Source of the DNA: Bryoerythrophyllum caledonicum
Lineage: Eukaryota > Streptophyta > Bryopsida > Pottiales > Pottiaceae
Direction: 5' to 3'
DNA length: 64,000 nucleotides
Assembly (NCBI GenBank): GCA_963971425.1
Contig: OZ020515.1
Coordinates: 4,394,678 to 4,458,677, forward strand
Shown here piece by piece: positions 1 to 64,000 of the stretch. The stretch's first letter is position 1; every line of letters starts with the position of its first letter. The notes under the pieces are model-generated. The model worked only from the letters and a program-made list of their open reading frames with translations, was not told the DNA's origin and did no database searches. The position numbers and the translations under genes are program-made.

Positions 1-163
1 ACTATGATCCTTCTATCATTGCGTGGTCACTTGATACATCACACATTCATTACATTTATCAAACGATTCTTTCGTGAAGTCTCTAACTTTCAAAATTTAT
101 CACCATCTTTATTGAATCACAAGATCATACGAAGTGTGCCATAATCTGTTGGATTTTCCTTGC

Positions 164-211
164 CTAAATCTGGACTTTGACCAATCTCGACTTTCAAAAG
201 TCCAGATTTAG
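164..211. repeat. short inverted repeat (hairpin)
   Basis: A 17-18 nt arm beginning CTAAATCTGGACTTT is followed after a short loop by its reverse complement, which would form a stem-loop of about 48 bp. Apart from this, positions 1-241 show no convincing coding sequence. It may be a small inverted-repeat element or a structured downstream region of the neighbouring transposase relic. Confidence 0.5.
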
Positions 212-241
212 TTAAATGTGGCATCCTTTCAAGCCCGCCCG

Positions 242-580
242 TCACTTTGTGGAAAGATCCTTCGTCCCTTGGAAACTCCTGAAGGCTTCTACTATGAGTT
301 TAAAATCACTAGAAGGCTGTGAAGATCTTAAACAAAGCGTACCTTTGTCTGGAACTTTCCCGGAGGTACCCCTCTTTAACCATGCTCGATAGGAAGTGAT
401 TTGCATGAAAGCCCGGATGAGGTCATCGACCGTGGCTGTGTATAAACACGTCATGGTATTTTTGGATTGTTGGAGCCAATAATTGTGGACTCTCTCCGCA
501 AGGTTGCAAGATGACACGTCAGTTCGCTCGTCGAGTGTGAGGTTTTGATAAAACACACCCACTCTCATTAGTGGGTTCAC
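242..580 (-). pseudogene. MULE-like transposase fragment (copy A)
   Basis: This 112-codon minus-strand frame is homologous to the middle of the larger transposase at 35698-39438. The clearest match is CNLAERVHNYW followed by ATVDDLIRAFMQ, aligning with CNLAETVHNKW and ATVDDYIRGFLQ near 37.15 kb. The catalytic core, the N-terminus and the SWIM finger are absent here, so it is a relic and not a gene. Its place beside a ParB/methyltransferase relic reading the other way repeats the arrangement of copy B, which argues that the two genes belong to one mobile unit. The first residues may derive from intron sequence. Confidence 0.7.
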
Positions 581-1317
581 TAATAAGTCATTCTAACGAA
601 CAAGATAAATTAAAAGAGGCATGGGAAGAACCCTCGGTGCTCGAGCATGAGGTGATCTATGATCTTTGAAAATTTGATCTGGGATCTAGACCATGAGCAT
701 GAGGTGATCCTTCTTGTATTTGTACATGCCTACCAAGCTGATTTTAATCGACATTGACCATGTTTGTGGCCCTATTCTTGCACCATGTCTATTAAAGGTT
801 GTCTTGCTTGATATTGTGATCTATGACTTTGTAGTTATTCTGGGAATTGTGACGAGCACATTATATTGCTCTTGTATTAGATGGATTTGCGCCATGGAGG
901 TTTAGGATTTTGGAACTGAGGCTTTCTAATGAATACAATCGATGTTGAAGATCCGAGGCAGTGACTGCAATAATTTTAAGGTTTCTAGGATTTTAGAAAC
1001 ACAACAGCTCCAAATACGTTCAAAGTGCTATGCAATCTCTTGTAGGAATTGGGGGGGATTTTGGCAAAGGTATAGGGCAGTTGCAAGCGGACGAGGTTCC
1101 ACAAACGAGTGTTGGGGTGAATCTTCACGACATACTGAATTCTGTCCAAAATTTGCTTTGTTGTTTTTTGAAGATGTACTCTAGTTCATCTATGCATTTG
1201 TAAAGATACCTTTGTTTTCAATTGCCTTGTGCAATTGTTGGATGAAAGCCGATGATCATGCTTTTGTTAGATTTACGGTTTCAATAAAATTTCAATTTAA
1301 GATGTAGTGTGCTGAAT
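581..1317. other. intergenic spacer of copy A, no gene recognised
   Basis: Both strands hold only short frames without recognisable motifs. By position this corresponds to the divergent intergenic region between the transposase and the ParB/methyltransferase gene in copy B, much shortened because the N-terminal half of the transposase is missing. Confidence 0.4.
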
Positions 1318-3356
1318 ATGTGGCGTGACCATGTTCATGTCACTAGAAGACGGGACATTGCTAACCAACTCTCGACCGGACGTGCGGAAACTCTAGAAAA
1401 TCAAGTTTAGGAACTAGTACGATCCAAGGTGAGTAAGCATATGCTCGTCGACATTGTCAAACATGATTTGCATAACATCATTGATCCTTGAAGGAGCATT
1501 GAATTTGGGCACTTGGTAGGGCTAGACTTGTGAATGCTTGAGTTTTGCTGTGCGTTAACGGTCGTGTTCCATGTTGTGCTCCTCATGATTGTTGGGGTTG
1601 GTGCATGATCCTGCTCGTGAAACTAGCATGCACATGAGTGGCCTCGCGATGCATGCTGAACCAATAGGCTCCAAATCTGTACACAACCCTGGAATTTGAT
1701 ACTTTGTTTTCTAAACTTGCAGTTGTTGTCATCTTGAACTATGGTGCCTTTTAACAATGCACCGTGCATTCTCTTGCTTTTGTTCATGGCTTGTTCACAA
1801 TAATATTTGCTTCTGCTTCTATTCGTATGGGCACCTTGTTGTGGGCGGCCAGTGATTATTGGTGGAATTTCTGGTTTCCTTGTCATGCTACAGCTCAAAT
1901 TATGGTGTGGATATGTGATGGTCATTATGTTGTGGTATCTCTGATGATCCACATGAGAGACTTCATTTTAGATCTAGTTCCAGCATGGGAGGATTAGGGC
2001 ACGTTGTCTTTGGACATGGACACAACAGTACATGACATTAACACGGCGGCTCAAAACACTGGCAAGGGTCTTGGGGATATGGGCACGTTCTCTGACAGCA
2101 TGCGTTTGCTTGTGGAGGAGTTGGGCATGGAGCTATAGGTGGGGGAAGAGGCGATCCAGGCTCGAGAGATGGGGGTGGATCCAGGCTTGGAGTCGACGGA
2201 GCAAGCATTGAGGAAGTCCATTTGTGGGACTTCGTTCGATGTTCTATAGAGGACCAAAGGTCTATCCTCCTTCACATGCCGGAGTTTCACATCCCCTTGT
2301 GTCGGATGTTGCCTATGACAGAGGTCCGTTTTTCAATGAAGCCCAACATTGAGAAGTTGAAGGGTGAGTTTGTGAAAGGATACCGCCCGAGTTCTTCATG
2401 TTTCTACGTTGTTCTAAAGAATTTCTCTATGGTGGAGAGTGAGGTTCTTCCCGAAGAACGTGCGAGTTGGTCAGAGCTCTAGCGGGAGGAGGATAGAAAG
2501 TTTGAGGCAACAATTCACGGCAGGTTAGAATTGTAGGGGCTATTCAAACCAATATTTTTATGTATGGGATGGAAATCACTATCACCTTGCTTGGATGGAG
2601 GTCGTCTCCACCATGCATAAGAATGATGTAGAGTTCCAAATTCCGGTGCGGGCGGTGTTGCTCGAGCCAACATTGGGGAATTGACACATCTTCATGAACG
2701 CTATGAGTGACTGGAGCAAGTGAGTTTTTTAATTAAATAATTCTATATTTTCTTGCATTGCACCTATTAGGTAATTTATGATGAATTATTGTCACAATGG
2801 AAACTCAACAATACTGAGGTTTATGTGCATTGACTTCCAAGCAGGAGGATTCTGATTACGTGACTCAGTAGCTTCCGCACGAGCTAAAGTGAATTCAACA
2901 TTTTGGTTTGTTGGACTTGGATCAGTTGAAAGGTAGGTCAGTGAAGAGGACTACCAAGCCACTGTTGCGGAGTGGGATTGAAAAGGAACAAAGTAATGGT
3001 ACCATATGACCTTCAATGCGTTCCTCAAGAGTCAATTTATTATACGAGGTACGTTCACAATAGATGGACTTTGATAATTTTGAATTTCTTACTGTATGAA
3101 TTCATGGAAGATTTGACTTTACTCTTGATCGTTGATTGTCTGTGTAGTAAGAGTTGATCGCCGCAAAAGAGGATTGCATTTGCTCATATCAGGACTCTCT
3201 TGTCACGGGTGTTGGAGCTGATTGGATTGGGAGCTTGGCGGAATTGGTTACAAAATGCTCTATAGCGGTGGCAAAGAAGAAGACTCAATGCAATATTGTG
3301 CTCCACCGCGTGCTCGTAATTGAGAACCCGACTAATGGTGAGGAGTTCTTCAATGA
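1318..3356 (+). pseudogene. ParB-like/methyltransferase gene, N-terminal half (copy A, broken)
   Basis: Several degenerate exons align in order with the gene at 39921-48595. An N-terminal exon starts at ATG 1318, has a TAG at 1408-1410 and ends at a GTGAGT donor at 1429. The ParB-like exon (about 2.0-2.72 kb) carries IPLCRMLPMTEVR and then, after a frame change, YVWDGNHYHLAW at about 2556-2591, which corresponds to IYDGNHRHNAW in copy B. It ends at a GTGAGT donor near 2719. Later exons lie at about 2840-2940, 2972-3050 and 3154-3356, the last ending GAG at a GTATGT donor. Several in-frame stops and frame changes rule out function. The remaining C-terminal half seems to be at 54520-56426. Assignment of the DGNHR region to the ParB/sulfiredoxin fold is by motif only. 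Confidence 0.55.
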
Positions 3357-3411
3357 GGTATGTGTATCTCCCAATTTTTGTGAATGACCATTCATAAAAG
3401 TTTGTGGAGGT

Positions 3412-4560
3412 TTGTGGTGGCCAATTTATGACAACAAAAACATAAATAAAAATAATATAAAAAACAACAACAACAACAACAACAAAAGAAAAAGTAAATA
3501 CAATAAGAAAAGAAAATACAAAAATAATAAAAGAACAAAACAACAACAACAACAACACTCTACACCCCTCCCACTAGTAACCATAAACATTTCTCATTGC
3601 AAACTATTAATTACACTTTGTGGAGACATAGAAACTTACCCCGGCCCAATGCCAAATGTCTTCCACAACCATCCAAAAACACACAAAAGATTATCAAAAA
3701 TATATTTCATTCCGAATACTATAAAACTCCACCCCGAATATCAACACCTAGCATCTTCCTTTGCACCACTTCTAAAAAATAATCACATACTTCACCAAAC
3801 TTATTCCACCCTCTACCCCAACATTTCCCGCTACATACATCAAAAAAACAACCACCCATCCACACATATCTTATTCGCCATAATTACCACCCTCCACCCC
3901 TCAATAGACGAATGCAACAATATCACCAACCAACATTCTACCAACACAAACCCAACACATTGGGCAAATATATTTCTAAACACCCTATCCTCTATACATA
4001 ATCCTTCTGAAAGACATATAGATACACTCCACCCATACACCAAATTCCTAGAGGAAAATCAACACCTTTTTGAACACAAAACCTCTCTACACAATGACCT
4101 ATATAACTTTATTCATAGCCAAACCCCACCCCCTTCCCCCGATGAACTACAACAAAAATTTTCCTACTTCCCGCACAACCTTATCCTTGAAGCCCTTAGA
4201 TGCTTTGAACCAATTTATGCTTACATGCACCCCACCCCGACACCCGCCTACATTTCCCCTCCACTTTGTAACCACAATAATATAGACAATAGAAACACAT
4301 ATATAACTACATGGAATGCCTCAACGTTAAACACTCCTTTACCATGCATCCATAATCTAACCGCCTACACCAACACACCACCTGCCATAATTGCCATACA
4401 AGAAACTAAACTAACCGCTACTAAATCCACAAAATACATCCAAAAAATATTCCCCAATTATAAACTTATATTTAATAACACCCATTTTCTCACACGATGC
4501 ATCCAACAACAAAGGCCGTATACACCGACAAGAGGAGGTCTACTCATGCTCATACATTAA
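3412..4560 (+). pseudogene. LINE N-terminal region with 2A-like motif and start of endonuclease
   Basis: The frame spans about 382 codons. Residues 1-50 are Asn/Lys/Gln low complexity from AAC and CAA repeats. Residues 71-79 read GDIETYPGP, a 2A-like signature. Residues 80-290 have no recognised domain. From about residue 293 the text TTWNASTLN and then AIIAIQETKL matches the first strand and the catalytic Glu segment of an APE endonuclease. The frame ends at a stop at 4558-4560 and the endonuclease continues in another frame, so the copy is broken. Confidence 0.7.
3622..3648 (+). other. 2A-like peptide motif (variant)
   Basis: The nine codons encode GDIETYPGP after a hydrophobic run (KLLITLC), which is the layout of 2A-like ribosome-skipping peptides found near the N-terminus of some non-LTR retrotransposons. 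The family consensus has Asn where this copy has Tyr (codon TAC, one change from AAC), so skipping is probably weakened or lost here. Confidence 0.6.
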
Positions 4561-5396
4561 TCACATGCCTTCCCCGGGAATATTACTAAAATCCCCACCC
4601 CGGCTAATATATCACCATATCTTCAAATTATTGAAATTACTAACCAACCCCTTCAACCATGGCTCATTCTTCATCTATACATGCCCTCACACATAGAAGA
4701 CTCGAGGCTTATTCCGGAAATCCAAAATTCCATCACTTCACAAATAAATACACACACTAACCATACAATAATTCTTTGCGGAGACTTTAACCGAGATATC
4801 GCCCTTATTGGACGGCAAAACGGAGGGGTTTCTACCCCCCAATGGACATAGACTATCAATGGCGAAATTATACGGATGACCTAGAATTATATTTAATCCC
4901 AACCGATACACAATACTCTCGCCAAGGTGGACTTAATTACACACACACTAGCCTAATTGATGGATTTTACATTAAAACACCTAACCATACCCAATATACA
5001 TCTATCACCAATACCACAACCAACTTAAACTCGGACCACTTCCCAATCCAACTCAATATACCTCACAACACCCTTATAAGCAGACCTCCCACAACCACCA
5101 ACTCAAATGATATTAAAATACTAAACCCCATTCCAAAAGAAAAACTTGATAACTTTAATACAATATTCTTTGAAAAAAACTCACTACAAATAGACTCCCT
5201 TACAAACATTCTTTCTAACCACCAACACCTCACACACATACAATGGCTAGAAGCTTGCACGACTCTTGACAAACTTATTAATGAAATTTCTACTACATTA
5301 GAAAAGACTTGTAAAGCGCCCCCGATTCCACAACTCACACCTAGAACCTCGAAACAAGGGGGGTATCTCCCGAGAAAACTAGCCAAAAAGTAGAAA
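4561..5396 (+). pseudogene. LINE APE-type endonuclease, C-terminal part
   Basis: Downstream of the 4560 stop a shifted frame gives IILCGDFNRDI (about 4770-4800), the GDFN motif of APE endonucleases. After another shift, the frame from 4842 contains SLIDGFYIK and NSDHFPIQ (near 5030-5050), the Ser-Asp-His catalytic motif. The domain is therefore present but split over at least two frames. The frame ends at a stop at 5391-5393. Family knowledge: such endonucleases nick target DNA to start target-primed reverse transcription. Confidence 0.7.
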
Positions 5397-5897
5397 CAAC
5401 ATCTTGTCACATACCACACCATTCGTAAAATAATTTATGTAGCTAAAACTAACCAAAATTGGCGAATCCACCCCATACTCTTCGAACTACAAAACCTCCG
5501 TCACCCTCAAATCCCATAAGTACCACTTCCCAACACCCCTCACGTAGACTGGCTAAAAGACATTGCAACCATTGCAAAAACTGCCAACAAAGAAGCTCAA
5601 AAAATTACTACAAAATATACAAGAGAATGTGTCAAAAAAGCCATTTCTAAGTATCGTCAATTATATGAAACTAGGCCAAAAAAGATTATTAGAAAAGTCT
5701 TTAAAAATAACACAAACCTGCCACTAGACTGCATTTTAGATCAAAACAATAACATTTTAACCAGCCCAAATGACATCGCAAACGAAATACATTTTCAACA
5801 ATCCATAAACAATAGACCAACCACCCCCCCATGTCACTTCCAACCACAACATACACCAACATGCACGTGCGGAGTTAGGCAATACCCGTGGCATGAT
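5397..5897 (+). pseudogene. LINE linker between endonuclease and reverse transcriptase
   Basis: Only short, frameshifted pieces of coding sequence are visible, for example near 5459-5650. The composition is the same as the rest of the LINE. No domain is recognised. It is the spacer expected between endonuclease and polymerase in single-ORF LINEs. Confidence 0.45.
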
Positions 5898-7160
5898 TTG
5901 GACGGATTTACTATTGATAAAAGAGGCGAACGAACAACACCTCTCCACACATATTATAACAGAGACACATACAATATGTGCCTAAAAAATTTGGGAACCA
6001 ACAAAGCCCCCGGCCCGGACCATATACCTAATTCAATTCTAAAAAACATGCCCCCAAGATTCCACGACCTTCTATCATTATTCTTCCTTCATTGTTACAA
6101 ACAAAAATCTATTCCCGCATCTAGGAAAACAAGCTTAACAATCTTATTATACAAAAAAGGCAACCCATCCATGCTATCTAACCACCGACCTATTGCCCTA
6201 GCTAACACCATTTACAAATTATATACTAGTACACTTACATCAATATTATCGGCCTACGGGGAAGAACACCAAATACTACACAAAAGCCAAGAAGGGTTTA
6301 GAGCCGAGAGAAGTACCACACGGCAACTTCAAACCCTCATTGCCACTCTTGAGGATGCAAAATTTACTAAAAAAGACATTTATATACTCTACATTGACTT
6401 CAAAAACGCATTCGGTTCCATTGACCATCCTCGATTGCTAGCCATTATGAGCGATTTTGGATACCTGGAAGACGCAGTCACACTGGTTGGCAATATATAC
6501 TCCCAATCTACCACTACATACACTGGGGAATTCTTTGGTAACACACGCCCTATCCCCATCCAACCTGGTACCATCCAAGGCGATACACTGAGCCCATACC
6601 TCTTTAGTATTTTTCTAGAACCTCTATTGAGATGGCTTCAAAGAGGTAATAATGGTTACACATTTGGCACTTCAAAAGTCACCGTAAACTCGGCCGCATA
6701 TGCCGACGATCTAGCAGCCATCTCCGGACGTCTTAAAACACTCCAAATTCAATTAGACAAAATAGACAAATTTTGTCTATGGACCGGGATGGAACTTGGG
6801 GTCCAAAAATGTGCAGTAACTAGATGCCCAAACAAATCCAAAATAAATCCGACCACTTTCAAAGCCCTTATCCAAGCTACCAATATCCACTATCGTAACC
6901 AACCAATTCCGGTACTAAACCAAAACCAACCCTACATATACCTTGGAATAAACCTAGTCCCATCGTTAAAATGGAAAATTCAAACTCACGCTACTACTAC
7001 AAAACTTATTAAACAATGCAATGAACTCACACTATGTCCAGCAACATTGCAACAAAAAATAAAAATGATTGATACCGTCATACGACCGGGTATCACATAT
7101 AGCTTCTATGCGGTCCCTTATTCCATGCCCGCCATAAACAAACTTGATAAAAAATCATAG
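5898..7160 (+). pseudogene. LINE reverse transcriptase
   Basis: This 420-codon frame holds the LINE reverse-transcriptase blocks in order: NKAPGPDHIPNSI (near residue 35), RPIALANTIYKL, SQEGFRAERSTTRQL, the first catalytic Asp in YIDFKNAFGSIDH (near 168), QGDTLSPYLF, the catalytic AYADDLA (near 267) and the thumb-proximal YLGINL. All three catalytic Asp are present, so this section is the best preserved part of the element. It stops at 7158-7160 and the C-terminal region continues in another frame, so the whole element is not functional. Family role: copies LINE RNA into DNA at the nicked target. Confidence 0.9.
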
Positions 7161-8535
7161 CCATACAAAAGAAAGTATGTGGACTCCCTAGTTGTACGTC
7201 CAATGTCATAACACAACTCCCCCACGAACTATTCGGATTAGAAGCTTTTTCCCTCAAAAATGCCTATCTACGTTGCATTGGAGAACAACTCCAAAATGCA
7301 CTTAACGACACGGGACGACTAGGGCTAATTTACAGTGGACTCCTTCGGCACATCCTTGCCATATATGGAGGAGCACAACACCTCCAAAGACTTAAAAAAT
7401 CTGATTGCCTTCGGTCCCCTATTACCCGCACATTTTTTCTACTCAAAACAGAAGGCCAAACATTCCTAAAAAGCACACTAGAAGATTTCCTGCTAGACCC
7501 CGCACCGCTTGAACAAATTGGGCAAATGAAATACACAATCTCCCTAGACTTGACCGACGATTAACCGCCAAACTCCTACAAAAACGTTTTTCTGCAAACA
7601 TTACCGATCTAAAATAAATCACACTACCAAATGGAACACAACTTATGGACAACAAGAGCTACAAAGTATTTTACGGTACCCCTCACAAATTAATAAAAAG
7701 TGCACTAAATATTGCTCAACAATTACTTTGTCAACCTTCATGCCTCCCTATATGCCCGAACCCTTGCACCACTCACGCCCCACCTTACACACTCAAAGAC
7801 CAGTACATCATTGGCCACAATGACATCCACCCCAACATCAACCTCCCATTAATCCCTCCAAACCCGCCACATTCACGACCATATGCCCCTCCACCACATA
7901 TATTAAAAAATCCTTTCATGCACCCAATAAACAACATAACCGCGCACAAATATAGAAAGTACATTGACTCCAACAACACAAGCAAACAATATACGTCATA
8001 CCTATGCCATTGGCCCCACAATAACACCACCTACACCAAATGGCTCCCGCAAAGAAATCTTTTCCCTTGGCACAACCTAAATGCTTCGTTACATAACACT
8101 GAAATCCTCACACAATACTACCTTAGAACTCAAAACAATTATTACCTGAATATCATACAATTACACCACCTCCAAGCACAACCTCGAGATAGAAGATTTG
8201 TCACACCACCTTTTATTATCCCCCTCCTTAACATCTTTACAACCGAATGCAACCCTGAAACGGACATCCTCGCACAAACAAATACAATCAAAATACAACA
8301 AGATAATGCCGACATATACGAAGATAATGGTAGACACCTAATAACCATACCACTCGCTAGACTACAATGGTTGTGGAACCAATATCACAACGCACTACAA
8401 ATCCCCAATAACATTGAACCAATACCCCAAACATTTGAAACCAAAATTGTTTGGCTATACCAAAGATATAATATCGAATTCCCAAAAATGACCCCCTTAA
8501 AAATGCACACTACACATTACCCGATCCTATATTAG
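7161..8535 (+). pseudogene. LINE C-terminal region
   Basis: From about 7165 to 7563 one frame reads KKVCGLPSCTSN and LPHELFGLEAFSLKNAYLR, the kind of helical region that follows LINE reverse transcriptases. After frame changes, 7645-8535 is open for 296 codons, rich in Asn, His, Pro and Thr. I see no clear RNase H or zinc knuckle. It ends at a TAG five bases before the LTR of gypsy-1, so most of any 3' UTR is missing. Confidence 0.55.
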
Positions 8536-8540
8536 ACTAC

Positions 8541-11259
8541 TGTAAGCCCAAAAATAGACCCCCTAAGAGAATCCATTTTTAAACCTACAAGGTCCTATTG
8601 TTGCACCACTTAAGCCATTCCTTATGCTTAACCACACATTCTACTCTTACTGGATTCGGATCCTTGGCATATCTATTTATACATTTAGAATTTAATAATA
8701 CTATTATCTTAACCCAGTTAAGTGAATTTGATTAACCTTTCCTTGTAATCAAATACTCGACTCTGGGTGAATCTAAATAGGTCTAAGTAATTATTTAATT
8801 ATTTGTTACCTAATTATTATGGTTATTAGTTATTATGATTATTATGATTATTTTTTATTATTTTTATCATTTTATTTTTATTATTTAGTTATTTGTTTTT
8901 TTTTTCTTTTTCTTTTTGAGTTTAGGTCAGCTGATCAGGCCTGATCCAGACCCTGGTTGGAGCAGCAACTTCGGCAGCCCTTATCTTTTGATTCGGGACT
9001 CCGAATACCACAAAATTTCCTCTTAAAATGATCACCAGCTCAATTCCAACTTGGATAAACCACTAAATACCTAATTTGAGATTGATACCGGCCTCCACCA
9101 GCAGTCGCAGCGGACAGTCCCTGTGAGTCCCAGGTTTTGTGTTTTTTTTTCTCAAACATCTTAACTTCCTAGGGTTAACTCCGAATTGAGCGTTTTCAAC
9201 TTCTAATCTTATTAGTTTTTCGTGCTCTTGACGATGGACTCCTCAGAATGTCCAACCAGACCTTGAGGACTGCCACATACAGACGGACAGCGGCGACTCA
9301 ACAACCACAACAAGTATTCACAACTTCCTCGTGAGTTCACACCTCATTCAATTGGGAACACCATTCACCAAATTCTCAACGATTCCAGCAAGCACCAACT
9401 TACAAGCATCGGCATTCTTGCATCGGCCAGCGAGCAATCATCACCAAGTTTTGGAACCCTAATGTAAAAAAAATCCTCCAGCGCTTCCGCACAAGTTTAG
9501 AGATCCCACAAATTCAATCAACACAAGAAGGAATTGCAACAACCGCATGCATGTGGGAATTAGGGAAAGTAGCTTCACCCAGGAAATACTCCCTGGTCCG
9601 AGCGCTGCAGCCTCTTCTCGCCTGGATCCTCCAGCTCGAGTCTTCTCAGCTCGCGGCACCCTCACACCACCGCGCACGCACACGGCTCCACGATCACCAA
9701 CGCCGACCTTCAACAGCGCCTCCACACCGAAGCTCCCACCGCAGGAGCACTCCAGCGCGCTCTCTCAAAACCACAAAAAAAAACGGCCCTCTCTCCCGAG
9801 CTCAGAACCAGACCTCGTGATCACAATCACGGACCCTTGCGCGCACAGGTGCGCCCCTCGCCGAGCAGCCTTCCGGAACAGAGCCCCAGCTCGTGCAAGC
9901 TCCCTTCGCACGCCCTCGCGGCGCACACACACTCAACCAAAAACAGCCGACAAAAGAAAAAGAAAAAAACGAGAGCTCGAGCTCCGATCTTCGCGCACAC
10001 ACACAAGAAACAGAGAGCCAGCTTTCCTCGTGCGCCGGTGCGCACCCTCCAGCTCCCCGAAACACGAGATCTCCTCGCGCACAGGAGCGGTTCAGCTCCC
10101 AAGAAAGTGAAGAGCCAGTCCCCGCGCGCTCTCCTCCAGCTCGCGCAGGCACGTCCTCCAGCTCGCGCAGGAGCCTCTTCTCCCAAAAAACACAGAGAGG
10201 CCAGCTCTCCCTCGCGCCCAGGGCGCACACACCACCAACAACAAACAAAAACAAACCCAACCCAAAGAAAAAACGAGAGCTCCAGCCCTCCCTCCTGCTC
10301 GCAGGAGCTCCTCCTCGCTCCAAAAACGGCCCCCCGAAAAACCCGTGAGCTCCAGCTCCCTCGCCAGCGACTCAGCCTGGCTGGTTTCTATTTTTTTCCT
10401 TTTTTTTTTTCTTTTTCTTTCGATCCTTCTCGTTTTTCTTCCCCGACAAGACTGGCTTAGTTTAATGAGCCAGCCCATGACCTCCCACTGAAGAGCAGGA
10501 TTGGCTACTTCCAGCCGTTTTGGCAGGGTTTAAATTTATCACGAACATTAATTCGCCGCTTTGCTCCTGACAAGCCGCTCTAAAATTAACTCCATGGTGA
10601 CAAGGATTGTCATGTGGCATGTGCATGGAGAAGCACATCCAACCACTTCCTTTTTTCTTTTCTTTTCTTTTTTCCTTTTTCTTTTTCTTTTGATTTTTTA
10701 AAGACTATTACACTAGATCTAGTACTAACTACTGATGATTTGCAATTTACTTCTAACTTCAAAAACAAACCACACAGCTGGACTCCCAGCACCCTAATTA
10801 GTCTACCTGAATTTTCCTAGCATTTTTGGAGTTCAATAAGTATTTTTCCCGAACGGTCAACCGCCGATCCACTAGTCAAACCCTAGAAATAAATAGCAAT
10901 TCAACTCGGAAAATTCTAGAAATTTTACCACTACTTCTACCTGCTAGGAGACACTCTCTCAATTTTTTCCATAATTTTTGTCCCATTTCTCAATTTTTAG
11001 TCATTTTCCAAGGACCTTTCTTTCCCTTTTTTATCTTTCTCTTCATTCCCACTCCACTTCCACTACACTTTCAAGCATATTAGTAGGGAAGAGGAAAAAT
11101 AGGAACTGTAGCGTGACATCATGGCACTAAGTTTATTACTCTAGGAATTTGACTTTAATAGATGGATTGACTACTACTTTAACTAAAATTGGGTCAATAC
11201 TATCAAAAACTCGAAAAAAACAAAGAAAAAAGAGTGAGGGCCCACTTTGGCCACTCACA
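8541..11259 (-). repeat. 3' LTR of gypsy-1 (about 2.7 kb)
   Basis: On the minus strand it begins TGTGAGTGGCC (11259) and ends GGGCTTACA (8541), the TG...CA form of an LTR. The lower part (8541-9803) is nearly identical to 18924-20186. Positions 9560-10460 are GC-rich, with repeated AGCTCCAGCTC and CGCGCAGG words and long open frames on both strands. An AT-rich stretch lies at about 8800-8930. The junction with the internal region was placed by comparison with gypsy-2, where the same GCCATG precedes TGTGAG. Confidence 0.8.
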
Positions 11260-11895
11260 CATGGCGACCATCTGGGCCGACTCGTGAGAGGAGAGTGGAC
11301 CTAGACCTCTTGCTCACTACGGCACACGGTAATGAGAAAAAATAAAGAGATGTAGAAAGACAATTATGGAATTTGGAAGAAAACTAGGAAGTTAGAAATA
11401 AGTGATGGGATTGAAGAAAAGCTAGGAAATTTCAATAGAGAAGGGGGGAAAAAATGAGAGAAAAATAGGGAAAATAGAGACGGCATTCGACCAGAAAGAA
11501 TTGAAAGATTAGCAGAATGGATGCACGTCCCAATTTTTGAGTTAAACCCATTCGCCCTGGACGGACCCAGGTTGAATCTACAGCCAAAAAAGATTTCAAA
11601 ACCGCCTTCCGCCTTCATCGGAGTGAACTTGGACTACAGAGAGTTAGAAGTTCCAATCTCTTTGGAAGGTGAGGAAAGCAAGGAGAAAAATATATTTTTG
11701 ATAGTAATTTGGGAGAAAAGAAAACACTTGTCTCTAGTGTAGTGATGAGACTAGTATGGTTGACCCATGGAGAAGACATGATCGGCTGCAACTAGTGGTC
11801 AAAAGGCACTAGTTGAATCAGAAGAGTCATGTCCTCCCCGTTGTGAGGCCAATTGTCACGAAGTGAGGTGGGCTAGTGATAATGAATCTACTCTA
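11260..11895 (-). other. 3' noncoding region of gypsy-1
   Basis: There are 636 bases between the integrase stop and the LTR, against 145 in gypsy-2. I see no recognisable gene. A short purine run (GGGGAGGA on the minus strand near 11840) could be a polypurine tract, but it is not adjacent to the LTR start. The sequence directly before the LTR is not purine-rich. Confidence 0.5.
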
Positions 11896-14796
11896 TCATG
11901 TCCGGTATTCCTTGCAACGACTCCCAGCCGTGCGTGTTGGAAATGATTCACCATTCAGGGTTTCGAGTTGGACCAAGTTGTTGGGAAATACCTTGGTAAC
12001 GAGATAGGGGCCCAACCACAACGCATCAAACTTCCCAGGGAATTCTAGCCTTCTCGCATCTTGAAGCAAAACCAACATCCCTGGCAACAATGTCCGCTTC
12101 TTGTGGCGTTTATCAAACGCAATTTTTCGGCGCCTCTGGACAACCTCAATGTGTTGTGCGCTCAGTCTACGATCCTCATCCAATTTCTCCAACCGTTCCA
12201 ATCGATGGATCAAGGACTGCTTGGTGGTCAATCGAGTGTCTATCGCTATTCGAAGTGATGGCACTTCAAACTCTATGGGAAGTACAGCCTCTACACCATA
12301 GACTAATGAAAACGGAGTGGCTTGGGTGGTCACCTTGTACGTTGTTCGGTAAGCCCACAACGCAGCGGGGAGTTTAACATCCCAATCTCTCTTCGAGTCT
12401 ACGACCGTTTTCCTCAGGATCGTGGCCAAGGTTTGATTGACCCTCTCAGTGTGCCCGTTTGTCTGAGGGTGATAGGGTGTAGTTTTACGGTGGTCAATTT
12501 GAAACCGATCGGTCAAGTCCTCAAACACCTCATTGAGGAAATGTTTGCCTCGATCACTAATGAGGATTTTAGGGCATCCAAACCGGGTTATCACTTGCTC
12601 AAACAAAAACGTAGCAGCACCCTTGGCATCATTTGATTTTACCGCTTTGGCTTCTGCCCATTTGGTGAGATACTCTGTCGCTACCACTATGTGCTTCATC
12701 CCTCTACTCGAATGGGGATGAATTTCTCCGATGTAATCTACTCCCCACTTCTCGAATGGGACGAGGGGAAGAGAGACCTGAAGTGGCAGCTCTATGCGTA
12801 GATCATTTCTAGCATAACGTTGACAAGCATCACAACGTCGAGTGTAACCGTGGGCATCCCGAAACATGGAAGGCCAATAGTAACCAGCGCGTAAGGCCTT
12901 CTGGCCTGTCAAGGTACCAGAAAAATGCCCCCCGCAAGCACTATCATGACAAGAAGCCAAAATAGCCGGAATCTCCGTGGCTTCTACACACCTCCGCAAA
13001 ATGCCATCAATGCCTCGGCGATAGAGACGGCCACCTACAAGGGCGAAGTGGCGGCTATTAATGCGCACCTTCCGACGATCGTTTTTCCCCAAGTTGTCTG
13101 GCATTTGTTGGGTTCTGAGGAACTCCGCAATGTTCTGGTACCAAATAGGAGAAGTAGAGACCAGGAAGAGGTTCTCATCTACCAAGCTATCATCGATGGG
13201 CGTGGTAATTGGATCTCCAGATAGTCTAGATAGGTGATCCGCTTGCAAGTGTTTCCTACCCGGTTTGTATTGCACGGTATAATCAAACTCCTCCAAGAGG
13301 AGTACCCATCGAGCAATCCTACCGCTAAGGTCGGCTTTGTTCACCAAGTATTTGATGGCCATGTGGTCTACGAAGAAGACCACCCGATTTAGCAATAGAT
13401 AGTGGCAAAATTTCTTCAAAGAGAACACCATGGCTAGACATTCTCGTTCCGTGGTGGTGTAATTTTTTTCTGCCGGGTTTAACTGGCGACTAGCAAAGGC
13501 CACGGGGTAGTCCTTCTCCTTCTCTCCAGTTGGTCGGCATAATGCACTCCCTACCGCTATAGAGGAGGCATCGCAATAAACATGAAAGGGCAAGTTCCAG
13601 TTTGGAGGTTTTAACACTGGAAAGGTGCTAAGCTTGGTCTTAAGGATATCAAATGCCCCTTGGCACTCTGGAGTCCATTAAAACTTTACCGCCTTTTGCT
13701 GCAACCGATTAATGGGTAATGAAATTGTCGCATAGTCGGGAATTAATTCCCGATACCATCCCATGTGACCAAGAGTCCTTTGGACTCCTTTAACATCTGT
13801 GGGTGGAGGCAGTTCAACTATCACCTTGACCTTCTCCGGATCTGGTTCCCTACCATCTTTGGAGACCACATAGCCCAACAAGACACCCCTCTCAACGGCT
13901 AAAAAGATCTTGTCTGGATTAAGGGCGATGCCCGTCCTTCTACACCGCTCGAAGCTTCCTCGAACACATGCCAAATGTTCCTCAATTGATAATTGGGTAC
14001 TAAAATCATCTATAAACACTGTCATAGATGTGTGTAGGAGATCAGAGAAGGCATGGGTCATAGCCCGCTGGAAGGCGGATGGTGCATTACACAATCCAAA
14101 TGGCATGACTACATAGATAAAGGTGCCCCAAGGAGTGGTAAAGGCTGTTTTGTGGTAGTCATCGGGGTGTATGGATATTTGGTTATAACCAGAATAACCA
14201 TCCATGAAGGTGTAAAGTTCATGACCAGCCACTTCTTCCAAAATGGTGTTAATGAAAGGAAGAGGGAAGTGGTCCTTTTGCGTGGCTTGGTTAAGTTTGC
14301 GATAGTCTATGCAAACTCTCAACTTCCCATTTTTCTTCTTGACTAGCACCATGGGGGAAACCCAGTCGGTAATCTCTACTGGGCGGATAAATCTAGCTTG
14401 AAGGAGTTTTTCCAACTCCATTTTAACTATAAGTTGGAGTTGTGGATTCATTCGTCGCTCCTTTTGGCGAATAGCCAATGAGCCTGGAATTAAAGGAATT
14501 TGATGTTGCACCACTTCTGGAGGGATGCCCTTGAGTTCTCTATAAGACCATGCGAACACATCGCGATACTCCATGACTAGGGCTCTATAGGGCTCTAGTT
14601 CTTCCTTTGTGAGTTGGCTCCCAACCTTTATCATTCGCGATTCTTCTCTCTCAAACGATACATCTATCTCTTGCCAATCTTTTAGACTCGCATGTGGTTG
14701 TTCCGTTGGCCCCTTGTACCAGTCATGGGGAATTGGCGGATAGATGGGTAGATCACTTCCCACTTGTATTCCCGACGAAGTGGATTTGAAATGCAA
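11896..14796 (-). pseudogene. pol: gypsy-1 pol: reverse transcriptase, RNase H, integrase
   Basis: The frame is open on both sides of a single in-frame TAA at 13678-13680. The RT part (14796-13681) has IRQKERRMNP, VLVKKKNGKLRVCIDYRKLN, MDGYSGYNQI, MPFGLCNAPSAFQRAM and the catalytic FIDDF, with Phe replacing the usual last residue. RNase H follows (YCDASSIAVGSAL, TTTERECLA, VDHMAIKYL). Integrase has an HHCC zinc finger (SACGGHFSGT to RCDACQRY), a DDE core (VDYIGEI, SDRGKHF, HTERVNQTL) and a C-terminal GPYLV module, with no chromodomain. The reading frame from gag is shifted near 14.8 kb. The TAA replaces a position that gypsy-2 reads as Glu. Confidence 0.92.
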
Positions 14797-17700
14797 TGGA
14801 GAAATGAGGACTTCTTCATCAAGATAGGGTCTACATTGGACAATTGTGTGTCATCTAAGGTGACACCACAAACATCCTCGTAACGTAGGTCATCTACGAG
14901 AATGGCTAAGTCAATGTCCTGGAGAGGATCACCACTAAGTTCTTCCATGAAAAACGTATTCATGGATCGGTCAGACTCAGTGTGCGGGTGCTCAGCCAAC
15001 CAAGTAGAGAATTCTCCATCGTCCTCCCATTCGTATAGACTAGGCCCCAAGCAACTCAATGAAGGAGTGGTGGTTTTTGTTACCTCTGGAAGCGCGAACT
15101 TGACCCCCTTGATTGTCTTTCTAGCTCCGCGTGGCACGTGGTCTTCATCCTCTGAGGATGAGCTAGAAGATCCTAAGGTCTTAGGGATGTTAGGTTGAAT
15201 ATAAACCTTGGTTAGATTCGACCCGACACCATAGGTGATGTGAGGTTTTTCACCACTCCAATCTACCTTAGCGTTGGCTGCCCTCAACCACGGTCTCCCT
15301 AGAAGCAAGGGGAAGGAATTTTTGTTCGAGTGCATTCGAAGCACTTGGAAGGTGACCGTGTAGTCCTCCCCTCCTGTGTTCATCTTGCACCCAGAAATTT
15401 GACCTATTGGTGCTTCTGGAATCTGGTTGGCCATGTTGATCACATAAGGTGAGGGCTCTGTGATATCTAGCCCTAACTTTTCCATGGTGTGAAGAGGCAT
15501 GATGTTTACACCACTACCACCATCCACCAACACCTTGGGCAACACCTTATCCACGATAGTGGCTTCAATTTCTACCGCACGAACCTCAAATGCCTTTTTG
15601 GAAGGCTTCCTAGAAGAGCTCACTCTAGCTGCTAGATTGGGCTTGACCTTTACCCTCTTGGCTAGTGGAATCTTCTTCTTCAACTCCTTCCGTACCAAGG
15701 GAGCCAAGTGGATGAGCTGGGCAATGGTAATGTTGGCGTTCAACCTATTCAAGTCCTCCCAAAGATCATACGGTCTAAACGTGGAGGTGGATGAAGGGAT
15801 TTTAATTCCTATCTCTTGAGTAGGAATTGTTGGACCCTCCCAGGTTGGCTCGGGTGCGTGGGGATTCTGGGGTTCTTCACCGCCTTCGGAAGGGGTGGAA
15901 TCTAACATCAACGGATTCACTGGAGGCACCTTCTGGTTGGCCTTCCTCGTGGACTTCAAGGCTTCATGAACTACATCATTGAGCTCTGATAAGTGTGGTG
16001 AGTCCTCGAAGCTAACCTCCGATTCCTGAGCTACGAAGGGTTGGTTGGTCTTTTGGGCTCGTGTCAATACCGCATTTACGGGAAGTGAAAGGTGAGCCAC
16101 TTGATGTGGAATGACAGGTTCATGCGATACAAAATGGGATTGAGAAGAGGTAGAACTTTGAGGAGCTCCTTGAGACCCGAGTTCTGTCAATGTGACGGTG
16201 GTAGAGGGAGAAGAAGAAGAAGGAGATGCAAATCGGGCATCTTGGTTGGGCACCGGGTTTTGGCCAAAAGGCACAAAACCTTGTTGGGTTTGCAAGCCTT
16301 GAGGAGGTTGGTGGTTTTGACGATGATTATTATAATCATAGTACATGTTGGGAGGATGGAGACTATTGTCATTCAAAGGGTTTCGAGCCCCTCTCTGGTT
16401 ATCCATGGCTTGTTGGGCAAAATTCCCTCTCATGGGCCTCATAGGAATGACCTTGTCCTTCTCCCTACATCTAATTGTGGGATGATTACCACCGCAGTTT
16501 CCACACACTACCCCATTCTCCAACCAGCAACTCCCAGGTGGATGTCTTCTCCCACAAGACTGACAGATCTCCCAACGAGGTTGGGGCCTCAGACCTTGAC
16601 CACGATTAAGTTGTTGATTCCGGTGTGGGGGTTGGAATACGTTTGAATGGTGAGGGAAGGTGGTACAAAACTGCATGGTGTGACCATTCTCGCCGCACGA
16701 AGTGCACCACATACCGGAAGAATGTCTACCTGACTCTATCTGAGGAGGTAGGGCATTAGGGTTCTGGTTCCTGAGTAGAAGAGCCATCTGATCTGTCATT
16801 GCCCTCAATTGTTGTTGGAGTTGGTCTTGGAACCCTTGCTGAGCGTCGTGGATCTCCTTCTTCATCTCGTGACGCCAAGTGGGTCCATATGTAAGAGCGT
16901 GTAGAGGAACGGGGGGCCTGACATTAGGAGGAATGGTATTCACCACAGGTGGAGAATACACTGTTGGGCTAGGTGGAGGTTCAACTAAGTCTGACTTCTC
17001 CCGGGCATGGATGGGAATAAAGCTAGGAATGCTCTCATTCTCCTTCCTCCATAGTTTCTCGTGTTCTGTTGCCACCGCTGCCACGGTCCTAGCTGCCTCC
17101 TTAGCTTCCTCTAAGGTGGTGGGCCTTGTCTGGAGGATTTCCCGTATCGTTTTCTCTAGATAAAACCCTTGAAGGAAAAAGTGTCTCAAGGTATCATCCG
17201 TGAGCAAATCACCCACGAACCGGGTGACAACTTGCTCAAACCTACGGATGTAGGATGAAATATCCTCATCCTTCCCTTGTCTAAAGCTTGCCAAGGCCGT
17301 CAAGGCTGCACTCTGGCCTACTTCGGGTCTGTATTGTTCCAAGAATGACCTCATGAGGCCATCCCAATCACGAAAGGTGGATGCCGCATGATTGCGGTAC
17401 CATTCGTAAGCCGATTCTTTGAGTGTGGTTGGAAACCACACCAAGTAGTAACGGTTGTCGGTTATCAAACACGTAGTCAATAACTCTATAAACCGCTCCA
17501 CATGCATCGAGGGATCCTCATCCCTAGTTCCCTTGAAACTAGGAAGATTTGGGGGCATAGGGGCAGCTTGAAGCCCTTCAAGAACTACAATAGGCAAACC
17601 CCTTGGTTGAACCAAGGGATTTAGGGGTGGGTTGACAATTGGATCTTCCATGTCACCAGGACTAGGAGGAGGGGAAGAGTGAGAAGAGGAGGAAGGCCTA

Positions 17701-17867
17701 AAGCTTGATTCCTCAACGGTTGTACGGTTTTTTGGGCTTCCCAAGTTGGTTCTTGTACTAGGACCTCCTTCTAATGTCTCAGGATTGGGAAATGAAGTTG
17801 GAGTAGTAGAGATTAGGGGAAGGGGAAGCGGTCTACAACATCTTCCAGACCGAGTCACAGGGCTCAT
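14682..17867 (-). CDS. gag: gypsy-1 gag-protease polyprotein
   Basis: The frame is 1061 codons from ATG 17867. The N-terminal third is a capsid-like region with the retrotransposon gag motif (AYEWYRNHAAS, FRDWDGLMRSFLEQYRP, ALTALASFRQGKDEDISSYIRRFE). Three Cys/His clusters follow near residues 385-470 (CTSCGENGHTMQFC, CQSCGRRHPPGSC, CGNCGGNHPTIRC), zinc-knuckle-like for RNA binding. A Pro/Gln-rich linker leads to an aspartic protease with the catalytic motif VDGGSGVNIMP near residue 795. The last residues run out of frame because an indel near 14.8 kb separates it from pol, which overlaps it by 115 bases. Intact as a frame, so gag could still be made. Confidence 0.88.
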   Translation of the reverse strand: MSPVTRSGRCCRPLPLPLISTTPTSFPNPETLEGGPSTRTNLGSPKNRTTVEESSFRPSSSSHSSPPPSPGDMEDPIVNPPLNPLVQPRGLPIVVLEGLQAAPMPPNLPSFKGTRDEDPSMHVERFIELLTTCLITDNRYYLVWFPTTLKESAYEWYRNHAASTFRDWDGLMRSFLEQYRPEVGQSAALTALASFRQGKDEDISSYIRRFEQVVTRFVGDLLTDDTLRHFFLQGFYLEKTIREILQTRPTTLEEAKEAARTVAAVATEHEKLWRKENESIPSFIPIHAREKSDLVEPPPSPTVYSPPVVNTIPPNVRPPVPLHALTYGPTWRHEMKKEIHDAQQGFQDQLQQQLRAMTDQMALLLRNQNPNALPPQIESGRHSSGMWCTSCGENGHTMQFCTTFPHHSNVFQPPHRNQQLNRGQGLRPQPRWEICQSCGRRHPPGSCWLENGVVCGNCGGNHPTIRCREKDKVIPMRPMRGNFAQQAMDNQRGARNPLNDNSLHPPNMYYDYNNHRQNHQPPQGLQTQQGFVPFGQNPVPNQDARFASPSSSSPSTTVTLTELGSQGAPQSSTSSQSHFVSHEPVIPHQVAHLSLPVNAVLTRAQKTNQPFVAQESEVSFEDSPHLSELNDVVHEALKSTRKANQKVPPVNPLMLDSTPSEGGEEPQNPHAPEPTWEGPTIPTQEIGIKIPSSTSTFRPYDLWEDLNRLNANITIAQLIHLAPLVRKELKKKIPLAKRVKVKPNLAARVSSSRKPSKKAFEVRAVEIEATIVDKVLPKVLVDGGSGVNIMPLHTMEKLGLDITEPSPYVINMANQIPEAPIGQISGCKMNTGGEDYTVTFQVLRMHSNKNSFPLLLGRPWLRAANAKVDWSGEKPHITYGVGSNLTKVYIQPNIPKTLGSSSSSSEDEDHVPRGARKTIKGVKFALPEVTKTTTPSLSCLGPSLYEWEDDGEFSTWLAEHPHTESDRSMNTFFMEELSGDPLQDIDLAILVDDLRYEDVCGVTLDDTQLSNVDPILMKKSSFLHCISNPLRREYKWEVIYPSIRQFPMTGTRGQRNNHMRV

Positions 17868-18903
17868 CTAAAGATTAAGTTGCCGTTCTTAGTTTTCTAG
17901 ACCTATGTGAAGACATTTCGTAAACACCAATAATTGACTTAAAATGATTCCAAGTTTCTCCCAAACTCCCCCATGCTGGGAAGTAAACAAAACAGAAGGT
18001 TACATGTGGGGCTAACCTCCGGACGAGGTACACCCACTATGCCCCATACGATACTGACTCTTAGTTGGGCTGACCACCTACCTGGAGGTTTCTCCTTGGT
18101 ATCAAGGTATCCCCAATTTCTCTCCAAGGGGTGGCATTACCAACTTAAGAGAAACAACACCAAGATGTACAAAAAAAAAATCCTTCATTGGTTCATCATA
18201 ATTCATTCATTAAGAAGGAGAGAACGTACCTAGCTGCAATCTCACCTTCCCTGTTCGATCCCTAACCGAATCTAAGTGCCTAGTGTAGGGTTTGGTGTAG
18301 TGAGGAAGGTTTGTATACTCACCTTATGCCGTGCTCCTTCCTCACGACCCCTTCAATATGCATACCATTCCATGTATACAACATTCATCCCATTCAACAT
18401 ACAAGGCTATCAATAACACACAAGTTGCCCTTACCTTGGTGGTAGATCAAGTTCGGGGGGGAAGGGAAGGGCGCCCTTGTCCCATGCCCGGGCACATGCA
18501 CCTTCCCTCTTCGGCTTAGAAGCTCACTGATTGCTTCAAGCAATCGTGGGAGGGCCTCAACCTTTCACCCCTAAGCCCCCTTACTCAACCAAAGCACAAA
18601 AGTTAGAAGGTGGTCCGCCTAACACAATGTGCTTGTGTTAGGAGGTCGGGAATTCCACACACCCTTCTAACTCCCCACCTCCATTACAACTTGAACGAAA
18701 CACCTCATACAAGAATACATGCACAAAAGTAGGTCCAACGACTTACCTCAAGCAATAGCGCACTCCACTCCCCACATGTGCCAAAAACCACGCAACTCAC
18801 GATTTAGGTCAGAATTAGACAATTCAGAACCCTAGAAAACCTAAATTTAGCAATCCAGCGGCAAGACAAACACCTTCCAAGCAACAAACCAAACAAAAAG
18901 CTC
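17868..18903 (-). other. 5' leader of gypsy-1
   Basis: About 1 kb between the primer-binding site and the gag ATG, with no gene. Stretches are shared with the leader of gypsy-2 (for example the GAGGGCCTC and AAGGGCGCCC words near 18.47-18.56 kb and 26.73-26.82 kb), which fits a conserved leader with packaging or dimerisation signals. Confidence 0.6.
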
Positions 18904-18921
18904 CTCCCGGCAGACGCACCA
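18904..18921 (-). promoter_or_regulatory. primer-binding site of gypsy-1
   Basis: On the minus strand TGGTGCGTCTGCCGGGAG lies two bases inside the 5' LTR. It starts with TGG, as expected for pairing with a tRNA CCA end. From memory, it matches the 3' end of a plant tRNA-Gly (acceptor CAGACGC plus A-CCA). The same site with two changes is in gypsy-2. Confidence 0.7.
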
Positions 18922-18923
18922 AA

Positions 18924-20188
18924 TGTGAGCCCAAAAATAGACCCCCTAAGAGAATCCATTTTTAAACCTACAAGGTCCTATTGTTGCACCACTTAAACCA
19001 TTCCTTATGCTTAACCACACATTCTACTCTTACTGGATTCGGATCCTTGGCATATCTATTTATACATTTAGAATTTAATAATACTATTATCTTAACCCAG
19101 TTAAGTGAATTTGATTAACCATTCCTTGTAATCAAATACTCGACTCTGGATGAATCTAAATAGGTCTAGGTAATTATTTAATTATTTGTTACCTAATTAT
19201 TATGGTTATTAGTTATTATGATTATTATGATTATTTTTTATTATTTTTATCATTTTATTTTTATTATTTAGTTATTTGTTTTTTTATTTTTTTTTCTTTT
19301 TGAGTTTAGGTCAGCTGATCAGGCCTGATCCAGACCCTGGTTGGAGCAGCAACTTCGGCAGCCCTTATCTTTTGATTCGGGACTCCGAATACCAAAAACT
19401 TTCCTCTTAAAATGATCACCAGCTCAATTCCAACTTGGATAAACCACTAAATACCTAATTTAAGATTGATACCGGCCTCCACCAGCAGTCGCAGCGGACA
19501 GTCCCTGTGAGTCCCAGGTTTTGTGTTTTTTTTTCTCAAACATCTTAACTTCCTAGGGTTAACTCCGAATTGAGCGTTTTCAACTTCTAATCTTATTAGT
19601 TTTTCGTGCTCTTGACGATGGACTCCTCAGAATGTCCAACCAGACCTTGAGGACTGCCACATACAGACGGACAACGGCGACTCAACAACCACAACAAGTA
19701 TTCACAACTTCCTCGTGAGTTCACACCTCATTCAATTGGGAACACCATTCACCAAATTCTCAACGATTCCAGCAAGCACCAACTTACAAGCATCGGCATT
19801 CTTGCATCGGCCAGCGAGCAATCATCACCAAGTTTTGGAACCCTAATGTAAAAAAAATCCTCCAGCACTTCCGCACAAGTTTAGAGATCCCACAAATTCA
19901 ATCAACACAAGAAGGAACTGCAACAACCGCATGCATGTGGGAATTAGGGAAAGTAGCTTCACCCAGGAAATACTCCCTGGTCCGAGCGCTGCAGCCTCTT
20001 CTCGCCTGGATCCTCCAGCTCGAGTCTTCTCAGCTCGCGGCACCCTCACACCACCGCGCACGCACACGGCTCCACGATCACCAACGCCGACCTTCAACAG
20101 CGCCTCCACACCGAAGCTCCCACCGCAGGAGCACTCCAGCGCGCTCTCTCAAAACCACAAAAAAAAACGGCCCTCTCTCCCGAGCTAG
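18924..20188 (-). repeat. 5' LTR of gypsy-1, truncated
   Basis: Positions 18924-20186 repeat 8541-9803 almost exactly in the same orientation, ending (minus strand) GGGCTCACA next to the primer-binding site. Beyond 20186 the similarity stops abruptly and sequence matching the opposite strand of the same LTR family begins. The U3/5' part of this LTR (about 1.45 kb) is therefore missing, and with it the normal promoter region. Confidence 0.85.
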
Positions 20189-20189
20189 C

Positions 20190-22709
20190 AACTAGATTGA
20201 GAGAAAATTGAGAGAGTGTCTCCTAGCAGGTAGAAGTAGTGGTAAAATTTCTAGAATTTTCCGAGTTGAATTGCTATTTTATTCTAGGGTTTGACTAGTG
20301 GATCGGCGGTTGACCGATCGGGAAAAATACTTAATGAACTCCAAAAATGCTAGGAAAATATAGATAGACTAATTAGGGTGCTAGGAGTCCAGCTGTGTGG
20401 TTAGTTTTTGAAGTTATAAGTAAATTGCAAATCATCAGTAGATAGTATTAGATCTAGTGTAATAGTCTTTAAAAGATCAAAAGAAAAAGAAAAAGGGAAA
20501 AAGAAAAGAAAAGAAGGTGGTTGGATGTGCTTCCCCATGCACATGCCACATGACAACTCTTGCCACCATGGAATTAATTTTAGGGAGGCTTGTCAGGAGC
20601 AAAGCGGCGAATTAATGCTAGTGATAAACTAAAAACATGCAAAAACGGCTGTAAGTAGCCAATCCTGCACTTCTGTGAGAGGTCATGGGCTACCTCATTA
20701 AAACTAACCCAGTCTTGTCGGGGAAGAAAACGAGAAAGGTCAAAAGAAAAAAAAAAAAAAAAAAAAGGGGAGAAACCAGCCAGGCTGAGTCGCTCGCGAG
20801 AGAGCTGGAGCTCTCTGGATTTTCCGGGGTCGTTTTTTTTGTGAGGGGAAGCGAAGCGCTCCTGCGAGAGAGGAGTTCCTGCGAGCAAGCAAGCTGGAGC
20901 TCGCTGTTCCGTGTGTAGGTTTCTTTTCTTTTAGGGCTCCTGTGTGTGTGCAAGAGCTGGGGGATCGGGAGCTGGAGCTCTCTGTTTCGGGGTGCTGGGT
21001 CTTTTGTGTGAGGTGCGCGCTGGGCGCGCAAAGGAGAATCGTCTGGAAGATCGGAGGCTGGAGCTCTCCGGGTTTCCGTGGTGCTGTTTTTTTTTCTTTT
21101 GGTACGCACGTGTGTGCGCGAGGGGGAATCGGGTGTGTGTACCGAGGGCGTGCAAGCGAGGAGCTCCTGTGTGTGTGCAAGAGCTGCAGGATCGGGAGCT
21201 GGAGCTCTCGTTTCTTCTTCTGCTGTTTTTGGTGTGTGTGGGTGCGCCGCAAGGGCGTGCGAGCGAGGAGCTCCTGTGTGTGTGCAAAAGCTGGAGGATC
21301 GGGAGCTGGAGCTCTCGTTTCTTCCTCTGTTGTTTTTGGTGTGTGTGGGTGCGCCGCGAGGGCGTGCGAGCGAGGAGCTCCTGTGTGTGTGCAAAAGCTG
21401 GAGGATCGGGAGCTGGAGCTCTCGTTTCTTCCTCTGCTGTTTTTGGTGTGTGTGGGTGCGCCGCGAGGGTGTGCGAGCGAGAAGCTCTTGTGTGTGAGCT
21501 GGAGACCCAGAGGCTGGGAGCTCGGTGGAGCTCCGGTGGAGAAGTGCCGGGTCTGGAGAAGTGCGCGAGCTGGAGGATCGGCGTGTGCGAGAAGAGCTCG
21601 CACGGCTCGGAGACTCTGGTTTGTTTTTTTTTTTATATTATTGATCGTGTATGTGTTGCGCGGTCCTCTCCCCGGGTGGATTGATTGTGTGTGTGTGCGT
21701 GCGGTGGTGTGAATGTGCCGCGAGCTGGGAAGACTCGAGGAGGAGGATCGATCTGGAGGGTGCCGGCGTTTGTAAACGCCTCTGACCACAGGTGTTGTGT
21801 CGAAGTGTGAGTCTGGTGTGAATTGCCGGAGGTCGTCACCCGGCTTGTCGCGGAGCTACGGGCGTCTGTGCGAGAGATCAAGAGCCTGCGCGCGCGGTGC
21901 GATCCGGAGAGAAGGTGCTGGAGAGCTGCGAGCAGCAAGGTGTTAAAATTCTGGTGGCCAAATCTCATGCGGAAGGGCTGGTAAACTTTTGCCAGAATTA
22001 GGTATTTGGCCACAAGTTCCATCAAAACTGAACCGGTCCTCAGCCCATTGACTCTGTTTTGTATGCATAAGTTCGTCTTTGGTTCATAATGATGTGTTGA
22101 GATCGTTGGTGCATGGAAAATGCTTGTGATGGTGGTTTCTATGTCCTCGGCCTGCTGATTTTGGTTCTAAGTGGTTTGTTTAAGTTGGAAATGAGTTGCT
22201 GATCATTGTGAGAGGAATTTTTTTGGATTCGGAGACCCGAATCAAAAGATAAGTGCTGCTGAAGTTGCTGCCACAAAACAGGATCTGGATCAGGCCTGAT
22301 CAGCCGACCTAAACTCCAAAAATTAAATAAAAAATAAAAAAAATAAAAAAAATAAAATATAAATATAAATATAAATAAAAATAAATAAAAATAAATAATA
22401 ATAATAATAATAATCATAATAATTAATAACCGTAGCAATTAGATAACAAATAATTAAATAATTACCTATACCTAATTAATTTATCCGGAGTTAAGTGTTT
22501 AAGTTCCAAGGAAAGGTTAGTCGAGTCCACTTAACTGGGTTAAAATAATAGTATTATTAAATTCTAAATATATAAATAGATATGCCAAGGATCCAACTCC
22601 AGTAAATTAGAATATACAGTTAAGCATAAGGAATGGTTAAGTGGTGTAACAATAGGACCTTGTAGGTTTAAAAATTGATTCTCTTAGGGGGTCTATTTTT
22701 GGGCTTACA
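20190..22709 (+). repeat. inverted partial LTR related to gypsy-1
   Basis: This stretch is the reverse orientation of the gypsy-1 LTR: 20206-20480 matches the complement of about 10960-10680, and 22210-22709 matches the complement of 8541-9000, ending TTTTTGGGCTTACA. The centre is diverged and carries its own tandem repeats, so it is a relative, not a copy. The first 300 bases of the LTR are missing. It abuts the truncated 5' LTR head to head. No coding content is claimed despite long GC-rich open frames. Confidence 0.75.
21161..21490 (+). repeat. 107-bp tandem repeat, about 3 copies
   Basis: Units start GAGCTCCTGTGTGTGTGC at 21161, 21268 and 21375, with a degenerate fourth at about 21481. 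A partial unit lies near 20938. The array is GC- and GT-rich and creates long stop-free frames on both strands that I do not regard as genes. Confidence 0.8.
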
Positions 22710-23255
22710 AGGAGGAGATCACGAAGAGCAGAATACGACGAAGGCGCGCAGAGCTGAATCACGAAGATCGCGAAGAGCTGAATCACGAAGAGGACAAGAT
22801 CACGAAAAGCAGAACACGAAAAGGGCGAGCAGCGCTGAACACGGAGATCACGAAGAGCAAAACACGAAGAAGGCGAGTAGAGCTGAATCACGAAGAGGAC
22901 GAGATCACGAAGAGGACGAGATCACGAAGAGCAGAACACGAAGAGGACGATTTGAGCAGAACACGAAGAGGGCGAGCAGAGCTGAGCACGAAGATTACGA
23001 AGAGCAGAGCAGAACATGAAGAGGATGAGCCGAGCAGAACACGAAGAGGGCGAGCAGAGCTGATTCACGAAGATCATGAAGAGCAGAACAAGAAGAAGAC
23101 GAGCTGAGCGAAGAGCTGAACACGAAGAGGACGAGTTGAGCAGAATCACAAAGAGCAGAACACGAAGAGGACGAAATGACGAAGAGCAGAATCACGAAGA
23201 TTACGAAGAGTAGAACACGGAGAGGACGAGCTGAGCAGAATACGAAGAGGACGAG
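22710..23255 (+). repeat. CACGAAG-type array in 5' LTR of gypsy-2
   Basis: Dense imperfect repeats of words such as CACGAAGAGCAGAACACGAA and GAGGACGAG fill this stretch. The same array is found in the 3' LTR at about 53230-53660. It identifies the fragment as the middle of a gypsy-2 LTR. The TGTGAGCC start and the first 700 or so bases of the LTR are absent. Confidence 0.8.
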
Positions 23256-25520
23256 TGTGAGCCGCAAAAACGGCTCACGGTGACGAATGGACCACGCACC
23301 GTATCCATTAAGGTTAACAAGTAGTGGAAATGTGTTATCCCATTGGTTAGCTCTAGGTTTTTTATCAAAATGGCTAAATAGCCTTTCCATTCACTAATTC
23401 CTTAATAGAAGCCACTTTATGGCAACCACGGATTTTATTAAGTTAACCAAGAAAAATAATTAGGAAGGGAAAAATGAAGAGAAGATTGGCAAAAAATAAA
23501 AACAATAGAAAAGAAGGAGAAATAGAAGTGGTGGAGAAGAAATTACCTCCTACCGAGTCGGGGACCGCAATTGGCCACGGTGAGGAAATCACGGAAAAAA
23601 CTAGGAGAAGGAGAAGGAGGATGGTGAGGAGCAAAGGAAAAGAATGAGGCGTTAAAAGCCTTTAAAAAAAATAGCCAAAGGGTCCAAAAAGAAGTGGAAA
23701 AAAAACCCTCACCAATCATCAAGTCAATTAGGAATTCCCCCAAGCAAGGGAAATTCAAGCTAGGTAGAGTTAGATTTTTTGCATCCTTGAATCTAGCCTA
23801 ATAGCTCATTTTATTGAGATCATGCGCACACATATGGCATGGAGTCAAAGTTTAGATTTGGATATTCCTTGGTTAGTGGGACACCCACTTTTGTTAAATG
23901 CAAGGGTGGCTAGTGATTTATTAGCTTTTTAGTTACTATTGTTTAGTGTGACCATTAATGTGCACACCCAAAATTGGCGGCTGTGAATGACAAAGGGAAC
24001 GACCTTGGGAACAAAGAAGGGAGCAAGGGCCTTGGGGTTACCCCCTTGGAGGCGCTCATTCGAAGTGTGTGTGGTAGGAGCTAGGAAACCGAGAGAGGTA
24101 TGTGGAAGAGAGAGAGAGGTAGGGTTCCAGATTTCCCCCTCTTTTGGGCTGGATTTTGATTCAAATGTTACGAAAATTAGATAGTAGATAGATTACAGCG
24201 TTGGCTTTTCAACAAGATCAAGGACGTACGGATCAGAGTTGTGACGACAAAGATACAAGCTGCGGAGCGAGGACGACCAGTTGGAGGATCAGCGGCGGAT
24301 CTCACTTGGCCTCCTCAGATTTTCCCTCGTCAGTCGCAGAGTTCTTGTCCGATGAAGCTGAGATCTTTAAAGTAGATAGATTAGAGCGTTAGCTTTTCAA
24401 TAAGATCAAGCACGTACGGATCGGAGCTGTGACGACGAAGGTACGAGCTGCGGAGCGAGGACGACCAGCTGGAGGATCGGCGGCGGATCTCACTTGTCCT
24501 CAGATTTCCCCTTGTCAGTCGCAGAGTTCTAGTCCGATCAAGCTAAGATTTTAGGAATAAATAGATTAGAACGTTGGCTTTCCAACAAGATCAAGAACGT
24601 GCAAATCAGAGTCGTGACGACGAAGATACGGGCTGCGGAGTGAAGAGCACCAAGAAGAGGAGGACAACCACAGCACAAGAACGAACACGAATACGGCAGA
24701 GGGTGAATTGAGCTGGATCAGGGAGCCTTCTTCCTCTCCCAATTGATTCATTATCCTCTTGATTGCATGTGGAGAAGGATCCCTAAATTTTCTAGTTACA
24801 AAAATCATGCGGAAGCGCTGCCAAATTTTCACTAGGATTAGGGTTTGCTATCAACTCAACCAAACAATCGGTTTAATCTACAATAGTAAGTGAAGGCAGC
24901 TAGAGGCTCATGCATGGTATAGTGTTTGAGTAGGGTTACTTGTGTGAATGCATGTGGTATACACGTGAATTGTGGTGCACGATTTTGAATAAATATGTAT
25001 GTTAAGTGTGCATTGCTGGTCGTTGGCTGTGAGTCCCGTATTGAGTCTACCGGTTAATTGAAGGCTGCCATCGTGTTAAGCAAGAAAAACTAATAAGAGT
25101 ACAAAAAACAAACGAAATAAACGGAGTCATAATCACGAAGATAATGAAGAATTAGACTTTTAACATAAAAAGAGGAGCCTGTCTGCTGGTTGCAGCTGTC
25201 AGGGTCGCACTTGGGCCTGGAATTGGTGGTTAAGGTGCAAATCAAGTTCACAGGGCGAAATTGAACCAAATGGAGCTTTAAAACATTGGAAACGGAGCAT
25301 TGAGGCGGAATTTACGCTTGTCTAAAGGTTGGATTCAACCTAAGGCTGAATTCAGCCATTACATCACTAATTTTTAACAAAACCTCTTAAGTGACCCCGC
25401 CTTGGCTCATCATGCTTGTATGAATGGTTAAAATATGTTTGCACAAGGGGCTGCATCCCATATGTAGGGTCTTGTGTTCAAGATAAGCCACCCATTAGGT
25501 GGCGATTTATTTGGCTCACA
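23256..25520 (+). mobile_element. solo LTR (2265 bp) with 5-bp TSD
   Basis: It starts TGTGAGCCGCAAAAACGG and ends TTTGGCTCACA, with a perfect 8-bp terminal inverted repeat TGTGAGCC/GGCTCACA. ACGAG is directly repeated at 23251-23255 and 25521-25525, the 5-bp duplication expected for Ty3/gypsy integration. The interrupted host sequence is the 5' LTR of gypsy-2. About three 188-bp tandem units lie at 24180-24640. It is a product of LTR-LTR recombination after insertion. No coding sequence. Confidence 0.93.
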
Positions 25521-26377
25521 ACGAGATCAGCTGAAGCACGAAGAACTGAAGGAGGGAGGGTGAATTGAATCAAACCAGGGAGCCTCTCCTTCCCCCTGGC
25601 TAGTGGTCAATTCCTTGTGCATAAGGGAACCCTAATTTTCTAGTCACACACGTCACGCGGAAGCGCTGTCAAAATTTCACTAGAATTAGGGTTGCAATCA
25701 ACTCAACTCAACCAAGTGATCAATCTACAAGAATAGGAGAACACAACGGGATGCTCATGCGTAGCTTAGTGTTAAGGTGGGGTTAATCATGTGAAGTATA
25801 TGTGACGTGCACGTGAATGGTTGGTTACAATTTTTGAGTAAACATGTATGTTGAAGGTGCACTGCTGGTCGTTGGCTGTGAGGTCCAGGGTCGAGTCAAA
25901 TGATTAATTGAAGGCTGCCATCATGTTAAGCACAAAAAACTAGTAAGAATGAAAAAAACAACCATACGAAACGGAGTTATAATCAAGGAGATAAATGGTA
26001 ATATAAGTCTGTAGAAAATATGGGGCCCTGTCTGCTGCCGACTGATTCCAGGGTCACACCTAAGCCTGGAGCTGACCTTTAAGGGTCTAATCAAGTTTGT
26101 GATGCTGAATCGAACCCATGGGGGTTGAAAACGTTGGATTCGGAGCTCTAGAGCAAAAGTTACCTCCGTTCAAGGGTGGGTTCAGTTAAAAGGCTGGATT
26201 AAGTCACCACCTCACTAATCAACCACAAAGAACCTAAGTAAGCATGAGATGTGTCACCATGCTCGTATAAGTTGTGTGTGAATGGGCGAAGGATTGGTTG
26301 CACAAAGAACTAGGCCCCGTATTAGGATCTTGTGTTCAAGATAAGCCACCTTTTAGGGGCGGTTTATTTGGCTCACA
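25521..26377 (+). repeat. 5' LTR of gypsy-2, 3' portion
   Basis: It resumes ACGAGATCAGCTGAAGCACG and runs to TTATTTGGCTCACA at 26377. It matches 53660-54519 almost base for base, which identifies the two LTRs of one element. It is followed by TTT and the primer-binding site. Confidence 0.88.
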
Positions 26378-26380
26378 TTT

Positions 26381-26398
26381 TGGTGCGTTCGCCGGGAG
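26381..26398 (+). promoter_or_regulatory. primer-binding site of gypsy-2
   Basis: TGGTGCGTTCGCCGGGAG lies three bases after the LTR end. It differs at two positions from the site of gypsy-1 and would pair with the same tRNA 3' end, less perfectly. Confidence 0.65.
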
Positions 26399-27871
26399 GA
26401 GGCGTGTCCATTGCTTGGAAGGGTTAATCATTCTATCGTTGGATATAGGTACAGACGCAAATAGCCTTATGGTGTATGGAGCAGCATGGGATAGCTTGTG
26501 GTAAGTGCCCGACTTGCTCATGTGTAGTTGAGTAATTGTTAAGTATGAATGTTTTGTGAATGTTTTGAAGTAGTGTGAATGCATGAATGCCAAGTTGTGT
26601 TTTAAGGTGGGGGTCTAGAAGGGAGTGTGGAATCCCCGACCCTCCAACCACAAAACACCTTGTGTTGGAGGGATCCCCTTCTAGGCTTGTGGCTTGAGTT
26701 GAGCAAGGGGCCTAAGGATGAAAGGTTGAGGCCCTCCCACGGAAATCCACAAGGATTTCCAGTGAGCCCCTAGGTCGAAGGGGAAGGGTGCATGAGCCCG
26801 GGTATGGGACAAGGGCGCCCCTTCCTTCCCCCCGCGCTTGACTAACCACCAAGGTAAGTACAACTTGGAATGGAATGAGGTGTTTGAATCATGTATTGCA
26901 AGTAATGGTGTGCGTGACCAATTGAGCCACCGTGGAGGGGAGTTGGAGTCGTGGACGCATCCAAGACGTAGGGGCACTGATTAGAAGGAGCGTTGCGTAC
27001 GGTATGTGCACTATACCCTCTTTTAGGACCGCGAGTAGTAAATAGGACCAACTTGGATGTAGGACCGCATTAGGGCTAGGAAACCCTGATTTTCCACTCA
27101 AGCCGTGTGGAACACTTGCCTTAGAACCGCTAGGGTGGGCCAACTACGAAATTACATGCAACGAATCTTTTGCTAACAAGTGGGTTGGCTGGAGTTGCTT
27201 AAAGGTAAGATATCCCCCTCTAAAACATTGTATGCGACTTATGAGTTGGCCTTAGAATCGTAAGAGTGCGATTAGGTCCACGGTCGACTTCAACTAACGG
27301 TGACAGGGTGGCTAGAGATGCATCGAGGTATGTCTTTTTCACGGTGATAACATTGTATACACACCTTGTTGCATGCCGTCCCATGATTGTGTCGTTTTCC
27401 TCCTAGTAGGTAATGCCTAGTTCAAGGTGGTAAAAGGTGGAAGGGGGGATACCAAAGATACCGAGGAACCCCACGTTTTATCAAATTGAGGTCTAGGTCA
27501 GCCCCACAGTAAGGATCTGTACCTTGTGGTGCCAATTGGGGAACACCTTTCCAACGGGGTGATACTCGTGGAGACATTCCTCAATTTGGTTAACCTTTTG
27601 TCGTTGCCCTTGAAGGATAGTCCTTAATAGGATTCTTCGGCGACTTCATCGAGCTAAAACTCCACCACTAAAATTGGGTCTTGGTCTTGAGTCAATCCAT
27701 CCTCGTGATAGAATTGGGAGTAGGAGTGTTGGAAACACCCACTCACAGATCGAATTAGGCCGTGCTTCGTGTAGATCCACCCACGATCTCGACAACTTGG
27801 ACGGGAAGCCTTTTGGAGGACATGACTACCATCCACAACCCACTGGACCCTATTTTTGGACCCTAGAGTAG
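26399..27871 (+). other. 5' leader of gypsy-2
   Basis: About 1.47 kb without a supported gene. Blocks are shared with the gypsy-1 leader. Short frames on both strands lack motifs. Confidence 0.6.
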
Positions 27872-30751
27872 ATGTCCCGTGCCACAAGGTCCCAAAGACC
27901 TTCCCTCACACCACCGTGGGAACCGGCGAGTGAAAGAAGGAGTAGGTCTAGGGAACTCACCGAGGACACAACAGAGGGATTCTTGGAGGTACAACTAGAG
28001 GCTCTTCCAGCCCCCTTCCTTCCCTTTCCTCCATCTTTTTCTTCAACTTCATTCAATCCGGTGAACACCACCAACACCACTAGCCCACGAAGCACCCCCT
28101 CAGCCCCTACCATGGCCTCTGGAGGACCACCCCCGGTCCGGCCTCCCATTAATCCCTTGGTTCAGCCAAGGGGTTTACCAATCTTAGTACCCGAGGGCTT
28201 GCAAGCGGCGCCCATGCCACCCAATTTGCCCACCTTTAGAGGAACCAAGGATGAAGACCCTTCCGCACATGTGGAACGTTTTCTAGAGCTCCTCACAACG
28301 TGCCTCATCACCAACACCGATTATTTTCTAGTGTGGTTCTCGTGTACCTCGAAGTACGCCGCCTACGAGTGGTATAGGAATCACCCCCCTGGTACCTTTG
28401 AGGATTGGGATAGCCTCATGAGGGCCTTTTTGGAGCACTTTAGACCCAAGGTAGGTCAAAGTAATGCCCTCACAGCCCTAGCCGCGCTACGCCAAGGCCT
28501 AGGGGAGGAAATCACGACCTACATTAGGAGGTTCGAGCTGGTGGTTACAAGGTTCGTGGGGAACCTCCTCACTAATGACACCCTAACGCAATTCTTTATC
28601 CAAAGATTCAACAATGAGGAAACCATTAGGGAGATTTTGAAGGTCCGCCCCACATCGTTAGACGCTGCCAAGGCACAAGCTAGGCTAATAGAGCAAGTCG
28701 ATCGAGACCAAGAGCGTATGTGGAGGAAAGAAGAGCACCACATCCCTAGTTTTATACCTATCCATGCCAAGGGCAAGGGACCAACCCTAGAACCTAACTC
28801 ACGAGCCCCGGGTGCACAAGTCCCCATGTGGAACTACTATGCTCCACCTTTGAACGTTAGGCCACCAGTAGCTCTCCCCGAGCTCACCTATCACGAAGAG
28901 CGGGGCACATGGAAGGAGAAAATGAAGAACGAAATCCTCCAAGGCCAACAAGGCTTCCAGGACCAATTAGCTCAACAAATCAAGGCCATGCAAGACCAAA
29001 TGGCCTTGTTAATTAAAAACCAAGTCCCTAACCCCACACCTCCACCCATAGAGTCTGGTAGACATGCCTCGGGCCTATGGTGCACTCAATGTGGCCAACC
29101 GGGACACACTAGTCCCTTCTGCACCACCCCAGTGGCGGCACCGCAGTACCAGGCCGCTCAACCCCCGTATGTACCTCCCCATAGGAATCAACCACCGATG
29201 GCAACTAACTATGGCCCGCAAGGCTATACACCACCAAACCAAGGTTATGGGGGACCTCGACAACCACGGTATGAAATCCATCACACTTGTGGCAAGAGAC
29301 ACGCATCTGGGCAGTGTTGGGTCGAAAGTGGAGTAGTATGTGGTACTTGTGGGGGTAATCACCCTACCCAAGTGTGTCGAAGGCCGGATAAGGTAATCCC
29401 CATGCCTTCCCCACCAGGGAACTACCCTCAACAAGCTCAAGACCATTTGAGAGGTGCACGTAACTCCACCACCGATAATACTCTTAGGCCACCTAGCCTC
29501 TACTATGACTACAACAACAACCGCCAAAGTCAAACCTCCCCAATGGGGATTAGTACCAAGGACGGTTACATCCCTATAAACCAAGGACAAAACCAAGGTG
29601 GCCAACAAAGCCATGGTGGCCAACAAAACCATGGAGGGCAACAGAACCACGGGGGCCAACAAAACCAAGGTCCACAGGATGTGTGCTATGCCACCATGTC
29701 AAGTGACATCGTGTCAATACATGGCCCTTCCCTCACAGAGCTCAATGTCGTTTTTCACAAAGTTAGTACAACCAAGGAAGCAAAAACTTGTGAGTTGCCC
29801 GCATTGGCAGTCCAGACTCGGTCTAACTGACGGGAGCCTAGGTACTCGAGCCCCCTTCCACCCATACCAGAAGAGGGTGAGACCTCAGGGGAAGATTCAC
29901 CTCACTTCTCTAACCTAAACGATACCACCAAGGAGGGGTTGGAAGGCACTAAACGGGCCATTTTAAGGTCCTCCCATGGGACATCTAGGCCCTGAACACC
30001 ATTGTCCACCTCCCAAGAACCATGGGAAGGTCCACCGGTTCCTAGCCCCGAAGTGAACACATTCCCACGTATCGAGGAACACGTGGGAGAAGGGCCTTAC
30101 GATTTATGGGCGGATTTGAGTCGTCTCAAGGCGGACATCACCATAGCCCAACTACTGGAGGTATCCCCACCCATGAGGAAGGTCCTTAGGTCGGGCACCC
30201 CGGTGAAGCGGAGGCCTAAGGCAAAGGTTAGGTTGGCGGCTCGCGTAAAATCTGCACACCCCAATATCGAAGTCAAGGCGGTTCAAATTGAGGTCTCAGT
30301 AGTAGATAAGGTGGTACCCAACGTACTAGTCGACGGTGGTAGTGGTTTCAACATCATGCCCTTCTCAACTATGGAGAAATTGGGTCTAGATATCACTGAA
30401 CCATCACCATACATCATCAACATGGCTAATCAAAGCTCGGAGGCACCGTTAGGCCAAATTAGTGGTTGTAAAATCACTACGGGGGGTGTAGAGTATTCCC
30501 TCACCTTCCAAGTCATTCAAATGCACTCCAACAAGGAGGCATACCCCTTACTATTAGGTAGGCCTTGGTTGCAAATTGCCAATGCCACAGTAGAATGGGG
30601 AGGACCGAACCCCAACATCACCTACGGGCCCCCTGAGAACCCCACTACGGTCCATATCCAACCGAGTAGGCTAGGACTATGCCATGGTTGTATGGGCTCT
30701 TTGGACGATGAGTCACAAGAGGTGTTGACAAAAGAACCCCCAAGAGAGTGA
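27872..30751 (+). pseudogene. gag: gypsy-2 gag-protease, interrupted
   Basis: From ATG 27872 the capsid-like region (AYEWYRNHPPG, WDSLMRAFLEHFRPKVGQ, YIRRFELVVTRFVG) is followed by Cys/His knuckles CTQCGQPGHTSPFC and CGTCGGNHPTQVC and a GGQQNH-type repeat at about 29600-29670. In-frame TGA codons at 29828-29830 and 29992-29994 interrupt it. The protease motif VDGGSGFNIMP lies near 30.34 kb, inside the frame 30002-30751. Both TGA codons could come from CGA by C-to-T change. The frame then shifts into pol at 30748. It is colinear with the intact gag-protease of gypsy-1. Confidence 0.9.
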
Positions 30752-33700
30752 GGTTCGCACCACGCAAGGTGGTGGATAGAGTCCGGCCCTCGAGGGCCAG
30801 TGTGATGCCATGTAAAAGCATGGGACCGGGCCTTTATGAGTGGGTTCCCACCGGGGAATTTGTAGACTGGTTGAGGGAGCACCCCACCTCGAGCGCGGAT
30901 GAATCCATGTCCGTGCATTTCATGCACAGTGAACTCATTGAAATGGAAACCGGATTGGAACTTAGCCTAGTTTCTCTCCTAGATGACCTAGAACCCGCAG
31001 CAGTGTTCGGAGTGGATATCGATGGCACCCAAGGAATGGAGTTGGAGGTGTTAATCGATGAGGGCCCTCTCAACCCATCTCTCCACTTTAGGAAGACATC
31101 CACCGATATTCTAGCTAGTGGTTCGGGGGCAACGTACCCCCAAGTTCCAAATGACTGGTATAAGGGACCTACTCAACAACCACACATACATCACGATGAT
31201 TGGAAGTTGATGGTAGTCTCTCATGAGGGGGAAGAAGAGCGTAGGATAAAAGTGGGAGTTGGGTTGACCAAGGAGGAGATGGTGAAATACAAGTCACTAG
31301 TGGTCGAGTTTCGGGACATCTTTGCATGGTCGTACAAGGACCTCAAGGGCATTCCCCCGGCGGTGACACAACATCACATCCCCCTTCTCTCAGGCACTAC
31401 TTCCATTAGACAAAAGGAGCGGCGTATGAATCCTAACCTACAGCTCATTGTCAAGGCCGAATTGGAGAAGCTACTCCAGGCGGGGTTCAATATACCCGTG
31501 GAGATATCCGATTGGGTCTCTCCCATGGTGTTGGTTAAAAAGAAAAATGGGAAGCTACGGGTGTGCATTGACTATAGGAAACTCAACCACCACATCCAAA
31601 AAGATCACTTTCCCTTGCCATTTATCAACACCATTTTAGAGGAGGTAGGTGGTCATGAGCTTTACACGTTTATGGATGGCTACTCGGGTTACAACCAAAT
31701 CTCCATTGCCCCCGAGGACTATCACAAGACTGCCTTCACTACCCCGTGGGGCACGTTCATTTATTTGGTCATGCCTTTTGGACTTTGTAATGCCCCCTCC
31801 GCATTCCAGAGGGCCATGACCTATGTCTTCTCAGACCTCTTGCACAAATCAATGACGGTGTTCATTGATGATTTAAGCACCCAGTCCACGAAGGACAAGC
31901 ACCTAGCATGTGTGAGACAAAGCTTTGAACGATGTAGGCGCACCGGCATCGCTCTCAACCCCGAGAAGATCTTCCTCGCCGTAGAGAAGGGGGTCTTATT
32001 AGGATTCGTGGTATCCAAGGAGGGTAGAGAGCCGGACCCTGACAAGGTGAAGGTTATTGTGGAGTTACAACCCCCCACAAATGTCAAGGAGATACAAAAA
32101 ACCCTAGGACACATAGGGTGGTACCGGGAGGTTATCCATGACTATGCCACGAAGGCCATGTCTATCACTAGGCTCATCCAAAAAAGCGTGAAGTTTGAAT
32201 GGATCCCAAGTTGCCAAGAAGCCTTTGAAATTTTGAAGAAGGAATTAACCACCTACCCGGTTCTGAGGCCCCCCAATTGAGATGCCCTTCCACATCTTCT
32301 GCGATGCCTCGACGGTAGCTGTAGGGAGCACATTGTGCCAACCGGTGGGCCTTAATGGCAAAGACCACCCCATTGCCTTCGCAAGTAGGCAATTAAACCC
32401 CGCCGAAAAGAACTATACCACCACCGAACGTGAGTGCTTGGCAATGGTCTTTTCGGTCAAAAAATTTCACCACTACTTGTTACTCAACCCCGTAGTATTC
32501 TACGTGGATCACATGGCCATCAAGTACCTTGTCAACAAGGCGGACTTGAGTGGTCGGTTAGCGAGGTGGGTCTTACTCTTAGAGGAGTTTGACTACACGG
32601 TGGAATACCGCCCGGGGCGGATGCACCTTCAAGCGGATCACCTCTCACGCCTCTCAGAGGAAACCGGTGTAGTCCCCATTGATGAGGCCTTGATAGATGA
32701 GGACTTGTTCAAAGTATCCTCCATTCCCTCATGGTACAATTTGGTGGCCGAATTCCTTACCACCCACCTTCTGCCGGATTCATTGTCCAAAAACGAGCGT
32801 CGGAAGGTTCGCCTCCATAGCCGCCACTTTACCATAGTAGGGGGCAAATTGTACCGTCGTGGGGTTGACGGTTTGCTACGTCGATGTGTGACGTCTGTGG
32901 AAATCCCCACGATCCTCTCAGCTTGCCATGACAGTGCGTGTGGCGGGCACTTCTCTAGGACATTGACAGCCCAAAAAGTCCTTCGCGTGGGTTATTATTG
33001 GCCCATATTATTCCAAGACGCCCATGAGTACACCAAGCGATGCGACGCTTGTCAACGGTATGCCCGAAATGACCTTCGAATGAGCATGCCCCTACGCGTA
33101 TCCTTGCCCTTGGTCCCATTCGAGAAGTGGGGTATTGACTACGTGGGGGAGGTGCACCCTAGCTCTTCTAGTGGAATGAGGCACATTGTGGTAGCAACCG
33201 AATATCTCACCAAGTGGGCCGAGGCTCGAGCTGTGAAACCAATGATGCTAATCATGCGGCCAAGTTTTTGTTCGAACAAATCATTACCCGGTTTGGATGT
33301 TCCAAAATCCTCATTAGTGATAGGGGGAAACATTTTTTGAACGAGATGATCGAAGCCATGACCAACCGGTTCAAGATCAACCATCGTAAGACCACCCCTT
33401 ATCATCGTCAAACCAATGGTCACACCGAGCGGGTCAACCAAACCCTCGTGAATATTTTGAGGAAGACGGTCACCGATTCCAAGAGGGATTGGGATACTAA
33501 ACTCCCCGCCGCATTATGGGCTTACCGAACCACCTTCAAGGTGACCACCCATGCTACTCCCTTCTCGTTGGTGTATGGCATTGAAGCCATTTTACCCATC
33601 GAGTTCGAGATCCCCTCTCTACGAGTGGCCGTGACCGAACGATGGTCCATGGCCACGTCCTTAGCCGATCGGTTAGAACGATTGGAGAAGCTCGATGAGA

Positions 33701-33978
33701 TGCGCCGATGGAGCGCCCAGAACATAGAAGTCATCCAACGTTGAAAGAAGATCGCCTTCGACAAACGAAACAAGGCCCGGTCGTTACAACCGGGCATGCT
33801 AGTCCTCCTCCAAGATGCGAGGAGACTGGATTTCCCTGGCAAGTTCGATGCCCTGTGGTTGGGCCCATATCTCGTGAAAGAGGTCTTCCCCAACAACTCC
33901 GTGCAACTTCAAACCCTAAACGGCGAGGAATTTCCCACGCGAACTTCAGGCAACCGATGCAAAGAGTACAAGGTGTGA
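30748..33978 (+). pseudogene. pol: gypsy-2 pol, frameshifted
   Basis: The RT section (30748-32280) is open and has VLVKKKNGKLRVCIDYRKLN, MDGYSGYNQI, MPFGLCNAPSAFQRAM and FIDDL. It stops at TGA 32278-32280, where the gypsy-1 frame has Trp, with a small deletion that moves RNase H (32282 on: FCDASTVAVGSTL, TTTERECLA, VDHMAIKYL) to another frame. The integrase zinc finger (SACGGHFSRT, RCDACQRY) and VDYVGEV follow. A second shift lies near 33.23 kb before the SDRGKHF and HTERVNQTL motifs. A TGA at 33742-33744 precedes the C-terminal GPYLV module, which ends at 33978. Catalytic residues survive, but the polyprotein cannot be made from this copy. Confidence 0.9.
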
Positions 33979-34123
33979 ATTGCTCACAACCTTCACGATT
34001 GGACCTCCAAATTGGGGTTGCAACCACGGTCCATTCGAACACGAAGAGATGGAACTTGACCGTGTGCCCATGAGCAAGAGTTGGGTTCTCTGCCTCTTCA
34101 AGTTGTCCCAGATGGCCGCCATG
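33979..34123 (+). other. 3' noncoding region of gypsy-2
   Basis: 145 bases between the integrase stop and the LTR. The last bases (CCCAGATGGCCGCCATG) are conserved in gypsy-1 but are not purine-rich, so the polypurine tract is unusual or lies elsewhere. Confidence 0.5.
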
Positions 34124-34636
34124 TGTGAGCCGCAAAAACGGCCCACAATGTTGAATGGGCCACGCATCGCGTCCATAAAGGTTAAGTAGTAGTGGAGATA
34201 GGTTATCCCATGGGTTAGCTTGTGGTTTTTGATTAAAATAGCTAAATAGCCTTCCATGCGCTAATTCCTTAACTAGGAACCACTTATTTGGCAATCGCGG
34301 AGTTTATGTAGTTAGCCAAAAAAATAAATAGAAACGAAAAAAAATGAAGAAAAGGCAGAAAAGGCAAAAACAATAGAAAAGAATTAAAATTAGTAGTGGT
34401 GGAGAAGAATTTACCTCCTACCGAATCGGGGACCGCCATTGGCCTCGGTGAGGAAATCACGGGGAAAAATTAGGAGAAGAAGAAGAAGGATGGTGAGAAA
34501 AGAGGAAAAAGAAGAAGGAGGCCTTAAAAGCCATAAAAAATAACCAAAAATCCCCAAGGAGTGGGGAAGAAAAAAACCCTCACCATCACTTGGCAAATTA
34601 GCCATAACCCAAGACAAGGGGAATTCAATCTAGGCC
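34124..34636 (+). repeat. 3' LTR of gypsy-2, left part
   Basis: It begins TGTGAGCCGCAAAAACGG, as do the solo LTRs at 23256 and 41137, and is colinear with their first 500 bases. It is interrupted at AATCTAGGCC by the 18.2-kb TIR element and resumes at 52876 or 52886. Confidence 0.9.
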
Positions 34637-34690
34637 GAGGGAGGCTTGTTCATGAGCGGAGAGCGGAGAGCGGAGAGCGGTGAGCAGAGA
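34637..34690 (+). repeat. left terminal inverted repeat of copy B
   Basis: It reads GAGGGAGGCTTGTTCATG and then four GAGCGGA-type 7-bp units and GGTGAGCAGAG. The right end, read inward, is GGGAAAAGCTCGTATG, then GTGAGCG units and GGTGAGCAGAA. The match is clear but interrupted, and both arms are built on 7-bp GAGAGCG/GTGAGCG units. Confidence 0.75.
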
Positions 34691-34906
34691 TTTTAGCCAT
34701 AGAGAGCCGTGGATATACCAATATTCTTGGTATATTCGATAAAGATTCAAATATTCGAGAAATTATCTCAGAATAGTACATATATATTAAGGATTTTTTT
34801 GTTTCGACTATGTTTCTAACAATTTTGAAACCTCATACCGCAGTCCTAATTATGGTAATTGTGGCCTCTTTTAGAAAAGCTTGAAATACATACTGGATTA
34901 TACTAT

Positions 34907-35110
34907 GACCTTTTGGTACCGAGAGGTTTCATCGTGACCTCTTGGTACCGAGAGGTTTTATCGTGACCACTTGGTACCGAGGGATTTTGCCGTGACCTCT
35001 TCGTACCGAGAGGTTATACGGTGACCTCTTAGTACTAAAAGGATTTACGGTGACCTTTCGTACCAAGAGGATTCACCAAAACCTCTTGGCACCGAGAGGT
35101 TTTATTGTGA
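34907..35110 (+). repeat. 29-bp tandem repeat with near-palindromic core
   Basis: About seven imperfect 29-bp units of the form GACCTCTTGGTACCGAGAGG plus nine bases. The core CCTCTTGGTACCGAGAGG is nearly its own reverse complement around GGTACC. A matching motif (CCTCTCGGTACC) occurs once at about 45837, at the end of the intronic repeat of the companion gene. These subterminal repeats could bind the transposase; that is inference. Confidence 0.75.
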
Positions 35111-35262
35111 TGTCAATCAAAGAACATCTTCCAATTGAATGGATATCTTTAAATATGGGACTAGGGTTGATACCCGTCGTCCCGACGGGGAGAGCGGAGG
35201 ATGGTTTTATTTTTCTATTTTTGATACATGATACTTAAAACTCAATAAGCCAAATTTGAATA

Positions 35263-35488
35263 AAAGGGCACTATGAAGGATTCCTCCAAAGGGCACTATA
35301 AAGGATTCCTCCAAAGGGCACTATAAAAGATTCCTCCAAAGGGCACTATAAAGGATTCCTCCAAAGGGCACTATAAAAGATTCCTCCAAAGGGCACTATA
35401 AAGGATTCCTCCAAAGGGCACTATAAAGGATTCCTCCAAAGGGCACTATAAAGGATTCCTCCAAAGGGCACATATGGAGGATTCTTTC
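35263..35488 (+). repeat. 25-bp tandem repeat, nine copies
   Basis: Eight close copies of a 25-bp unit beginning AAAGGGCACTATAAAGGATT, starting at 35263, and a degenerate ninth to about 35488. There are no spacers, so it is a minisatellite. It lies in the 3' flank of the transposase gene. Confidence 0.9.
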
Positions 35489-35697
35489 AAAGTTCACATT
35501 CAATTCAAAGGACACACTTGATTCAAATGGCAAATCCAAAGGTCACGTGACCGGGAGCGGCGGAGAGACAGACTGTCGCCTATTATTATATGGGATGCCT
35601 CCGAGCAAATTAGTACAAAATTAAATTTGAACGCCTACTCGAGAACTAATAAAAAGGCTTCTCGTAGGTTACCTAGGAAATACACTAAGCAACCGGT

Positions 35698-38600
35698 CTA
35701 GGACCAAGAATGAGTTAGGATGCCGTATTCAAGAACTTGTTTGACCTCGTTCCAACTAAGGGTAGAAGCATGGATGAAGTCGACAGTTGGTTGAAATCCA
35801 TAGATCGTGAGAAAAATGTAGTAGAGATGTTTACAATGAGAGTACTGGCTCTTCCCACGGAATGCCTTCCAAGTCTTCGTGAAAGCTGGGCATGAACAAT
35901 GAGGGAATGCACTCACTGTTACGGAGTATATAGCAGCTTCGGCCGGAGCACCGAAAGAGAGGAGAGAAATGTGACACCCTTAACCGGGTCCTGGGAGCAT
36001 CCTCATGGCTTTGATGGAAGCATTGAGGTAGTCAACAGACCCCATCGACTTCCTCTGTTTCTCGTTACGCACTTTCGAGGTGCCTTCTCCGTCTTACCAT
36101 CCCTCTTTGCGGGAACTCTGGAGGCGTCCAATGGAACTGGGAAAGAACTCAAGTCTCTCGGAGGACGGTTGTTAGTAAATAGGCGTCTAGGAGAAACTTG
36201 TTGCTTCCGTGGGAGTTGAAATCCAGCCGCCTCAAGATCCTCAATCTCGCCACCGGTCAAATTAGTACCCACCATGACAGGCCAAACATCAGGGATTGGA
36301 AGCCTATCCTGGCCCTTTTTGTATTGAACCACCCATAGCCGCCTTGTATCCTTCACACATCGTTCAATGTCATCGTTGCAAAAGTGGAAATCCATTGTCT
36401 CTAAGACATTTTTCTTTGGATGACGATAAAAACCAGTGTATGTTGGTGCTGGAGTTGCCTTCCCACCCCTGACAATCTTCTCCTCACATTTCTTCTTTGA
36501 TATCAACCGTTGTGCCCAACAAGCCTTCGCATAATTCTTTGGCAAATGGGCAATATGCCACTCTGTCAACTCAACATGAGTTTCTTGCACCGCTGTGACA
36601 CGGCGCAAACCAGCTCTGCAAATTGGAGACGCCAATGGTGTCATAGGTCTTGGTCGTGTGGGAGACACATCATCATCAAAAATGCTACATCCTCCAACGA
36701 CATCCTCGTCATCAGCAACGCCGTTGCCTTCGTCGATAATGGGCAAGAGATTGGTAGAAGTTCCTAGAGGTCTCGAAAAATGGCGAGGTCGAGAGGAGTT
36801 TACTTTATTCGGGCGGTGTGACTCATCATCAGCACCGACTTGCATGTTTGGCTTACGCTTCCGTGAGCCAAATACCTCTTCACCGGCCTTGTATGTTGTG
36901 CGAGTACATAATTCCGCCGCCCCCGGCATTTGCAACATAGAGTTCTTTAGGATGCTAGGGTCACCCGTCCTTTGAGCCTTTCTCTCGGCCACTCTAAGCT
37001 TTAGTTCATCCTTGCTAGGACCCGTCCCACCAACGTCGCCTTTTAGAAATTGGTGATAGGTAACAACTTGGAGGAATCCACGTATGTAGTCGTCTACGGT
37101 GGCAACGTATAAGTTTGCCCCTCGGTTCCCGGAGGCTTGCTTCCACTTGTTGTGCACTGTCTCTGCTAGATTGCAAGAAGGCATCTCAGCTAGTTCATCG
37201 GCGGACATATTCTGCAAACAATCAACAATGAGTCAGAAACTAGTGATGAAGGAAGAGAAGGACTCATTGTGTAACGTACAAAAATGAAAAAGCATGTCAT
37301 ACCGTGGTCATGAATCCACTCCATTGACGGTATCTGAAGTGCCACCATACAAGCCAACTAGACATGGCCTCAAACCCTTTCTCAGATACAGCTCTAGATA
37401 TTGTGTACCACGCTTGAAGTGCATCGTATAGTCTATCAGCATCCTCCATGTTTCTTGCTTCCCTGTACTGCTCATAGAGTTTCTTGTGCTGCTCTTGAAA
37501 TTCTTCGGCAATCCACTTCTCCGTGTACTTAACCATACTTTGTACCCAGTGAAAAAGGCATGTTCGCTCCTTGTCCGTCATTACCTCGCCACCTCCGTAC
37601 ACAGCTCTTACTGCATTCCAGTTTGCCTGAGCACCATCCGCCATAAATCCCTTGAAATTAGGCATCTCCACACCATGTCGACGCATGACGTCATTTAGGT
37701 TATTCCAGAAAAGTATTTGAGCGGCTTTATCCTCGAACATCAAGTCGCAGCATGCGATGGTCATCACCCTCCGATACATGGCGTCGTAAACATGACATCC
37801 CATTGTTGTCCACTCTGCCACGCGTTTCACGTGGTCAAACATCATCCATGCATTATCCAGGTCATTGTCGGGTTGCATCCGCTTCACGAGGTCGACGCCA
37901 GAGCCCGGGCCAACCTCTGACATCTTAAAGACAAAGACCTTGGATTCTTCTCCCACAGCAGTCTCCGAACCTTGACTTGGGAACTTGCTATTCTGCACAA
38001 ACGCCTAAGAACTTACCGAGCGCAATTTTAGGATGGCATCCATGACACCATACCTCTTCAGATACTGGAATGTGACCACCTTGTTTCGGATGCTAGGAGA
38101 TCCCATGTCCTTGCATTTGTCTAACATGGGAGCTAGCTCCTCGACAGTCAAGATCTTCCAGGGGTCGCCATCTTCCCGAAGCAGGAAATCTCCAAGGAGC
38201 TCCTTGCTTGCTTCCAACACGATGGCACTCTTGGTCGCCTGTGGAGTCTGTTCTACTTGCTCACTAATAAGACTACTAATCTTCTCCTTAACATCGCGGT
38301 AATCACCTATTTTAACAGGATGTTTATGTACGCCTAAATGAATACAAGCACGGGTGTAGTTGCCCTTACCACTAACGTAGTACACCACAGCATCACATGT
38401 GGCAACACAAACCGGTGGATCTCCGCAGATCTTGCAAAGTAGCGTGTTCTTAGGGGCTTTTTGACTTGCCTCTAATGTCACCGACATCATTCCATTGAAC
38501 TCCCTCTCATTGACGTCCGAAATTCGATTAACTGGTTGGAGATATTCGCAGTCAACGTTGTCGCATTGCAGATGACCAACGCACTTGGAAGTCCGAAAGT

Positions 38601-39438
38601 GCAGGCCGTCGTCCTTCATAATGTTTGTTGTAATTGTCTTTGTCCAGACGTGTCCATCGTACCGCTTGTCCATCCCATGCATATTACGTGCCTGGGTGGA
38701 AGTAGCCGACGGTCGAACATGAGGCAATTCAAAGACCACTCCGTTGTTAAAATCGGCGGGGAGACAACTCACATGTTGGTGTGGAATGACATCAAAGTTC
38801 AGTTTCTTCAGAGGATTCTTGCCGCTAGCACGGGTGGACAACCGTTTGAGACTATCGATAACACTAACAATACCGGAAATACTTTGATCTCTTGGAGGAC
38901 TAGAATTGGGTGGACCGGAAGTAGTCAAAATGGACGAAACGGAATGACGATGACACGATATGAAATCAGCGCTCTTTGGGGGGCATGGACTAGGGATAGT
39001 GTCCTCATCATCTGAAGATAGAATGGTGACAGATTCGGTGTCAGGCTCAATCTTGACCTTCACGAGAGTTGGAGGAGGTATCTACATGCTACACGTTGTG
39101 GACTAATGAGGTATAAGATCAATAGATGATAGACTGGTATCTGAATCTACACGACCATATACCCGGTATCGACCACTGCAAAGTTTCCATTCCTTGTCAA
39201 AATCATTGTTCACAACGGCCTGAATAGGTGTAGTATACAATAGAGACAAACAATCATCGTTATAGACCTCTTCCTCGAAACAAATACTATCTTGTTGAAA
39301 ATTGAATCTAACACTCAATGCGGCACTAGTAACAGTGGCGATACCCTCCTTGTTCATAGGATAGGCAACAAGATCGCCATTGCCAGTAGTACGAAGTAAG
39401 GCTATCGAAGACAAGCTCGATGGAGTAGCGGAGGCCAT
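35698..39438 (-). CDS. MULE-like transposase with SWIM finger, nearly full length
   Basis: Proposed exons: 39438-39163, 39081-38017, 37992-37303 and 37211-35698, all phase 0, with GT-AG introns of 81, 24 and 91 nt. Exon 2 has an acidic N-terminal segment and a Cys-rich stretch. Exon 3 contains MTIACCD (near 37.75 kb), FMADGAQANW (near 37.64 kb) and CLFHW, the DDE-core and C-x2-H pattern of MULE transposases. Exon 4 has CNLAETVHNKW, CNDDIERCV and, at 35.84-35.90 kb, HCSCPAF...CKHLYYIF, a SWIM zinc finger. Lesions: a frameshift in a GGGG run near 36042, TAA at 35980-35982, and an in-frame TAG inside the 24-nt segment if it is not spliced. About 1180 codons. Expected to act in the nucleus, cutting and joining element ends. 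Confidence 0.8.
37993..38016 (-). other. 24-nt GT-AG segment in transposase gene (possible micro-intron)
   Basis: It begins GTAAGT and ends TTTGTGCAG. Its removal joins two conserved coding blocks in frame, while reading through hits TAG. A 24-nt intron would be far shorter than usual plant introns. Confidence 0.5.
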
Positions 39439-39920
39439 GGAAAAATCAAGACAAGAATGACAGACCGAACTGAAGAAAGTGGAGAAGTAAAGAGCAGGGC
39501 GGGGATTATATAAAACAATCGATGGATTTAAAAAGGAGTGTGACCAGAAGACGGCGTTTGTCAGTGCTTAAAGTAGACGTACTAAAAAATATTCAAGATT
39601 AGATGCAACAGTTGTAACTAACAACCAAGTAGACTTGGGGCAGCTGTACACTTCCAATATTTGAGAACAATCTATCTTTAGTCACTTTCACATTTGGCGA
39701 GTCTTGCTTTTTGTAGGATAAAGAGGTCGGCGCAAGTCCTAGTTTAGTAAAGATTACAACTATGTTGGAAACGGAACCCTTCAATATTATCCGAGATCAA
39801 ATAATGGACTTCAAAGAGTACAACAAATACCTATATTTCAAGCTAGGAAAAGGTTGGCGACCTTAATAAGGGCAGATGATATTTACCTCAACGTGCCAAG
39901 TCATAATGAAGGGAACATAG
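39439..39920. promoter_or_regulatory. divergent intergenic region between transposase and ParB/methyltransferase gene
   Basis: About 480 bases separate the start codons of the two divergent genes. It contains the TATA box for the minus-strand gene. A TATATT at about 39832 could serve the plus-strand gene. Shared use as a bidirectional promoter is inference from the layout. Confidence 0.4.
39506..39512 (-). promoter_or_regulatory. TATA box of transposase gene
   Basis: On the minus strand TTTTATATAATCC lies about 68 bases upstream of the proposed ATG at 39438, suitable spacing for a TATA box with a short 5' UTR. Confidence 0.6.
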
Positions 39921-41136
39921 GTGGAACATGGAGGGAACATGGAGGGTATAAACGAATTGCACGATGAGGAGAACTTGCATTCAGCTTTTATGGATATACA
40001 TGCAGAGGGAGGTGCGATCACCTGCGCACAACGGCGGCGGAAGGAGATGGAGAAGGCGAGTAGGGCGGTGGATGCGGGTGCCACGATCCGACGGCTAGGA
40101 GGGGAGTTTGCATAGTTACCAATTGTCACAACGGCAAGAAGAATAGCCCCAATTGCCGAAGCGGATGTTCAAGAAACAATGGCTATCACTCCCGCGGACT
40201 AGACAGGCGTTGCTGGAGTGGATGTCACCGTTGAGCCATCAGTGGTGATCAACCTAATCCGCGTGGAAGAGACTCAGGTATGCTTCCCAACTCATGTATA
40301 GCGGTCATACTCATGTAGAGCGGTCATCAACTAGAGGGATACTTTAGTGCACTGGATCATTGATCAATGAGAGCCAGAGTATTGGTACTTGTAATGAACT
40401 GTACTTAAATGATACAATTTTTAGTTGGCCAAGTTCAAAATTGAATATCGTGTACTAGGCAACAATTCACTCTAGTCCGGTACAATATAATCTTTTGAAT
40501 TAGAGTACCCCACACTATGGTCAATTTTGTTCGTAATAGAAATATTAGAAGCAAACTTTCTAACATCTAGAAAGTTTAAAGTTGGCAATACCCAAGCAAA
40601 ACTAGTTGGACATCCATTTAAGATCTAGGTGATACTAATAAAATAACCAGATAATATTTATTGTGTACACACCATAGACTTAGAAAATTCGGAATCAGGG
40701 TTTTAGGACATAAGGGGATGTGAGGGAGAGGGGAGGTCTCTAAGAAGGAAGCGAGTAGGGGAGAAGAGAGGTTTGTGAGGGGAGATTGGGAGGAGGGGAG
40801 GTCTGTGAGAGGGGAGATTAGTTTGAGTGGAGGTTTGTGAGAGGGAGTTGATCCAAGAGGTGGCTATGGTAGAGCAGGTGAGCGAGCCGCAGGACAAGGC
40901 CATGGCAGCAATGGCGGTAGACATCAATGACAAGCGTGAGGTTGGTGAAAGGGAGTCCAAGCAAGAGGTGGCCATGGCGGAGGGGGTTCATTCGGACGAA
41001 GAAGCGGTGAACATCGACGTCGAGAATGAGGTCGCCAATGAGGATATCAATGGACCTGAGCGTTTTGAAGGGAGAGGCGCCGTAGCCGACTGTGAGAAGG
41101 GTACCGCAGTAGCTGCTTTGGCCATGGCTACCTCCG

Positions 41137-43973
41137 TGTGAGCCGCAAAAACGGCCCACGATGACAAATGGACCACACATCATGTGCGTTAAGGTTAACA
41201 AGTAGTAGAAATGGGTTATCCCATTGGATTAGCTCGTGATTTTTGATCAAGATGGCTAAATAAGCCTTTCCATGCGCTAATTCCTCAAATAGGAGCCACC
41301 TTGTGGCAACTACGGATTTTATGAAGTTCACTAAAAAAATAAATAGAAAGGAAAAAATAAAGAAAAGGTTGGAAAACAAAAAAAACAATAGAAAGGGATT
41401 AGAATTAGAAGTAGTGGAGAAGAATTTACCTCCTACCGAATCCGGGACCGCCATTGGCGACGGTGAGGAAATCACGGAAAAAACTAGGAGAAGAAGAAGG
41501 AGGATGGTGAGGAGAAAAGAAAAAGAAAAAGAATGAGGCGTTAAAAGCCCTTAAAAAAAAATAGTCAAAGGGATCCAAAAAGAAGTGCAATAAAAAAAAA
41601 ACCCTCACCAATCACTAAGTAAATTAGGAATTCCCCCAAGCAAGGGAAATTCAAGCTAGGTAGAGTTAGATTTTTTTGCATCCTTGAATTTAGCTTGATA
41701 GCTCACTTATTGAGATTATGCACACACATGTGGCATGGAGTCAAAGTTTAGATTTAGATATTCCTTGGTTAGTGGGACACCCACTTTTGTTAAATGCAAG
41801 GGTGGCTAGTGATTTATTAGCTTTTTAGTTACTATTGTTTAGTGTGACCATTAATGTGCCCACCCAAAATTGGCGGCTGTCAATGACAAAGGGAACGACC
41901 TTGGGAACAAAGAAGGGAGCAAGGGCCTTGGGGTTACCCCCTTGGAGGCGCTCATTCGAAGTGTGTGTGGTAGGAGCTAGGAAACCGAGAGAGGTGTGTG
42001 GAAGAGAGAGAGAGGTAGGGTTCCAGATTTCCCCCTCTTGTGGGCTGGATTTTGATTCAAATGTTACGAAAATTAGATGGTAGATAGATTAGAGCGTTGG
42101 CTTTTCAACAAGGACGTACGGATCAGAGTTGTGACGACGAAGATACAAGCTACGGAGCGAGGACGACCAGCTGGAGGATCGGCGGCGGATCTCACTTGGC
42201 CTCCTCAGACTTTCCCCCGTCAGTCGCAGAGTTCTTGTCCGATGAAGCTGAAATTTTAGGAGTAGATAGATTAGAGCGTTGGCTTTCGAACAAGATCAAG
42301 AACGTACGGATCGGAGCTGTGACAACGAAGATACAAGCTGTGGAGCGAGGACGACCAGCTGGAGGATCGGCGGTGGATCTCACTTGGCCTCCTCAGATTT
42401 TCCCTTGTCAGTCGCAGAGTTCTTGTCCGATGAAGCTGAAATTTTAGGAGTAGATAGATTAGAGCGTTCGCTTTCGAAAAAAATCAAGAACGTACGGATC
42501 GGAGCTGTGACGACAAAGATACAAGCTGCGGAGCGAGGACGACGAGCTGGAGGATCGGCGGCGGATCTCACTTGGCCTCCTCAGATTTTCCCTCGTCAGT
42601 CGCAGAGTTCTTGTCCGATGAAGCTGAGATTTTTGGAATAGATAGATTAGAGCATTGGCTTTTCAATAAGATCAAGAACGTACGGATCGGAGCTGCGACA
42701 ACGAAGGTACAAGCTGCGGAGCGAGGACGACCAGCTGGAGGATCGGCGGCGGATCTCACTTGGCCTCCTCAGATTTTCCCTCGTCAGTCGCAGAGTTATT
42801 GTCCGATGAAGCTGAGATTTTTGGAATAGATAGATTAGAGCATTGGCTTTTCAATAAGATCAAGAACGTACGGATCGGAGCTGCGACAACGAAGGTACAA
42901 GCTGCGGAGCGAGGACGACCAGCTGGAGGATCGGCGGCGGATCTCACTTGTCCTTAGATTTCCCCTTGTCAGTCGCAGAGTTCTAGTCTGATCAAGCTAA
43001 GATTTTAGAAATAGATAGATTAGAGCGTTGGCTTTTCAACAAGATCAAGAACGTGCAAATTGGAGTCGTGACGACGAAGATACGGGCTGCGGAGTGAAGA
43101 GCACCAAGAAGAGGAGGACGACCACAGCACAAGAACGAACACGAATACGGCAGAGGGTGAATTGAGCTGTATCAGGGAGCCTTCTTCCTCTCCCAATTGA
43201 TTCATTATCCTCTTGATTGCATGTGGAGAAGGAACCCTAAATTTTCTAGTTACAAAAATCACGCAGAAGCGTTGCCAAATTTTCACTAGGATTAGGGTTT
43301 GCTATCAACTCAACCAAACAATCGGTTTAATCTACAATAGTAAGTGAAGGCAGCTAGAGGCTCATGCATGGTATAGTGTTTGAGTAGGGCCACTTGTGTG
43401 AATGCATGTGGTATACACGTGAATTGTGGTGCACGATTTTGAATAAACATGTATGTTAAGTGTGCACTGCTGGTCGTTGGCTGTGAGTCCCGTATTGAGT
43501 CAACCGGTTAATTGAAGGCTGCCATCGTGTTAAGCAAGAAAACTCATTAGAATACGAAAAACAAACGAAATAAACGGAGTCATAATCACGAAGATAATGA
43601 AGAATTAAACTTTTAACATAAAAAGAGGAGCCTGTCTGCTGGTTGCTGCTGTCAGGGTCGCACTTGGGCCTGGAATTGGTGGTTAAGGTGCTAATCAAGT
43701 TTACAGGGCGAAATTGAACCTAACGGAGCTTTAAAACATTGGAAATGGAGCTTTGAGGCGGAATTTACGCTTGTCTAAAGGTTGGATTCAACCTAAGGCT
43801 GAATTCAGCCATCACATCACTAATTATTAACGAACCCTCTTTAGTGACCACGCCTTGGGTCATCATGCTTGTATGAATGGTTAAAGTATGTTTGTACAAG
43901 TGGCTGCATCCCATATGTAGGGTCTTGTGTTCAAGATAAGCCACCCATTAGGGGGTGGTTTATTTGGCTCACA
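41137..43973 (+). mobile_element. solo LTR (2837 bp) inside an exon, 5-bp TSD
   Basis: It begins TGTGAGCCGCAAAAACGG and ends TTTGGCTCACA. CTCCG is repeated at 41132-41136 and 43974-43978. Removing the LTR and one CTCCG restores one reading frame (MATS joined to GLQQDEV), so the host was a continuous exon. It is the same family as 23256-25520 and is longer because of a larger 188-bp array. Confidence 0.95.
42085..43070 (+). repeat. 188-bp tandem array in solo LTR, about six units
   Basis: Units start at AGAGCGTTGGCTTT-like words at 42091, 42273, 42461, 42649, 42837 and 43022, a spacing of 182-188 bp. The solo LTR at 23256 has about three units, and the length difference of the two LTRs (572 bp) is close to three units. 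Confidence 0.85.
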
Positions 43974-45165
43974 CTCCGGTTTGCAACAAGATGAAGTCGG
44001 TCCAGTAGAGACAAAGAAGAGGAAGGGACGCTTTAGGGTTCCAAAAAGTGAAGAGGAAGAGGATGAGGAGAATTTGGGTACGGAGGATGAAATAGATGTT
44101 GTGGAGATTGAGAAGCGGATGGGGTTGCTCTACAACCCTGATTCCTTTGCTGCCATCACTCTCATGCGCCAAGAGCTAGAGGAGAAGTTTTCAAGACTGC
44201 GAGTGCCCCTATGCCGCATGGTGCCGATGCCAGAACTTTGAGGTATTCAATTGGCGGACAAGTTTAAGTTGCAGGATAGTTTTGAGCACGGATATCGATT
44301 AGGCACCTCTGTATTCTATATTGCATTAACGGGAAAGGATGGAGAGAAGATGACGGTGGCAAGAGAGATAGAGGATCAGTGGTTGCCTAATTGGAAGGCC
44401 GTGAACAACGAGTTCGAAACGCAGCTGAAGGATGACCCTGATCTTGGTGAATTGAGCGGCAAAATGTTCTTCATCTACGATGGCAACCACCGTCATAATG
44501 CTTGGAAGTCGTTCATTGATAAGAGAAAGAGTGGCGATTTATTGTTTACACGCAGCAATGGCCAGCCCGAGACTATCATGCTCAATATCACGCCAAGCGG
44601 CTTTCCAAAGATTCTGAAAGCAACGGACGCCGTGAATAAGTATGTTGTAAGTGTGTGATTTTGAATTCTCTTTTCCTAAATTATGATCAACATGCTTGTA
44701 CTTCAATACAGGGCTACGGAAAAAGCACATGTGAAGACAAACATGATGCATGAGTTAGATAGAGTGAGTATATTTGGTCAGCGCGACATATCGTACTACA
44801 AGGATTTGATACCGGAGAAGGTCTACAGCAAGTGTCTCAGGGTCAAAAGAGATACCTGGTACCCGATTCCTTCAAATCAAATGGTGAAGATTCTATTTCA
44901 TATAAGTAAACTCTTACATTGACATTTAGAGGCTGCCACATTTTTGTTTTCATTCGAAAGCTAATATGAAGCATTACAGGATGAATTACAAGAGATAGCT
45001 TTGACTGAACGCAACGAGTTCAAAATGGATGGTAAAACAACCGGTGTAGAGCTGAGGTCAAAGGTGGAAGAGGCAATGGCTGTGAAGAAGTTGAAATTGA
45101 CGAAACGGCTCAGCAAGCTTTCTGCAGTAGCGGATCCACGATTGGGGAAGGATTTTCTAGATCAA

Positions 45166-46012
45166 GTACACTCGATTAACTCATATTGTCATTGAGTCAT
45201 TGTTACATTGTATTATATTTAGGACTTTGACATTAAACAAACCCTTCCTGCGTTAAAATTTCTCATCTAGTTTTTTTCATGTGGGGACAAAAGAGTGTTA
45301 TCTCGGAATGGGGTGAAAAGGTTCTCGGACTTTGACATTAAACAAACCCTTCTAGCGTTATAATTTCTCACCTAGTTTTTTTCATGTGGGGACGAAAGAG
45401 TGATATCTCGGAACGGGGTGAAAAGGTTCTCGGACCGAGGACATTAAACAAACCCTTCTAGCGCTACAATTTCTCACCTAGTTTTTTTCATGTGGGGACG
45501 AAAGAGTGATATCTCGGAAGGGGGTGAAAAGGTTCTCGGACCGAGGACATTAAACAAACCCTTCTAGCGTTACAATTTCTCACCTAGTTTTTTTCATGTG
45601 GGGACGAAAGAGTGTTATCTCGGAAGGGGGTGAAAAGGTTCTCGGACCAAGAACAAAAAACTAGCCCTTCCGGCATTCCAAACTCACGTAGTATTATTTC
45701 ATGTGTGGACCAAGGTGTGACATCTCGGAAGGGGGTAAATACGTTCTCGGTCCAAGAACAAAAAATCAACCCTTCAGACGATATGTTAATTTGACAAGTA
45801 TTAAGATCAAGTGGTCATTCGGGGGTCACTATAGAACCTCTCGGTACCAAAAGGTTACGGTGTACTAAAAAAAGGAGACTTTTTTGGTGGCCCTCCTTGG
45901 GTCTCATGGGTTGGATTCATATGTTCAAATATGAGTATTGTGGTATTTGTATTGTTAACGTTGTTTTATTGTAATTTGATATTCCATGGTTTTATTGTGT
46001 GGCTTTTGCTAG
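45166..46012 (+). other. 847-bp intron of ParB/methyltransferase gene holding 106-bp repeats
   Basis: The intron runs from a GTACAC donor to a TTTGCTAG acceptor and is ten times longer than the other introns. About 45231-45650 contains four 105-106 bp units beginning CATTAAACAAACCC, and degenerate units continue to about 45780. A GGTACC palindromic motif like those near the left end lies at about 45837. Confidence 0.8.
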
Positions 46013-48595
46013 GTTCGACTACACTATTCAACCCACCGAATCGAAAAAGTTGATATGGGATTGGATAAACTTCAGATGATTGCCACTACGAATGTGCCGA
46101 ACCAGTACAAGACTGAATGGCTAAAGCTATGGAATAGTTTGTGCTTTAACCGGAAGGAAAAACACTAGCCACAACCTTGCTCCGAGACGCAACTACGGAC
46201 GTACCTAGATCGGGCAGTATTCTGGATTCAGGTTAGCAATCAATTCCAAATCAAACTCGAGTAATTCATATCATTATCATGAAGAAGTAACAATGTTTGT
46301 GTGCAGCTGAAAGACAAGATCGCAATGACTATTGATGAGATAGTGGGGGAGCTCGATATCGTTCCTAATGTGGAGTATGAGTCTTGGGAGATATTCTTTG
46401 AGACATGGAGATGTCAGATTTGGTCTCATGCTTTTCTAGCTGTGCTTGGTGGCAAGACAAAGTTTACCCGGCTGACAAAGTGGGAGGATGTGCGAGGAAG
46501 ACAAGATATGGCAGAGCAATTTATTTATCGCTACATTTGTCAGGTCTTGTTCAACGTGAAGGCAATCCTTAGAGTTCCATAGTGGATGAATTCTGCATAT
46601 CCTCCCTCCTCTGATACATGTATGTATACGGCATATCAAAAGGAAGTGTTCTCACTTCAGCATCTGAGAGAGTGTTTGTGGTATGTTGAGTGTAACAAGA
46701 ACTACTGCTATGAGACGGAGCTGGAGTACAAGAACATCCTTGGACCACTATCAGGACCAGATGTGGAAGTCAAAGTAATCACTAAGGAAGCTGAATCCAA
46801 GAAGAAGCCACAACCACTGAGTCCGAAGTCCAAGCAACAAGCGAGGAATAAGAGAGCGAAGCAGAAGCGAGATGCAATCAAGAAATCCAAGCTAAGGGCC
46901 AAGGAAGCCAAAAGAAGAGAAGAGCTAGGGCTGTCACCGTTGCCCTCTGAGGATGACGAAGATGATGAAGACGAGTTGGCAAGCAAGGAGACCCATACTA
47001 TTGTTCCAGAAGAGGGCCAATTCACACAGAATCTTGAAGAGCGAGAGATTCAAGCTGATAAAGACGTGATGCATATGGCTGACTCAGAAGAGGGTGAAGA
47101 AGGACAAGATGGGGACAAGCATAACAATTCGATGTCTCAACGTTCTGTACCTGTCCGACACGTTCAAACCCGTCGCCAGGCACGGTCTCCAGGTGTTGGG
47201 ATATCGAATGCACATTCAACTCTATCCGGAACCTCTCTTCGTGACCCAATGCCTAGCCGGACCATGGCACCGCCACCTGGGAATGCTTGTCTCATATCTA
47301 ACTTGATCATCTATGCTCCTATCTCCCGTGACCTTTGGCAGACCATAGCTGATTATGCTGCGGAGTATAACGATGGAAAGAAGTGCATTTGGGGAGGGAA
47401 GTATGTTGATAAAGAGGCGAAAATGGACCTCATTATTGCGGAGATCCCAGACAACAAACCTGTGAAGGGTGTATGCTACGAAACTCCAGTGTGGAACGTC
47501 CTTGACCCCACTTGGTTGAAGAATGTGTTTGCCTTTGCCAACAAATTTCTACATGACGATGGGGCGATGTTCTTTATCTGCAGCGACGACGGCGGGAGCA
47601 CGAAAGAGTTTTTCACAAGTTATTTTCCACAGTTTGGATTCAAAATTTTTAACGAATATCATGGTGTGAATTGCATGTACACTTATTCGGCCATTGACAA
47701 TTCCTTGACGGGACTTTTCAAGATTGCCTTGATCGTTCGCGACATAGCCGGATCCTTACGCAGAAAATCAGGCTTCCATTTTCGAGTTCATCATGCTCTT
47801 AATGACCACGACCTTATCATTAGCGATGGTGACACAATTTGGAATTTTGTCACCCCTGAGTGGCAGAAGACAACGGACGGGAAGGTGTGGCAAGGACCAA
47901 AGGAGCGCGGTAGTCACTTTATGACATCGTTGATCCTGTCATCCACTGACATTGATAACCTTGTTGTGGAGATGACTGCAAATGTCGGTATGTTTTGCAC
48001 TTACACGCAAGTTGTGTATGTTCTGTATTACGTTTCTAACAACAGTTGTTATCAAGTAATTCGGTGACGGTGTGCAAGGAATACGGAAGAAATATTGTGG
48101 CATTAGAGGCGGACAATGATGTGTAAGTATCAATACTATCCCCATTGAAGATCACGCGCCCTACTACATCTGTCGATGCCGACTCTTCCTCCGAACCGGA
48201 TGAACCTCACGCCGGACCACCTCCACAGGTTGCACTTGATGCTGAAGATCTAGAGGACATCATACCAAGGGATAAGGGAAAGCGCAAGCGCATTGCAATC
48301 AAGTAAGTAGGATGGTTGTACATTTCAGCATTCTGCTTATAAATGTTTTTCCAGATTACTTCTCAAATATTTTGTCATTGTCCGCAGCAGGTCACTAGAT
48401 TGCAGTGTATCAGAATATCCATTTTTGCCAGAGTATGCACAACAATTGGCAAATTTGTTCGCATCGTCGATAACACCTCCGCCAAAGAGACTTAGTAAGC
48501 GCCAACACTACAATCCAGCTATTTTAGGTTTACTTGATCTTCAAGCAGTACACAATAGAAAGGAGCCTTCTTTAGACTCGACAGATGATTTTTAG

Positions 48596-50182
48596 TTGGC
48601 AGGTAACTCTATAACTTTGTTGTGAAAAGTTGTAGGTTTCGTGTAAAAAGTGATACTTTTTCGTGAAAAAAAATGTAGTAAATGAAACTTTTTGTGTGAA
48701 AAAAAGTTCAAAATTTGGCGTAGGTCTTTTCAGACTCATTATTTTCAGGTTTTTTTTGCATGGGTGTTTTCACCTTGTTTTTTTATTTTTGCCTTTTTAT
48801 TTTATTTTTATTTATTTTTAATTTTGGTTATGTATATATTTTTGTAATTTTTTGAATGAAGTGAAAGGATCTCCATTATTCGGTGTTGGTTTTGAACCAA
48901 CTGAAATTACAAAGAAATATGCAACAAACGACGCACTAGGAATCTGAGGCCTTCACCCCTCGTCCGAAGACTGATTTACCACTGTGCCCAGCGTTGGCAC
49001 CATCAGCGCATTCAGATTCCTAGTTTGCAGATTGTGCAAAAAATCATTGAAAAATGCTCACCAACCACTGTGAGACCAAGTGTTTTATTTTTCCTTTATT
49101 AAAATTATTAACCACCCAAATGAAATATATTTAATATTTAATCATAAAAACACATTTCATTCAAATTTATTAATCTAATCTAGTATCATACATAGTTCAC
49201 GTCCAAAATGTTATTCCTCCAATCTGCACGACAAACAAGCAAAAAATATCAAATGATGCAATAATTCTAATTGGAATATAACAATAATTGAATGAACAGA
49301 AATGACGGAGACTAAAAAACCTAAGTAAGCACACTAAAATCTAGCATAATGACATTACTTACGAAGAATATGTAAGTTCCGTTGATCGCCATTTGTTCAT
49401 GCAAGCCAATACATCCACAAGCCATATTAGTAAATCATCTTTCACCATCATAATATATTCGTAAACTTACTAAGCTATTTGTGATAATTCATGAGAAAAA
49501 AATAAACGAACATAGATTACCAGCAGTGGTTAGACTGAGTGCACAACAATAAGTCATGAAAAAAGATGTGGAAAAGAATGAACGAACATAGGTTAGCTGC
49601 AGTGCGAAGACGGAGTGGACAGTAGTGAGGGAGAGCAGGTTTGTGCCCAATAACGATGGCAGATTTGTGAAGGAGTAGGGGATACCCTGAATTTGAGATC
49701 TTGGTTCCATGAGTTTGATGAAAAGTTCAGGTCCACCTTTAGATCCACAGGTTTTAGTATCCCAAAGGTTCGGGGGTTCCACGTTTCAGGACAAGGTTCC
49801 ACGGTTCCACGTTTTAGTTCAAGGTTCTAGGGTTCCACATCTCATTCCAAGGTTCCACGGTTCCACATCTCATTCCAAGGTTCCACGATTCCACATCTCA
49901 TTCCAAGGTTCAAGGATTCCAAACTGAGTTGCATTGTTCCACATTGTTCCAAGTCCAATTTCAGTATTCCACATTTGTTTTCAAAATGAGTTCAAGTTCC
50001 TCATTTGATTCCTGCAACTTCTTTGCTACCAATGGCAACATGGGGTAATCACCATCTACTCAACCTGCACACAGGATCCAACTTTACTCATTAAACTCTG
50101 TTCATTCTCATGACAATGCACGAAATCTCCAAAGAGGGCTGCTACGGGTTCCAAGTAAGTACCAGCGAGTCGTACGTCCCCT
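48596..50182. other. right arm of copy B, noncoding, with 28-bp repeats
   Basis: AT-rich, with no gene recognised. At 49763-49922 there are about five imperfect 28-bp units of the type GGTTCCACGGTTCCACATCT. The 3' UTR of the preceding gene is presumably in the first few hundred bases. Confidence 0.55.
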
Positions 50183-50800
50183 AGATGGTGGCTTCAAAAC
50201 CGTTAAAGGATGTAGGCACTATAGCGCCAGCATCTGCCAACGCGTTGTTCTTGGTCTGAGCAGACTTTTCATCGCCACCACTCTTCGCGCCCTGTACTTA
50301 ACTGCAACATCCTCAGCACATCAGAAAGCATTACCAGTAACGGAATTCACATACCCGAAGAAGGGGACTGAACTTATCGCATAGACTTTGGACTTGAACA
50401 AGCGGGCACAGATGCCACGGACCCAAGCCACTGGCTTGCTGACCTTCCCCTGTTTCAAGGCGTCTACCAGAGAGTACTCGTCTCTCCCTCCCAGCTCTCC
50501 TAGAACAACCATCATTTTGATCTACATGTAGAGAAACTTGAATCAGTCCACACCGAAAAGACTAATAATATTTACAAAAAAACGGCTGCAGAAATCATCG
50601 GACCAGCTTGACTACAACTATCATCAAACCAGCTTGACCAGAAATCATCGAACCAACTTGACCACAACCTCCGAGCCCTGCAATTAATACCTGTGAATTG
50701 TTGTTGAAGCGCAACACATGATCTGTAAGCGTGGAACCAGGGTAGACATCTCCACCAATAGCAATGCCTTCATAGAGTCCGTCCGTAACTACGGTGCCAC
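50183..50800 (-). pseudogene. ACLB: captured fragment of ATP-citrate lyase subunit B
   Basis: Three exon pieces in the correct order on the minus strand: 50796-50691 ([20 protein letters not shown], then [10 protein letters not shown]), 50521 to about 50387 (IKMMVVLGELGGRDEYSLVD, then GICARLFKS) and about 50301-50187 (GAKSGGDEKSAQ, then DAGAIVPTSF). These match the CoA-binding/ligase half of plant ACLB, the cytosolic enzyme that makes acetyl-CoA from citrate. Introns are kept (for example donor GTATTA at 50690 and acceptor TGTAG at 50522), so genomic DNA and not cDNA was captured. Only about a fifth of the protein is present, with damaged joins. Typical of Pack-MULE gene capture. Confidence 0.85.
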
Positions 50801-50865
50801 GCTCGCACCAGCCTCACACGAGAATGACGACCACAACCACTTCGCTCTCAGCGATTCCGAGCTCT

Positions 50866-51052
50866 TGAACACGTCAAAGAAACACCATGCACAAAGTGAA
50901 CACCAGGAAGTGGTACGTGTGCTGCTCCTCCTCCACGAACGAGGACGACGCTAGGCTCGCGGCGTGTATGCACGCCTCCGACCGCTACCAAGAGCAATAC
51001 AGGTGTAGAGCAGCATCAGGGCTCCGCCGCAAACGAAGAGGGGAGTGATTTT
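50866..51052 (-). pseudogene. captured fragment of PIG-G-like GPI ethanolamine-phosphate transferase
   Basis: On the minus strand, after a TTGCAG acceptor at 51053, an exon-like stretch reads KITPLFVCGGALMLLYTCIA and then, after a one-base shift, AASLASSSFVEEEQHTYHFL and VFTLCMVFL. The SSSFVEEE-H-T-F-L pattern in a membrane segment is what I recognise from PIG-G/GPI7, an ER membrane protein adding ethanolamine phosphate to GPI anchors. It lies beside the ACLB fragment in the same orientation, though the two genes are unrelated. Assignment rests on one motif. Confidence 0.55.
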
Positions 51053-51099
51053 CTGCAAGGAAGAAGCAGGGAGGTTAGACCGGAAGAAACTCAGAAAGA

Positions 51100-51470
51100 G
51101 CGATGGATGAGAGAGGCAGCGCAAAGGATGATACTACACAACAATGAACACCAGGATGTATATGCCTCGATCAGCTCGCCCTTCCACCATCGACTTGCGC
51201 GCGGGCTCCCGAGGCGGCCGCAAGCGTGCACGGTGCCTTCTCCTCCAAACCCCATCTCTCTAAGTCTTTTTGTAGGAGACTTTCGGCCCTCGTCACTTCC
51301 GCCAAGCCCTTTGACACACACAAATTCTACTTTGCCATCACCGCCGCGCCACGCCCCACGTTCCCAAGCGCTCCTCGCTTCTGCGCCTCTCCAGCAGCCC
51401 ATGTGACTCTACGCAAGTCCCGCTCCCATTCCAGAGCTGCGCGCCCAGCTTCTTCGCCACTTGCTTCAAC
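51100..51470. other. GC-rich island in copy B, possible further captured fragment
   Basis: The GC content rises sharply here between AT-rich flanks, and frames are open on both strands for about 100 codons. I recognise no protein. By context it may be a third captured gene piece, such as a 5' UTR plus N-terminus. Confidence 0.35.
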
Positions 51471-51474
51471 GACT

Positions 51475-51850
51475 CTTCTTCTTCTATTCTACTTTTTCTA
51501 ATTCTTCTTTTTCTTTTTCTTCGTTTTCGTTTTCTTCTTCTTTTTCTTTTTCTTTTTTTTCTTCTTTTTCTTCTTCTTATTCTTCTTCTTCTTCTTCTTC
51601 TTTTCCTTTTTTTTTTTTTTTTTTTTTTTTTCTTCTTCTTCTTCTTCTTCTTCTTCTTCGTCTTCTTCTTCTTCTTCGTCTTCTTCTTCTTCTTCGTCTT
51701 CTTCTTCTTCTTCGTCTTCTTCTTCTTCTTCGTCTTCTTCTTCTTCTTCGTCTTCTTCTTTTTTTTCTTTTTTTTCTTCTTCTTCTAATTCTAATTTTTA
51801 TTTATTTTATTTTTTTATTCTTCCTCTTCTAATTCTAATTTTCTTCTTCT
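51475..51850 (+). repeat. TTC/TTCTTCG polypyrimidine microsatellite
   Basis: A long pyrimidine-only strand: TTC repeats, a T run at about 51610-51630, and an 18-bp higher-order unit of TTC repeats ending TTCG repeated five times (51643-51755). The poly-Leu/Ser frames it encodes are not genes. Confidence 0.9.
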
Positions 51851-52817
51851 TCTTTTTCTAATTTAAAATTCACATTTTCAAATTATAAATTGTGAATCTT
51901 AAATACGAAATTCCAAATTTTAAATTCTAAATCCTAAACATTTTTTCCATTTTTTCTTCTCACTAATCTATATTTTCTCTCCTACTATTTGGCCTCACAC
52001 CACATAATACCATTACTCTATTGCACTATTGAAAACAAGTGTGAAGATGTGGAGGTTCAAAAATTGACAATTCACTCGATATTTATTGTGAACTCAATAT
52101 GTATAAAATTGATAATCCACATGGTCAATAAGAAGGTTTCCACCACATGATGTTGTAAAAAGAATAAAAAAATAAATTATATGAAGATCTCTAGGTTTTA
52201 CGTAGAAAAGAAGAACTTTTTCTGGTAACTTGCCCGACAATATGTGAAAATGGTTGACTTGGATTAAAAAAAAAGATTATACTAAATTCAAGAATCTTTT
52301 ATTGACATCTTCAAAGAAGGTAATATTCTCTATACGTATGAAAAATCTCAATGTCAATAGAAACTTCTAGCAAAAAATTTGGAGTTGCCCAAAGTCACCA
52401 TTATTACTTTGAAGGCTAATAAATTTCATTTTACGAAACCAAATTTTTTTTAAATATTTCCAAAAATATCTCATTAGGGACAATCTAGATATAAAAAATT
52501 CAAAAAAAGAAGATTCTTTACCGAATTTTAGAAACTTGCCCAAAATCAAAATTGTCTCTCCAAGGGACACTTGGTCATTTAGAAATTATCACTTCTACTT
52601 AATGTAATGATACCATGAAGTAGTGTTATTTGCTTTGATATTCTGGAAATATTAATTCTTGTCTTCAGGGAAAACATCATATCAAAAACCATCTATCTAA
52701 ACCAAAAATAGAGAATGTCGGTCTTAGTTTTAAGTTTTACTAAAAAAAGACCACCGTAATAGGACCCCTTAAATGCATTATGTGCACATGAAATGTAAAA
52801 TTTTCTGCTCTCTTTTT
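51851..52817. other. AT-rich right end of copy B, nothing recognised
   Basis: No coding sequence or repeat stands out up to the terminal inverted repeat. Confidence 0.5.
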
Positions 52818-52875
52818 CTGCTCACCGCTCTCCGCTCACCGCTCACCGCTCACCGCTCACATACGAGCTTTTCCC
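52818..52875 (-). repeat. right terminal inverted repeat of copy B
   Basis: It reads CTGCTCACCGCTCTCCGCTC, further CACCGCT units, then CACATACGAGCTTTTCCC, directly before the second AATCTAGGCC. Its complement aligns with 34637-34690. Confidence 0.75.
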
Positions 52876-52885
52876 AATCTAGGCC

Positions 52886-54519
52886 AATTGATTAGTTTTC
52901 GCATCTTTGAAATTAGATTAAAAGCTCACTTATTGGAGGTCATGCACACCCATGTGGCATGGGGTCAAAGTTTAGATTTAGATATTCCTTAGTTAGTAAG
53001 ACACCCACTTTTGTTAAATGCAAGGGTGGCACGGGATTAGTAGTCATAGGGTTAATAGGCTTTGTAAGAAGGGGTCATTAATGGAAGAAGGCCAAAGGCG
53101 GCGGGGAACACCCATGGGAACGCAGAAGAGCAAGGCTAGGGGGTGACCCTGGTAGAGGGGGATTATTTAGGAGGGAAGTTGGGTGAGAAGCAAAGGATTT
53201 CTGAGGGAAGGAGAGCCGGAAGCCCCGGCCACTAGGAGTGTGAATGAGAATAGGCAGAACACGAAGAAGACGAGATCACGAAGAGCAGAACACGAAGAGG
53301 GCGAGCAGCGCTGAACACAAAGATCGCGAAGAGCTAAACACGAAGAGGACGACATCACGAAGAGCAGGACACGAAGAGGGCGAGCAGAGCTGAATCACGA
53401 AGATCACGAAGAGCAGAACAGGAAGAGGACGAGCTGAGCGAAGAGCTGAACACGAAGAGGATGAGCTGAGCGAAGAGCTGAACATGAAGAGGACGAGTTG
53501 AGCAGAATCACGAAGAGCAGAACACGAAGAGGACGAGATCACGAAGAGCAGAATCACGAAGATTACGAAGAGCAGAACATGGAGAGGACGAGCTGAGCAG
53601 AACACGAAGAGGACGAGCTGAGCAGAACACGAAGAGGACGAGCTGAGCAGAACACGAAGAGGACGAGATCAGCTGAAGCACGAAGAACTGAAGGAAGGAG
53701 GGTGAATTGAATAAAACCAGGGAGCCTCTCCTTCCCCCCGGCTAGTGGTCAATTCCTTGTGCATAAGGGAACCCTAATTTTCTAGTCACACACGTCACGC
53801 GGAAGCGCTGTCAAAATTTCACTAGAATTAGGGTAGCAATCAACTCAACTCAACCAAGTGATCAATCTACAAGAATAAGAGAACGCGACGGGATGCTCAT
53901 GCGTAGCTTAGTGTTAAGGTGGGGTTAATCATGTGAAGTATATGTGACGTGCACGTGAATGGTTGGTTACAATTTTTGAGTAAACATGTATGTTGAAGGT
54001 GCACTGCTGGTCGCTGGCTGTGAGGTCCAGGGTCGAGTCAAATGATTAATTGAAGGCTGCCATCATGTTAAGCACAAAAAACTAGTACGAATGAAAAAAA
54101 CAACCATACGAAACGGAGTTATAATCAAGGAGATAAATGGTAATATAAGTCTGTAGAAAATATGGGGCCCTGTCTGCTGCCGACTGATTCCAGGGTCACA
54201 CCTAAGCCTGGAGCTGACCTTTAAGGGTCTAATCAAGTTTGTGATGCTGAATCGAACCCATGGGGGTTGAAAACGTTGGATTCGGAGCTCTAGAGCAAAA
54301 GTTACCTCCGTTCAAGGGTGGGTTCAGTTAAAAGGCTGGATTAAGTCACCACCTCACTAATCAACCACAAGGAACCTAAGTAAGCATGAGATGTGTCACC
54401 ATGCTCGTATAAGTTGTGTGTGAATGGGCTGAGGATTGGTTGCACAAGGAACTAGGCCCCGTATTAGGATCTTGTGTTCAAGATAAGCCACCTTTTAGGG
54501 ACGGTTTATTTGGCTCACA
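52886..54519 (+). repeat. 3' LTR of gypsy-2, right part
   Basis: It continues the LTR broken at 34636. The order is a segment shared with the solo LTRs (TGTGGCATGGGGTCAAAG near 52955), the CACGAAG array at about 53230-53660, and a 3' portion almost identical to 25521-26377 ending TTTGGCTCACA. Frames here are shadows of the array. Confidence 0.92.
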
Positions 54520-56426
54520 CAAAGATTGTGAAGGAAGAGAACGTTGTCATTAAGACAGAGGCCCTTCCAAACCCAATTTTTGACATTGGTTCATGGATTG
54601 AATTTCATTCTCTAACTTTTTGGAATAGGGCATGCAAGAATCACTTAAGAGTGAAGCCTGAGTTCGTGAAGTCTGAAAAGTTCGTGAAGCAGCCCGAGAC
54701 GTTGCAAACCTTAAAGAGGGTGGTTCTAAGGAAATTTCTGAAAGGAACTTGTTGACAATGGTGCCCTACAGCCGCGGGAGTTGCCCATTTGGTTTAAAAA
54801 GTGGATTGATACTACTGTCCTAAAGGACTATTTCTTCATCGGTTCGCAACTGAAGAGCTTTACTCGCCATCACCTAACTCAATGACCCTGGTACTTGGAG
54901 CTCCGTGACACTACTCCAACTCCAGGGAATGAGGTGGAGCACCGGGAGTCTTGCAATGCCTTGGCTTTGCACTCTAAAATGGGCGCTGCAATCAGCTCTT
55001 TCGTTCTAGTGATGGAAGAGCCCAACCTTTCTGAGAAGGCCAAGGCAAGGGCAACAGAGCAGGCAATAAAGGTTGCAGCCAAGGCGGCAGAGATGGTGGC
55101 CACATGGTTGAAAAAAGAGACTGCGAAGAAGGAGCGGAAGGATACAATCCTTAGGAACAAGGAGCTCGCGGCAATGGTCGCCAAGGAAGGGCCCAAAAAG
55201 TTTCTTTTGGTGGTTGGTCTCAGGGCGTTTTTGTAGTCGTCACCCGTATTGACCACGTTTCACATTTCTCCATCTGCCAGCAGTCGCCCTAGAGCTTACG
55301 TTGCGAAGCCCTTGCAGACGATCTACTCCATTCCCGTTGTGGATCATGTCAAGTCTAGTGTCGGCGTTGAGGTACCGTGCCACAGTGCTCTCTCTATCTT
55401 TGTTGAGTTCGATAGTATTGCATCTTTGGAGGATGTTCCGCCGATTTGGAGGGACATGGCGCAGTGGTTGAAGGCCCAAGCCGGATTGAGGACGTGGTAC
55501 TTGAACGGGGATCCGTTCAACGACAGGTTGGCGGACTTGTTTGTATTTGGCGTTTCTAAGGCTTGCCCGTCCTCGATATCAAGGGTGGTACCGTGGTCCC
55601 GGTGTACCGTGTGGGTCATGCTTCCCATAGTACCGACAACAAATGGCAGGAAGGAATCCCCATGGAGTCAGAAGTGCTTCGAACTTACAATGGAGTTCCT
55701 TCACAATGGAAGGACAATCATTGCATTTTACCCAGATTCGAGGTTCATATCTAATGAATCGGTTTCTTGGGCGTTGTGGGCACATTTTTGAGAGGAAGCA
55801 AAGTGGTTCGCCATCAACAGACTTCCCCTCTTTTCCAACGCATGCCTAGGCCGCATGCACAAGACCTTCATAGTCAAGTGCTTTTTAGAAGACCGATCCA
55901 CTAGCGCCATTTGTCTTCAACGACGAAATAGAACTTCTGGCGGATGGGATTGAGTTATTGACGAACGGTCATTTGACCAACTTCATTACACATGACTCAC
56001 TTACATTGAGGGCCTCCACAAGTACACCAAGGCGGGATGCAAGAGAAAAGTCCCAGAACCTCATGAAGGCTCTCATCAATCTTTGTACAAAGGAGGATGA
56101 GATCGTGATGGACCTCACCGCTTCTACAGGTTGATATCTTACTTTCTCTTATTTTATTTTTATGGTTTTATAATTCAAACTATAACCTCTGATGTTTTCT
56201 ACACTTTTTCATGCGCATCCATAAGGGCTTGCAAGGCCCTGAAGCGCCATATCCTTGCCTTGGAGGTGGACAAGGATTTGGTTGACGAGGTGCTCCGACC
56301 TCTTATCCCCCTCATGGTAGAGATGGAGTCCGCAAATGCAGAGCTTGTAGAGGAGCCTTCTCGCAAGCGGCCGTTGGAGGATGGAGATGACAAGCCTGAG
56401 ATCAAGACTGCACCAAAGAGAACTTA
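54520..56426 (+). pseudogene. ParB-like/methyltransferase gene, C-terminal half (copy A, broken)
   Basis: Frames align in order with exons 6-8 of copy B. GSWIEFHSLTFWNRACKNHL corresponds to YESWEIFFETWRCQIWSHAF. LPIWFKKWIDTTVLKDYFFI precedes a TGA in place and PWYLELRDTTP. A Lys/Ala/Glu-rich helix follows (about 55.0-55.2 kb), then a diverged central domain (55249-55791 with frameshifts). Last come EKSQNLMKALINL and DEIVMDLTAST, an intron, ACKALKRHILALEVDKD and VLRPLIPLM, the SAM-binding motif region of a methyltransferase. The final GTAAGT donor at 56428 matches the last donor of copy B. A region equal to about 100 residues between this and the half at 1318-3356 is missing. Not functional. 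Confidence 0.6.
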
Positions 56427-58062
56427 TAAGTAAGTTCTCTTCTTCTAATAATGATTTCTAGTTTTTTTATTCTATTGTCGTAGTACGATTTGGCAAGTAT
56501 TCACATCTTAACACAAAGATACCCTTAAGGTAATCGTTCTCACAGAGAGTCATCGAGAACTACAACGACTAACAACAAGCCATGATCTGTACAATGTCAA
56601 CTATACAATATATACATCAGAAGAAAGGAGAGAAGGGTTTAGATCACAAGGTGCGAGCGTTAATTACACCAACCGCCCCACCCAAATACTTTACATGGCC
56701 CGGATTGTACATGGCCCGGATCCTACTGTCGTAGTTTGCCGAGTTAGTATTCCTCCGGAATGCACCCAATCGTCCCTAAGTGCTTCTAAAGTAAACCACT
56801 CCGGTTTCGTTCCCACAGAGATCTATTTATCCTTTCAACTTATCCCAAAACCACTAGTCTATTTATCACATAGGTTAGTAAATCTATTCAGTAATAGTTC
56901 CGGATGCTTCCGGATTCCAAAACCCAAGCAAAACTTTCCGGAACTAGTGTCCGGAAGGTTTATACAGTTGTTTCCGGAAATGGTTTCCAGAAACCAGGAG
57001 GGTAGTTTGATTTAACTCTGTTCCTCCTCAGAGCGGCTTCCGGAAGGTTTAAACGAGTGACCGGAAGGCCACTGATCCTATTTTGTGTAAGTGGCCGGAT
57101 TCCCAACTGCCTTGTGACTTTAAGTGGCTAGACACCCACTGCCCCGGAATTTATAGTGACCGGACAATCACTCTCTTCCTAATCTACTAACCGGTGGTAT
57201 GGTGTTGCTTCCAGACATAACTCTCACAACATCCGGAAGGCCTTCCGAATGCGGTCACGCAAAGGTACGTCCTGATTACAACGACATTCTGGTAGCACTT
57301 CTGTAGCCCTACGAAGATAGTGATGTAGTTCCACTGGGGAGGACTCCTTCTAGACTCACATAGCAAGTTTTCCTATCGTGGGGGTAACTCCGGTTTTGGA
57401 TCGGAATCTGGGGTTACACGGACTATTCCGTGCCCTAGAGACTACCAGGAACACCTCTGCAATAGATCTCTTCCCCTCCTGGTTCTTCCGGACTTCTAAA
57501 GGTGATCAGGAACACCTCTGCAACCTCCTCTAGTTATTCCGGACACTCCCCTGCTGAAGATCCAAGTCGGTTTACTCCTTAGCTCAACAAAACAACCTTC
57601 TCTTCGAAGAAACTTGCACAAATACGTACTACAGTAACGGACCTTGAACCTCACAGGTAAAATAACTCTCTTCACAAGTACTAGGTAGCAAATCCAGTGG
57701 AAGCTCTGAAAATATATTCAACGTGAAAGAAAAGAAACAAGGCTATGAGTTTTTAAAACCCATCTACTGAGTACTTAGAACTATTCCTATTTTAAGGCTT
57801 ATCTTATCTACAAGAAATCCGGGGGATCTTATCCCTAAAGTTAAGGATCTTATCCCGAAAAATCCGGAAAAATGAATCTCAGATCCTATTTTCCCGGGTA
57901 CAGATTCCGGACATCCGAAAAGTGCGCAAAATTCTGGAAGTGTTACAAGTTTCCGGAAGACTTAGTTTTCGGATTAAGTATCCGGGTGCAACTCTGGGCC
58001 CCATCGTTAATCGCTACCTAATTCCGATCCCAAAGCTGCTACTACTCCTAAATCTAACCTAC
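56427..58062. repeat. TCCGGA-rich noncoding repeat, left part
   Basis: After the last copy A donor, the sequence becomes studded with CCGGA/TCCGG words (for example TTTCCGGAA and CTTCCGGAAGG). The first 350 bases hold two related stretches near 56470 and 56725 with TGTCGTAGT and CCCACAGAGA-like words, reminiscent of retrotransposon noncoding ends. It is probably the 3' part (minus-strand sense) of the element carrying 58063-60050. I could not fix its LTRs. Confidence 0.45.
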
Positions 58063-60050
58063 CTAAGGATGTGATCCAACATTTTTGAACCTAGGACTCG
58101 TACGTCTCGTAGATGCCTCTGCCTTGGTCTTGCCGGCCCTCCTCCGCTGGGAAGTAGAAGCTGTCAGAAGGTCTTGTGATCCGGCTCCGGAAGTTGGAGG
58201 CTGTGATGCTACCGGTGGAGGGGGCTCTGAGGTGGAATCCACCACAATGGTCTCCGGAGCTTCCGCAAAGCCTTGGAATTCGGCTCCGGGACTAGGAAGA
58301 TCCATCACCAAACGCCTAGTGAGTGGTGGAGTCGACTTCCGGCGGCCTGATGAGGGAGGAGTAGGTGCACGCCAGATGGGAGATGGGATTTCGCCCTGAC
58401 TTACCTCCGCTAGTAATTCCGTCCAGTGCCTTCCTATACCGGGGCTCGGGTTTCCGGGAGGACTGCCGGTCATGGGTGTAGCAGGCTCTGACGGGGTCGG
58501 GGTCTCCGTCTGCTTCCCGGAAGCCTCCGGGTGTACGCTTGAAGGTCCGGGTTCGTCCGGAGACGTTCGGATATGGACTCGAATTGCGATGTCCTCCGGT
58601 GCTTGGGTGCTCCGGTTCTCCGGTCCCTGAGTGGGTAGGTTGGCCACCAGTTCCTACATCCAAGTCCATGTCTTCTCCATCTTCTTTCCGTGGTCGTGCA
58701 AGAACCGTATGATTTGGATCCGGTTCAGTTTGCCTTCCTTCTCGAGCTGATCTGTGAAAAGAAGAGTGCGGTTGACAGTGTCATCCGGAAAGGCCAATGC
58801 TGCGCGTACCTCTGTCATGGCCTGTGCGGCAGCGTCTCCTCGATCTTCAGCTTCCTTCAGCGTCTTCCTGGATGTTGTCAATGCCGTAAACGTCTCGTCG
58901 CACGTGGCGGCAAACTTGTCTCGACTCCGGTTGATAGCAACCTGCTGGATCTCCAAAGCTTGGAGTCGTAGCGTGTTCTTCTGTAGTTCTTGGATCGCTG
59001 TCCGTATCTCCACGACCTTTTCCACCTCCAGCTGTCTCCGGATGCCATCCAATATTTCTCGTAATCGTGCTTCGGATTGGCACACGATCTCCGCACGCCA
59101 ACCTGCATGCTGAATGAGCTCCAATGGGTCGGGCCCGTCGAGTCCAACAAGGTGCGGGGGCTCCGCCGGAGGAATGTGACCTTCACGTGGAGCGGACCTG
59201 GGGTATTGCGGAGGTTGCTCACTCGTTGGCTGAATTGATGTAGATGGTCCCGGTGTCGACTCCCGGGGTATAGATCTGCTCCGCTTCCGGGTTTGGGGAA
59301 CTGTCTCGGGCAAGGAAGCCTCCGCGTCCTCCGCAACCTCGTTATTGTCTCCTGGTTCCGGACCGCCATACTTCTGGATCTCCAACAGCAGCTCGTATGC
59401 ATCTTGCTCGTCCGAGGTAAGCACATCGTGTTGTGCGTAGAGGTGAGTGAGGTATGAGGGAAGAGGGGTGCCGGCCCTCTTCGACTTCTGGAGCCCTCTC
59501 ACCATCCGGTTGATCATCTCGCTCATAAGCGAGGCCCAATCTACACTAAATTTCTCCCTTATTGAACCTAGTATGGTGGTGGCCCATTTAGACACCACCC
59601 GTTTAGGTTTCTCCGGGTGAAAGATCGGGTTTAAGAATCTTACCACAATTTGCGCGTCTTGATGCCGAAGGTCGTCGGTACTGTAGCCTTCCTTGGGGGG
59701 GCTTGCTTCGTGAACTCCTCCCCGAGGATTTCGTTGTTCCGCTCCGCTATCTTGACGGTTCCGCTATTGAAAGAATAGGTACGCTGCCACTCCGGAATAC
59801 CCCATGTCTCGGGGTGAGCTCGTATGGTGCCGTCGTACTGGTTGTCCAGTGCACCGAGTAACTCCACCACCAGCTTCGCCTCCTTCGCACCCCACGCAAC
59901 GTCGAGGAGCCCGCGACAGCCCATGTTGGTGAGGTAGTGTTCGAGGACGGCCTTCTCCTCCGGGTCTGTCGGTATAATCGGGACCACCCGCTGAACCGCC
60001 GGTTGCGTCGTCGTACCTCGAGTAGCCCAGGTAGGTTCACCTTCCGCCAT
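58063..60050 (-). pseudogene. gag-like/plant-mobile-domain-like retroelement protein, broken
   Basis: Three consecutive minus-strand pieces form one protein of about 660 residues. Piece 60050-59640 (ATG, then LVVELLGALDNQYDG and AHPETWGIPEWQRTY) shifts frame near its end into 59646-58654, which has VVRFLNPIFHPEKPKRVVSK, LPSYLTHLYAQ and a long coiled coil at about residues 175-290. A single TAG at 58654-58656 separates it from an in-frame Pro/Ser/Thr-rich tail (58647-58063). The central part resembles the mobile-domain proteins of plant retroelements, by general pattern only. No protease, RT or integrase is nearby, so the element would be non-autonomous. Confidence 0.45.
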
Positions 60051-61352
60051 GTCTACAAAAAAAAACTCTCACAGTCTCTCCGGTTTCACCTGCACGCACT
60101 GTCCTTACCACACACCCTCACAAGTAGAAATACTTCCGTTCTAGTGCGATCAAGAAAGTAGAGAGCAAGGAAGAAGAACAACCCAAGAAGTGAGTGGCAC
60201 CAAATTTAGCTTCTTGCTTTTATAATTTTCGGTGGTGTACGGGTGGCCGTCATGGTCATGATGGTGGTTCCGGCTCGTGACCGGTTCCGGATCCGGGTGA
60301 CTTCCGGTTCCGATTTTCTTCCGGTTCCGGACGCCTCCGGCAGGTTCCGGATGTGAGTGTGCCCTCCGGTTCCGGATCCCTTGGATTTATGCCAAGTCCT
60401 AGGTGCTTTTAAGGACCTTGGCTATCCCTAGGTTTTCTTATTTCTTATTTATATATTCTATGGTTCAAACCTATCATTATAACATTCTATCACTAAATTT
60501 TTTTGTTTTTGCCGGATTTTTAGGTTAACTTCCGGAACCTTGTGGGAATGGATTCCCACACCTACATGGCCCGGATTGTACATGGCTCGGATCCTTGATC
60601 GCCCGGATTGTACATGGCCTGGATCCTACATGGCCCGGATCCTTCATGGCCCGGATCCTTCATGGCTCGGATTGTACATGGCCCGAATCCTACATGGCCC
60701 GGATTGTACTTGGCCCGGATCCTACACGGCCCGGATCCCACATGGACTTTACAACTATATACATTATAGACATCCACAGTACTTGCGTATTTGGAGAGTG
60801 TTTTATCACCATGAACGATGGTCCACGGACTCAAACAAGTTTTAGTAAACGTCAAATCTTCCTTACAGTTTCTCCAATCACTCCTACTTACTAACTTGGG
60901 ATGGTTGTGGTGTCACTGGGTTCCCCCCGTAAGAGAGGATAAGGCTTGGACCTTAAGGTCTAACACTTCTCTAGTAGCAAGTACTTGGTTTACCTACCAT
61001 TCAAGCTGATAGACCTTCCTTAACCTCAGAATCAGCTAAAGGAGTATTAACTAGAGGCTAGCATAGCTATTAACTCAAAGGATACCTGATTCCACTCTTT
61101 TTCTTGAGGGAACGAAGTCTTCCTCCTATTTCTCCAATGGATCACAGCGTTGTCCTGATGTAAATATCTACAGTGTGTAAAACATATATTTGTTTACCTT
61201 TTTGGAAAGATCTTTGATTAGAAGGACAAAACTTATTGGTGACGCTTCCAGTAGCTTCAAGGTGACGCTCATTGCTCATGGAGTTATTTAAAAGGCGAAA
61301 GCCGTAGACAATATTCACCAATTCAAAGTATTCCTTTACGTTCTTAGAGTTT
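60051..61352. repeat. TCCGGA-rich repeat, right part, with CATGGCCCGGAT array
   Basis: The stretch 60240-60380 is a dense run of GGTTCCGG words. At 60563-60743 a 16-17 bp unit (ACATGGCCCGGATCCT type) is repeated about ten times; two units also occur at 56691-56724, which links the two flanks to one element. I see no gene. Confidence 0.55.
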
Positions 61353-61838
61353 GTGTTTGGATTTGAAGTTCGAGCTAAAATGTGGGACTGTAGGGTTTTT
61401 ATAAAGTCACAAGATCTAGAGTCTGAACCAGAGGTAGATTTACAGCTTTCTTTGTCTCAGTTGCCAATTCAACATTCCCAACCGGCGGTTTCAACACCAT
61501 TGCCATTCCACCCTCATGATGAAGCTGGATCTTCTCGTCCGCTGAAGCAGCCTCGTGTTGAACATCATTGGCATCGTAATCTTGAAAAAGACGCTCGTGT
61601 TTTAGTAATCTTACTTCAAACTGGATGTGTTGAACCGGGCACTCGTGAAGTGACATTTGAAGGAAGTTTCGAAGGCCTGAACAAAGACCATTATTTCTGT
61701 ATATCTAACCTAATCGAGGTAAGTGCTGGTCACCATCGTTGGTTAGAAGGGCCAGTGAATCCTTTGACGAAGACTCAACGTGCAGATTACATTGCAACTA
61801 CTATCAAGCGCATCCTCAAGATCTTGCAGATGGAATAG
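61353..61838 (+). CDS. orphan ORF, unknown
   Basis: The frame is open from a TAG near 61.31 kb to TAG 61836-61838. The best ATG is 61380 (about 153 codons). The first half is Ser/Pro-rich and acidic (ESEPEVDLQLSLSQLP), and the second half (VLVILLQTGCVEPG to YIATTIKRILKILQ) looks like a small folded domain. I recognise no family, see no membrane segment or signal peptide, and cannot exclude a chance frame. A plausible polyadenylation region follows in AT-rich sequence. Confidence 0.3.
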   Translation: MFGFEVRAKMWDCRVFIKSQDLESEPEVDLQLSLSQLPIQHSQPAVSTPLPFHPHDEAGSSRPLKQPRVEHHWHRNLEKDARVLVILLQTGCVEPGTREVTFEGSFEGLNKDHYFCISNLIEVSAGHHRWLEGPVNPLTKTQRADYIATTIKRILKILQME

Positions 61839-64000
61839 CACTGTTTTTCGACTTTAGTTTTTACCTCTACTTGATTTTTAATGAAGCTTTGTACTAAATT
61901 TAAGTGTTCTGTGTTCTATTTGAATGTTAGAAACTAAAAGATGGTAGATAGATAATAGTTTACCTCCTAGTTAGAACTCTAAAGGTTTATTGACCTTAAA
62001 GGATAAATATGAACTTATCTTTTGAGTTTTCCTAGGGCCAATGGGTGTTTTGAGGCCCATGTGATATGCACATGGGCTGATCTTATCCACTTTAGGCGTC
62101 TAGAGGATAGGTAGGCATCTTCTCTCTCCCTCTTAGTCGGGTTTTGGGGGAAAAAGGAATTAGTGTGCTTTTGGAGTGAAGTGTGTGTGTGTGTAGAAAG
62201 CCGAGAGTTTGATGAGTGATACCTCGGATCGTAAGAAAAAGTTTGCAATAAAATTTTGAGCGTTTCTTTTTCTTTAAGATGCGCTTCCAGAGAGATTGTT
62301 TTCGCTTCATTTGGAGTTGTAGACAAGAAGATACAAGGGTGTGAGTGGAGGAGGGCCTGCTGCCACCCAATGAGGAGGAACAGAGATTTGGGCGGCCACC
62401 AAAGTTTGTAGTTTTTGTGTTTGTCTTTGAGAATTTCAGGAGTTGTAGAGTTTTTTCCTAGCTTTTCAAAAAATTTATCATTGAAGTTAATTGGAGTAGT
62501 ATCAAAAAAGTTATAAAGGTTTGAAATTGTGAAAACCCGAGGCCATCCATTGAGAGGGCAGAGGTTTCAACAAGCCATAACTTTCGGACAGCAGTTTAGA
62601 ATAGTTTGAGAATTGAAAGGTGCGTGAATCATTGTCATAGCTCTCCAAAAATTTATTACAATTGAGATTTGGAGTTTTGAAGAAAAAGTTATGAGCGATT
62701 GAATATCTAGAGGGGCAAAACTTTGAACTCGTATAACTTTTGGACAGTAGTTTAGAATGACTTGAAACTTAGAGGAGTATTAGTTGTTTGTATTAGCTTT
62801 CCAAAGAGCTATTACACTTAGTATTTGGAATTTTGAGTTATCTGTGGCACTTGTTTGAAGGTTGTAGCCTTGGTGGAAATTTTTCCATTGTGTTTTTGAA
62901 CACTTCTTTCGAGTTTTATAGTGTTTTTGAACACTCGAAAACTTGAAGACTTGAAGACAAGAAGACATGAAGACTCGTGTGTTGTGGCTTGTGGCTTGTT
63001 ATTCCTAGCCGGATTTGGAGGCTCGTTGTCTTTATTTTGTTATTCCCAGCCGGATTTGGAGGCTAGTTCTTTTCAATTCTGCTTCGTAAATTTTGTTGCG
63101 GCGAAGTGGGGTTGATCACCCACACGGTCGTATTTATGTTGTTTCCACCGGTGAGGCGCGATTGCTGGTCACTGTGGATTTGAATTTTAGGAGCCAATCT
63201 TTCGGACGGTTTCAGCTTGTGTTCTGGCCGTCCCATTTTACTCGTCCGAGGCCGTGGGTTCTTATCACCTTACCTTTACCCTTAACCCGTTTCGAGCCAC
63301 CACATAATAGGCCAACGGAGAGCTGTTTGAAGAGTCGAAGAGTCGAAGAGATGAAGATTTGAAGAACAGAAGAATTGAAGACACGATTGGACTCTTTTGC
63401 CATCTATTCCGGTTGCAGCCAGATTCCCTGTGAATTCTCAAAGCACTCCCTTCTCTACACAACAGCAGAAAGGGGTTAGTTGGATAGTCTTTCTTCTCTC
63501 AAGATAATCCGAGCTGTCAGGGTCCTTCTAGACTTACTGCCTTTAGGTCAAATCAGTCGACTCCGTCCTCAACACGAAGGGTTGATGGTATGTAATGCTC
63601 CTATGGATCAACCTATCCGACCAAAGGTTGATGCATCCGGGATCCAGCGTACATCTTCACAATCGATGACATCCTGCCGTCGAGTGGTCACACAAGACAT
63701 ATCAAGACTCCTTCCACACCCGTCACTCCCTCCTTGTCCTCCCCTAACCACTTATAATCTCACCTGTTATTCCCCTCCACCCGGACTAACTCTACTTGAG
63801 GGAACAAGGAAATAATCATAAGGGGTCAGAGTTAGAGTCATGCCCAACTAACAATCTAACCATCTCACCTGTTATTCCCATCCATCCGGACTAACTCCAC
63901 TTGATGGAACAAGGAAACAATGACTTCGACGGTTAGTATGGACTTGAGGAGTGGACTACTTGAGATAGTACTTACAGTCGTATAGAATCCGAGCTCTCCA
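61839..64000. other. noncoding repeat-derived sequence to window end
   Basis: No gene supported. About 62500-62830 has two loosely repeated stretches around ATAACTTTYGGACAG and GCTCTCCAAAAA/GCTTTCCAAAGA, of the type common in plant LTRs or leaders. At 63004-63068 AGCCGGATTTGGAGGCT recurs. GAAGACTTGAAGAC and GAAGAGTCGAAGAG words cluster at 62937-62975 and 63329-63380. A 53-bp block starting CTCACCTGTTATTCCC is duplicated at 63759-63811 and 63864-63916. Confidence 0.5.

Follow-up and report, generated by a model that had tools for sequence, protein, structure and literature searches.

The stretch of DNA analysed here (the window, 64,000 nucleotides, C2:4394678-4458677) carries at 34637-52875 one inserted DNA transposon, Mutator-like in kind, within an LTR. 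Two genes lie head to head in the element, one for a transposase and the other for a companion protein of about 1,200 residues that combines a ParB-like part with a methyltransferase-like part. The features below were assigned in this copy, and searches for relatives ran against the 437-Mb genome, whose 5S rRNA resembles, in one copy, that of the green-plant lineage.

34627-34636: left target-site duplication (TSD) AATCTAGGCC, perfect 10 bp
34637-52875: Mutator-like element, a family A copy with later nested insertions, recognized by its TSD, shared termini and joined flanks
34637-34690: left terminal inverted region, GAGCGGA 7-bp units
34906-35104: subterminal 29-bp tandem array on the 18-bp palindrome CCTCTTGGTACCGAGAGG, six copies with at most 3 mismatches
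35161-35586: repeat missing from the C3 and C2 copies, holding a 25-bp array at 35263-35492
35827-39438, minus strand: transposase gene with several stops, exons at about 39438-37297 and 37211-35827
35827-35898, minus strand: SWIM-type zinc finger CSC...CKH of the transposase, assigned by pattern, beyond a frame break
40827-41136, plus strand: companion, first part of the ParB-like exon (N-terminal region), an exon that is continuous in locus L041 and in the C3 copy
41137-43973: later insertion, a TG...CA solo LTR with the 5-bp TSD CTCCG, splitting the ParB-like exon of the companion and missing from the C3 and C2 copies
43974-44639, plus strand: companion, rest of the ParB-like exon, with DGNHR..AW at 44479-44505 and an in-frame stop at 44239-44241
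44712-45165, plus strand: companion exons 2 and 3 (about 44712-44901 and 44980-45165), by comparison with the spliced family B gene
45166-46012, plus strand: companion intron 3, with a 105/106-bp array at 45229-45775 that carries the palindrome GTTCTCGGTCCGAGAAC, and one CCTCTCGGTACCAAAAGG at 45837-45854
46013-46231, plus strand: companion exon 4, with a stop in the window copy
46307-47987, plus strand: companion main exon, methyltransferase-like domain; the DPPY position reads EIPD (47441-47452), and motif I starts at the 3' end
48060-48597, plus strand: companion 3' exons, approximate borders, by comparison with the spliced family B gene
52817-52875: right terminal inverted region, GCTCACC 7-bp units
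52876-52885: right target-site duplication AATCTAGGCC, perfect 10 bp

The element, its borders and its decay

The interval 34637-52875 is a single insertion because it is bounded by a perfect 10-bp TSD, its ends are common to other copies, and its flanks, once rejoined, match LTR copies. Specifically, once joined, the flanks align through the junction with two further LTR copies of the window, at 80.5% over 694 columns and 78.7% over 689 columns. The inverted ends are based on GAGCGG units and agree at 34 of 36 bp within the first 60 bp. The left 524 bp occur at seven places in the genome, including the window, and the other six are 82-98% identical. At all five left ends that were read, the window included, the tip GAGGGAGGCTTGTTCATGAGCGG forms the outer border, with one base different in the fifth; the matches for the other four are 98, 98, 94 and 85% identical. 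The right end has three near-full matches besides the window (95-96%), two of which reach full length, while the third ends 36 bases before the tip. Both end regions are matched at element distance in three other loci. One such copy, C3:32885837-32900691, is 14,855 bp long and has its own perfect 10-bp TSD, GTTGCCACCA, whereas no TSD was found at the borders of the C2 copy at 30.27 Mb. Thus, a perfect 10-bp TSD accompanies two of the three copies checked.

The original prediction of one Mutator-like insertion inside an LTR, with termini at these borders, is therefore borne out. Its size of 18 kb is ruled out by comparison with the C3 copy and by the nested solo LTR. The element proper is about 15 kb long, shorter than 34637-52875, because 41137-43973 is a later solo LTR and 35161-35586 is a repeat missing from the C3 and C2 copies; most of the sequence of this repeat matches many places elsewhere in the genome. 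The first 678 and last 758 bases of the 2.8-kb solo LTR match the LTR that holds the element (80.5% and 70.7%, respectively). Furthermore, the window copy is dead: several stops interrupt both the transposase and the companion, so that the unbroken form of each gene must come from other copies.

A SWIM-finger transposase had also been predicted, and the finger pattern is real, though it lies beyond the frame break. The same pattern ends the family B transposase (C15, L053), which consists of an open 740-residue exon followed by one of 510 residues, and it recurs in the family D transposase (C11), which has the same make-up. In the window gene, 37297-38004 encodes ADG..C..H and DAMY, the latter reading DxTY in relatives, and the second exon encodes NLAETVHNKW; we take DxTY, D..C..H and NLAE[TS].HN.W, read by eye, to be MULE transposase motifs. 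A SWIM zinc finger of the form CxC...CxH is common but not universal among MULEs. Profile searches yielded an E-value of 0.044 for Pfam Transposase_mut in one window exon and 1.2 for Pfam SWIM in family B, and no transposase family in 12 members of transposase set A3. Likewise, the transposase profile found no match in the PDB, and a protein search returned 136 relatives without informative names, the best being 69% identical. Because Pfam matches are nearly absent and none is significant, the Mutator-like assignment draws on the 10-bp TSD, the inverted ends, the SWIM pattern and the motifs read by eye, which together point to this class.

The companion gene and its pairing with the transposase

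The companion had been predicted as a divergent gene with ParB-like and methyltransferase-like parts, and we recovered both folds as well as the head-to-head order. Its first part has the ParB/Srx (ParB-CTPase, sulfiredoxin) fold, with DGNHR..AW unchanged in all nine aligned companion sequences; the G-x-x-R within it is presumably the ParB signature. PDB searches with the sequence of the ParB piece and with a ParB profile each gave one weak, unrelated match. The second part has the fold of a beta-class DNA methyltransferase with the motif order IV-X-I. Its nearest relative is CcrM, by profile (E 2.2e-5) and by Foldseek (E 9.1e-7, from a model with a pLDDT of 69.5; a second model reached 57.5), and Pfam N6_N4_Mtase matches with an E-value of 1.9e-4 and 21.9 bits against a cut-off of 26.7. 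An open family B companion gene requires one splice junction without a GT donor. The spliced companion protein found no canonical ParB-methyltransferase relative in protein collections, and none was found in viral contigs; the main exon matched one short metagenome protein. We consider that the companion probably derives from a prokaryotic ParB-methyltransferase protein of phage or plasmid type.

Relatives of both genes are abundant. The companion main exon has 91 matches in the genome, the ParB-like exon at least 150 (from 1,558 candidates, with identity down to 36% among the matches listed) and the transposase at least 150. A listed companion lies within 15 kb of 54 of the 150 listed transposases, and 53 of these 54 pairs are divergent; this count omits second-piece matches, which make up 8 of the 91 for the main exon and 1 of the 150 for the ParB-like exon. 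Among the listed matches, the share with a companion varies with identity to the window transposase: 2 of 2 at 95-100%, 11 of 12 at 87-95%, 2 of 21 at 83-87%, 17 of 24 at 78-83%, 0 of 9 at 70-78%, 20 of 41 at 64-70% and 2 of 41 at 60-64%. For the remaining 96, no ParB or methyltransferase match is listed at this distance. It is important to note that these 96 do not establish that some transposases lack a companion, because the ParB matches are 150 of 1,558 candidates, and both of the unpaired loci that were read, which come from the low bins, carry one (C3:30248507 and C8:8417421, with nothing in the first 4 kb and a companion about 7 kb away). The companion may have been lost in some transposase subfamilies. 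Given the 54 listed pairs and these two loci, the companion is not absent throughout the other transposase copies, a result that would have spoken against the original prediction. Families A, B, C, D, G and H each have the two genes together; in E and F, only the companion was read.

Between subfamilies, purifying selection acts on the companion. Between subclades of family A, dN/dS is 0.21-0.28 for the companion main exon and 0.11-0.15 for the transposase exon, and between families A and B it is 0.10-0.15 (with dS saturated) and 0.08-0.11, respectively. Recent copy pairs give higher values (0.25-0.54 for the companion and 0.17-0.51 for the transposase), as expected if young copies decay. The companion is thus constrained yet changes faster than the transposase, with identities between families A and B of about 55% and about 82%, respectively, although families that exchanged halves of their genes would give much the same picture.

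Palindromes in the companion intron and near the element end

We searched for repeated palindromes in seven families (A, B, D, E, F, G and H), leaving out the C-type loci L046-L052, which are short exon pieces. In the window, the subterminal palindrome CCTCTTGGTACCGAGAGG has seven matches against 0.10 expected, all of them inside the element, and its array is also present in the family copies L002-L005. A second family A palindrome, GTTCTCGGTCCGAGAAC, forms the 105/106-bp array in companion intron 3. The same intron holds the palindromes of family B (GGTCTCGTNACGAGACC and variants, spaced by about 107 bp, with one copy behind the gene) and of family D (TTGT[TC]GGATCC[AG]ACAA and variants, with a usual spacing of about 117 bp, and dispersed copies as well), and is therefore occupied in three families. 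The family G palindrome, TTTCGGTACCGAAA, recurs every 84 bp upstream of the ParB exon and might be a coding repeat because it falls within a 203-codon open frame.

The size of the largest palindrome family was compared with the maximum of 60 shuffles, giving 6 against 3 in A (C3 copy), 5 against 3 in B, 12 against 3 in D and 5 against 2 in G. Families E and F yielded no array in the 9-kb pieces read (1 against 2), and family H gave 3 against 3. The window copy reached 4 against 3, and the 188-bp array of its nested LTR supplies another four-copy palindrome, while three control stretches of the window gave 1 against 3, 3 against 2 and 3 against 2. Weak cases therefore mean little, since two of three controls and the nested LTR array also exceed the shuffles, and A, B, D and G alone stand out among the seven families.

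The family D palindrome shows a majority identity of 0.90 against 0.57 in the flanks, with changes paired on both arms, although the array copies are not independent because two unit types alternate. A genome-wide count gave 244 + 236 occurrences of the D pattern and 3 + 0 of the reversed pattern. The list of distinct D sites has 61 entries, and 26 of them fall no more than 8 kb from the five D-type ParB loci in the same stretch, where 0.03 would be expected at random; listed sites are found near all five of these loci and near none of ten A-type and none of ten B-type loci. For the other 35, which include clusters of 11 and 4 on C3, no D-type partner is listed inside that distance. A TCGG..CCGA core, which is descriptive only because it was picked after the palindromes had been seen, occurs 6, 7, 5 and 1 times in the window, C3, C2 and C12 copies of family A, 4 times in D, 2 in G, 3 in H and not at all in B, E or F; it has no occurrence in the 45.8 kb of the window outside the element. 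Repeated, family-specific, parS-like palindromes in four of seven families are new here.

Possible roles of the companion and known systems

Taken together, a ParB-type fold and family-specific palindromes, which lie in the companion's own intron in three families, suggest that the companion reads these palindromes. The original prediction that the companion may bind element DNA thereby gains indirect support from their presence. Our preferred reading, to which we assign a probability of roughly 0.45, is that this is an old and large MULE lineage in which autonomous copies pair a DDE/SWIM transposase head to head with the companion, an element-specific factor that binds the palindromes of its own family, has an anti-silencing or self-regulating role and carries a non-catalytic methyltransferase domain. 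Assembly on the parS-like palindromes would involve the ParB-like part, which may act as a nucleotide-gated clamp, the methyltransferase-like part, or both, and the methyltransferase-like part would read DNA without modifying it. These palindromes are in the companion's own intron 3 in three families, and family A has others next to its left end. Bound companion might then shield the promoters and ends of the element from silencing by the host, or adjust the element's own expression, much as VANC acts on VANDAL elements, and palindrome and companion would evolve together, family by family. We count against this reading that ParB reads parS through a separate HTH domain, that E, F and H yielded no palindrome family above the shuffles, that the G array may be coding, that copies within an array are not independent, that 35 of the 61 listed D sites are not near a listed D-type locus, that recent copy pairs have raised dN/dS, and that the open family B gene needs a junction lacking a GT donor. 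The palindromes could also be read by the transposase or by a host factor.

A more elaborate and, in our judgement, doubtful proposal is a true ParB/parS-like system, in which a phage-derived clamp with a dead, DNA-reading methyltransferase loads on the family palindromes, spreads along the element and excludes silencing or holds copies together, such that palindrome and protein co-diverge by family. If true, the lineage would have arrived independently at a counterpart of VANDAL/VANC, and the ParB/parS principle would be at work in a eukaryote.

Among the alternatives, the one that survives best is a role in transposition, where companion and transposase would act jointly on DNA in end synapsis, target choice or copy cohesion, and the palindromes would be assembly sites with no part in silencing. 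The maintained head-to-head order, the family A array that adjoins the left end and the textbook ability of ParB proteins to bridge and condense DNA are consistent with such a helper, but the B and D sites are mostly intronic and several kb from the ends, and we regard this role as unlikely.

We give less credence to an active DNA (or RNA) amino-methyltransferase with an unusual motif that marks element DNA with 6mA or 4mC for protection or activation. The best profile and fold match, CcrM, is an active DNA adenine methyltransferase, the SAM-binding motif I is retained (DATAGVGTS in family B), and the motif-IV position reads [DE][IV]P[DE] across families A-H, except that one copy, present at loci L027 and L041, has R in place of P. 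However, DPP[YFW], which places the target amino group in DNA amino-methyltransferases, is absent from every companion sequence examined (families A-H and L048-L052), as it is from pseudo-enzymes such as METTL14. Nor is [DE][IV]P[DE] invariant, and even the acidic residue is not kept in L048-L052, which read QVPD (three), QVSD (one) or QISN (one). The methyltransferase domain is thus probably non-catalytic, judging from these motifs, and the suggestion that the companion may methylate element DNA is weakened.

It is improbable, in our view, that the palindromes have nothing to do with the companion, being read instead by the transposase or a host protein or propagating themselves as minisatellites. 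Mutator transposases do bind terminal and subterminal repeats, as textbooks describe, tandem arrays may spread through unequal exchange, and the G array falls in an open frame, but such an origin sits poorly with the use of the same intron in A, B and D, with a D palindrome that is retained while the rest of its unit decays, and with dispersed single copies in the same element. Finally, although MULEs often capture pieces of host genes and many copies carry stops, a captured passenger with no function for the element is highly implausible, being disfavoured by a companion dN/dS below 0.3 between subfamilies and by the persistence of both genes together in six families, 53 of 54 pairs head to head.

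Detailed mechanisms of escape from silencing are known for very few transposons. If our preferred reading of an element-specific, palindrome-binding companion is true, this would be a second MULE lineage with a companion and fast-changing motifs, built from unrelated prokaryotic folds, and sequence-specific self-protection would have evolved more than once. The element also places a ParB-type fold in a eukaryotic transposon with parS-like sites, and binding is directly testable because protein and sites are short and defined. The original prediction knew of no described MULE with such a gene, and our literature search likewise found no transposon, MULE or otherwise, that carries a ParB/methyltransferase companion, and no parS-like sites in MULEs.

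The closest parallel is VANDAL/VANC of Arabidopsis, also a Mutator-kind DNA transposon with an extra protein and repeated short motifs, where VANC is described as targeting noncoding regions of the element in which short motifs are repeated in tandem and diverge rapidly (PMC10398659). The present system differs in its companion, which has folds of the ParB and methyltransferase types and a putative anti-silencing role, and in its motifs, which are palindromic. Other MULEs carry extra ORFs (SET, OTU, PMD, DUF) along with TSDs of 8-11 bp and SWIM fingers, and the rows of that survey considered here include no ParB-like or DNA-methyltransferase-like companion (PMC6446971). Fungal DNA transposons with TET/JBP dioxygenase genes, thought to counter silencing by methylation (PMC12730594), resemble the present element in pairing a DNA transposon with a gene of DNA-modification type, but they use an oxidase and belong to other transposon groups, whereas the ParB-methyltransferase-like protein of this Mutator-like element is probably non-catalytic. 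The same two folds are joined in one protein in phages, which fuse a ParB-CTPase fold to an N6_N4 methyltransferase, and these fusions are enriched in prophage regions (PMC12704722). Such fusions are a likely source of the companion. They are prokaryotic, and the string 'transpos' is absent from the main text describing them (PMC12704722), whereas the companion is long, intron-bearing and changed in its catalytic motif.

A short basic ORF ahead of the ParB-like exon

In several of the families that carry the transposase and its head-to-head companion gene, the ParB-like exon of the companion is preceded by a short basic ORF, and KQLKR-like and VL[SN][FY]-like stretches are similar among these ORFs. 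The examples below come from stretches read at other genome loci, with coordinates local to each.

L061 2255-2626, minus strand: short basic ORF before the ParB exon
L062 275-808, plus strand: short basic ORF before the ParB exon
L044 2285-2704, plus strand: short basic ORF before the ParB exon

This ORF is perhaps the first exon of the companion, or perhaps a third gene.

Repeats within and beside the element

Near the left end of the element, an extra repeat whose sequence has matches at many other sites in a genome search contains a 25-bp minisatellite (unit AAAGGGCACTATAAAGGATTCCTCC; window 35263-35492). The solo LTR nested at 41137-43973, which holds a 188-bp tandem array of 5.4 copies (42081-43094), belongs to one LTR type with the LTR that received the whole element, and a third copy at about 23255-23918 in the window matches both. 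In the flank to the right of the element lies a degenerate minisatellite of ACGAAGAG units (53254-53686).

Family-D palindromes and neighbouring ORFs

The parS-like palindromes of family D also cluster on contig C3, with 11 at G000:C3:2340795-2362300 and four at C3:5195713-5200976; neither cluster has a ParB or transposase nearby among the matches listed. Next to the family-D element itself lie two ORFs (L054 2464-3834) that, judged by eye from their sequence, resemble fragments of a transposase of the hAT type.
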